Positions 1 to 33,759 of a stretch of DNA of 33,759 nucleotides are shown here, piece by piece. The first letter of the stretch is position 1. The number at the start of each line of letters is the position of its first letter. The translations under genes were made by a program, and so were the position numbers. The notes under the pieces were generated by a model. That model was not told the DNA's origin. It ran no database searches and was given only the letters and a program-made list of their open reading frames with translations. This DNA is from a virus. The stretch is from IMG/VR virus record IMGVR_UViG_3300030110_003973, positions 1 to 33,759 of that record; one strand, written 5' to 3'.

Positions 1-290
1 CCCTGTCCCTTCTCCAACTTGGTCGAGTAGTTGGCCGTTCCAATCTTGCTTGGCTCGGTGACTGCGTTGTCGTCTAGTGGGAAGTCGAAGGACCCGGTGA
101 CACCAGTGTACCACTTGAAGTCCATCCAAGGTACGGAGCGCACTCCGACAACCTTTGTTCCTACTGCGATTGTAGTGGATTGCAGTTGAATGAAGTCTCT
201 TAGAGTCTGCTCCAAGACTGCATCGCCCGTTGAAAAGGGTCCTGTTGCTGCTTCCACGTTAAGTATTTGTTCTAAAGTATCTTTTGCCAT
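1..290 (-). CDS. Major capsid protein, N-terminal part (runs off left edge)
   Basis: The reading frame opens at an ATG at 290 and continues unbroken past position 1, so only about 96 N-terminal residues are seen (MAKDTLEQILNVEAATG at the start, then a segment around VPWMDFKWY). A GGTGAT ribosome binding site lies just upstream of the ATG. I call it the major capsid protein mainly from context: it is the last gene of a portal, protease/scaffold, decoration series, where HK97-fold phages and archaeal tailed viruses put the capsid gene. The N-terminal text is compatible with an HK97-type N-arm but carries no decisive motif. The C-terminal two thirds or more is outside the window. Confidence 0.7.
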   Translation of the reverse strand, partial: MAKDTLEQILNVEAATGPFSTGDAVLEQTLRDFIQLQSTTIAVGTKVVGVRSVPWMDFKWYTGVTGSFDFPLDDNAVTEPSKIGTANYSTKLEKGQ

Positions 291-304
291 TCTTAATCAC
301 CATC

Positions 305-772
305 CTATGTGTTCTGTCCCGCTTCCGCGAAAGCAGTGTTTACTAGAACCATCTGCCCCTCGGTTGCTCCCGAATCACCTGCGCCGTTTAGTGCAAGAGC
401 AGCAGTTGCGCTGGTCATTACCTTTCCGACGTAGATACCGAGTTTCTTTTCTGAGTTGTCCTGCGAATCAAGCGCAAGACCGTTTGCGCCGGCATAAACT
501 ATCATACCGGGCTTGAAGGTCTGATTGTTCAAAGCCTGCACCATTAGAACTCCGCCTAGTGGGTAGTAGGAGACTGTTGCTCCCGCAGCATCCAGAGTAC
601 CGTCTGTCCTGCTGCTCTCACCTGCTGAGATACCGAGTGCAAACTTTGCATCGGCTCCCAAGTACAGTGCGTTATCTGATTGGTCTGCGTAAAGAATCTT
701 ACCGGGACCCTTAACCGTCTGACCTGCATACATTACCCCGTGAACCGGGTCCATTCCTTGTCCATATACCAT
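305..772 (-). CDS. Small capsid decoration/stabilisation-like protein
   Basis: A 155-residue protein, glycine/alanine rich and predicted all-beta, with segments such as GQTVKGPGKILYADQSDN and FKPGMIVYAGANGL. This style resembles the gpD/DUF2190 head-decoration proteins that lie between protease/scaffold and major capsid genes in many HK97-type phages. Its ATG follows the stop of the protease gene by one base and has a GGAGATGAG ribosome binding site; the capsid gene starts 14 nt after its stop. The family call rests on position, size and composition rather than a catalytic motif. It could also be a minor head protein. Confidence 0.6.
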   Translation of the reverse strand: MVYGQGMDPVHGVMYAGQTVKGPGKILYADQSDNALYLGADAKFALGISAGESSRTDGTLDAAGATVSYYPLGGVLMVQALNNQTFKPGMIVYAGANGLALDSQDNSEKKLGIYVGKVMTSATAALALNGAGDSGATEGQMVLVNTAFAEAGQNT

Positions 773-773
773 T

Positions 774-2711
774 TTATCTCATCTCCTTTATTTCTTCGTA
801 GGTTTTGGCTCTCATGTTGCCTTCATCCCCTGCGAGTGTTCCGTTCCATGCGCTTGCCCAAGCGTTGTATGCGCGTCCGTAGATTTCCTCATCGGACTCT
901 ACAAGCCTGCCGTTTAGGAAGTTAGCCACAACTGGCTTCTCTTCTTCATCGGATGCGACAACTGGTGTCTCCATCTCGGCAGGGCTATCATCTATAGGCT
1001 TCATTTCGACTGCGACTGGCTCTGGGTGGGAAGCCTCCCACGAAGCAATCAGATTCTCAAGAGTCTCTGACTGTAGGTCTTCGTGACCGGACATTCCTAT
1101 CTCAGTTGCCTTCTCTACTAGAGAAGCGCGAGCCTCCTCAGCGCGGGCCTCGTCCATAGCCTCAAACTCCGCAACGCGGGAAGAAGCAAGCACTAGGTCT
1201 GCCTTAAGGGACTCAATCTGAGCCTCGTAGTCTATTTCTGGGGTTACAATTTCTTCTGACATGTCATTCACCAAATCCTTACTAACTCCCGCAGACTTTG
1301 AGTGTGATATAAAGGTTGCCTTCGTTGTTGCCTCCTTTTCCATTCTCTTTATACTTTCTATATTGGCTCGTTCGTAGGCTGGACGGTAAACGATAGCCAA
1401 ATGGTCAAAGGTAAAGTCTTCTCCAAACATAATACCGTTTTCGTCAGCGGAGACAGGAATGCCCGACCCGCCGATGCTAACACCGTAATCTTCTTTCAGG
1501 TACATGCCGGACTCTAAAGTTTCAAACAACTGTGGTTCGGTTACGTGTGCGACATATCTAACTTCATACCCACCCGCTATAGTAGGTAAGAAAGTAGCAG
1601 AAGTAATTACCCCAACATTTGCCTTGACTATACCTCCATCTGTGTTGCGACCAAAGCCCCCCTCTCCCTCAATCGGGTCAGGATGGTCTAATGTGAGGTC
1701 TGCGCCCTCCATTTGTCGCGCAACTTGTCTCGCACCCTCTTTTGTCAAAGCCCACTTGTTCTTATTCATACCATCATGGAAAGCAATGCCCATAATTTCG
1801 ATAACAGTATTTCCTGTGGATGCTTCTACAAAGGCGTTAGTGGCATCTATTGAAAGGTCAAGCGTCACGGCAACCTTTCTGCACTCACCGTCAACAAATT
1901 CTTCGTCTATACCGCACTCAGAAGCATATTTCTTTTTGTACATACCTGCCTCTTCCTCTTCTTCTTTGTAGCCTTCTACGTCAAACTCATGGCCTTCATG
2001 CGCTTTCATGCACTCTTCTCGGCTGTTACCCATCGCCTGACACCTTGACATAAACGCTTCGTGACTTTCACCATCTTTGGGAGAGGGAAGTGCTGCTTCC
2101 TTGGATACATTCATACAATCACCCATTTCAGCGCACTTTGCCTGTGTCATGCAATCAGCGCAAACTTTGTAATCTGCTTCTGCCGCCTTTTTAATAGGCA
2201 CACAATTAGGAACTTTTCGCCCGTTCTTCATCTTCATCCCGTATTGCTCATAGCCTTCGGTGCAGGGGTCATTCTTCCTCTTTGCTAGACTCTCGATTTC
2301 TTCTGGGCCTTCTTCATCATCGTCATCATCATTGCATCCACAACCACAAGGAGCGGAGGCTTCGACCTTTGTACCGCCTCGCCACTGCCTGCAAGACCAA
2401 TAACGCGCCTTCCACTTTGGGCCGGGAGAATCGCAGTTGTGTCGGCTTCGGAAGTTCTTTCTTCTTTCGGGGTCATCTCTCTTGATTTCCATGTTGGGGT
2501 CGCCAAACCTTACGATAACCACGGTGCCACTACCATTCTTGGTGTAAACGCCGAACTTCTTGTTTGCTCCGGGTGTACGGAAAGGCTTGTTAAGAGTAAC
2601 CTTTCGACCTTGATACTCTGCTGCTATTGCATTTTGACTTTCATCAACCACATGTTCATTCCAATTTTCGTAGGCTACAACCTCTCCACCACAACCACAT
2701 CCGCACGACAT
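774..2711 (-). CDS. Prohead protease/scaffold fusion with Cys-rich N-terminal extension
   Basis: 645 residues with a composite layout. Residues 1-10 and 121-126 are CGCGC-rich. Residues 35-110 form a basic domain (VTLNKPFRTPG, FGDPNMEIKRDDPERR, RARYWSC-like ending) that I recognise from capsid-assembly proteins of marine phages. Residues 125-280 are acidic with paired cysteines. Residues 300-460 look like a herpesvirus-assemblin/S78-type prohead protease, with His343 in LDHPD, Ser412 in VSIGGSG and a closing strand HLAIVYRPAY. Residues 490-540 are charged and helical, as in scaffolds. The family cleaves scaffold and capsid during head maturation. A TTAATAAAT box about 26 nt before the ATG suggests its own leaderless promoter. 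The exact catalytic residues are inferred. Confidence 0.75.
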   Translation of the reverse strand: MSCGCGCGGEVVAYENWNEHVVDESQNAIAAEYQGRKVTLNKPFRTPGANKKFGVYTKNGSGTVVIVRFGDPNMEIKRDDPERRKNFRSRHNCDSPGPKWKARYWSCRQWRGGTKVEASAPCGCGCNDDDDDEEGPEEIESLAKRKNDPCTEGYEQYGMKMKNGRKVPNCVPIKKAAEADYKVCADCMTQAKCAEMGDCMNVSKEAALPSPKDGESHEAFMSRCQAMGNSREECMKAHEGHEFDVEGYKEEEEEAGMYKKKYASECGIDEEFVDGECRKVAVTLDLSIDATNAFVEASTGNTVIEIMGIAFHDGMNKNKWALTKEGARQVARQMEGADLTLDHPDPIEGEGGFGRNTDGGIVKANVGVITSATFLPTIAGGYEVRYVAHVTEPQLFETLESGMYLKEDYGVSIGGSGIPVSADENGIMFGEDFTFDHLAIVYRPAYERANIESIKRMEKEATTKATFISHSKSAGVSKDLVNDMSEEIVTPEIDYEAQIESLKADLVLASSRVAEFEAMDEARAEEARASLVEKATEIGMSGHEDLQSETLENLIASWEASHPEPVAVEMKPIDDSPAEMETPVVASDEEEKPVVANFLNGRLVESDEEIYGRAYNAWASAWNGTLAGDEGNMRAKTYEEIKEMR

Positions 2712-2737
2712 GGTAGCCCGACGCCTTATGTGATTTA

Positions 2738-2848
2738 TTAATGCTTCTTTCTTCTTCTATAAGAACGCTTGGCCCACCAAATGGAAAATCCCCAATTCAT
2801 TGCGCCTATCAATACTATACCTAAAGGAACTATATGATTTGAGTCCAT
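2738..2848 (-). CDS. 36-residue single-pass membrane peptide
   Basis: A short frame starting at ATG 2848, inside the last codons of the upstream membrane-protein gene, and ending at TAA 2738. It has a hydrophobic segment (IVPLGIVLIGAMNWGFSIWW) followed by a strongly basic tail (KRSYRRRKKH), a one-pass N-out/C-in topology by the positive-inside rule. Overlap with the previous stop and lack of any other gene in the gap support it. Function unknown; a virion or lysis membrane peptide is possible. The TATA-like element of the protease gene lies at its 3' end. Confidence 0.5.
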   Translation of the reverse strand: MDSNHIVPLGIVLIGAMNWGFSIWWAKRSYRRRKKH

Positions 2849-3753
2849 AGTGTATCCGACAACTCCCCATCATAGTACAGATTAAAATTTACGCCATAAG
2901 ATTCTTCATACCTTTCTGCTATGTCATAGAAATCTAAGTATTTAGTATCCCACTCCATATGATATGTAGTAAAATTATCCTCAGTGTATATCAGGGTGTT
3001 GTTACGACTATCCAATAATTCTACTTGCATTGTAAAGGTTACGTTGGCTTGACAGGAAAAATCAACATCAAACTCGTTGTAGACCGAAGTGTTGTTTTCG
3101 GCCCAATATGAAATTGCATCATATATGTATGCGTAACAGTCTTCTGTTATCTCTTCCTCTTCTTCGGGATATTCACAAGAGCCATCTTCGTGCGTAGCAG
3201 TTTCGTTGTAGTTTATTGCCGCAGGGTCAGTGCAACCATAGATTGCATTTTCCTCTTCTGCTATGTCGTACTCAAAGTCTATTAACTCCAAAGCGTAAAG
3301 GAATATACTACCATTTTCTACTAAAATATTTACTCTGTGTGTGCCTTCTGAAATATTTTCAAAAGTAAATAATCCAGTATCGGTATTTCTAAATGGCGTA
3401 CTTTCTTCAATATACTCTTCTCCCTCAAAGGTCACATTATAGAAGACAGTGTGGACGTTGTTGCACCATGCATCATCTAGAATATCCACTGTGACGTACA
3501 AATCACCATCAACAATATAGTGGTCTGCTACAATCAACCAATCTTCTTCACAGTCAGGAAGGTAAGGGTTGCGGTCTGGGTCATCGCCAACCCAATCAAC
3601 AAGCGAATCTACCGCGAAGGAGATAAAACCGACTTCGTTAAGACCTGCTAGGAGCATGGCTATGACTGAGCCTATCGTAATCATCAAGGCTCGCAATTCT
3701 TGAAATCGCGCATTTAATTCCTGAATGATGTTCTGTTCCTCATCTCCGCTCAT
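2830..3753 (-). CDS. Acidic membrane-anchored protein with CTDPxAxNY..DGSC motif
   Basis: About 307 residues from the ATG at 3753; an in-frame TTG at 3783 would overlap the portal stop and give 317. A hydrophobic stretch near the N-terminus (ITIGSVIAMLLAGLNEVGF) should span or anchor in the membrane. The rest is very acidic and beta-like. In the middle lies CTDPAAINY followed by an acidic loop and DGSC, the calcium-loop-like motif found in many secreted proteins of marine bacteria and Marine Group II archaea; an EEEE run follows. It sits between portal and protease, an unusual slot for an ectodomain protein. It may be a minor virion or spike-like protein. Function is inferred only. Confidence 0.6.
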   Translation of the reverse strand: MSGDEEQNIIQELNARFQELRALMITIGSVIAMLLAGLNEVGFISFAVDSLVDWVGDDPDRNPYLPDCEEDWLIVADHYIVDGDLYVTVDILDDAWCNNVHTVFYNVTFEGEEYIEESTPFRNTDTGLFTFENISEGTHRVNILVENGSIFLYALELIDFEYDIAEEENAIYGCTDPAAINYNETATHEDGSCEYPEEEEEITEDCYAYIYDAISYWAENNTSVYNEFDVDFSCQANVTFTMQVELLDSRNNTLIYTEDNFTTYHMEWDTKYLDFYDIAERYEESYGVNFNLYYDGELSDTLWTQII

Positions 3754-3775
3754 ACTATTGTCATAAAAGAAGTGA

Positions 3776-5179
3776 TTATTCAATATTTTCTTCTGCGCCC
3801 GGTTGTGAGTTTTCGCGCGGCAACTCAGTATCTACTCCTTCGGGAGTAGTATTGGTCGGAGTTTCATCTTTTCTTTCATTTCCCTCTGGTGCGTCTGGAA
3901 GGTTTAGAATATCAAGTGCTTGATTGAGTGTTAGAATGCCTGCGTCGTATCCCATAGTGACTCTTTGCATGACGTTAAGTGGGGTTTCACTATCCATAGC
4001 GTCAAAGCGAATTGTAGGCAAGTCTGCCTTTTTATGCTCTATCCCCAAAAGATTCAAGTGTATAGAAAATAAATCCATACAATGCGCGGCTAAGATACTG
4101 TGCATTCGGCTGATGGCTTGTACGGCCCATAGGTTAGCGTTGAAAGTTGCGGCGAATGTGCTACCCCTTTCCTGCCCTGCGGCCACTCTAGGCACCTGTA
4201 GCACGGCTGCTATATCTGCGTTTATAGCATCCAAGAAGTCGCCACTGTTAGGTAGGCTGTTCTCTAGATTTACGTGGTGCAAGTCAACGTAGTGTGGCAG
4301 CACAGGTATTTGGTCGCCTCGTAGTCCCTCGAATAGTTTGATAACTTCACCCATAATGTGATTTAATCTTTCACTTTGCTCGGCGGGGTCTTGAATGTGT
4401 TCTATAGCAGACTTGTCAATAGTGATGTACTGCTTGGTCATGCTGTCTTCTAAAGATAGGCGGTTGTTTAGACTGTTGTACTTCATGCGGATTGCTTGCT
4501 TGAGCGCGGAAAATCGGGATGCGCCCCAGACGCCGTAGGTCTTTCTACCCTTGTTGTCCACAAACCAATTGCTTCGATAGTCTACGCGGATGTGTAGAAT
4601 TTCGCTGGCAGGTATCTCGCGCGTATTAAGTTTCATTTCGCGTAATAGATACTTAGTTGCTCTAGTGATTGGGTTGTCTTCGGTAGCATCAAAAGTGCTA
4701 TCAAGCCCGCCTCGTTCATCAACGATGGTGATTTGCTTGACGGGTAGGCTTTGTAGAGCGGTAATTCCTTCTGCCTGCTTTCCTACTATCTTGTTGATGT
4801 CGTTTCCGTAGACCATCAAGTTTCTGAGAGCGGTAATCAGAATGTCATCGAAGTCTAGCGTGTCCTCGACCAACTCACGTATAGCGTTTCTGATAGTAGC
4901 GTTTTTTCCCTTGTTGTAGTTTATCTCGTAATTGTTGGCCGTGAGGCTGACTGCGCGAACTGCACCGTTTAGTTCGGGGTCTAGTTTGAGCATAAGGTCA
5001 TACATGTCAAACTCGTTGTCATAATTACTGTCCTTGTTGAGCCTCTCCGTGTCTCTTACAAGGTCTGGAATGCCTGCCACTGCCTTAAATCCTTCTTTTT
5101 TCATACCTACTCTCTTATTTAGTTGTGGAGTTTCCTCGTTTGTCGAGGCCCAAAACTGATACCACTTACGCTCGGCCAT
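3776..5179 (-). CDS. Portal protein
   Basis: 467 residues with portal-family features: an N-terminal helical region ending in YDLMLKLDPELNGAVRAV, a mixed wing (LMVYGNDINKIVG, LPVKQITIVDERGG), the clip/stem stretch, a long helix region (SRFSALKQAIRMKYNSLNNRLSLEDSM) and a terminal segment APEGNERKDE. The family forms the dodecameric DNA channel at the capsid vertex and docks the terminase. It is the first gene of the minus-strand morphogenesis operon; ATG 5179 has a TTAATAAA box centred about 28 nt upstream, implying a leaderless or nearly leaderless transcript. Length is normal for the family. Confidence 0.85.
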   Translation of the reverse strand: MAERKWYQFWASTNEETPQLNKRVGMKKEGFKAVAGIPDLVRDTERLNKDSNYDNEFDMYDLMLKLDPELNGAVRAVSLTANNYEINYNKGKNATIRNAIRELVEDTLDFDDILITALRNLMVYGNDINKIVGKQAEGITALQSLPVKQITIVDERGGLDSTFDATEDNPITRATKYLLREMKLNTREIPASEILHIRVDYRSNWFVDNKGRKTYGVWGASRFSALKQAIRMKYNSLNNRLSLEDSMTKQYITIDKSAIEHIQDPAEQSERLNHIMGEVIKLFEGLRGDQIPVLPHYVDLHHVNLENSLPNSGDFLDAINADIAAVLQVPRVAAGQERGSTFAATFNANLWAVQAISRMHSILAAHCMDLFSIHLNLLGIEHKKADLPTIRFDAMDSETPLNVMQRVTMGYDAGILTLNQALDILNLPDAPEGNERKDETPTNTTPEGVDTELPRENSQPGAEENIE

Positions 5180-5216
5180 GTTTATACCTAAATACGACTG
5201 TTTATTAACCTTTTCC

Positions 5217-5315
5217 CTATATTTTTCTTTTTTTTCCGTTATTTACTGAAAAAATAAAACGTGCTACTGCGCTATTTATTTCTATTTGTTTAATTCTTTC
5301 TATAACATGTTTCAT
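5217..5315 (-). CDS. Possible 32-residue basic peptide
   Basis: ATG 5315 to TAG 5217 encodes a lysine-rich peptide beginning MKHVIERIKQIEI and ending GKKRKI. A TTATAG-like box lies about 21 nt upstream, slightly too close for a standard leaderless start. It sits in the divergent intergenic region in A/T-rich DNA where chance frames are common. Included as a candidate only; no recognised family. Confidence 0.22.
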   Translation of the reverse strand: MKHVIERIKQIEINSAVARFIFSVNNGKKRKI

Positions 5316-5486
5316 AATTACTATTACTTCTCTATAAGTTATCTTAACAAGTAGTGGGAAGAGCCGGCCCCCATCTAAAAACACTATTGAAACAAAAAAA
5401 GAATTAGAAAGTATGCTTGCAGTATAGCGGTTTATTTTTTTGGTAATCAGCAAAATGAATAAAACTAATACTGCTCACCGCAACGG

Positions 5487-5494
5487 TTATATAT
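5487..5494 (+). promoter_or_regulatory. TATA box of the metallophosphoesterase/terminase operon
   Basis: TTATATAT centred 26-27 nt before the ATG at 5517, the spacing expected for an archaeal leaderless transcript; no ribosome binding site is present before this ATG, which agrees. Confidence 0.7.
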
Positions 5495-5516
5495 CCCCCA
5501 CTCTTCGATTAGTTTA

Positions 5517-7046
5517 ATGGCCGCAGGGGGGCGAAACTATTCCGGTCGAGTTAAGATGCTCGGCGGAGAAGACCTAATTACGAAGTATGCTAAGGAAATG
5601 GAATTTGAAAGCGAGAGTCATTTTGCTAGATTCCTACATGAACTTGAACCTACACGAAGCGTTGACGGGTGGCGCAATGCAATCTTTAGATGGAAGAAAA
5701 AGGGTGGGCAGATAACCTACACTGTGTTTAACGGAAAAAAGAGTAAGAAAAACGACCCGACTTTTGCTACGCATGTACCAGACGAGATTAAGAGTGAGTA
5801 TGCTATAGAGCCACCAAAGGGGATGAAGACTTATTATGATGATGAGAAGGATATATACCTTACGTTTATACCGCAGGCTAATCAAATTATCGAAGTAGAT
5901 GGCAACACACATCGTAAGATGAAAAAGCACTACTCTAATGAAGGCGGAAGGCTTACTGTTGCTGATATGGCAACCGAGTATGAATTTCCTATACTGTGGA
6001 TGCAGGATTACGTCAAAGCCCATAATTGGCGACATCCTATGAGTCCTTATACTGATGAGGAAATTATAAACAAGACTGAGGATGAGTTAGTAGTAGACTA
6101 TCTAGAGTTAAAGAGAAACTCGGCTATCAAGAGGTCACAAAGAGCGCATTACAATGCTATGGCTAAAGCCGCTCATAAGTGGCGTAATCTTGACGAGGCA
6201 TTCTACAAGGATTTCAAAGATTCTCTTGGCGAAGGTTGTTTACCGAGAAAAAAGGCACCTAAGATTAAAATGGGTGAAACTAACCCATATGCAATTGTTC
6301 TTTCTCCTACTGACTTGCACTATGGCTCTTCTTGCTGGGTTGACGAAACAGGTAACAAGTACGATACAGAAGAGGCCAAAGGGCGTTTGATGGACAGGAC
6401 TGAAAACCTCATATCTCGTATGCCGGGTCGTCCTGACAAGATATTCTTGGCTACGGGGTCTGATTGGTTTCACATTGACAATGAACAAGGTATGACTACC
6501 AGCGGTACTCCACAGGATATGTCTACAAGCCCTAGTCAAATCTTTATGGACGGTTGTGAGTTGGCGCGCGAGCATATAGAGTTACTGCGTATGGTTTCTC
6601 CTGTAGAGGTTATTTTCATGCGCGGTAATCACGACAGGCATCTTGCTCTTGCTTTGATGATGTATCTAAAAGCCATCTACGAAGAGGTTGACGATGTAAA
6701 TGTAGTTGTTGACCCTAAACTACGTCAGTATGTCTCCTACGGCAACACGCTGTTTGGGTTTACTCACGGCGATGGTGTAAAGGGTATGGATTTACCCTCT
6801 CTTATGGCTAAGGAGGCATGGCAAGAGTGGGGTTCCTGTGAGAACAAGATATGGTTCCACGGTCATCTGCACCATCAGTCTGTAATAGAAAAGGGCGGGG
6901 CTATGGTTGTGCAGTTGCCTTCTTTAGCAGGTGACGACAGATGGCACTACAGGAAGGGTTATGTCCTGTCTAGACCCGGTTTATGCGCTCATATGATTGA
7001 TGAGAAGTTAGGGCTGGTTGGAAACCTGTTTGCTCCGGTGATATAA
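5517..7046 (+). CDS. Calcineurin-like metallophosphoesterase with helical DNA-binding-like N-terminus
   Basis: 509 residues. The C-terminal half carries the metallophosphoesterase motifs in order: D266-L-H268, G314-S-D316, G370-N-H-D373, H417-G-D and G449-H-L-H-H453, which bind two metal ions in this fold. The first aspartate block reads GSD rather than GD, a mild variant. Residues 1-60 and about 145-235 are helical and basic, with a helix-turn-helix-like segment (LTVADMATEYEFPILWMQDYVKAHNW) resembling small-terminase or homeodomain-like DNA-binding regions. It is transcribed from its own TATA box and directly precedes terminase, suggesting a job in genome processing or packaging. The enzyme fold is secure; substrate and N-terminal function are inferred. 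Confidence 0.85.
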   Translation: MAAGGRNYSGRVKMLGGEDLITKYAKEMEFESESHFARFLHELEPTRSVDGWRNAIFRWKKKGGQITYTVFNGKKSKKNDPTFATHVPDEIKSEYAIEPPKGMKTYYDDEKDIYLTFIPQANQIIEVDGNTHRKMKKHYSNEGGRLTVADMATEYEFPILWMQDYVKAHNWRHPMSPYTDEEIINKTEDELVVDYLELKRNSAIKRSQRAHYNAMAKAAHKWRNLDEAFYKDFKDSLGEGCLPRKKAPKIKMGETNPYAIVLSPTDLHYGSSCWVDETGNKYDTEEAKGRLMDRTENLISRMPGRPDKIFLATGSDWFHIDNEQGMTTSGTPQDMSTSPSQIFMDGCELAREHIELLRMVSPVEVIFMRGNHDRHLALALMMYLKAIYEEVDDVNVVVDPKLRQYVSYGNTLFGFTHGDGVKGMDLPSLMAKEAWQEWGSCENKIWFHGHLHHQSVIEKGGAMVVQLPSLAGDDRWHYRKGYVLSRPGLCAHMIDEKLGLVGNLFAPVI

Positions 7047-7111
7047 TGGTTGAAGGTATTGTTATATATATTATAGGCTTTCTCATTCTTTGGAAAACCT
7101 CGGTGAGATAA
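7046..7111 (+). CDS. 21-residue membrane peptide between phosphoesterase and terminase
   Basis: ATG 7046 overlaps the TAA of the upstream gene (TAATG), and the TAA overlaps the terminase ATG in the same way. A perfect GGTGAT site sits three nt before the ATG. The product is almost wholly hydrophobic (EGIVIYIIGFLILW) with a short basic end, a minimal transmembrane peptide. Part of its coding sequence doubles as an A/T-rich TATA-like stretch (7061-7077) that may promote terminase expression. It could be a holin-like or membrane-targeting peptide, or merely a leader that couples terminase translation. Confidence 0.5.
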   Translation: MVEGIVIYIIGFLILWKTSVR

Positions 7112-8616
7112 TGAGTAGTTTTAATCTTGACTTCTCGATGGAAAGGTCACGCAACGATGTGTCCTATTTCTACCGTTGGTTAGGCTACACTTGGGGAGAG
7201 CATATTGGCGAGTGGATGGATATGTATGGCGAGCGCGATGGCGCTCAGGTTCATAGAGTGTGTGTGATTGCGCCTAGAGACCATAGTAAGTCAACTACTC
7301 TTAGGGTAAAACTATTGCACTGCGCGTTGTTTGAGAAGTGGCGTGACAAGCCGTTTACCTGCTGGCTGTTTTCTGCAAGCAAGGATTTGGCTACTCGGAG
7401 GCTTGAAGAGATAAGAGAGGATATGAAGAGGCACCCGCAATTGTCTAGGTTCTTAAGTAAAAAGAAGGGCAACAAGTTAGAGTTGCACTTTACTAACGGA
7501 GCATGGATAAGGGCTACTAGCGTGGGGGCTGCTATTCGTGGCGAGCATCCTGCTTGTATTGCCTTTGATGACGTGATTGACGATTCTGGTGAAATGGATT
7601 GGACGAATCTTAGAAATTGGTTTAGAAAGAAGGTAACCCCTATGTTGAGTCCGGGTACTTCGATATACTGCGTAGGTACGCCGCTGTCCATGACTGACCT
7701 ATATCACACCGAAATGTTACACAACGATGCTTGGAAGTCTGGTATTTGGTCTAGCATCCCGAATTGGGAGGAGTACAAGGCCGACCCGACTATAGCGCCG
7801 CAGGAGTTGTGGCCTGAGTTTCGCCCTCTTGAGTTCTTGTTAGAGCAGAAAGAGGCCATGGGAGAGTTGTCTTTTATACAGGAGTATTTGTGTAAGGTGA
7901 TTGATGACGAGGCCAGCGTGTATCCGCGCGCACTTACACGAAAGAATCTAGATATGGATTCACTATTAACTAAGGAAAAGTTTGATGACTGTAAATACGT
8001 GATTGGTTTTGACCCAGCACATGGGTTGGGGCAGGACTACTCTGTTATGATATGTCTTAAACAAGATAGTGACGGGTATATACATCTCGTTGACGTTTGG
8101 CGTAGGAATGACTTTCCTCCTGCGAAGCAAGCAGATATGATGATAGAGTGGAGCAAGAGGTATGGTACACCTGCGTTTGCGGTTGAGGCTGTAGGGTTTC
8201 AGCAAATGTACGAGAGTTTGTTGGCACAGAAGGGCGCTGTGATAGATTACAAGCAAAGTAAGGTAAGCAACAAAACGCTAAAGCAAGGTCTTCTCAATAG
8301 AATGAGAGTGTGGTTTGAGCGCGAGTTAGTCTGCTTTCCCTATGGTGATGATGCAACAAGGCAACAAGTTAATATAGTATTAGAAGAACTAGAGAGTCAT
8401 GCGTGGAGGGAGGGTGATATAGTGGATTTGGGTCGTCACAACGACTGTGCTATGGCGCTGGCCCACGCATTAGACCAATTTACACATCGTACTCCTGACT
8501 ATCCCGTAGTTATGGGTACAATGAAAAAGAGTGAGTGGACAGGAGGTGCTTCTAGGACGGGTATTCAGAGAACAGATACAACCGGCTTAGGAGGAAGAGT
8601 GATAAGGAGAGGATAA
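7111..8616 (+). CDS. terL: Terminase large subunit
   Basis: 501 residues from ATG 7111, chosen over the upstream TTG because GGTGAG lies at 7102-7107. ATPase domain: Walker A-type APRDHSKST at residues 54-62, Walker B CIAFDD at 149-154, and a coupling motif around YCVGT. Nuclease domain, RNase H fold: IGFDPAHG..DYS, FAVEAVG and HNDCAMALAHA supply the acidic metal ligands. The family packages DNA into the prohead through the portal and cuts the genome. The start overlaps the stop of the 21-aa peptide, so translation is probably coupled. Length and motif order are normal. Confidence 0.93.
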   Translation: MSSFNLDFSMERSRNDVSYFYRWLGYTWGEHIGEWMDMYGERDGAQVHRVCVIAPRDHSKSTTLRVKLLHCALFEKWRDKPFTCWLFSASKDLATRRLEEIREDMKRHPQLSRFLSKKKGNKLELHFTNGAWIRATSVGAAIRGEHPACIAFDDVIDDSGEMDWTNLRNWFRKKVTPMLSPGTSIYCVGTPLSMTDLYHTEMLHNDAWKSGIWSSIPNWEEYKADPTIAPQELWPEFRPLEFLLEQKEAMGELSFIQEYLCKVIDDEASVYPRALTRKNLDMDSLLTKEKFDDCKYVIGFDPAHGLGQDYSVMICLKQDSDGYIHLVDVWRRNDFPPAKQADMMIEWSKRYGTPAFAVEAVGFQQMYESLLAQKGAVIDYKQSKVSNKTLKQGLLNRMRVWFERELVCFPYGDDATRQQVNIVLEELESHAWREGDIVDLGRHNDCAMALAHALDQFTHRTPDYPVVMGTMKKSEWTGGASRTGIQRTDTTGLGGRVIRRG

Positions 8617-8617
8617 A

Positions 8618-9109
8618 GTGAAAGCGAGAAATGACCCAACAAAAGATAGAAGCAAAGTGACAGGAAAAAAGTTTAAGCGCCAAAACCCGGATGGGCGTAG
8701 GCACGGACCCATGCCAAGAAGAAAGGTCTATGCATTGGCAATCGAGAAAGTCTTGTGTAGCCATTGGGCCGAACAGCCCCTAACTAGCATAGAGATTGCA
8801 GATTTGGCTAATCATCATATCAGCAAGCATTGGACGCAGTTGAATGGCTATAGTGCCGGTGCTATTCTTAGGAAGTACGAGAAGGACGGGGTTGTGACTA
8901 GTGGCAAAAAGTACGAACAGGGCAAGGGCTTGAAGACGTGGGAACGCAACTGGAATGTCCCGCTGGAAAGCGAGTATGAGTTTCACGGCGGCAATTGGAA
9001 GGGTAACCCTAGGGTTTGGTACACCGACCCCATAAGTGGCAAAAGAAAGAGTGCTACAGCCACAAATAAAAATTTGAAAAAAATTTCAAAAATTAAGCGT
9101 GATGGTTAG
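8618..9109 (+). CDS. Basic winged-helix protein downstream of terminase
   Basis: 163 residues from a GTG at 8618, one base after the terminase stop, with GGAGAGG upstream. The N-terminus is strongly basic (KKFKRQNPDGRRHG, PRRK). Residues about 38-95 fit a winged helix: helices AIEKVLCSH, LTSIEIADLAN and GAILRKYEKDG followed by a wing VVTSGKKY. The tail is lysine rich. A nucleic-acid-binding role is likely; position suggests packaging or regulation of the operon. The 3' end contains an A/T-rich inverted repeat (TTTGAAA/TTTCAAA, 9073-9090). Confidence 0.6.
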   Translation: MKARNDPTKDRSKVTGKKFKRQNPDGRRHGPMPRRKVYALAIEKVLCSHWAEQPLTSIEIADLANHHISKHWTQLNGYSAGAILRKYEKDGVVTSGKKYEQGKGLKTWERNWNVPLESEYEFHGGNWKGNPRVWYTDPISGKRKSATATNKNLKKISKIKRDG

Positions 9110-9117
9110 CGGTGTTG

Positions 9118-9141
9118 CCACCCCCATAAGAGGTGGTTTTT
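9118..9141 (+). terminator. Hairpin plus T-run after the terminase operon
   Basis: CCACC (9118-9122) pairs with GGTGG (9132-9136) and is followed directly by TTTTT. This short stem with a T-tract lies just after the last gene of the plus-strand packaging operon, as expected of a terminator. Archaeal termination needs mainly the T-run. Confidence 0.5.
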
Positions 9142-9210
9142 GGCGAAAGTTGTGGAATTTTTAGGCCGACCCATCAACGGAAAGGGTATTTCTGACCCCT
9201 CTAAGTGCTG

Positions 9211-9234
9211 TAGAATCGACGCTTTTTGATTCTA
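9211..9234. repeat. Perfect 7-bp inverted repeat
   Basis: TAGAATC (9211-9217) and GATTCTA (9228-9234) flank a 10-nt loop containing GACGCTTTTT, which shares its first six bases with the upstream block of the viral promoters. Possibly a bidirectional terminator between the plus-strand packaging operon and the minus-strand small operon. Confidence 0.4.
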
Positions 9235-9241
9235 GGTGGTC

Positions 9242-9270
9242 GAGGGGGTTCAGGCAGAATCACCCCCCTC
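9242..9270 (-). terminator. G/C hairpin at the end of the minus-strand small operon
   Basis: GAGGGGG (9242-9248) pairs with CCCCCTC (9264-9270). It overlaps the last codons and stop of the minus-strand gene ending at 9250, a position suited to transcription termination or 3'-end protection. Confidence 0.35.
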
Positions 9271-9576
9271 TGTAGCCCTCTCTGATGCCTCTATCATGTA
9301 CTCCTCGGTTCCGATTTCGATGTCCTCAAGGGAGCCGAATGTTTCGACTGAGTAGGATACCTGACAGACCTCTGAACCTCCGTATCTGTCTTCCTTCATC
9401 TTGGCTACCCTAGAGGCCCAATCTACTGCCGCTCTATAGGTGGCGTCGTGGCCTATTCGACCATGTGAGAACAGGTTGACCTCCGACCCCACGAAGGACA
9501 CCTCTAGGCCGTTCTCAGGGGTAGGCTTGGCGAATACTGACACCACAGCGACGATAATCTTGCCGAAGGCGTTCAC
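9250..9576 (-). CDS. Small protein of unknown function, distal gene of three-gene minus-strand operon
   Basis: 108 residues from a GTG at 9576. That start is chosen because GGAGGTGAT precedes it by 3 nt and its GTGA overlaps the TGA of the upstream gene, a translational-coupling arrangement. Notable segments are IIVAVVSVFAKPTPENGLEVSF, AAVDWASRVAKMKEDRY and an acidic tail. It shares an FAKP...VNWA/VDWA pattern with the protein encoded just upstream, so the two may be distant duplicates. No family recognised. Confidence 0.6.
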   Translation of the reverse strand: MNAFGKIIVAVVSVFAKPTPENGLEVSFVGSEVNLFSHGRIGHDATYRAAVDWASRVAKMKEDRYGGSEVCQVSYSVETFGSLEDIEIGTEEYMIEASERATEGGDSA

Positions 9577-9845
9577 GCAATCACCTCCTCCCAATCGACC
9601 TCAAAGGCCAGTGTCCATGTGTTCCCCACGAATCCTCCCGCCTTGACCTTCAAGGCAAGGCAGGGGGCACTCCTCGTTCTGGTAGCCCAATTGACTACCC
9701 TAGCCCCTATTCCGACCATGACCGTAGGGCATAGTCTCAGGATTTCGTGGCCGTAGTTATCGAGGGAGCCGATTGGCTTGGCGAAGAATATCTCGCTGCC
9801 ACCGCTCTGAACGTGGGTGAACACCAATCTAGGCATTCTTGGCAT
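9573..9845 (-). CDS. Small protein of unknown function, middle gene of minus-strand operon
   Basis: 90 residues. Its ATG directly follows the TGA of the upstream zinc-finger gene (TGAATG) and has AGAGGTGGC upstream; its own TGA overlaps the next GTG. Predicted mixed alpha/beta (RLVFTHVQSG, FFAKPIGSLDNYGHEI, RVVNWATRTR, WTLAFEVDWEEVIA). Resembles the downstream protein in the FAKP and NWA/DWA segments. Function unknown; its place in a promoter-rich region of tiny genes suggests early expression. Confidence 0.6.
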   Translation of the reverse strand: MPRMPRLVFTHVQSGGSEIFFAKPIGSLDNYGHEILRLCPTVMVGIGARVVNWATRTRSAPCLALKVKAGGFVGNTWTLAFEVDWEEVIA

Positions 9846-9950
9846 TCATGCCACCTCTGGGTTTCCGCACTCGTCGCATCCGGCACAGAACCAAGTGCAG
9901 TCGTCGTCGCTTTCGTCGTTGTTTCTTGGGTTCGCTACATCGCTATCCAT
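9846..9950 (-). CDS. 34-residue zinc-finger-like protein, first gene of minus-strand operon
   Basis: ATG 9950 to TGA 9846. The peptide has an acidic N-terminus (DSDVANPRNNDESDDD) then CTWFCAGCDECGNP, four closely packed cysteines that could bind one zinc ion. A TTATAGG box (9974-9981, minus strand) is centred 27 nt from the ATG, giving a leaderless transcript, and the stop abuts the next ATG. Tiny zinc proteins of this kind often act as protein-interaction or regulatory factors in viruses. Confidence 0.5.
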   Translation of the reverse strand: MDSDVANPRNNDESDDDCTWFCAGCDECGNPEVA

Positions 9951-10007
9951 AATTTCCCGACTGTAGCCTCAGCCTATAATGATTCCCGCTCAGGGGCACC
10001 GCAAGAC

Positions 10008-10051
10008 TATATACTAGGTCTCTTGCCGGCGCAGGGGCCTGACCCCCGCCG
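10008..10051 (+). promoter_or_regulatory. TATATACTAGGT promoter-like element followed by GC hairpin
   Basis: TATATACTAGGT at 10008-10019. A stem of CGGC + GGGG pairing with CCCC + GCCG (10027-10051, with a short bulge) lies where a transcript would start. T-runs at about 10059-10064 and 10069-10074 follow. No start codon is placed to use it, so a short non-coding transcript is possible. Confidence 0.4.
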
Positions 10052-10311
10052 AATGGTGTTTTTTCCTGTTTTTTGCCCATTTTGGGGGGGTAGCGGACGC
10101 GGAAGTATTATAGGCTGCACTCGCGTCCCAGCCGTAGGCCGGCGGCCCCTATTCGTGAATGACGTATAGTCAAGACTATAAGCCTGCATCCCATCTCATC
10201 ATGGGTTTGCGCGGCGGCGACCGGCGGCCCCCCAATAATAATGTTTATAGGCTGACATGCAGTCTCAGACACGGGCCGGCACCCGGCGAAAATCTAGGAT
10301 AATTGACCTAA

Positions 10312-10350
10312 AAAAGAGAGAGAGAGAAAAAAAGAGAGAGAAAAAGAGGA
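10312..10350. repeat. Purine-only AG/A tract
   Basis: About 39 nt of alternating AG and A runs with no pyrimidines on the plus strand. A similar tract recurs at 10939-10968 just upstream of a TATATACTAGGT element, and a shorter one at about 11503-11513. Such mirror-like purine tracts can form triplex or flexible DNA and often flank origins or promoters. Confidence 0.5.
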
Positions 10351-10444
10351 TAGCCCAGCCCCCCCTATGGCATCTCAGGGGGGCCGGACGGGACTCCGAG
10401 TCCCGCAGTCTAGGTTAAGTCAATATCGAGCGATTGCTAATCGG

Positions 10445-10639
10445 TCACAGCCAGTGCTTGAATAGGTACCACGAAGCCTTGATGCCGTTGTGGGTGAAGT
10501 AACCTACGAACGAGTAACCGGAATCCTTGGATGGGTATCCGAATTCGTTGAGGTGTCTTGCCTGTAGGCTGTCTGTGGTTCTGATATTCTCAATCTGCTT
10601 TGCTGTTAGTCTTTCTGTGTAGTGTGTTCCATTGTCCAT
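10445..10639 (-). CDS. 64-residue protein of unknown function
   Basis: ATG 10639 with GGAGG nine nt upstream. The sequence starts MDNGTHYTERLTAKQIENI and contains aromatic-rich SGYSFVGYFTHNGIKASWYLFKHWL at its end. No family recognised. A CTTAAGTAGG box plus C-run (10745-10766, minus strand) lies about 100 nt upstream and may be its promoter, giving a leader of roughly 98 nt, unlike the leaderless neighbours that share the same box. Confidence 0.5.
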   Translation of the reverse strand: MDNGTHYTERLTAKQIENIRTTDSLQARHLNEFGYPSKDSGYSFVGYFTHNGIKASWYLFKHWL

Positions 10640-11058
10640 TGTTTGTTGCCTCCGCCAACACGGTTTCCACGCTTACCCCGCTCACGGCGGTTCAGTCCGC
10701 GTCATAGGGGGGGTCGGCTCCCCTCTGCTTCTTACAAATGATGGTAGGGGGGGTACCTACTTAAGGTTGTCGCTAAAGCGAAAAATTCGTAATGATTATA
10801 AGCCTACAGCCCGTAGGTACATGGGCGCCGAGCGAGGCGAAGCCGAGCGAGGATAGCACTTGGGAAAGACTATATACTGTCTGTGTGATGGATAAACGGG
10901 TGCGGTGCGGTGCTGTATAGTATAGGCCCCCCTTTTTTAGAGAGAGAGAGAAAAGAGAGAGAGAAAGACTATATACTAGGTGTGCCTCACCGGGGGCTGG
11001 CATGACACCCCCGGCGGGTTGTGAATCGGTGTAAAAACTGCACTAGGTGTGAACTCGG
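10640..11058. other. Non-coding stretch with repeated promoter-like elements
   Basis: No gene supported. Holds a CTTAAGTAGG/C-run element (10745-10766, minus), a TTATAAGCC box near 10795 (plus), a repeated GCCGAGCGAGG (about 10828-10852), TATATACTGT at 10871-10880, a purine tract at 10939-10968, TATATACTAGGT at 10970-10981, and a perfect GC hairpin at 10990-11014. A GGTGTAAAAA block near 11028-11037 belongs to the repeated operator-like family of this region. Confidence 0.55.
10970..11014 (+). promoter_or_regulatory. TATATACTAGGT element followed by perfect GC hairpin
   Basis: TATATACTAGGT at 10970-10981, preceded directly by a purine tract. CCGGGGG (10990-10996) pairs perfectly with CCCCCGG (11008-11014) around an 11-nt loop. 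Same layout as the element at 10008. No coding start fits. Confidence 0.4.
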
Positions 11059-11073
11059 CTAGTTCCAGCCGAG
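11054..11073 (-). terminator. Hairpin overlapping the stop of the minus-strand gene
   Basis: CTCGGCT (11054-11060) and AGCCGAG (11067-11073) form a perfect 7-bp stem with a 6-nt loop. The stop codon of the gene ending at 11059 lies in the stem, so it could end transcription or protect the 3' end. Confidence 0.4.
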
Positions 11074-11367
11074 GTTCTGCGCCCTCATGCTAGAGGCGAC
11101 GATGAGCATGGCCTCTTTCGGCTCAATCCCGAAGTGTTCGCGGTTGTAGGAGTCGCATAACGCTTGGCACTCGGCGTCGGTGTTGCCCCAGTACCACGGC
11201 ATAGGGTCATCAATGGTCCTCGGTCCCATCATGCCGTTCTGTGGCTTCCCCATAGGGGTGTACCCGGCGACGTTCTCCGTCACCATGCAGGGTATGAAGT
11301 GAGGCACCCCGTCTATCTCGTCGCAGATGTGTAGGCTCGTCAGTATGGTTCTCGCGTGGTTGTTCAT
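11059..11367 (-). CDS. 102-residue protein of unknown function
   Basis: ATG 11367 is chosen over an upstream in-frame GTG because a CTTAAGTA box (11390-11397) is centred about 26 nt before it, giving a leaderless start. Starts MNNHARTILTSLHIC; contains GVPHFIPCMVTENVAGYTPMG, a WYWGNTDAECQALCDSYNRE stretch and ends QNLGWN. Likely a compact alpha/beta protein. No family recognised. Shares its promoter-and-leader pattern with the gene at 12028-12426, so the two are probably co-regulated. Confidence 0.6.
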   Translation of the reverse strand: MNNHARTILTSLHICDEIDGVPHFIPCMVTENVAGYTPMGKPQNGMMGPRTIDDPMPWYWGNTDAECQALCDSYNREHFGIEPKEAMLIVASSMRAQNLGWN

Positions 11368-11477
11368 GGCCCTCTTAGGGGGGGTCACTACTTAAGGCTT
11401 CCGATTTTTGAATCCTGAAAGCCGATTTCGGAACCTTTATAGGCTGTCAGCCATATGTATAAGCGGGCCGGACGCGC

Positions 11478-11489
11478 GGCGCGCGCGCC
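11478..11489. repeat. GC palindrome GGCGCGCGCGCC
   Basis: A 12-bp perfect palindrome of alternating G and C. It is set between a TTATAGGCTG element and the A/T-rich iteron-like array, and could form Z-DNA or a small cruciform. Confidence 0.45.
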
Positions 11490-11520
11490 AAAAGCGTTAT
11501 ATAAGAGAGAGAGAGTATAT

Positions 11521-11696
11521 AGTCTTTTCGATAAGTTTATATATGGTTTTTTTAGGGTATATAAGGTTTTCGCAAGGTTTATAAGGTTTTTTAAGCATAT
11601 ATAAGGTTTTCGATAAGTTTATATACCCCTTTTTTTAGGTTATAAGTCTTTCGATAAGGTTATATACTATGTTTTCGAGGTTAGGGGGCTTATATA
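11521..11696. repeat. Iteron-like array with about 41-bp period
   Basis: Units of the type AGGTTTTCGATAAGTTTATA start at 11521, 11564, 11604 and 11645, with a diverged fifth at 11671. The core TTTTCGATAAG (or TTTTCGCAAGG) recurs about every 40-42 bp and each core is followed by a TATA-rich step. A 41-bp period is close to four helical turns, so bound proteins would lie on one face of the DNA. This fits initiator-binding iterons of an origin; an array of tandem promoters is the alternative. Confidence 0.55.
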
Positions 11697-11778
11697 CTTT
11701 TCGGGTACATGTGCGGGCAAAGTATATATACTAGGTTTCGCATCGGGCATGCGGGGCGGACGGGCTTAAGGATAATCA

Positions 11779-11809
11779 GACGCTTGCGAGGAAAGATTAT
11801 ATACTAGGT
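11779..11809 (+). promoter_or_regulatory. Bipartite viral promoter copy 1
   Basis: GACGCTTGCGAG at 11779-11790 followed by TTATATACTAGGT at 11797-11809. The spacing of 18 nt is shorter than the 25-29 of the other copies. No gene starts at the expected distance; it may drive a non-coding transcript or be a relic. Confidence 0.5.
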
Positions 11810-11903
11810 TGTCAATAGATAGACAGGGCCGGACATAGGCGCCAAGTATTTTGGGGGGTATATAATCTTTGCGAAAAGACTATAAGGTATTAATTATTTA
11901 TAT

Positions 11904-11928
11904 ACTAAGTGTATTTTTTACACCTAGT
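11904..11928. repeat. Palindromic operator-like element
   Basis: ACTAAGTGTA (11904-11913) and TACACCTAGT (11919-11928) form an inverted repeat with one mismatch around five T. A close direct copy of most of the element lies at 12466-12486, next to the TATA of the minus-strand gene at 12426, and related TTTTTACACC/GCACCTAGT pieces occur near 11029, 12541 and 12721. Suggests a binding site for a dimeric regulator. Confidence 0.45.
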
Positions 11929-12027
11929 ATCCAACATCCCCATAGGTGCAGAAAAAACACCAAGTCGCCGCCCCCGTGAAATCCTACCCGAAACTAACCC
12001 CCTTATATACTTTGGCCTCTGAAAGTC

Positions 12028-12426
12028 TCACCAATACCAAATTTCTGAGCCGTCCGAATTTCTGAGGTAGTCGAAAAGATACTCCTTCGCCTCTCTTAGC
12101 GTCTTGCTGATGGGCGGCATGCCGCCGGCCTCCGTTCGGATGGGGTCGAAATGGTTTATTCGGTTCTTGCAGGTTTCCGGGCGGACGTAAATTGTCCATC
12201 GGGGGCGCTTGTGGACTCTCACGGCGTCCTCAATAATCACATTACCTAGTGATATTTCAGCCCCTAGAATCACGGCTCGATAATCGCCGGCCTCGCTCTT
12301 CTTGAATTCGATGTGGTCGAAGTTGCCGAGGTAATCACGGAAATTTGACCCGGTGGGGCTACCGTCCATCCTCGCGGCCTCTAGGGCTATCCTAGTAAGT
12401 CGGCGGTGTTGCGCGTCTGTGTTCAT
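12028..12426 (-). CDS. 132-residue protein of unknown function
   Basis: ATG 12426 is preferred to an upstream in-frame start because a TTTAAGTG box (about 12449-12456) is centred 26 nt before it. Starts MNTDAQHRRLTRIALEAAR, then FRDYLGNFDHIEFKKSEAG, a beta-rich middle (RAVILGAEISLGNVIIED), RPRWTIYVRPETC and a helical end LREAKEYLFDYLRNSDG. Reads like a folded alpha/beta protein. No family recognised. It heads the series of minus-strand short genes and shares promoter style with the gene at 11059-11367. Confidence 0.6.
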   Translation of the reverse strand: MNTDAQHRRLTRIALEAARMDGSPTGSNFRDYLGNFDHIEFKKSEAGDYRAVILGAEISLGNVIIEDAVRVHKRPRWTIYVRPETCKNRINHFDPIRTEAGGMPPISKTLREAKEYLFDYLRNSDGSEIWYW

Positions 12427-12448
12427 ATCCCTTGAGGGGGGCCTATGC

Positions 12449-12486
12449 ACTTAAACCTATCTTTCACTAAGTGCATTTTTTACACC
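12449..12486 (-). promoter_or_regulatory. Promoter and operator-like block of the 12028-12426 gene
   Basis: On the minus strand: GGTGTAAAAAATGCACTTAG (part of the repeated operator-like element, 12467-12486), a short spacer, then the TTTAAGTG box, then a C-run before the ATG at 12426. The operator abuts the region where TFB would bind. Confidence 0.45.
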
Positions 12487-12735
12487 ACTATATATACTAA
12501 CATAACCTTTATAGACCGACCGCCCTTGGCCGGCAAGTTTACTTTTTGCACCTAGTGCGAGAGTGACAGTAAACATTATAAGGCGTGCATGAGATTTCTA
12601 GAGATAAAGTTTTCCGAGACAAAAACCGTTGTACTGCGAGCAAGTCGCCCTAAATTCGCTTCTAGGCCGGCCTCAAAGGGTGAAATCGGCGTTTTGTGAA
12701 AAACGTTGTACTGCGGCGATGTAAATTTTACACCG

Positions 12736-12745
12736 AGTATATAAC
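12736..12745 (+). promoter_or_regulatory. TATA box of the 12767 small gene
   Basis: AGTATATAAC centred 26 nt before the ATG at 12767, leaderless geometry. It follows a TTTTACACC copy of the operator-like repeat. Confidence 0.5.
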
Positions 12746-12766
12746 ATTTGGGGTCAAAAAAATCCC

Positions 12767-12901
12767 ATGCACCCTTATAACCGTTTCGGTTTGGCCCGCC
12801 CCGCACAAATCCCAAACGAGAGCGCAACCAAGTATATAATGGTTGTGAATTTTGCCTCTAACCGGCAGGTTCATAAGCAAACCCGGCCCTGCTCAATTTG
12901 A
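12767..12901 (+). CDS. Possible 44-residue protein leading the plus-strand cassette
   Basis: ATG 12767 to TGA 12901, starting MHPYNRFGLARPAQIPNES. Supported by a TATA box at exactly leaderless distance and by a TGATG overlap with the next gene. Against it: a TATA-like sequence for the next gene lies within it, and composition is unremarkable. An antisense frame over the same DNA was rejected. Confidence 0.4.
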   Translation: MHPYNRFGLARPAQIPNESATKYIMVVNFASNRQVHKQTRPCSI

Positions 12902-13896
12902 TGATAGGCAGACAGCCGATAACCACAGAACACGCTAAGGTGTGGGCCGAATTCAGAGAGGCCCGGTCCAAATTGACCCACGCCGAGAGCCTCGGTTGTA
13001 TGTGCGGAGACATGCCGGAAGCGGAAATAATAGAGGCAAGAGAGCGAGTCTTTGAGAACAGCGACCCGGCCTCATGTGAGCATCCGCATTACGGTTGCAA
13101 AGAGAAAGAATTTTGTTACACCTGCGCGAACAATAATCATCAAGTCTGGGGCCGAGTGCGTGCCATTGGCGGATATGACGAGTTCGGGCGCTGGCAATCA
13201 ATCACCCTAGACGAGTTAAAAATAATCCTTGACCAACCATATTACGACCCCGCAGAAGAGGCCAAAGATAAGGGCTGGGGCGAGCCGTCCGCGTGGTGCT
13301 TCGATTTCAAGTCACTCAGCCCATTCAAAAACGGCATCTCAGACCGCGACAGGATACGCAAGAAACTTCAACACCGACTCAAGAGGCGAGCGGCCCAGAT
13401 GGAAAAGAGGCTTATCAAAGAGAGCGGCGGCAAGAAATGCAGAATGAAGGCGTGCAACGGCGCCATTCACCTGCCCGGCGAGAAGTGCCCGACGATGGCG
13501 GCACTAGGCAAGAAGGGAGGCAAGGCCGGCAAGGGTGACAGCAAGGCCCGCACCGGAGACAAGAACGGACGCACCAAGCGCCGCAAGTGCTGCGGCACCA
13601 TGTACAGAAGCCCTCACGCGCTCACCTGCAAGAAGGCAAAGCCCACACTCCGCAAGGATGCCCAGAATATCAAAATTCGCAAGATTCACAAGGAGGCCAT
13701 AAAGAAGCCTGAAATTTCATGGGCCGGGTTCGCAGTACCTCCGGGCATCATGGGCAAGGCGATTCTAAGAAGCATTCGCGGCAAGTGCGGCGGTTGCTCC
13801 AAAGAGATGCCAGCCCGCGAGGCCGTCCGAATCCACCGGGCCGACCTAGTCCAAGACAAGCAGGACGCCCGGCTAATATGCGGGGGGTGCGCTTGA
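12901..13896 (+). CDS. Multi-zinc-ribbon basic protein
   Basis: 331 residues with at least three cysteine clusters: C-E-H-P-H-Y-G-C..FCYTCANNN near residues 59-77, CRMKAC...GEKC with KRRKCCGTMY in the middle, and a final KCGGCSKEM....LICGGCA. The centre is rich in K, G and R (KKGGKAGKGDSKARTGDKNG), a flexible nucleic-acid-binding linker. A TTCATAAGC box is centred about 27 nt before ATG 12901. It is probably a DNA- or RNA-binding, possibly regulatory or structural protein. No named family is recognised. First long plus-strand gene after the repeat region, hence likely early. Confidence 0.7.
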   Translation: MIGRQPITTEHAKVWAEFREARSKLTHAESLGCMCGDMPEAEIIEARERVFENSDPASCEHPHYGCKEKEFCYTCANNNHQVWGRVRAIGGYDEFGRWQSITLDELKIILDQPYYDPAEEAKDKGWGEPSAWCFDFKSLSPFKNGISDRDRIRKKLQHRLKRRAAQMEKRLIKESGGKKCRMKACNGAIHLPGEKCPTMAALGKKGGKAGKGDSKARTGDKNGRTKRRKCCGTMYRSPHALTCKKAKPTLRKDAQNIKIRKIHKEAIKKPEISWAGFAVPPGIMGKAILRSIRGKCGGCSKEMPAREAVRIHRADLVQDKQDARLICGGCA

Positions 13897-14055
13897 ATGG
13901 GTGAAGTTGCTATTGTGATAAAAGAAATGCAAGAGGCGCGCGCCGATTGGAGGAGAATTCTTGACCGCCGAAATGAAGAGGTCGCAAAGATGAACGCGAC
14001 GCTTGCAAACGCGGAATCACAACCCTTAATAACTAGGACAAACAGGACAGTTTAG
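13897..14055 (+). CDS. 52-residue helical protein carrying promoter motif in its 3' end
   Basis: ATG 13897 abuts the TGA of the zinc-ribbon gene. The product is one long charged helix (KEMQEARADWRRILDRRNEE) followed by NATLANAESQ. The TLAN codons are the GACGCTTGCAAACG block of the next promoter, and the TATA-like CTTAATAAC is also inside the gene. Function unknown. Confidence 0.5.
   Translation: MGEVAIVIKEMQEARADWRRILDRRNEEVAKMNATLANAESQPLITRTNRTV
13998..14037 (+). promoter_or_regulatory. Bipartite viral promoter copy 2
   Basis: GACGCTTGCAAACG at 13998-14011 and a weak TATA (TTAATAAC, starting 14026), 28 nt from motif start. Would give a transcript starting about 20 nt before ATG 14076. 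Lies wholly inside the 52-aa gene. Confidence 0.6.
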
Positions 14056-14075
14056 AACCAAAGGAGAACGAAAAC

Positions 14076-14360
14076 ATGAAAGCGAACCTAGAAGATATTT
14101 TGAACATACAAGGTAACCAAATAGCCGAGGCGATAAACCTCATTAACCTGATTGCGGACAACAGAAGGACGGCAATCAAGTTACTGCTAAGGACAGCCGC
14201 AGAGAAGAACGCGGCGCTATTTGAGCAGGACGACAACCCCGACGCATACGAAGTGTGGAGAGGCTACCAAATCACCGGTTGGCTCACCAACGGCCCCGGC
14301 ACGATGGGCAGTTTCAGAAGACAACTCAGAGACCTCAAGGCAAAGGAGGCGAGCGAATGA
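14076..14360 (+). CDS. 94-residue helical protein of unknown function
   Basis: ATG 14076 with AAGGAGAAC upstream. Predicted mostly helical: a leucine/isoleucine-rich N-terminal half (DILNIQGNQIAEAINLINLI) that could be a coiled coil, then TAIKLLLRTAAEKNAAL and RRQLRDLKAKEASE. First gene of a cassette driven by promoter copy 2; ATGA overlap with the next gene indicates coupled translation. No family recognised. Confidence 0.6.
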   Translation: MKANLEDILNIQGNQIAEAINLINLIADNRRTAIKLLLRTAAEKNAALFEQDDNPDAYEVWRGYQITGWLTNGPGTMGSFRRQLRDLKAKEASE

Positions 14361-14629
14361 AAAAGGTGTTCGTCCTATCCTCCGGGGCGTGGGGAGAAGT
14401 TGTGTTCGCGTCTAAGGTTGCCGCGCTTAACTTCCTCTGCGAGACCGAGGCCGAAGACCACCACCGCGGCCGGATGAGCCGCAGAGAGATGGCCGAAGCG
14501 ATAGAGACTCAACAGTTGTCCGGTTTCAGTGACACGCTCGCGGAGTGGACTTTAACCATCTCCTACATGCTGACGAACCGCGAAACTCTCCGATGGGTGG
14601 AGGCAGTCAATGCGGGGGTCTCAGAATGA
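14357..14629 (+). CDS. 90-residue protein of unknown function
   Basis: ATG 14357 overlaps the previous TGA by ATGA. Begins with a beta-hairpin-like MKKVFVLSSGAWGEVVF, then a helix ASKVAALNFLCETEAED, a basic MSRREMAEAIETQQL and a final WTLTISYMLTNRETLRWV. Ends with an ATGA overlap to the next gene. Second gene of the copy-2 cassette. Function unknown. Confidence 0.55.
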   Translation: MKKVFVLSSGAWGEVVFASKVAALNFLCETEAEDHHRGRMSRREMAEAIETQQLSGFSDTLAEWTLTISYMLTNRETLRWVEAVNAGVSE

Positions 14630-14880
14630 GAGCGCTAATAACCCCCGGCGGGAACGCGGCAAGAGACCAATGGGTTTTCTTTCAGGACAACGGCAGACTG
14701 TTCAAGTCCTACGGGTCAAGCATTGCCCACGTCACTTTTGACGGAGAGGTTACGCTTTTTGACCCCTATTGGGATATGTACTCGGCCACCACTAACCGAT
14801 ATTTACTCCAATTCCTAAACGAGTATTCAATCAAAGACGTGCGCGAGAAAGTCAAGTCGGGAGAATACCGCGTAAAGTGA
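14626..14880 (+). CDS. 84-residue protein of unknown function
   Basis: ATG 14626 overlaps the previous TGA. Beta-rich first half (WVFFQDNGRLFKSYGSSIAHVTFDG, quoted in part as VFFQDNGRLF), then a helical end (YLLQFLNEYSIKDVREKVKSG). Last gene of the copy-2 cassette; the next promoter begins 18 nt after its stop. Family unknown. Confidence 0.55.
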   Translation: MRALITPGGNAARDQWVFFQDNGRLFKSYGSSIAHVTFDGEVTLFDPYWDMYSATTNRYLLQFLNEYSIKDVREKVKSGEYRVK

Positions 14881-14897
14881 ACGCGGAAGGAGAAAAC

Positions 14898-14935
14898 GAC
14901 GCTTGCAAACGAGCGATGAAACATTTAATATAGTA
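14898..14935 (+). promoter_or_regulatory. Bipartite viral promoter copy 3
   Basis: GACGCTTGCAAACGA at 14898-14912, CGATGAA at 14914-14920, and TTTAATATAG starting 14924, 26 nt from motif start. TATA centre is about 26 nt before ATG 14954. Confidence 0.7.
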
Positions 14936-14953
14936 GCAAGGAGAGGACAAGAT

Positions 14954-15262
14954 ATGAAGCAGACAGTAACGGAGAACGAATTTATAGAAGCCTTTGAACG
15001 CAGGGGTAGAGAGGACAATTTCACCTTCAACGGGCGAAGGGCACTCTTTAGACACCTGACCGATTGGGAGAGAGACACCGGCAAAGAATTGGAACTCGAT
15101 GTAATCGGGATTTGCTGTGAGTGGACAGAGTACGCAAACGAAGCAGAGTGCCGCGAGGCATACGGGCTTGACGAAGACGAGAACCTAGAATTTTACACGA
15201 CAGTCATACAGGTTGACGAAGTAGGATGGTCAAACCACAGAATAATCGTGATGGATTGGTGA
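14954..15262 (+). CDS. 102-residue acidic protein of unknown function
   Basis: Start at ATG 14954, fixed by AAGGAGAGG upstream and by the promoter position. Sequence begins MKQTVTENEFIEAFERRGR and has an aromatic/acidic second half (GICCEWTEYANEAECREAYG, LEFYTTVIQVDEVGW). This YxxxxE..EYxNxxE.xxaY layout recurs in small phage proteins of unknown role. Followed by a GGTGAT site overlapping its stop that serves the next gene. Confidence 0.55.
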   Translation: MKQTVTENEFIEAFERRGREDNFTFNGRRALFRHLTDWERDTGKELELDVIGICCEWTEYANEAECREAYGLDEDENLEFYTTVIQVDEVGWSNHRIIVMDW

Positions 15263-15268
15263 TTAATT

Positions 15269-15436
15269 ATGGTAAAAGAAACGCAAATAACAATCACCGT
15301 TCACGGTGACCTCATGGACTCCTCGCATGAAATGTTCGATGATTTCTGGGAATTCGTGCTATCAACAAAGAAGGTCAAGAAGAAGCCCAAATTCAATTTC
15401 AGGTACCTAAAAAATAACGGGGAGGTTGTCGAATGA
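15269..15436 (+). CDS. 55-residue protein of unknown function
   Basis: ATG 15269 with GGTGAT at 15258-15263. An N-terminal beta strand (TQITITVHGDL), an aromatic helix (EMFDDFWEFVLS) and a lysine-rich stretch (KKVKKKPKFNFRYLKNNG). Ends with an ATGA overlap to the next gene. Function unknown; the basic patch suggests nucleic-acid contact. Confidence 0.5.
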   Translation: MVKETQITITVHGDLMDSSHEMFDDFWEFVLSTKKVKKKPKFNFRYLKNNGEVVE

Positions 15437-15582
15437 AGAAGATAATCCGCCGATGGTCGCCACACTTTGAAGAGTGGGAGTACACAGAATTCAACACCCT
15501 AAGAGAGTACTGTGATTGGCTCCTTTTTGAGTTGAACAATCATACACAATTTGATGAGGTTTACGAGGAGGTGAATAACTAG
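15433..15582 (+). CDS. 49-residue protein of unknown function
   Basis: ATG 15433 overlaps the previous stop. Aromatic and acidic: WSPHFEEWEYTEFNTLREYC then DWLLFELNNHTQFDEVYEEV. Last gene before a 468-bp gap. No family recognised. Confidence 0.5.
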   Translation: MKKIIRRWSPHFEEWEYTEFNTLREYCDWLLFELNNHTQFDEVYEEVNN

Positions 15583-15704
15583 AGTGGGAAATGGGGGTCG
15601 TTCCTTAATCAGGCATAGCATGTTAAGGACGTTTAGCGGGACAGGTATTGTTTTTTTTCTTAGTTCGTTGTTTTCTTTGCCTTACCCGCACCCCACCCAA
15701 CTCA

Positions 15705-15733
15705 AAACCGGCGGCTTGAGTCACCGCCGGTTT
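15705..15733 (+). terminator. Perfect 10-bp hairpin, probable terminator
   Basis: AAACCGGCGG (15705-15714) and CCGCCGGTTT (15724-15733) are perfect complements around the loop CTTGAGTCA. It lies 120 nt after the end of a gene cassette. A CTTGACTCACC echo of the loop follows at about 15755. Confidence 0.55.
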
Positions 15734-15794
15734 CCGTTCTTGCATCACTTCCGGGGCTTGACTCACCCCAACTTTTTCTAACTTAAAAATAAAT

Positions 15795-15818
15795 GGAGGT
15801 GATGACATGGACGCCTAA
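15795..15818 (+). other. Best ribosome binding site in the region before a three-codon ORF
   Basis: GGAGGTGAT at 15795-15803, exactly 3 nt before ATG 15807, whose frame reads M-D-A-stop. Perhaps a leader mini-ORF, a trap or the relic of a lost gene. An alternative ATG at 15802 would give 19 hydrophobic residues but is too close to the site. Confidence 0.35.
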
Positions 15819-15895
15819 CGCCATGTTATTTTTTATTGACATTTTTTTGTGGCAAAAGTAAAATTTTGCTGCTGAAATTTGCATAAGGTTTTTTT

Positions 15896-15935
15896 GACGC
15901 TTGCAAAAGTAAAATCGAAATGACTATATACTGAC
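15896..15935 (+). promoter_or_regulatory. Bipartite viral promoter copy 4
   Basis: GACGCTTGCAAAAG at 15896-15909 and CTATATACTG from 15924, about 28-29 nt from motif start. First of two tandem promoters; only a 12-codon frame starts nearby. Confidence 0.55.
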
Positions 15936-15994
15936 AGCCCTTATGATTAGGACAAAAATAACGCGAACAATCCATATATAAGTCTTACGGTTTT

Positions 15995-16030
15995 GACGCT
16001 TGCGAGCGCGTGATAGTACATTTAATATAG
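15995..16030 (+). promoter_or_regulatory. Bipartite viral promoter copy 5
   Basis: GACGCTTGCGAGCG at 15995-16008, TGATAG at 16011-16016, and TTTAATATAG at 16021-16030, spacing 26. TATA centre is about 26 nt before ATG 16051, so the transcript should be leaderless. Confidence 0.7.
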
Positions 16031-16050
16031 TAGTGAGTATAGGGTGAATC

Positions 16051-16431
16051 ATGGTAGTAAAAATAACCAAACTAGAAAAGCAACTCCTAACGGACATTGC
16101 GCACAGCGACCATTCAAGCGACGGCTACGGCTTCACAATGTGGGTCGGCGTAGGATATGAGAGCCTCCCCATGAGACAGGTACGCGCTCTAATTACGACC
16201 CTTAAAGAGAAGGGAGTTATCCACTATTCCCCACCCAACCCAAGATATGACGAGAAGGCGCACATTTGCCCCCGTGCAGAATTCCTTGAGGGCGGAGAAA
16301 GAACGCTTAACAAGTGGGGTAACGAGTGGGTAGAACCCGACCATGAGAGGTTTGGCGGGGATTGGAATTCCGACCCCTTCACCGATGGTATTCACGGTTT
16401 CCGATACATGAACCTAGAGGTGATTGAGTGA
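16051..16431 (+). CDS. 126-residue winged-helix-like protein
   Basis: ATG 16051 at leaderless distance from promoter copy 5, with GGGTGAATC also just upstream. Residues 1-60 could form a small helix-turn-helix with wing (KLEKQLLTDIAHSD, MRQVRALITTLKEKGVIHYS). The rest is aromatic and acidic (WGNEWVEPDHERFGGDWNSD). A transcription-regulator role is possible but only inferred. First gene of a two-gene cassette. Confidence 0.55.
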   Translation: MVVKITKLEKQLLTDIAHSDHSSDGYGFTMWVGVGYESLPMRQVRALITTLKEKGVIHYSPPNPRYDEKAHICPRAEFLEGGERTLNKWGNEWVEPDHERFGGDWNSDPFTDGIHGFRYMNLEVIE

Positions 16432-16832
16432 AGAATTTCCTAACCTACGAGGATTTCCAAGAGGAATACGGAGAGAGGGCAAGCCAATCTTGGTGGCAAG
16501 ACTGGCTAATGGAGTCCATCACCTTCAAGTACATCATGGATAAAGACATATGGGTATGGTCGGAGTACATTGATACCGGAGGGTACTTTGAGAAGTACGA
16601 CGTAACCCGCGACTTCTACGGATTTTTCAAGAAATGCACCTGCAACGACGGGCAATTCAGGCACTACATCTATGACTCGGTGGCAGAAGAGCGCATCAAG
16701 ATTGAGTGCCCCCACTGCTTTGAAAAGAAGATGCATGAGATGAGCCTAGAGGGTATCAAGAATGACATGGTTTGGACAGGTGTACAAATTGACGAGAATG
16801 GGGAAGTCAAGATGACGCTTGCGAAGGTGTGA
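16428..16832 (+). CDS. 134-residue protein with zinc-ribbon-like cysteines
   Basis: GTG 16428 overlaps the previous stop and has GGTGAT at 16419-16424. N-terminal aromatic helix region (SQSWWQDWLMES), then KKCTCNDG and IECPHCFEKK, a CxC/CxxC pair that could bind zinc, then VWTGVQIDENG. The last codons (TLAKV, stop) are the upstream block of promoter copy 6. Unknown function. Confidence 0.55.
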   Translation: MKNFLTYEDFQEEYGERASQSWWQDWLMESITFKYIMDKDIWVWSEYIDTGGYFEKYDVTRDFYGFFKKCTCNDGQFRHYIYDSVAEERIKIECPHCFEKKMHEMSLEGIKNDMVWTGVQIDENGEVKMTLAKV

Positions 16833-16850
16833 TAGAACAGTTAATATAGG
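16814..16850 (+). promoter_or_regulatory. Bipartite viral promoter copy 6
   Basis: GACGCTTGCGAAGG at 16814-16827 in the 3' end of the preceding gene, GTGATAGAACA overlapping its stop, and GTTAATATAGG at 16840-16850, spacing 26. Confidence 0.7.
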
Positions 16851-16886
16851 TCAGCAAATATAGCAATATTATAGGAGATAGAGAAG

Positions 16887-17081
16887 ATGACAACGGTACA
16901 AGATTTAGACAAGGCGATAAAGTTGATACGAACAGCGCACGAAGCGCTAGAGTTTGCGAGGCCACACATACCCGAAGAAATGTGGGTTACCATAAACACC
17001 GGGGCCTCTTACGAGATAGAGCATTTACTATGCGCGTTGATAGAGAAGAAGAGAAGGAAGAACATAGAGGAGAGTCTTTGA
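16887..17081 (+). CDS. 64-residue helical protein
   Basis: ATG 16887 with AGGAGATAGAG upstream. Helical throughout: VQDLDKAIKLIRTAHEALEF, then IEHLLCALIEKKRRKNIEE. First gene of the promoter copy-6 cassette; its stop precedes the next ATG by two nt. No family recognised. Confidence 0.5.
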   Translation: MTTVQDLDKAIKLIRTAHEALEFARPHIPEEMWVTINTGASYEIEHLLCALIEKKRRKNIEESL

Positions 17082-17083
17082 AC

Positions 17084-17644
17084 ATGTCGAAAACAAGAGC
17101 GCACCGATGCGACCAGTGTGACGATGGGTGGGTACACTATGCCTCCGTTGTCAGAGAGGCAGACCCAGAGAATGGAGTTACCAAACTCATCAAGCCGGCG
17201 GTTTTCATAACTCACGACAGGTCGAAGAAGGTGGCAGTACTCAGCGCCAACGGTGCCGGGATATGCCACTGCTGTGCCGCAAGATACGAGAAGAAGACTA
17301 AGATTGGCAACAGCAAACTTAATCTCACCCACGTCCAGCATTGGGACGAGGTGCAGTATGCGACTTACGATTACGAGACAGGCGAGATAATGATTACCGA
17401 GGCTCTCGTTGACATGTGGATGTACTTTGAGAGGCAACCGTTCATAGATGACGCAACCGATGCTCTCCACCACGGCGGCCTCTTAGAGGCGCCGCTAGAA
17501 ATAGACCCTAGAAAAGAGTCTATGGAGCGGTTTGAGGAGGCATTCAAAGAAGCAGAGGGAGACTTTGAAGACCAATACGATTTCATCAACCACAAGGAGA
17601 AGGCGAACATGGCAAGAGCGAAAGCGACGCTTGCGAACGAGTGA
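17084..17644 (+). CDS. 186-residue zinc-ribbon protein
   Basis: ATG 17084 is preferred over TTG 17078. Cysteines at HRCDQCDDGWVHY and GICHCCAARYEKK make a split four-cysteine zinc ribbon of about 65 residues with a beta insert (KPAVFITHDRSKKVAVLS). A helical acidic C-terminus follows (ERFEEAFKEAEGDFEDQYDF). The final TLANE codons form the GACGCTTGCGAACGA block of promoter copy 7. Perhaps a nucleic-acid or protein adaptor; function unknown. Confidence 0.6.
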   Translation: MSKTRAHRCDQCDDGWVHYASVVREADPENGVTKLIKPAVFITHDRSKKVAVLSANGAGICHCCAARYEKKTKIGNSKLNLTHVQHWDEVQYATYDYETGEIMITEALVDMWMYFERQPFIDDATDALHHGGLLEAPLEIDPRKESMERFEEAFKEAEGDFEDQYDFINHKEKANMARAKATLANE

Positions 17645-17664
17645 TGAAAAGATATAAGTACTAG
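17626..17664 (+). promoter_or_regulatory. Bipartite viral promoter copy 7
   Basis: Full-consensus GACGCTTGCGAACGA at 17626-17640, GTGATGAAAA at 17641-17650, GATATAAGTACTAG at 17651-17664, spacing 25. Drives the DUF932-like gene; TATA centre is about 27 nt before ATG 17683. Confidence 0.75.
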
Positions 17665-17682
17665 ATGAAACAAGGTGATAAT

Positions 17683-18702
17683 ATGGCAGAAACAGTTGGA
17701 CTGAACCAAACAATAATCAGCGCTTTCAACCGCATAGGGCAGGAAGCAGAGGGAACCACCGGAAGGGAGATTCTCAAAAACGCAGGGCTAGACTTCACAG
17801 TCGAGAAGAGGCACCTGTACGACCACACGGGTAACAAACTTCCCGGCGGACACAGAGTCGTGACTAGGACAGACACAAACCAACCACTAGGTGTAGTGTC
17901 TAAGAAGTACGAGACTTTCCAGAATATTCAAGTGATTAACCTGTTTGAAGAGTTGTGCAAAGACACCGGCGCACAGATTGACCGCATAGGAGCAGTAGAC
18001 AACGGCAGACAGATATTCATGTCCTTCCGCAACCCGGAGGGTCTATCATTCGCTAACGGTAGCGAGCAGGAAGAGTACGACATCTATTGGTACCTACTAT
18101 CTAGCCACGACGGTTCGATGGGTCTCAAGTTGTTCCCCTCTCCGGTCAGACTATTCTGCGCGAATCAGGGTGCCATGCTCCACTCATTCCTAGTGCGAAA
18201 CGGCATCAACCCCCGCAAACTATCCATCCGCCACTCGGCGCTCATGGACTTGCGACTAGAGGACTTGAAGATGAACCTAGGTATCATCAACGACCTGTCA
18301 CACGCATTCGTAGAAGAGCAAGCAATGCTAATCAATCAAAGCATGGACATGGGCGACCGTGTAGAGTACTACATAGACGTTCTCGGACTATCACAGAACG
18401 AGACCATGCTAAAGGGCGGCAAGGACTACGACCCAAACAACCCCTTCGGGCTTGGTACTCGCGCTAACAACACTATAGACGTACTCATGGAGTTAGAAAA
18501 CTCAACCACTAACACAGTCGGCAACATGGGAGGTACAAAATTCCAAGCCTACAGCGCAGTCACCGAGTACCTAGACCACCGCTGGACTATGGACAAGGAA
18601 GGCAAACTCCTAGTCCCTAACGAGAAGAGGGTAGAGTCTGCGGTCATGGGACCCGGCGCAAGGATGAAGGCACAGGCATACGAGAAGATACTGGTGGCAT
18701 GA
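17683..18702 (+). CDS. DUF932-type phage/plasmid protein
   Basis: 339 residues from ATG 17683, preceded by GGTGAT at 17674-17679; an in-frame ATG at 17665 is less likely. The middle matches the DUF932 (phage/plasmid-like TIGR03299) style: LGVVSKKYETFQN, GRQIFMSFRNPEG, RLFCANQGAMLHSF, SIRHSALMDLRLEDL, and a C-terminal helical region with WTMDKEGKLLVPNEKR. The family is widespread in phages and plasmids, without a firm biochemical role. It has its own full-consensus promoter and is the largest gene of the small-gene region, suggesting high expression. Confidence 0.8.
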   Translation: MAETVGLNQTIISAFNRIGQEAEGTTGREILKNAGLDFTVEKRHLYDHTGNKLPGGHRVVTRTDTNQPLGVVSKKYETFQNIQVINLFEELCKDTGAQIDRIGAVDNGRQIFMSFRNPEGLSFANGSEQEEYDIYWYLLSSHDGSMGLKLFPSPVRLFCANQGAMLHSFLVRNGINPRKLSIRHSALMDLRLEDLKMNLGIINDLSHAFVEEQAMLINQSMDMGDRVEYYIDVLGLSQNETMLKGGKDYDPNNPFGLGTRANNTIDVLMELENSTTNTVGNMGGTKFQAYSAVTEYLDHRWTMDKEGKLLVPNEKRVESAVMGPGARMKAQAYEKILVA

Positions 18703-18890
18703 ATATGAAACTAAAAGAATTCTCCTGTGTCCTCAACCTCAAGACGTTGAAGGAAATCATCGCCAACGTAGAGAACAGAGGCTTCGGTAAGGAAAACATA
18801 GACAGCGGCTTGGCTACTGCGGTGTTGGAATTCGTAACGACCGAGGATTTCCCGACTTCACTACTCCTCACAAACAGAGGAGAGTGGTGA
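18699..18890 (+). CDS. 63-residue protein of unknown function
   Basis: ATG 18699 overlaps the DUF932 stop by ATGA. Mixed helix/strand: LKEFSCVLNLKTLKEIIANV, SGLATAVLEFVTTEDFPTSL (partly quoted). Co-transcribed with the DUF932 gene. Family unknown. Confidence 0.5.
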   Translation: MNMKLKEFSCVLNLKTLKEIIANVENRGFGKENIDSGLATAVLEFVTTEDFPTSLLLTNRGEW

Positions 18891-18891
18891 G

Positions 18892-18993
18892 GTGAATGTC
18901 TTCTTCGCGACTTGCGACTACGAGATTCTTTACAATCAATCTAGTTTATTTTATGGCAAAAATACTAACATAGTTTCGAATCCGCAAGAGTGA
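18892..18993 (+). CDS. Possible 33-residue peptide
   Basis: GTG 18892 to TGA 18993, starting MNVFFATCDYEILYNQSS. It follows the previous stop closely with GAGGAGAGTGG upstream, in a gap with no other gene. Weak support. Confidence 0.3.
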   Translation: MNVFFATCDYEILYNQSSLFYGKNTNIVSNPQE

Positions 18994-19044
18994 GTTTCGA
19001 ACACAACTTTGTCACCGTGGCACTTCATAGAAGGAGAGGAAAGC

Positions 19045-19308
19045 ATGAAAATGAATGATAATCTAAGAAAAATAGCGAATGAAACGATAAAGGCCGGGAC
19101 CGAATTCCGCACCATGTGGAACGAAGCCATAGACCAATTAGAGCGTGAGGGCTGGTACGAATTTTGGGACGAGCATGAAATACCCGTACCGCTTGACGAA
19201 TTGGCTCTAGCGGTGGCTTCTGTATGGCAAGAGTGGCGTGATGAGGATGAGCGAGAAGAGCGAAGACTTGACCCTAATTATGGCACATACGAACCGGACG
19301 AGGGGTGA
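19045..19308 (+). CDS. 87-residue acidic protein of unknown function
   Basis: ATG 19045 with AAGGAGAGG upstream. Helical and very acidic: NDNLRKIANETIKAG, EAIDQLEREGWYEFWDEHE, VWQEWRDEDEREERR. Could be a DNA-mimic-like or protein-binding factor, but nothing specific is recognised. GGTGAT at its stop serves the next gene. Confidence 0.55.
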   Translation: MKMNDNLRKIANETIKAGTEFRTMWNEAIDQLEREGWYEFWDEHEIPVPLDELALAVASVWQEWRDEDEREERRLDPNYGTYEPDEG

Positions 19309-19312
19309 TTGA

Positions 19313-19615
19313 ATGAACAGCAACTTTAACAGTAAAGATAAAATCAAAGACAGGCAGGAGAGCGTAAAGGCACTGTGGGAGATGGAGTTTGGAAATCTAG
19401 GATTGGAGAGGTACGTTCCAGAGAAAGGTTGGGGCTACAACGTAGTCAATAGAACGTGGTGCGACACCATCAAGTACGAGGTTTGTCCCTTCTATGATGG
19501 CGACATCCCGATGGAGATGGATGTCGTGATGTGCCGTGACTTGCAAGATGTGGGCGAAGCAATACGCTTGATAATGACCGGCGAGTTAGCAAAAGAATAC
19601 GGGGTGGAATTATAA
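19313..19615 (+). CDS. 100-residue protein of unknown function
   Basis: ATG 19313 with GGGGTGATT upstream, four nt after the previous stop. A basic helical start (DKIKDRQESVKALWEMEF), then a cysteine/aromatic middle (GYNVVNRTWCDTIKYEVCPF) and helical end. Overlaps the next frame, which has no standard start codon. Function unknown. Confidence 0.55.
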   Translation: MNSNFNSKDKIKDRQESVKALWEMEFGNLGLERYVPEKGWGYNVVNRTWCDTIKYEVCPFYDGDIPMEMDVVMCRDLQDVGEAIRLIMTGELAKEYGVEL

Positions 19616-19782
19616 CACCAAAAGTAACTTGCTCGAATTGTGGAAGCGATACCGCCCTTTATCTCGATGACCCGAATGACGATACTATGAGGCGATGCAT
19701 GAGCGCAGTGAATAACAAGTGGAAGGGACAATACGCGCAATGCTACGCGGAGGAAGAATCGACGCTTGTGAACGAGGAATAG
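19612..19782 (+). CDS. 56-residue zinc-ribbon protein with apparent ATA/ATT start
   Basis: The frame reads TPKVTCSNCGSDTALYLDD..RRCMSAVNN..QCYAEEE and ends TLVNEE. CxxCG plus two later cysteines make a plausible zinc ribbon, so the frame is coding before its first ATG (19687), and there is no ATG, GTG or TTG between the upstream in-frame stop and the ribbon. GGTGGA lies three nt before ATA 19612, the same spacing as GGTGAT-AAT-ATG elsewhere. Its 3' end is the upstream block of promoter copy 8. Starts at ATT 19609 or ATA 19612 are the best fits. Confidence 0.5.
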   Translation: MTPKVTCSNCGSDTALYLDDPNDDTMRRCMSAVNNKWKGQYAQCYAEEESTLVNEE

Positions 19783-19801
19783 GAGTAATTATATACTAGG
19801 T
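19761..19801 (+). promoter_or_regulatory. Bipartite viral promoter copy 8
   Basis: GACGCTTGTGAACGAGG from 19761, GAATAGGAG, then TTATATACTAGGT at 19789-19801, spacing 28. TATA centre is about 26 nt before ATG 19818. The block encodes the end of the upstream gene. Confidence 0.7.
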
Positions 19802-19817
19802 AATAGCAGGTGGTAAT

Positions 19818-20351
19818 ATGAACATATTTGTACTAGACGAAAACCCAGAAGTAGCAGCACAAATGTACTGCGACAAGCACGTACCCAAAATGGTAGTCGA
19901 ATTGTATCAACAATTAGGCTCTGCCGTCATACGCCACGGTGCTACGCCTGACGTTATGCCACTCACTAAGAAGGGTACGCCACTTAAGGGAGGTTACCAC
20001 AACCATCCCGCGACCCGCTGGGTAGGTCAATCCAAAGATAACTACCATTGGACTATGCTTCACGCTCTTGCTCTGTGCAAAGAGTACACCAAGAGGTTCG
20101 GTAAGGTTCACTTCTGTGAGACAGGTATCAGACAACTATGTGACCCCTTCTTTTCAGAGATGATAGAGGACGGCCCGCAAACTCCTTACGCTCTGTGCAT
20201 GCCCGACGAATTCACCTTTGAGTTAGCCTTTGCTTCTCATGCTACAGGCGATGACGCAGTACAGGCTTACAGGCGCTACTACCACAGCAAAGAGTTTGCT
20301 CAGTGGAACAAGGGCACACCTGCACCTGATTGGTGGATGGGGGGTGTGTAA
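19818..20351 (+). CDS. Conserved phage protein, MNIFVLD family
   Basis: 177 residues starting MNIFVLDENPEVAAQMYCDKH, a start I recognise from a conserved protein of many marine phages, followed by HNHPATRWVGQSKDNYHW, LALCKEYTKRFGKVHFCETG and a C-terminal YRRYYHSKEFAQW..GTPAPDWW. Conserved histidines and aromatic residues suggest an enzyme or nucleotide-handling fold, but the role is not established. It has its own promoter (copy 8) with GGTGGTAAT just before the ATG, and overlaps the next zinc-ribbon gene by eight nt. Confidence 0.7.
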   Translation: MNIFVLDENPEVAAQMYCDKHVPKMVVELYQQLGSAVIRHGATPDVMPLTKKGTPLKGGYHNHPATRWVGQSKDNYHWTMLHALALCKEYTKRFGKVHFCETGIRQLCDPFFSEMIEDGPQTPYALCMPDEFTFELAFASHATGDDAVQAYRRYYHSKEFAQWNKGTPAPDWWMGGV

Positions 20352-20544
20352 TATTAGCACAAAAGAAAAACCAACCTGTGTACTCTGTGGAGTAAAATGT
20401 GAGAATCAATGGGGCAACAACCCTGCCCCCCTCGTTAGCATGGCTTACGGTGTGTGTTGCGACAGATGCAACGTGCGTCACGTACTCCCTGCTCGATGGG
20501 AATACCTGCGGCACGACGACATATACGCTACGGAGGAAGAATAG
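20344..20544 (+). CDS. 66-residue zinc-ribbon protein
   Basis: GTG 20344 is the first standard start, overlapping the previous gene end, with GGTGG upstream. CVLCGVKC and CCDRCNV form a four-cysteine zinc ribbon; an acidic tail follows. Its TAG is followed at once by the next ATG. Part of the copy-8 cassette. Confidence 0.6.
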   Translation: MCNISTKEKPTCVLCGVKCENQWGNNPAPLVSMAYGVCCDRCNVRHVLPARWEYLRHDDIYATEEE

Positions 20545-20967
20545 ATGAGTGATTGGCGTGACGAAATGGGTTTACTTCCCCGTAAAACTAGAGAGATGTG
20601 GGAATTGAATGGCTATTGCGAGAAGTGCCGAAAGCCACATCAGAATATGAGCCAAGCCGAAAGAAGGGAGAGGACTAATCACCCTATCAAGTATTGGCAA
20701 AACTTCTATGAGAATTTGATGAGTGACGATGATGTTATTCGATGTGCCTTCGGCTTCACTCCTTTTATTGAATCGGTGGCAGAAGGAGAATTGGTTGATA
20801 TGCCGGAGTCACCTTACGCCGCCGCACGAATGTATAGACAGTCCGCCGGATTACTTAAAGCAATCTATGAGTATTTTGGTATGGGTGGATTTGAAGAGGC
20901 GCTTGTAAAGTTGAGAAGTAATCCTATCTTCGACCCGAACGACGAATGGTGGCAGCACAATGGTTGA
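20545..20967 (+). CDS. 140-residue protein of unknown function with CxxC pair
   Basis: ATG 20545 directly after the TAG of the upstream gene, with CGGAGGA upstream. N-terminal LPRKTREMWELNGYCEKCRKPH, then helical PIKYWQNFYENLMSD and YAAARMYRQSAGLLKAIYEYF. The CEKC..H may bind metal. Overlaps the following membrane-peptide gene. Function unknown. Confidence 0.55.
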   Translation: MSDWRDEMGLLPRKTREMWELNGYCEKCRKPHQNMSQAERRERTNHPIKYWQNFYENLMSDDDVIRCAFGFTPFIESVAEGELVDMPESPYAAARMYRQSAGLLKAIYEYFGMGGFEEALVKLRSNPIFDPNDEWWQHNG

Positions 20968-21040
20968 TACTTTTGTCGCAATAATAATTCTGTTTGGCGT
21001 ATGGGTAATGTTGGAGGATATGTGGGCAAGACAATATTGA
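20960..21040 (+). CDS. 26-residue membrane peptide
   Basis: ATG 20960 overlaps the previous gene by eight nt; TGA 21040 overlaps the first bases of promoter copy 9. The product is a single hydrophobic helix (VDTFVAIIILFGVWVML). One of several one-pass micro-proteins in this genome; function unknown. Confidence 0.45.
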   Translation: MVDTFVAIIILFGVWVMLEDMWARQY

Positions 21041-21074
21041 CGCTTGCGAACGAACGATAGCAGGGTTTAAATAG
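21039..21074 (+). promoter_or_regulatory. Bipartite viral promoter copy 9
   Basis: Full-consensus GACGCTTGCGAACGA at 21039-21053, CGATAG at 21055-21060, GTTTAAATAG at 21065-21074, spacing 26. TATA centre is 26-27 nt before ATG 21096, although GGTGAT also lies at that point. Confidence 0.75.
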
Positions 21075-21095
21075 AAGCGACTATTAGGTGATAAT

Positions 21096-21422
21096 ATGGT
21101 AAGAGAAAGACTTAACAAAATGTACAGAAATAAGCATAATGACCGAGAGGTCCTATGTACGGACGTGGCAATATCAGACTTTGGTATTTACACTTGGACG
21201 CTACGCGGGAACGACGGTCAGTACGATGTGGTTACAATGACTGAGCGCGACATGTGTGAGCATTGGGTATTGATAGAGGAAGAAGACGACCTTATGGATT
21301 CTGAGAATGTAGTCACATACAAGGGTTGGAAAGAGGATTTCTACACAGAAGGGGGACTCAGCCGGTATCATCAGATAAAGGCAAAGAACGAGCAGAAGGC
21401 AAGCAACGAGGAGGAAGAGTGA
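21096..21422 (+). CDS. 108-residue protein of unknown function
   Basis: ATG 21096 with GGTGAT three nt upstream and at leaderless distance from promoter copy 9. Beta-rich middle (VLCTDVAISDFGIYTWTLRG, quoted in part) ending VVTMTERDMCEHWVLIEEED; lysine/glutamate-rich tail. First gene of a seven-gene cassette of overlapping small genes ending at 22378. Confidence 0.55.
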   Translation: MVRERLNKMYRNKHNDREVLCTDVAISDFGIYTWTLRGNDGQYDVVTMTERDMCEHWVLIEEEDDLMDSENVVTYKGWKEDFYTEGGLSRYHQIKAKNEQKASNEEEE

Positions 21423-21572
21423 ATGTCAGATTTAACACAAGCACAGAGGATGAAACTGCCAACGAAGCACGAAATCCCTACCGAACACTTGAACGAGTGG
21501 GGTTACCCTAACCACATGTATGTTTTCAGAGGATTCGTAGGTGGATTCTCTAGGTGGGAGAGGATAGCATGA
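21423..21572 (+). CDS. 49-residue protein of unknown function
   Basis: ATG 21423 abuts the previous TGA. Starts MSDLTQAQRMKLPTKHE and ends FRGFVGGFSRWERIA. It overlaps the next gene by ATGA. No family recognised; support is from packing within the operon. Confidence 0.5.
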   Translation: MSDLTQAQRMKLPTKHEIPTEHLNEWGYPNHMYVFRGFVGGFSRWERIA

Positions 21573-21778
21573 GTTATAACTCCGAGTGGACTGAGTATTA
21601 CCAGTACCTAGAGAACCTGAGACAATCGGGCGCGGTAAATATGTATGGTGCAAGACCTTACCTAGAAAGATACATGGAAGAGGACGACATCAACGTAAGC
21701 GCGGCAACCGTACTAGCCTCATGGATGGAGAATTATAACGCACTGGTCCAAGACGGGGTGATTACCAGATGGGAGTGA
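21569..21778 (+). CDS. 69-residue protein of unknown function
   Basis: ATG 21569 overlaps the previous TGA, with GGGAGAGG upstream. Aromatic helical start (EWTEYYQYLENLRQSG), then a second helix VSAATVLASWMENYNALV. Overlaps the winged-helix gene by ten nt; its GGTGAT near 21757 serves that gene. Confidence 0.5.
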   Translation: MSYNSEWTEYYQYLENLRQSGAVNMYGARPYLERYMEEDDINVSAATVLASWMENYNALVQDGVITRWE

Positions 21779-22134
21779 CTGATAGGAGGGTCAAGGTACC
21801 CGGTACTAACATCAAGGTAAAACACCATCGCGTTTTGGCGGCGGTAGCGAGACATCTAATACTCAAAGAAAGCGCACCTACGAACGAGTTGATGTACGAG
21901 GCGACCATGAGAAACGGCAGACCGATTTTTCATTATCTGAAAGGTGTTAGAGCATTGACTAGCGTGTTGAAGTGCCATCCTCATTTTGCGAATTACAAAG
22001 ACAAAGTGGACGGAAGGCTAATGGCCCACTGGTTTTTGACGGACAAGGAGACCTATCTTCTCGGTGAGGGACAAGCATTCCCATCCGAATACTATGACGC
22101 TAAAACTAACAAGAAAAAGTCGGAGGCATTCTGA
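21769..22134 (+). CDS. Winged-helix protein, viral paralogue family
   Basis: 121 residues with GGTGAT six nt before ATG 21769. Basic start (RRVKVPGTNIKVKHH), then helices RVLAAVARHLILKE, APTNELMYEATM and GVRALTSVLKCHPHF with a wing to HWFLTDKE. The layout matches proteins at 22616, 24723 and 28877, so this is one of several winged-helix paralogues. Probable DNA-binding regulator, candidate for recognising a viral promoter class. Confidence 0.6.
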   Translation: MGVTDRRVKVPGTNIKVKHHRVLAAVARHLILKESAPTNELMYEATMRNGRPIFHYLKGVRALTSVLKCHPHFANYKDKVDGRLMAHWFLTDKETYLLGEGQAFPSEYYDAKTNKKKSEAF

Positions 22135-22223
22135 TGCGCGAGCCTACTAAGAATATGATAAAAATAACTATCGTATGTATTATTAGCATGATAGTAATGC
22201 TAGGTGTGGCGGTGGCAGCATGA
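22134..22223 (+). CDS. 29-residue membrane peptide
   Basis: ATG 22134 shares a base with the upstream TGA; TGA 22223 overlaps the next start. A basic start then one transmembrane helix (ITIVCIISMIVMLGVAVAA). Function unknown. Confidence 0.45.
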   Translation: MREPTKNMIKITIVCIISMIVMLGVAVAA

Positions 22224-22378
22224 ATGACATAAAGCGAATCAAGAAGGCTCTACATGGTATCAGGGATTACATCGTGCGAGGTCCAGATTGGCATCCCATG
22301 TGGTACAACGAGGTGTTAGATGACATTCATTTCATACAGGACTGGTTTAACCAAATCGTGGAGTCCGGCGAAGAGTAA
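22220..22378 (+). CDS. 52-residue protein of unknown function
   Basis: ATG 22220 overlaps the previous TGA. Basic helical start (DIKRIKKALHGIRDYIVR), aromatic centre (DWHPMWYNEVLDDIHFIQDW), acidic end. Last gene of the copy-9 cassette; promoter copy 10 begins four nt after its stop. Confidence 0.5.
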   Translation: MNDIKRIKKALHGIRDYIVRGPDWHPMWYNEVLDDIHFIQDWFNQIVESGEE

Positions 22379-22381
22379 AAC

Positions 22382-22420
22382 GACGCTTGCGTACACGTAA
22401 ACGATAGTATTATATACTAC
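22382..22420 (+). promoter_or_regulatory. Bipartite viral promoter copy 10
   Basis: GACGCTTGCGTACA from 22382, ACGATAG at 22401-22407, TTATATACTAC from 22410, spacing 28. Expected transcript start is about 15 nt before ATG 22455, leaving room for the GGTGAT site. Confidence 0.7.
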
Positions 22421-22454
22421 GAACGTTAGCGCAGTATAACGATAAGGTGATAAA

Positions 22455-22631
22455 ATGACAACAAAAAAGATGATAGTTGAGACAACAACAGGCGACACAA
22501 CAATACTGCTAAGTGAGGTTGTGGCGATGACAAAGACGGAGACATACGGCATTGTGGACATCCACATGAGGTCGGGTACTATTTTTACTGCCCGCATGTG
22601 TAAGGAGGTTGAAGCATGGCTAGAAGAGTAG
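22455..22631 (+). CDS. 58-residue protein of unknown function
   Basis: ATG 22455 with GGTGAT upstream. Beta-rich, starting MTTKKMIVETTTGDTTILLS, then YGIVDIHMRSGTIFTARMC; reads like a small beta-barrel or SH3-like domain. Overlaps the next winged-helix gene by 16 nt. First gene of the copy-10 cassette. Function unknown. Confidence 0.5.
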   Translation: MTTKKMIVETTTGDTTILLSEVVAMTKTETYGIVDIHMRSGTIFTARMCKEVEAWLEE

Positions 22632-22900
22632 GGGCAAGACGGGCGATAGCCAAGGTACTTCTTGCAAACCCAGACGGCTTAATCGCAGAGCAGATTATAC
22701 CGCTACTAGACAAGAGAATCACACACCACTCCATCACAGATGCAAGACACGTGAGCATTCTTCTTCGTGGTGCGAAGGGTGTTGAGAAAGACTCATACGC
22801 AGTCAAGGTAACTGACCTGAGTGGCGACACACAGTACAAGGTTGCTAAGTACACGGTGACAGACGCAGAGAAACTCAAAGTGTGGGGGCGATTGGTATGA
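22616..22900 (+). CDS. Winged-helix protein, viral paralogue family
   Basis: 94 residues with AAGGAGG upstream of ATG 22616. Basic start MARRVGARRAIAKVLLANP, helix LIAEQIIPLLDKRI, recognition-like DARHVSILLRGAKGV and a wing ending YKVAKYTVTD. Same order as the winged helices at 21769, 24723 and 28877. Likely DNA binding. Overlaps both neighbours, consistent with coupled expression. Confidence 0.6.
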   Translation: MARRVGARRAIAKVLLANPDGLIAEQIIPLLDKRITHHSITDARHVSILLRGAKGVEKDSYAVKVTDLSGDTQYKVAKYTVTDAEKLKVWGRLV

Positions 22901-23061
22901 ATGAGATGACAGATAAAATGAGAGTGCATTATCTATCAAGCAACGCTCTTGACGAGATTCAAATTATGCTAAAACAAAAGGATGCAATCATCGAGGCACA
23001 GAAGGAACACATCGAAATATTGCAAGACCTTGTAGTATCGTTGGGAGGATTGATACCATGA
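22897..23061 (+). CDS. 54-residue coiled-coil-like protein
   Basis: ATG 22897 overlaps the previous TGA. Almost one continuous helix (ALDEIQIMLKQKDAIIEAQK, HIEILQDLVVSL) suited to a dimeric coiled coil. Its stop overlaps the next ATG. Function unknown; perhaps a dimerisation partner of neighbouring regulators. Confidence 0.5.
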   Translation: MNEMTDKMRVHYLSSNALDEIQIMLKQKDAIIEAQKEHIEILQDLVVSLGGLIP

Positions 23062-23282
23062 AGAAGCAAGGCAATCACATGGTTGATTTACCGCAACCGG
23101 AGTTAGACACAGAACAAGAGTGCTACCATGAGTATCCGGGCTTCTATAACATTCTTGACATACACGATTACGATGAGTCCACCGTGGTTTTTGAGGTTAG
23201 ATGCCCCGACTGTGGGAAGATAGGACACGTTGAGGGTGCAGTACAATTAGAATATGAATATGTGGAGTGGAATGATGAGTGA
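23058..23282 (+). CDS. 74-residue zinc-ribbon-like protein
   Basis: ATG 23058 overlaps the previous TGA, with TTGGGAGGA upstream. ECYHEYPGF and RCPDCGKIGH supply three cysteines and two histidines for a zinc-ribbon-like site, with a beta strand TVVFEVR between. Acidic tail overlaps the next gene. Unknown function. Confidence 0.5.
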   Translation: MKKQGNHMVDLPQPELDTEQECYHEYPGFYNILDIHDYDESTVVFEVRCPDCGKIGHVEGAVQLEYEYVEWNDE

Positions 23283-23475
23283 GATAGAAGAAAGAGTTAT
23301 CGTAAAAATAAGACAGAGGGCCGAAGTCGGTGAGAAGAAATACAACACCACGATGGAGAGGGGCGACCTAACATACGATGAATGGCTACAACATTTGCAG
23401 GAAGAGTTGCTTGACGCTTGCGTCTATCTGGAAAAGTTGATGGAATTGACTAGGAGGGATTTCCCATTACTGTAG
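23275..23475 (+). CDS. MazG-like (all-alpha NTP pyrophosphohydrolase-like) small protein
   Basis: 66 residues from ATG 23275 (an ATG at 23272 is also possible). The pattern RAEVGEKKYNTTMERGDLT, then EWLQHLQEELLDACVYLEKL, matches the small phage proteins annotated as MazG-like, in which acidic EE..D residues bind metal and hydrolyse dNTPs. The gene includes a chance GACGCTTGCG with no TATA. Its end, CTAGGAGGGATTTCCCATTA, overlaps the apparent ATT start of the next frame and has a TTTCCCA heptamer in slip register. Confidence 0.6.
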   Translation: MSEIEERVIVKIRQRAEVGEKKYNTTMERGDLTYDEWLQHLQEELLDACVYLEKLMELTRRDFPLL

Positions 23476-23789
23476 AGTATCACGAATACAGAAACGCAGA
23501 CGAAGGTGCGGTCACAGTAGAAGAATTGTTAGAGGTTTTAGATGATAGTTGCACTGGTGTATCAACAATTCGCGGAAGAATTGAGCATTTCGGCGTGTAT
23601 GACCCTTCTTATGAGGTAAAAATAAATCGCTTGCGTGGTCTGATTGAAAACAGTTATAAGTATATGACGCTAAACACATTTAAGCAGAAGGTACCGAGGG
23701 AGACACTCCTACATTTCAAGGAAACAATGTCAGATGTATCGTCGGTTGTGAGAAGAAACAAGGGTGAGAGGAATGAAGACAACAACTAA
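23466..23789 (+). CDS. 107-residue protein with apparent ATT start (or -1 frameshift product)
   Basis: The frame opens after an in-frame TAG and the only start placed correctly after AGGAGGG (23452-23458) is ATT 23466, 7 nt away; the first standard start is TTG 23526. Residues from TVEYHEYRNADEGAVTVEEL read as coding, so the TTG is too late. The frame is -1 relative to the upstream gene, and T TTC CCA just before ATT would allow a -1 slip fusing the two products. The body is helical (RGRIEHFGVYDP, INRLRGLIENSY) and resembles small regulatory proteins. Family unknown. Confidence 0.5.
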   Translation: MTVEYHEYRNADEGAVTVEELLEVLDDSCTGVSTIRGRIEHFGVYDPSYEVKINRLRGLIENSYKYMTLNTFKQKVPRETLLHFKETMSDVSSVVRRNKGERNEDNN

Positions 23790-24492
23790 TTCGTTTTTCG
23801 TAGGTGACATGGACATCATCAGCGTATCTCAGGTGTCCCGCAGCCCCAACACAAACAGAGTTATAAACCAAGCGGAGATAATATTCGACAGAAACGGCGA
23901 AGAGTATTACATTAATGGTAATAGAACGATATACAAGTTGCTTTGCATCCTACAACACTCGGAATGGGTGCCTAAATACTTCAACAATTGGAAAAAGAAC
24001 ATACAAACTATGGAATACAGGGAGTTTGTTCATTACATTTGCGATATTTTAAAGCAAAAGAAAGATTGCTTCCTAGATTTCGTGGAGTTTGAGGGCAAAC
24101 GTTTATTAGTGTTGCCGGAGCCGGCTAGAGTTTTGCCAGTCGGGGTAAATTACGAAGGAAGTACCACGGGATATGTCAGCAAATACGGTACTACTATCTC
24201 CGAAGGAGACTTAAAAACCCGTACTGTCAGAGAAACCATTTATGTTGCAAGTGCTGGTAGGCAACAAACGAACAATAAAACAAACGGTTCTATGTACAGA
24301 TTCATTGATACTGATGGCTATACGTTTAGTGCAAAAGAAAAGACGTACTGGCCTAAGATACTAGAGGCTTACGAAAAAAATTATAGCGGTCAACCGTGGG
24401 CCAACGGTTCGATACACACCGGAGTCCTAAACCTATATGACAGGGACAGACTTGAGATGGAACGCATGGGGGCTATCAAGCGATATATTTAG
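23773..24492 (+). CDS. 239-residue protein of unknown function
   Basis: ATG 23773 (an upstream GTG at 23764 is possible) overlaps the previous gene. Layout: a beta-rich N-terminus (IISVSQVSRSPNTNR, AEIIFDRNGEEYYINGN), an aromatic helical centre (FNNWKKNIQTMEYREFVHYI), then LLVLPEPARVLPVG and a C-terminal part with many aromatic and polar residues. Alternating strands suggest an enzyme or virion-associated protein, but I recognise no motif. Last gene of the copy-10 transcription unit. Confidence 0.6.
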   Translation: MKTTTNSFFVGDMDIISVSQVSRSPNTNRVINQAEIIFDRNGEEYYINGNRTIYKLLCILQHSEWVPKYFNNWKKNIQTMEYREFVHYICDILKQKKDCFLDFVEFEGKRLLVLPEPARVLPVGVNYEGSTTGYVSKYGTTISEGDLKTRTVRETIYVASAGRQQTNNKTNGSMYRFIDTDGYTFSAKEKTYWPKILEAYEKNYSGQPWANGSIHTGVLNLYDRDRLEMERMGAIKRYI

Positions 24493-24722
24493 TATATTGT
24501 TTCAGTCACCCACAAAATAAATTAATGGAGGGCAGTGCTGCGTTTTTCTGAATTCTTTATTTTATTCATTAGTGTTTTTGTTAATACCTAATCTAAAAAT
24601 GTCTATGAAGAAATAAAATAAATAGGAAACATTAGAGCAGTACAGCGTTTAATTAATTCTGACGGCGATAAAAACAATAGAAAGATAGATAGGATTATAA
24701 GTGTGAATGATAAGGTGATAGT
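24493..24722. other. Intergenic region before the replication module
   Basis: 230 bp, A/T rich, with a T-rich stretch near 24543-24582 (TTTTTCTGAATTCTTTATTT) that may end the upstream operon, then the TTATAAGTGTGAA promoter at 24695-24707 and a GGTGAT site. No gene supported. Confidence 0.5.
24695..24707 (+). promoter_or_regulatory. Replication-module promoter, copy 1
   Basis: TTATAAGTGTGAA with TATA centre about 25 nt before ATG 24723. The same extended box recurs before the genes at 29307 and 30311, unlike the GACGCTTGCG promoters to its left. Confidence 0.6.
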
Positions 24723-25136
24723 ATGACAGGCTACCGTAAACAACCACGAAACTCTAACTTGAAGATGGCTACTAGATTGTACAACCACTTGAAAGAAGAG
24801 GGACCAAAGACCACAGCGCAGATAAAAGATTGGTTGAACAATGACTTCCGACCCAAGAGCGAAGGCAACGCAAGTAACAAGTTCAAGTTCACTGTGACTA
24901 GCGAGCAGATTTCTGGGCTTATGCGTACTAGTCCACTCTTTGAGTGTATTGGTGACGACAAGATGATAGGAGAAAACGGCAAGTTTTATGTTGCAAAGGT
25001 CTATCAAATAGTTCCTGTTGAAACAGTGGTGAATAAAATGCTAGATGCTGATGGACAGTTGAAGAAACATAGACTCAGGAAGAGGCTACCTTCTATAATA
25101 CGCGAAGAGATAAAGAGCAGGGGGTTGCTACTATGA
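24723..25136 (+). CDS. Winged-helix protein at head of replication module
   Basis: 137 residues, GGTGAT at 24714-24719. Helices LKMATRLYNHLKEEG, TAQIKDWLNNDF and SEQISGLMRTSPLFECIGDD form a winged helix with wing KFYVAKVYQI; a basic tail follows (KKHRLRKRLPSIIREEI). Same architecture as the proteins at 21769, 22616 and 28877. Probable regulator or initiator-like DNA-binding protein. ATGA overlap with the next gene. Confidence 0.6.
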   Translation: MTGYRKQPRNSNLKMATRLYNHLKEEGPKTTAQIKDWLNNDFRPKSEGNASNKFKFTVTSEQISGLMRTSPLFECIGDDKMIGENGKFYVAKVYQIVPVETVVNKMLDADGQLKKHRLRKRLPSIIREEIKSRGLLL

Positions 25137-25990
25137 GTTGGAACAATATCGTACAAGAGACAGATACGGATTTCGTATGGCACAGAAGAGATGAACCTAC
25201 TGTCGAGACTACCAAGTTAATTGTATTCAATCAGAATGAAACGGGGTTCGCTACATTCCAAGCCGCTATGGGGTTGGTAGGTAGTCGTGACCCAACACTG
25301 AGCATTTTCAGCAAACTGCTCAATGTATCGGCCTTCAATAGCATCCCAGAACCGGCATTCCCTGAGTGGAGAATGTACGAGACCTTTACTAAGTCGGGCA
25401 AGAGAGTATGGGTGCTTAGGCTAAGTAATGTTCATCCTGTTCCACGCGAGGGTTCCGCAGACCATTCGTGGCTTTACACCTATCCCGTAATCCGTGACAC
25501 AATCAAGCATCTGTCATCTTACGGCGTTGATGAGATGATATACATGACCTCCAATCAAATACAGACCTCATTCGGTTATGACAGGAAGGCTTACTTATAT
25601 CTCAAACCAACAGAGTTAGCAATCTTCGATTGGGCCGACCAAGAGGGCGAGGAACATTTATACCCCGTTGATGCTAACGGAAAGGAGTACAATCAAGATA
25701 TAATCAGTACCGTTCCTGCGTGGCATTTCTGCTCTCTGTTTCAGTCTTTTTGTACTAATAATAACTTGAACCATCTGATTTACGTTGGTTGTACCGCCAA
25801 CGGCTTTGTCGATGAAGAGGCACCAAACACACTACTCACACACCTAGAAGAAGAACATAATGTATGGCGCAGTTTCGATGGCAAAGACCAGATGCAAAAG
25901 GTTCAAAACCTTCTTAGTGAATTGGCTACTATGACGGAGGCAAGAGTGCTAGACGGATTACAAGGGGGCTTACTAGATGACTGGATTTGA
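25133..25990 (+). CDS. PAC2-like protein (proteasome-assembly-chaperone fold), tentative
   Basis: 285 residues. Alternating strand/helix order: RVWVLRLSNVHPVPREG, YPVIRDTIKHLSSYGVDEMI then MTSNQ, later FCSLFQSFCTNNNLNHLIYV, GCTANGFVDEEAPNTLLTHL, and a C-terminal helix VQNLLSELATM. The order and the LxxxL-D-P/N-x-A-(A/T)xxLLxxL-like segment resemble archaeal PAC2-family proteins, homologues of proteasome assembly chaperones. The match is by eye. Overlaps the AAA+ ATPase gene by 14 nt, so it is co-expressed with the replication ATPase. It may instead be an unrelated Rossmann-like protein. Confidence 0.4.
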   Translation: MSWNNIVQETDTDFVWHRRDEPTVETTKLIVFNQNETGFATFQAAMGLVGSRDPTLSIFSKLLNVSAFNSIPEPAFPEWRMYETFTKSGKRVWVLRLSNVHPVPREGSADHSWLYTYPVIRDTIKHLSSYGVDEMIYMTSNQIQTSFGYDRKAYLYLKPTELAIFDWADQEGEEHLYPVDANGKEYNQDIISTVPAWHFCSLFQSFCTNNNLNHLIYVGCTANGFVDEEAPNTLLTHLEEEHNVWRSFDGKDQMQKVQNLLSELATMTEARVLDGLQGGLLDDWI

Positions 25991-27287
25991 TGTGTTTGAC
26001 AAAACGCTAGAGTTTGCAGAGCGCAACTACTACATTGACATCGCAGATAAACTACCTGTCTTCATATGCAGTATCGGCGGTCATATCTTCAATGCAATCA
26101 ACAAGTGCAGTAGGTGCGACTTCGACCCTGACAGTCCGTTGGTTGATGAGGAAAACGATTTCACTATTATCAACTGTCCCCTAAGACACGGCAACCTACC
26201 AATCTATACACCACACTCCCGGCTCGCTGACACACGCATTCACATTATGCTGAGAGGCGCAAAGGGTTCTGGTAAAAGTATACTAATACTAATGTTTTTG
26301 GCAGAGGGAGCCGGACTTCTCCACAGTCCTAACCACGATATGGGTATGGGTTTCCGTACTATGATGGGTCCAAACTCCGTGACCGAGGCAGGTATGTTTG
26401 GTAGCGTTGACGAAGAGGGCAACATCATGGGTCGCCCGCTTGCTAGGGAATTGTGCGGTGGCTTCCTAGGGTTCGAGGAATTCTCTTCAATGTCTGATGC
26501 TTCCAAGAAAGACCATAGTATGGACATGAAGAATCAGTTGCTTACATCTCTGGACAATGGTAGGGTGCAGAAGTCCATGAGGGCAGGGTGGGTTCAGTAC
26601 ACCACACGCTACACAGTATGGGCCGGGACTCAGCCCGCAAGGTTTGAGTTGGATTCTGGTCTTGACCGCAGGTTCTTCATCATCGACATCGACATGACCC
26701 CACAGAAGGAGAGGGCGTACAAGCAAGCACAACACCGTGCTTCTAACATGAGTGTGGAAGAGCGGTTGGAGTTGGCAAATCTAAGCATGGACATCAAGTC
26801 GTGGATTCGCACACGTATGGAAACAGCGATAGCAAACCCGCCAACGGGTGTCATCTTCGATGACGCAATAGGCGATTGGCTTGACCATCCTACGGTTCGC
26901 TCGTTTGAGAGCGACCTGTTTCGCCGGTTGGCTATAGGGTATCACATGATGCAACCAGACTATCACGGGGGAATGCCTTTACTCGTCACGCTAGACGACA
27001 GACTAAAGCAGTTGTTGGATGACTCACTCGCTATGCGCCGCACGGTCATGGACCAAGACATGGAGTTGATTCGCAGTACGTTCTGGAAGCAGGACCTACC
27101 CAAGTCACAGGTAGTCAAGGAGGTGTCGCGTATGATAACAAACGGTGATTATCAGTCTGCCAAGCGGTGGATTATGGAAAACCTTGAAGGACAGTCGTGG
27201 TATTGGGAGTACGAGCCGAACACCAACAGGCGAGGTAGGAAAGGAGTTTTGTGCAGATTTGGACCGGATGCAGGTGACGATATATGA
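25977..27287 (+). CDS. AAA+ ATPase, MCM-like replicative helicase candidate
   Basis: 436 residues. N-terminal cysteines C31, C44-x2-C47 and C67 could form a zinc site. Walker A GAKGSGKS at residues 94-101, a Walker B FLGFEE at 163-168, a sensor-1 WAGTQPAR and an arginine-finger-like SGLDRRFF follow in order. Residues 330-430 are helical with a winged-helix-like tail. The layout (N-terminal zinc, AAA+ core, C-terminal wHTH) is that of MCM-type helicases, shorter than the cellular enzyme. Situated in the replication module before RFC-S and SSB genes, it probably unwinds viral DNA. A sigma54-like or packaging ATPase is less likely. Confidence 0.75.
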   Translation: MTGFDVFDKTLEFAERNYYIDIADKLPVFICSIGGHIFNAINKCSRCDFDPDSPLVDEENDFTIINCPLRHGNLPIYTPHSRLADTRIHIMLRGAKGSGKSILILMFLAEGAGLLHSPNHDMGMGFRTMMGPNSVTEAGMFGSVDEEGNIMGRPLARELCGGFLGFEEFSSMSDASKKDHSMDMKNQLLTSLDNGRVQKSMRAGWVQYTTRYTVWAGTQPARFELDSGLDRRFFIIDIDMTPQKERAYKQAQHRASNMSVEERLELANLSMDIKSWIRTRMETAIANPPTGVIFDDAIGDWLDHPTVRSFESDLFRRLAIGYHMMQPDYHGGMPLLVTLDDRLKQLLDDSLAMRRTVMDQDMELIRSTFWKQDLPKSQVVKEVSRMITNGDYQSAKRWIMENLEGQSWYWEYEPNTNRRGRKGVLCRFGPDAGDDI

Positions 27288-27388
27288 CTTACGTGATTCT
27301 CTGTTTTGAATGTCAGAAACAATTATCCTCTTATGAACGAGGCGCTGTCGTCTTCGTGGAAAGGTGTAGGTGCGAGAATGAAGAGTGA
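27284..27388 (+). CDS. 34-residue zinc-ribbon peptide
   Basis: ATG 27284 overlaps the ATPase TGA, with GGTGAC at 27273-27278. CFECQKQ and ERCRCENEE give CxxC and CxC, a minimal zinc ribbon. It overlaps the next gene by 11 nt, so it is likely translated as a coupling step. Function unknown. Confidence 0.5.
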   Translation: MTYVILCFECQKQLSSYERGAVVFVERCRCENEE

Positions 27389-28001
27389 GCGCGAGATACA
27401 GGAGCGTTTGGCATCCACAAGCGATGCTTTTGTTATCGACGTTCTTCGATGGGTTCTTGATACCGATTGTCTGATGTGCGACCACCCTAGAAGGCGTGAG
27501 TTTGAGTTAGATGTTCACGCGCAAGAGTACGGTCCGGAGTTTCTAGAAATCAAATACAATTGGCCTGAAAATACTGTGATGAATCACATGGATAATCACA
27601 TCAACTATGACATAGAGGAAGCAACTCACATCGAGTCTGCTAGGTCACAGTCTATTGATACTCTTGATGCTGCGGAAGACATCGTGAATAGAATCCGTGG
27701 TTATCTTGATGAGTTAGAAGAACAGAAAGAAATCGTAGGAATGAATTCTGAGTTTGTTGCTGACGCGGCTAAACTTATTGGACAGGCTAATACTAGTCTA
27801 AAACTAATTGGTCATCTCAAAAAGGAGATAGGAGTGGATTCTCAATTGCTTCTTGCACAGGCACAGATAAACGACATGAGCCGGTTGCTTGTGGATGTTC
27901 TCGGAGAACACCCGCAGTTGCTAGACCAAGTGGAGTTGAGAATGGCTGCTCTACGTGAGCCAATCCATGTTCAGGATGCAGACTACACGGTGGTCGAATG
28001 A
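27378..28001 (+). CDS. Small-terminase-like DNA-binding protein (candidate TerS)
   Basis: 207 residues from ATG 27378. An N-terminal C-x2-C-H-P domain (CLMCDHPRRREFELDVHAQE, EIKYNWPENTVMNHMDNHI) resembles helix-turn-helix domains in which a CxxC-HP start precedes a recognition helix. A long coiled-coil region (DIVNRIRGYLDELEEQKE) follows, and a charged tail. DNA-binding plus oligomerising coil is the layout of small terminase subunits. Far from TerL, so a replication or regulatory role is also possible. Ends in an ATGA overlap. Confidence 0.45.
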   Translation: MKSEREIQERLASTSDAFVIDVLRWVLDTDCLMCDHPRRREFELDVHAQEYGPEFLEIKYNWPENTVMNHMDNHINYDIEEATHIESARSQSIDTLDAAEDIVNRIRGYLDELEEQKEIVGMNSEFVADAAKLIGQANTSLKLIGHLKKEIGVDSQLLLAQAQINDMSRLLVDVLGEHPQLLDQVELRMAALREPIHVQDADYTVVE

Positions 28002-28264
28002 GTAAGGCATGGCGAAGTGGACCAAGGCGGTATCTCAACGCTCGCCCGATATACGAAAAGGACTTTCCTAAACTAATCGCTGCCATGCAGGAAGATAATC
28101 TTATTGCAATAATAACTTCGGCGGGCATTCTGTGGTACAGTGGAGGGTATGAAATCAAACCTTCATCTATCCGTGATGTATGGGGTATAACACAGAACCA
28201 GATGGCTCGCCTAAATAACTATATCTATGTCAACGACCCGTTCACAGGTGATATTGATGAGTAA
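27998..28264 (+). CDS. 88-residue protein of unknown function
   Basis: ATG 27998 overlaps the previous TGA. Basic start (MSKAWRSGPRRYLNARP), then YEKDFPKLIAAMQEDNLIAI and a helix-turn-helix-like SSIRDVWGITQNQMARL. May be a small DNA-binding protein. Overlaps the next gene by eight nt. Confidence 0.55.
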   Translation: MSKAWRSGPRRYLNARPIYEKDFPKLIAAMQEDNLIAIITSAGILWYSGGYEIKPSSIRDVWGITQNQMARLNNYIYVNDPFTGDIDE

Positions 28265-28676
28265 TCCTTTCGCGGCTATCTCACCCCTGTTCACGTGGAA
28301 TGACAGAGCAGCGGTTTACACTCACCTATGCAATAACAAACCATCTATACCGTTGATACTTATGTTCGCTATGGAAAACAGGAGGGATATGTCAGCACAG
28401 CGTTGGCGTAAATTGAATGGGGTTTTAGATTTGCCTGATGAAATGGCTTACGGTCTTCTTGCTACGGTGATAGAGCCGAGGCGACAGCGTTTACATTGGC
28501 CTAAAAAAAAGTCGCAAGCACCAATTGTTCCTTTACCGTTCGCGCATGACGATTTGTACTGGCGAGTCATAGCCGAGAATGATATGGATGTCAGAAACGA
28601 GATTAGACTACTAAACGATGAGTTGCCAAAGTGGATGAAAAAGACAATGGAGAGGGATGTATGGGACAAGAAATGA
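28257..28676 (+). CDS. 139-residue protein of unknown function
   Basis: ATG 28257 overlaps the previous gene. Helical and aromatic: SPLFTWNDRAAVYTHLC, PLILMFAMENRRDMSAQRWR, then a basic PRRQRLHWPKKKSQ and an acidic helical end. Overlaps the downstream membrane protein. No family recognised. Confidence 0.55.
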   Translation: MSNPFAAISPLFTWNDRAAVYTHLCNNKPSIPLILMFAMENRRDMSAQRWRKLNGVLDLPDEMAYGLLATVIEPRRQRLHWPKKKSQAPIVPLPFAHDDLYWRVIAENDMDVRNEIRLLNDELPKWMKKTMERDVWDKK

Positions 28677-28846
28677 TGTTCTTAGTCTGTTTCTTACAGT
28701 GGGGTATTATTTTCTTTGGATATTACTTCTTGCATGAGGCCGCTAAGTCTTTTTTACCCGAACAAAACAAAACAGCGAAATTGGGTCACGGACCCGCTGA
28801 CGCTTCGTTTGTAGATTCGGCTATGTTTTTATCGCAAAACGAATGA
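28661..28846 (+). CDS. 61-residue membrane protein
   Basis: ATG 28661 (or 28673) inside the previous gene end. One long hydrophobic aromatic helix (MMFLVCFLQWGIIFFGYYFL) then a polar tail rich in E, N and K. Last gene of the operon that began at 24723. Function unknown; a host-envelope or virion-membrane role is possible. Confidence 0.5.
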   Translation: MGQEMMFLVCFLQWGIIFFGYYFLHEAAKSFLPEQNKTAKLGHGPADASFVDSAMFLSQNE

Positions 28847-28847
28847 C

Positions 28848-28856
28848 TTATAAACA
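28848..28856 (+). promoter_or_regulatory. TATA box of the 28877 winged-helix gene
   Basis: CTTATAAAC centred about 25 nt before ATG 28877, leaderless geometry; no ribosome binding site precedes the ATG. Confidence 0.6.
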
Positions 28857-28876
28857 CTTGCGTCATCTTCATAAGT

Positions 28877-29284
28877 ATGAGCGCTAACAACAAAAGGATA
28901 CGCAGGGTCATTGTTGATTTGTTATACGAGTTTGGTCCGGCAACGAAGGAGAGGATGGCTGAATTATTAAGTCAAAAGAAGAACGTAAGAGCGATACCCT
29001 CGCCGCACACATTGTCGGCTCTCTTGTCTAAGAACCCACAGATAATAGCAGTAGGGAAGGAAGAGGTCGAGAACATTGTTGGAATTAAAGCAAAGCATCT
29101 CATTTATGACATCAACCGTAATCTCATACAAAGCAAGGAGGATATAACATACACTCGCACACCCACCATAATGACACCACAACAAAAGCAGTTGGCACAG
29201 AAATGTTCCTGCGGTCGGTTAAGAGTTTTCCCAGACGGACATGACGTTTGTTTGCATTGTATCAGGAATCCGGAAGAGTTATAA
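28877..29284 (+). CDS. Winged-helix plus zinc-ribbon regulator
   Basis: 135 residues. N-terminal winged helix: KRIRRVIVDLLYEFGPA, ATKERMAELLSQKK, SPHTLSALLSKNPQIIAVGK, with wing AKHLIYDINRN. C-terminal KCSCGRLRVFPDGHDVCLHC is a zinc ribbon (CxC, CxxC). The combination suggests a transcription factor with the same winged-helix type as the proteins at 21769, 22616 and 24723. It has its own TATA. Good candidate for controlling a viral promoter class. Confidence 0.65.
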   Translation: MSANNKRIRRVIVDLLYEFGPATKERMAELLSQKKNVRAIPSPHTLSALLSKNPQIIAVGKEEVENIVGIKAKHLIYDINRNLIQSKEDITYTRTPTIMTPQQKQLAQKCSCGRLRVFPDGHDVCLHCIRNPEEL

Positions 29285-29298
29285 GATTGAAAGTGTAC
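29279..29298 (+). promoter_or_regulatory. Replication-module promoter, copy 2
   Basis: TTATAAGATTGAAAGTGTAC, TATA centre about 25 nt before ATG 29307. Nearly the same as copy 3 at 30283. It overlaps the stop of the upstream gene. Confidence 0.65.
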
Positions 29299-29306
29299 CA
29301 TATATT

Positions 29307-29543
29307 ATGGTAGGTAGAGCGGCAAGCACAATACATGTTGAATATGAATTACTACAGTATATAGGTAGACAGATATACCTTGATGAATTGATGGACCAGA
29401 TGATACCACAGGGCGATGCCGTGGCGGAAAAGCGATTCAAGAAGGGAGCAGAAAACATCTGCAAATATCTTGAGAACATGGCTGACAGGAGACTGCACAG
29501 ACTACCAAAGAACCACCCGGATTACAGGGGCAAGGATGAATGA
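29307..29543 (+). CDS. 78-residue helical protein
   Basis: ATG 29307 at leaderless distance from its TATA. Helical: HVEYELLQYIGRQIYLDELM, then KRFKKGAENICKYLENMA and a basic end. Unknown family. Leads a small operon with two overlapping small genes. Confidence 0.55.
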   Translation: MVGRAASTIHVEYELLQYIGRQIYLDELMDQMIPQGDAVAEKRFKKGAENICKYLENMADRRLHRLPKNHPDYRGKDE

Positions 29544-29659
29544 GTGAACGGTGGTACCTTGACCACATGGGGGTCATGGCTTTTTGGCGCACGGTTATGG
29601 GTGTAGTTAACATCGTAATTGCAGGTTTGATTGCATTAAAAGTATTTGGGGTCATATGA
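29540..29659 (+). CDS. 39-residue membrane peptide
   Basis: ATG 29540 overlaps the previous TGA and TGA 29659 overlaps the next ATG. Short polar start (SERWYLDHMG) then one transmembrane helix (TVMGVVNIVIAGLIALKVFG). Function unknown. Confidence 0.45.
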   Translation: MSERWYLDHMGVMAFWRTVMGVVNIVIAGLIALKVFGVI

Positions 29660-29919
29660 TGGGTCGTGCTAAGATGAGGACCTGTCGTTTGTGCGGCAAG
29701 AAGGAAAAGATACACCAAAACAACATTGTGATGGTGACATGTTCTGACTGTCGCCGTGCTATGTTTAGCGCGAAAACACTGCGCAAACAGGCACGCGAAG
29801 CCAAGAAGGCACAAACTATTGAGGTAAAAGAAATACAACAGAAGGAAGTTAAGGTTGAAACTGTGACCAAGACCGAAGAAAGAAATGGTTATATCACACT
29901 TTCATCATTTAGTACATGA
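29656..29919 (+). CDS. 87-residue zinc-ribbon basic protein
   Basis: ATG 29656 overlaps the previous stop. RTCRLCGKKEKIHQNN and VTCSDCRRAMF form a CxxC..CxxC zinc ribbon; the rest is lysine/glutamate rich (KQAREAKKAQTIEVKEIQQK). Likely a small nucleic-acid or protein-binding factor. Function unknown. Confidence 0.55.
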   Translation: MMGRAKMRTCRLCGKKEKIHQNNIVMVTCSDCRRAMFSAKTLRKQAREAKKAQTIEVKEIQQKEVKVETVTKTEERNGYITLSSFST

Positions 29920-29929
29920 GGGATATGAT

Positions 29930-30280
29930 ATGTTACCGGGAGCAGAAATATCAACGATACTTGACATGGTGTTAAGCGCTGACAAAAGTGAGGAATTGAA
30001 AAGGGTTCTCACGGATGAGAATATACGTGAGGCCAACTTCGTGAAGAATCTATTGTGGGTCGCAGCCGACCCTAACTACGAAGAGGGTGAGGACGCACAT
30101 CTGGATTCTATCCTACATGATAACGACCTAGATAACAGGTTCTTGCAGGGTTTGATGACGGCAATAGTAATCATATTGGCAGCAGAAAGGCCCTTTTACT
30201 CTAACAACCCCAACCATACCATACTTGCCAAACTATACGAAGCGGCCCACGCTCTGTTCTTGGAACAGGCTATTCGGTAG
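29930..30280 (+). CDS. 116-residue acidic helical protein
   Basis: ATG 29930 with GAGGGATATGAT upstream; a TTATATC box near 29888 may add transcription. Helical and acidic: EISTILDMVLSADKSEELKR, WVAADPNYEEGEDAHLD, FLQGLMTAIVIILAAERPFY. Ends just before the promoter of the RFC gene. No family recognised. Confidence 0.55.
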   Translation: MLPGAEISTILDMVLSADKSEELKRVLTDENIREANFVKNLLWVAADPNYEEGEDAHLDSILHDNDLDNRFLQGLMTAIVIILAAERPFYSNNPNHTILAKLYEAAHALFLEQAIR

Positions 30281-30282
30281 CA

Positions 30283-30300
30283 TTATAAGTGTGAAAGTAC
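30283..30300 (+). promoter_or_regulatory. Replication-module promoter, copy 3
   Basis: TTATAAGTGTGAAAGTAC with TATA centre 25-26 nt before GTG 30311. No ribosome binding site precedes the GTG, so the clamp-loader transcript should be leaderless. Confidence 0.7.
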
Positions 30301-30310
30301 ACGTATATTT

Positions 30311-31216
30311 GTGAGCGAAGTGTGGGCTGTCAAACATCGCCCTTTATTGGGTGACATTGTAGGTCATCAACATGTTGTCGAGTTTCTGTCTTCTTCCGAC
30401 AGCCCCGCTTCGTTCCCACACCTTCTCTTCCACGGCCCTGCCGGTGTAGGTAAGACAACGATGGCTCATGCCTTTGCCGACTACACCGAGCGACCCATTC
30501 ACATATTCAATGCAAGTAGCAAGGCGACAAGGGGAATAGAGTTTATTGAGACTGACATTTCTCCTATAGCACGAAGCGGAATTGATTCTATCATCCTATT
30601 GGATGAAGCAGACCAGATAACGAAACCTGCACAAATGGCACTCAAAGGAGTGTTGGAAAACTGCTCTTGCATCTTTATTCTAACTTGCAACAATATGACA
30701 GGTTTGATAGAGCCGTTAGTTTCTCGTTGCCAACCCTTTGCGTTTGAACCTATTACGAATGATGACTCGTATTTGGCGCTACTAAATATTACCGCAAAAG
30801 AAAACCTCGTTACCCCGCCGACGTATGTGTTAGATACAATCGTCCATACCAACGAGGGAGACCTACGTGCTATGGTAAACGGACTACAGGCATATTTTTC
30901 AGTCTTCAAAGCACAAGGAGACAAAACGGCTCTTGCCTTTGTTGAGAAAATGGCAGGTACCTTCACAACCAAAGGCTTTATGCAACACATAAATGACAAG
31001 GACTTCACCGCCGCGTTGAAGTTTTTGGAAAAGGCCGACGACATTAGAAGTACACTAAATATAATTATGCAATTCACAATTAGTAAAGGGGCTAACTTAG
31101 CCATCATAGGACACGTAGTTACGGCTTATCGTGACCTACAATTCGGTATGCCTGAACCCATAGTAAGGGCGGGCTTTTGCCGAAATATGGTGCAATCGGC
31201 ACCTTTATTAGTGTGA
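30311..31216 (+). CDS. Replication factor C small-subunit-like clamp loader ATPase
   Basis: 301 residues from GTG 30311. Starts in RFC style (WAVKHRPLLGDIVGH), then Walker A GPAGVGKTT at residues 42-50, DEAD box at 98-101, sensor-1 CNN at 126-128 and the RFC signature SRC at 138-140. C-terminal helical lid and collar follow (TNEGDLRAMVNGLQAYF). The family loads the sliding clamp at primer ends using ATP. Slightly shorter than cellular RFC-S (about 320-330). No large subunit is in the window, so it may form a homopentamer or mix with host subunits. Confidence 0.88.
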   Translation: MSEVWAVKHRPLLGDIVGHQHVVEFLSSSDSPASFPHLLFHGPAGVGKTTMAHAFADYTERPIHIFNASSKATRGIEFIETDISPIARSGIDSIILLDEADQITKPAQMALKGVLENCSCIFILTCNNMTGLIEPLVSRCQPFAFEPITNDDSYLALLNITAKENLVTPPTYVLDTIVHTNEGDLRAMVNGLQAYFSVFKAQGDKTALAFVEKMAGTFTTKGFMQHINDKDFTAALKFLEKADDIRSTLNIIMQFTISKGANLAIIGHVVTAYRDLQFGMPEPIVRAGFCRNMVQSAPLLV

Positions 31217-31242
31217 TAGTGAACGGAAAGATAGTGATACAG

Positions 31243-32436
31243 ATGGATGACACAATGATTAACAACATGGCTAAGACGCTGAATGTAGGTGCAGACGCAC
31301 TCAAAGACAAGGCACAAGAAGTCCTAACTTCTCAGGGAGAAGCATGGAAGAATGCCGGTAAGTCTGACGATGACTGCGGTGTACTTGCACTTAGGGTTGC
31401 GGCAAGACAAATCAACACGGCGAATGCCGCACTGCGAAGAGCAGGTGCGGAGAACATACAGGGCATGTTCGTTTCCTGTCCCCGACCCAAGGAGTGGGGT
31501 AAGATACTGTACAACAAGATGAGTAACCAGTTGAAGGGTGCAGACGGTAACGCAGTCCACGCTCTAGTCAACAGCGGTGCTATCGTTGTCTTTGAGGACA
31601 ACCACGATGGTACATACTCTAGGATGGCTATGGAAGAGTTTGGTGGCGACGGTACGGTATCGGAATTGCCACGACACACCATGAGACTAGATGAGAACAC
31701 ACATTTCTATGTAGTGTGGGACAAGAACAACCCCACCTTCCCTTCTGGTGACACCAACTTCAAGTACGGCAAGCCAAGACCGCAGGATGAGCGAGAGCGC
31801 ACTTCTCTCTTCTTGACTACAGAGAACAAGATGTTGACAGTCAAGGCACAGGGCAACGCCGCTGACATTCAGCATCCGACCTTTGTGACCGGTTCTATTC
31901 CTGTCAGACTTGGTGCTAACGGTACTACGGCTTACTGCAAGCCTAACGTATCAGTCTTTACTGCCGACCCGACTCTTAGTGAGAAGTACGACGCAGACCC
32001 TATGGCTATGATACAAAGCGGAGTCATACCCTTCGATGCAGTTGACAATGTTGACGCTCTCAGGGGCTATTATGACATGCACCATGAGTCCAAGGACTGG
32101 TGGGACAAGGTAATCGCTGTACCTACTGAGGTTATTCACATTGACCCAAGGGACAACGGTGGTATGGTTCTGGTCTGTGCAGACCTAGACATGGCTTCGA
32201 CTGCTCCTACCATTGACGTATACGTCGGTGCAGAGCATGAGAACCTAGTTGACTTCGCAGTCGGTACTAAGTTATTGGTTATCGGTCAGACTTGGAGGTC
32301 CAAGGAAGATGAGCAGCGTGTGAGTGTGTCCGGTTGGTATGCATACGACAAGATTGAGGCCATGCCAGTCACCGAGCAGACACCTCTGTTCGATGATAAC
32401 ATGACTGTGGAAGAGGAATACGGAGGGATGTACTGA
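31243..32436 (+). CDS. OB-fold single-stranded DNA-binding protein, RPA-like (inferred)
   Basis: About 397 residues from ATG 31243 (GTGAT four nt upstream); in-frame earlier starts overlap the RFC gene. The N-terminal region is helical (AKTLNVGADALKDKAQEVL), the middle is beta-rich with many conserved-looking glycines and aromatics, and a C-terminal segment TIDVYVGAEHENLVDFAVG, LLVIGQTWRSKEDEQRVSVS, GWYAYDKIEAM has the strand pattern of an OB fold. Placed between clamp loader and recombinase-like genes, ssDNA binding is the natural role. No zinc motif is seen. Its stop overlaps the next ATG. Confidence 0.6.
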   Translation: MDDTMINNMAKTLNVGADALKDKAQEVLTSQGEAWKNAGKSDDDCGVLALRVAARQINTANAALRRAGAENIQGMFVSCPRPKEWGKILYNKMSNQLKGADGNAVHALVNSGAIVVFEDNHDGTYSRMAMEEFGGDGTVSELPRHTMRLDENTHFYVVWDKNNPTFPSGDTNFKYGKPRPQDERERTSLFLTTENKMLTVKAQGNAADIQHPTFVTGSIPVRLGANGTTAYCKPNVSVFTADPTLSEKYDADPMAMIQSGVIPFDAVDNVDALRGYYDMHHESKDWWDKVIAVPTEVIHIDPRDNGGMVLVCADLDMASTAPTIDVYVGAEHENLVDFAVGTKLLVIGQTWRSKEDEQRVSVSGWYAYDKIEAMPVTEQTPLFDDNMTVEEEYGGMY

Positions 32437-33416
32437 TGGCACAATCTGGTTGGGGAGCAGCAGCAAAGCCCGCAGACCCTTCTGTGGCACCTGCGGTACC
32501 CAAGGTCGTGTACAACAGAGAATACTACTCCAATCTGTTCAACAGTCAGCGAGCGGCTCACAACGAGGGCCGCTACGCTCTAGTAGGGCATGAGAACACC
32601 TGCAAGACTGGACTGGCTTGCTATCTCCTAGACCCTGAGATTCAGAAGGGCAGTACGGTTTACGTCTTCGATGTGGACAATTCAGCAATGTCAACCATTG
32701 CTGACCTGTACCCAGACAGTGAGAACATCATTGTTCTTCCTCTGCTTGACGAGATGGATGAGTCTATCTTCAATGAGGACAACAGTGTCAACTACTTGCA
32801 ATTAATAGAGAAGACCAAGTATTTCATCAATGTCATCGCTGACAACATCAAGAACGGTCAGGATGTAGGTGGAGTAATCTTCGATGGTGGTTCAACGTTC
32901 CTAAAGTGGTGCGAGTTTGCAATGAGAGCGGCCCTACTACGAAAGGGCGTCATTGATGAAGAGTCCGACACGTTCAACCAGAAGGAGTGGCGAGAGCGCA
33001 ACAAGTTGAACCGCGATGTTCTAGACAGACTACACGCACTACCAGTTGGTAAGATATTCAACACCTTCCACTTGAAGGCTATTCAGCAGTACATGGATGA
33101 CGGTTCAGGCAAGAAGGTACTTATGACTGTAGGCGAGAGGCCGGATTGGGAGAAGGGGACAATGCGCCGATTCTCTCAGCAGATATTCCTATCTCGCTTT
33201 ATGAAGAAGGCAGATGCCGCAGCCGGAGTTAAGGGTGATAGAACACTCAGCGAGGGCGAGTGGTGCGTCAAGGCTACCATCGAAGAGATGAAGGGCAAGT
33301 TCATACAGTTTGTAGGACAGACTCATACTATTCTAACAGTGAAAGACGGCAAGGCTACATGGTTTGGTCTTCCGTTCTTGCGGAGTGATTTAGATGATAA
33401 CGGTACCAAAAAGTGA
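32436..33416 (+). CDS. Sak4/RecA-like P-loop ATPase with Cys in Walker A
   Basis: 326 residues. ATG 32436 overlaps the previous TGA. A proline/alanine-rich start precedes YALVGHENTCKTG (P-loop residues 51-59), where Cys56 replaces the usual glycine before Lys57-Thr58. Strand TVYVFDVDNSAM and Walker B-like GGVIFDGGS follow, then KIFNTFHLKAI and FSQQIFLSRF. This matches Sak4/AAA_24-type phage RecA-like proteins, which act with SSB in single-strand annealing or recombination-dependent replication. Neighbour of the OB-fold gene, as in many phages. Overlaps the clamp-like gene. Confidence 0.7.
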   Translation: MAQSGWGAAAKPADPSVAPAVPKVVYNREYYSNLFNSQRAAHNEGRYALVGHENTCKTGLACYLLDPEIQKGSTVYVFDVDNSAMSTIADLYPDSENIIVLPLLDEMDESIFNEDNSVNYLQLIEKTKYFINVIADNIKNGQDVGGVIFDGGSTFLKWCEFAMRAALLRKGVIDEESDTFNQKEWRERNKLNRDVLDRLHALPVGKIFNTFHLKAIQQYMDDGSGKKVLMTVGERPDWEKGTMRRFSQQIFLSRFMKKADAAAGVKGDRTLSEGEWCVKATIEEMKGKFIQFVGQTHTILTVKDGKATWFGLPFLRSDLDDNGTKK

Positions 33417-33759
33417 ATTGGAAAGTCTATTGAAGAAGGCACAACGCAAGGGCGTTGATGGTTGTCTCGTTGAGTCGTGCATCATAGAACACGACGGCAA
33501 AGAAACACTTAGCATAACGTCGCTTGTAAAAGACGGCGTTTCAAGTGTAGCAAAGTTTAGTCTAAAAGTAATTTGCGAACACCCGCAGACTTGGCCCGTA
33601 CCGAGTATTGACAATCTTCTCAAAGTGTTGAAGTATCACGGCAGAACAGTAAAACTCACAGGACAGCGAGAGTGGAATTCCCAGATACAGGTGAAATCAG
33701 GTAGTAAGACAACCACACTTACGGCAAGTCCGCAAGCGTTGGCCTATCCTTCCTCGCCC
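33394..33759 (+). CDS. Possible sliding-clamp-like protein, 5' part (runs off right edge)
   Basis: ATG 33394 overlaps the previous gene by 23 nt; 122 residues are visible. Starts ITVPKSELESLLKKAQRKGV, then CIIEHDGKETLSITSLVKDG, VPSIDNLLKVLKYHGRTVKL and a beta strand region with repeated T. Helix-plus-sheet domain with LKVLK and alternating strands recalls a PCNA or beta-clamp domain, and the clamp-loader neighbour makes a clamp expected. No PCNA signature is complete in the visible part. It could instead be another replication accessory protein. Confidence 0.45.
   Translation, partial: MITVPKSELESLLKKAQRKGVDGCLVESCIIEHDGKETLSITSLVKDGVSSVAKFSLKVICEHPQTWPVPSIDNLLKVLKYHGRTVKLTGQREWNSQIQVKSGSKTTTLTASPQALAYPSSP

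Follow-up and report, generated by a model that had tools for sequence, protein, structure and literature searches.

A shared upstream motif marks the promoters of a row of small viral genes and changes together with a neighbouring protein, its candidate regulator

The window analysed here is a 33,759-nt stretch of viral DNA, from a virus family that probably infects archaea. Between 11.8 and 22.4 kb it contains a row of small genes, directly preceded by a gene for a Cys/Lys-rich protein, and ten copies of a motif with the core GACGCTTGCGAA (Table 1). An earlier note, made from the letters alone, had listed these ten copies, and all are present, on the + strand and with 0–3 mismatches. Enrichment over shuffled sequence had been set beforehand as a test: with up to 3 mismatches allowed, 100 shuffles of the window had a mean of 0.67 copies and a maximum of 4. 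Searching either strand of the window for GACGCTTGCGAACGA with up to 3 mismatches gave nothing beyond the ten copies. Two further weak matches, at 26901 (−) and 33519 (+), appear if R is allowed at base 10. The note had envisaged virus-wide use of the motif, but the copies are confined to the small-gene row, with none at the terminase and portal genes or at genes beyond 23 kb.

Table 1. Motif copies in the window, their TATA elements and downstream genes, and the candidate regulator gene.
Feature	Coordinates	Strand	TATA element	Gene or remark
Copy 1	11779..11803	+	11796, offset 17, one turn shorter	GACGCTTGCGAGGAA; no gene directly downstream; about 1.1 kb ahead of regulator gene
Candidate regulator gene	12898..13896	+		332 aa; CCHC-like knuckle, basic GG-rich stretch, C-terminal CxxC...CxxC
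Copy 2	13998..14033	+	TATA-like TTAATAAC at 14026	Gene 14076-14360
Copy 3	14898..14932	+	14925	Gene, ATG 14954, end 15262
Copy 4	15896..15931	+	CTATATAC at 15924	No gene until next copy
Copy 5	15995..16029	+	16022	Gene 16051-16431
Copy 6	16814..16848	+	16841	Gene 16887-17081
Copy 7	17626..17660	+	TATA-like TATAAGTA at 17653	DUF932 gene, likely ATG 17683, end 18702
Copy 8	19761..19795	+	19788	Pyrimidine-dimer glycosylase family gene 19818-20351
Copy 9	21039..21073	+	21066	Gene 21096-21422
Copy 10	22382..22416	+	22409	Gene 22455-22631

Nine copies are followed by a TATA-like octamer that starts 25–28 nt after the motif start (17 nt at copy 1), within a nucleotide of the offsets first read (25–29 and 18). 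An ORF-opening ATG lies 56–78 nt downstream of eight of the ten copies, which bears out the claim of a gene at the right distance after eight; the copies at 11779 and 15896 have no such ATG at that distance. Copy 1 has an orthologous copy in four related records (G029, G007, L017 and L019). Six of the eight motif-driven genes in the window have no Pfam match.

The same arrangement recurs in related viral contigs. Together with the window they contain 94 non-redundant motif sites, where about 2.5 are expected; this set comprises sites in chosen records with at most 1 mismatch to the 12-mer and with flanks present, 132 raw sites having been similarity-reduced to 94. A TATA-like box starts 24–28 nt after the motif start in 87 of the 94, so both the conservation and the fixed motif–TATA spacing that the earlier note had called for were found: the 12-nt block precedes the TATA box by about 15 nt, with little variation. 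The TATA start is 29–30 nt from the ATG in 58 of 73 readable sites (those scoring at least 6 for TATA and followed by an ATG ORF), and from this distance the transcripts should be leaderless. The TATA boxes vary between consensus and TTAAAAG-like forms, and the bases 3' of GACGCTTGCGAA differ among virus groups; the strong part of the pattern consists of GACGCTTGCGAA and the TATA box. The central block, first described as YGATAG or GATGA, did not hold up in these exact forms (6 and 2 of the 94 sites, respectively) and persists as a weak purine/A-rich tendency, with RATAG at 21 sites against 4 in shuffles and RATRR at 44 against 17. As a control, the reversed pattern was absent from 49 of 50 records (49 terminase loci and L099), and in 80 loci chosen by their terminase it occurred 0 times, compared to 24 motif sites.

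We consider it highly improbable that the repeats are non-regulatory, either joints of module exchange or remnants of the end of the regulator's coding sequence. Some synteny blocks do end in or near the copies at 13998, 19761 and 21039, and in L208 and some other loci the regulator gene's final codons (DACEA, stop) run into the first copy. Against this, the spacing to TATA and ATG is fixed, the in-gene copies of the window read ACG CTT GCG, in another frame, and other copies are intergenic. A conserved C-terminal peptide was ruled out as the cause of the motif because the frames differ between copies.

Across 84,980 species genomes, the strict motif plus TATA pattern occurs about as often as chance predicts. 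In one archaeal metagenome-assembled genome (MAG) an ORF is preceded by the full pattern, and this MAG is the only one of 318 genomes in its order to contain it; on these grounds a host regulon was ruled out. In the same MAG there are 24 near-matches (at most 1 mismatch) compared to 9 in the reversed control, an excess that speaks against the reading favoured below. These results bear on two readings in which the virus supplies no dedicated regulator. The first is that the motif is a second core-promoter element for the basal machinery, for example a host or virus TFB variant, and the fixed geometry to TATA and ATG would suit such an element; we think it unlikely, given that the combination reaches only chance level in cellular genomes and that the motif differs among near-identical viruses (below). 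The second, which we also regard as improbable, is that the virus has borrowed the site of a host transcription factor. The host factor Sta1 reportedly acts on SIRV promoters, which offers a precedent, and the MAG's ORF and its excess of near-matches point the same way; set against this are the 1-in-318 frequency, in an order that may not be the host's, and the switch of motif between viruses with 97–99% identical terminases. A terminase profile found no relative in genome contigs, the terminase had only matches below 60% identity in the phage collection, and the clamp loader and a conserved 436-residue protein had distant relatives or none there.

The earlier note had proposed a promoter regulon and left its activator unnamed; the position-locked, conserved element stands, and a candidate regulator can now be named, the Cys/Lys-rich protein whose gene immediately precedes the array. 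We found no credible relative of it in Pfam, PDB sequences or Foldseek/VIA, and neither a winged helix nor another DNA-binding fold was recognised by sequence and structure comparisons. AlphaFold2 models (pTM 0.37 and 0.41) are confident only for the C-terminal ribbon. Matches to papillomavirus E6 (E > 0.2 or Z about 2) rest on this ribbon, and one member of the regulator family matches the Pfam KGG motif (E = 0.083). In PHROGs the single match is weak, to phrog_7826 of unknown function (7 of 29 regulator members, best E = 0.0009). The L208 regulator has no relative in the phage collection, and a regulator profile found none among 96 genomes from the order to which G051 belongs, in a search that had no positive control. 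Two family members, in G018 and G016, are without the knuckle, with another motif common to both.

Regulator and motif occur together. A search with the regulator family led to 28 viral loci, of which 25 contain the array, two break off within about 300 bp and one has a different motif; the array is present in 18 of 20 contigs outside the regulator query. Among the 80 terminase-chosen loci, eight have both, 62 have neither, nine have only the regulator and one (L025) has only the motif (Fisher P = 7 x 10−6). They also change together: in two groups of viruses whose terminases are 97–99% identical, the regulators are only 58–60% identical and the motif copies have switched from GACGCTTGCGA to GACGCTTWRGA, and this paired switch extends to the promoter of an orthologous gene. 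Since the motif changes together with the neighbouring protein, this protein is the best candidate for the switch of the whole gene set, although, because the regulator adjoins the array, linkage alone could account for both the co-occurrence and the joint exchange. In the regulator tree, which is too saturated, regulators with the canonical motif are not united (P = 0.027). Natural paired variants include canonical, TTWRGA and GCTTGCGTGGTCG types. Further motif classes come from a TATA-anchored word count read by eye, with no significance test, and those of G023 and G038 are uncertain; L084, L083 and L080 have no clear motif of their own.

We put a probability of roughly 60% on the reading that a virus-encoded regulator controls these promoters from a site ahead of BRE/TATA, most probably by activating them. 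GACGCTTGCGAA would be its binding site, one per promoter and about 15 nt ahead of the TATA box, and the regulator would most likely be the Cys/Lys-rich protein. It would be made first, from a motif-free promoter; in the four loci examined for this (L205, L211, L212 and L220), the nearest TATA of the regulator gene is without the motif. It would then bind immediately ahead of BRE/TATA, at sites that share one face of the DNA, and help the host TBP and TFB to load, switching on the row of small, mostly leaderless genes, which may be early or middle genes. Archaeal activators typically bind upstream of BRE, as far as the available part of PMC5512572 describes them.

The motif could instead be the operator of a viral repressor, such that strong promoters fire at once and are shut off later by the regulator, which we regard as possible but doubtful. 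By analogy, Aca8 offers a precedent, its binding being the likely cause of early-gene repression in SIRV2 (PMC11065993, in the sections available). Many of the TATA boxes are near consensus: at most 63 of the 94 sites score at least 7 at offsets 24–28, a sum of offset counts in which double counting is possible. In addition, in 7 of the 28 loci and in the window, a single motif copy lies 0.4–1.1 kb upstream of the regulator gene, which could mean feedback. The sites, however, precede the TATA box by about 15 nt at near-constant spacing and do not cover BRE, TATA or the start, a position that appears to suit an activator better, judging from the available part of PMC5512572.

These viruses may use a private promoter code: a virus-encoded regulator from a new zinc-knuckle-like family would read upstream sites in the promoters of the accessory genes, and would be exchanged jointly with those sites, even where the viruses are otherwise almost the same; we see the chances of this as evenly balanced. 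During co-infection, such exchanges could prevent the regulator of one virus from reading the gene row of another. Because site, geometry, candidate protein and paired variants are all available, recognition is directly testable through in vitro swaps of protein and site, for instance between GACGCTTGCGAA and GACGCTTAAGAA or among GACGCTTGCGAAGCA, GACGCTTAAGAATCA and GCTTGCGTGGTCG. The motif also lists, one by one, small genes of uncultured viruses whose proteins probably act on the host cell.

Transcription regulators encoded by archaeal viruses are little characterised; according to the available part of a 2017 review, AvtR alone among archaeo-viral proteins was known both to repress and to activate (PMC5569661). 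The closest descriptions come from viruses of Sulfolobales, in the sections of PMC11065993 at hand. There, as here, a virus-specific sequence recurs around the BRE/TATA promoters of several small genes in the same viral genome, this sequence differs between viruses, and a virus-encoded regulator has been inferred; the conserved early-gene regulatory sequences serve to predict anti-defence genes. The variable parts in those viruses flank the core promoter on both sides, whereas here there is one 12-nt block at a fixed distance upstream of the TATA box; their repressors are wHTH or leucine-zipper-like, whereas our Cys-rich candidate belongs to no known family; and early expression is known for their genes, whereas ours are known from sequence. 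The class I and II intergenic repeats of halovirus HF2, a tailed archaeal virus, are likewise promoter-bearing and conserved in relatives, and virus-encoded factors have been proposed for them (PMC8707807, in part). They have been tested as promoters, and changes to the upstream alpha block and to the BRE had no effect on activity in a virus-free reporter; the available part names no regulator, and the likeness to our motif is by description only. AFV1p06 is also a virus-encoded protein with zinc-type motifs (PMC5569661), but its motifs are classical C2H2 fingers, according to the portion of PMC3541406 available, unlike the knuckle, basic stretch and ribbon of the present protein. Ptr2, TFB-RF1, EarA and the ara-box factor resemble the proposed system in the position of their sites relative to BRE/TATA; as described in the available part of PMC5512572 they are host factors with few targets, whereas here one type of site marks a whole row of viral genes.

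All ten copies of the repeated upstream promoter block picked out in the earlier note are present at the positions given there, on the plus strand of the window, with 0-3 mismatches (against 0.67 copies in shuffled sequence). Among the genes of this 33,759-base virus record are those for a terminase and an RFC-like clamp loader, together with ones for a DUF932 protein and a member of the pyrimidine-dimer glycosylase family; another encodes a portal-like protein that, at 37.1 bits, falls slightly short of the Pfam cut-off (39.1). Some blocks of synteny with the related records G029 and G010 end in or near the copies at 13998, 19761 and 21039, and the gene downstream of 19761 is not the same in the window and G029.

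A terminase search of IMG/VR gave 107 relatives, from which 80 loci were kept (69-100% identity). When 50 records were scanned (49 terminase-locus contigs plus L099, found by pattern match), GACGCTTGCGAA was present at ≤1 mismatch in 16, not all of them with promoter copies–for example, the matches in G021, G023 and G024 have no convincing TATA box. Reversed-pattern controls gave zero everywhere except G018, which had two. A motif-plus-TATA pattern search added G369 (10 matches), G370 (4), G372 (13) and G373 (6), some of them non-promoter. The repeated promoter element that had been proposed is borne out as regards enrichment and presence in related viral contigs: 571 kb of selected sequence contains 132 sites, or 94 after removal of near-duplicates, compared to about 2.5 by uniform chance, a count that is descriptive because the sources were partly picked for carrying the motif or the regulator.

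Spacing to the TATA box is also fixed, as anticipated. The best TATA offset is 26 (n = 52), 27 (20), 25 (9), 24 (3) or 28 (3) at most of the 94 sites, with one each at 16, 17 and 34 and four lacking a TATA box; two fetching patterns required a TATA word within an offset range, and most of the sites were fetched otherwise. Of the 73 readable sites, 58 have their ATG 29 or 30 nt from the start of TATA. Archaeal transcription usually starts about 26 nt past the centre of the TATA box, so the ATG is the predicted first transcript base and the mRNAs are predicted to be leaderless. Despite this, 62 of the 73 sites (window and relatives) have a Shine-Dalgarno-like word 5-15 nt upstream of the ATG; these words, absent from the predicted transcripts, could serve read-through from the preceding gene. 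A few copies have a motif-TATA spacing of 17-18 nt (window 11779, its orthologues in G029 and G007, and one in G010), about one helical turn shorter than usual, which fits a protein obliged to face TBP/TFB, although there are few such cases, most of them orthologues of a single site.

Coordinates of the array, the candidate regulator gene and other repeats
Sequence	Position	Strand	Feature
Window	11515-11900		Series of TATA-like words carried by degenerate 40-nt repeats (such as TATATAAGGTTTTCGATAAG), between terminase side and regulator gene
Window	11779-22420	+	Array of ten motif copies
Window	11904-11937, 12466-12486, 12720-12747		ACTAAGTGTATTTTTTACACC / CACTAGGTGTAAAAA words upstream of regulator gene
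Window	12898-13896	+	Candidate regulator gene
L211	5480-5595		ACTAAGTGTATTTTTTACACC / CACTAGGTGTAAAAA words upstream of regulator gene
G010	12230		Copy with 17-18 nt spacing; poor TATA score
G016 (L136)	15301-15786		Regulator ORF
G016 (L136)	15332		Exact GCTTGCGTGGTCG inside beginning of regulator ORF, ahead of internal ATG
G020 (L119)	27-33 kb	mainly -	At least dozens of GTTACAAAAC/GTTACAAAAG copies
G023 (L139, L140)	19.3-23.8 kb		Many CTATCTACAA repeats beside AT-rich stretches

The candidate regulator gene adjoins the array on its upstream side, and homologues directly precede the array in G010, G029, G032, G025, G027, G040, G372, G369, G370 and G020. A profile built from 12 family members found 28 loci in IMG/VR, 25 of which carry motif copies, the first usually close to the regulator's stop codon. 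Of the other three, L219 and L223 stop within some 300 bp and L222 (G018) has a different motif. Eight of these 28 loci are contigs that had gone into the query; among the remaining 20, copies occur in 18. The 80 terminase-chosen loci comprise 8 with both, 9 with the regulator only, 1 with the motif only and 62 with neither (Fisher's P = 7 x 10−6, on loci that are mutually non-independent and often too short to reach the array, and with L053 (G024) scored as both on one weak site, its main motif being different). The reversed core gave 0 sites there, against 24. Among the regulator-only loci, the contig ends within or soon after the gene in L017, L031 and L074, a variant motif replaces the canonical one in L057 and L069, and the regulators of L080, L083, L084 and L086 are distant.

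The strongest single indication from sequence that regulator and motif covary comes from L057 and L069 compared to G032, G025 and G027. Their terminases are 97-99% identical and their regulators 58-60% identical, with a basic stretch reading SWVQNRIGSNNPNF or SWIQNRIGSKNPNF in the former and SKVRSGSNNGRF or SKARTGSNNGRF in the latter. L057 has six copies of GACGCTT(A/T)(A/G)GA and the L069 contig (as L221) seven, with no canonical copies; G032, G025 and G027 have five, three and one canonical copies, and no variant ones. The promoter site of an orthologous 79-aa gene (86% identical) lies 56 nt upstream of the ATG both in L067, where it reads AACGCTTGTGTAGCA (a weaker copy, in neither count), and in L057, where it is GACGCTTAAGAATCA; the site downstream of the gene is likewise switched. 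Being adjacent, regulator and array may have been exchanged jointly even in this comparison. A quick core-gene tree rejects the canonical-motif carriers as a clade (P = 0.0018), and a regulator tree with very long branches does not unite them (P = 0.027); these trees do not settle the question. G018 and G016, whose regulators have no CCHC-like knuckle, share GCTTGCGTGGTCG (five exact copies plus others in G016), and the copy within the G016 regulator ORF could provide feedback control. Distant homologues in G024 (E = 6 x 10−7), G043 (9 x 10−6) and G038 (by BLAST to G024) accompany other motifs and lie on the opposite strand to the array.

Most family members conserve C-x4-C-x4-H-x(3-8)-C; G-x2-GG ... 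K-x-R-x-G-x2-NG is conserved too, as is CxxC ... CxxC at the C terminus, a part missing from G010 and G029. Some members have an extra N-terminal stretch with SSRSLGGHTTQYRKL. AlphaFold2 gives a confident fold for the ribbon only, and we infer that the protein binds zinc or DNA. The regulator ORFs of the four loci examined (L205, L211, L212 and L220) have a TATA box of their own, free of the motif and some 30 nt ahead of a possible ATG, which fits a factor produced first. The ACTAAGTGTATTTTTTACACC / CACTAGGTGTAAAAA words possibly control the regulator itself in the window and L211 viruses.

The pattern GACGCTTGCGAAN{13,16}TWAWATA has 29 scattered matches in 84,980 species genomes (about 30 by chance, a hand estimate). 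Five Thermoguttaceae MAGs account for six of them and an archaeal MAG for another; the latter is also the sole match to a looser pattern among 318 genomes of that MAG's order. Motif-plus-TATA is no cellular regulon in the genomes searched. Counting against this, the archaeal MAG has the 12-mer at ≤1 mismatch 24 times (reversed control, 9), and one match is positioned upstream of an ORF. In Thermoguttaceae MAGs, which are of unrelated bacteria, GACGCTTGCGAA is followed by TTAAAATA or GTAAAATA at similar spacing in recurrent contexts (L148, L150, L153, L154, L157 and L161). We infer an archaeal host because of the TATA promoters and because the best-scoring of the clamp loader's matches listed are haloarchaeal-virus RFC proteins (31-35%); its order is a guess, for which we name Poseidoniales.

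In the literature covered on Poseidoniales/magrovirus promoters and regulators and archaeal-virus early promoters, which left out preprints and most subscription papers, the element is undescribed; within the same coverage its string is printed only in an oyster mitochondrial genome paper. A conserved upstream block in halovirus HF2 was without effect in a reporter (PMC8707807). The motif is possibly a repressor operator, and repression is proposed for Aca8 in SIRV2 (PMC11065993). The position of the motif is, however, that at which archaeal activators bind (PMC5512572). We judge activation nearly three times likelier than repression.
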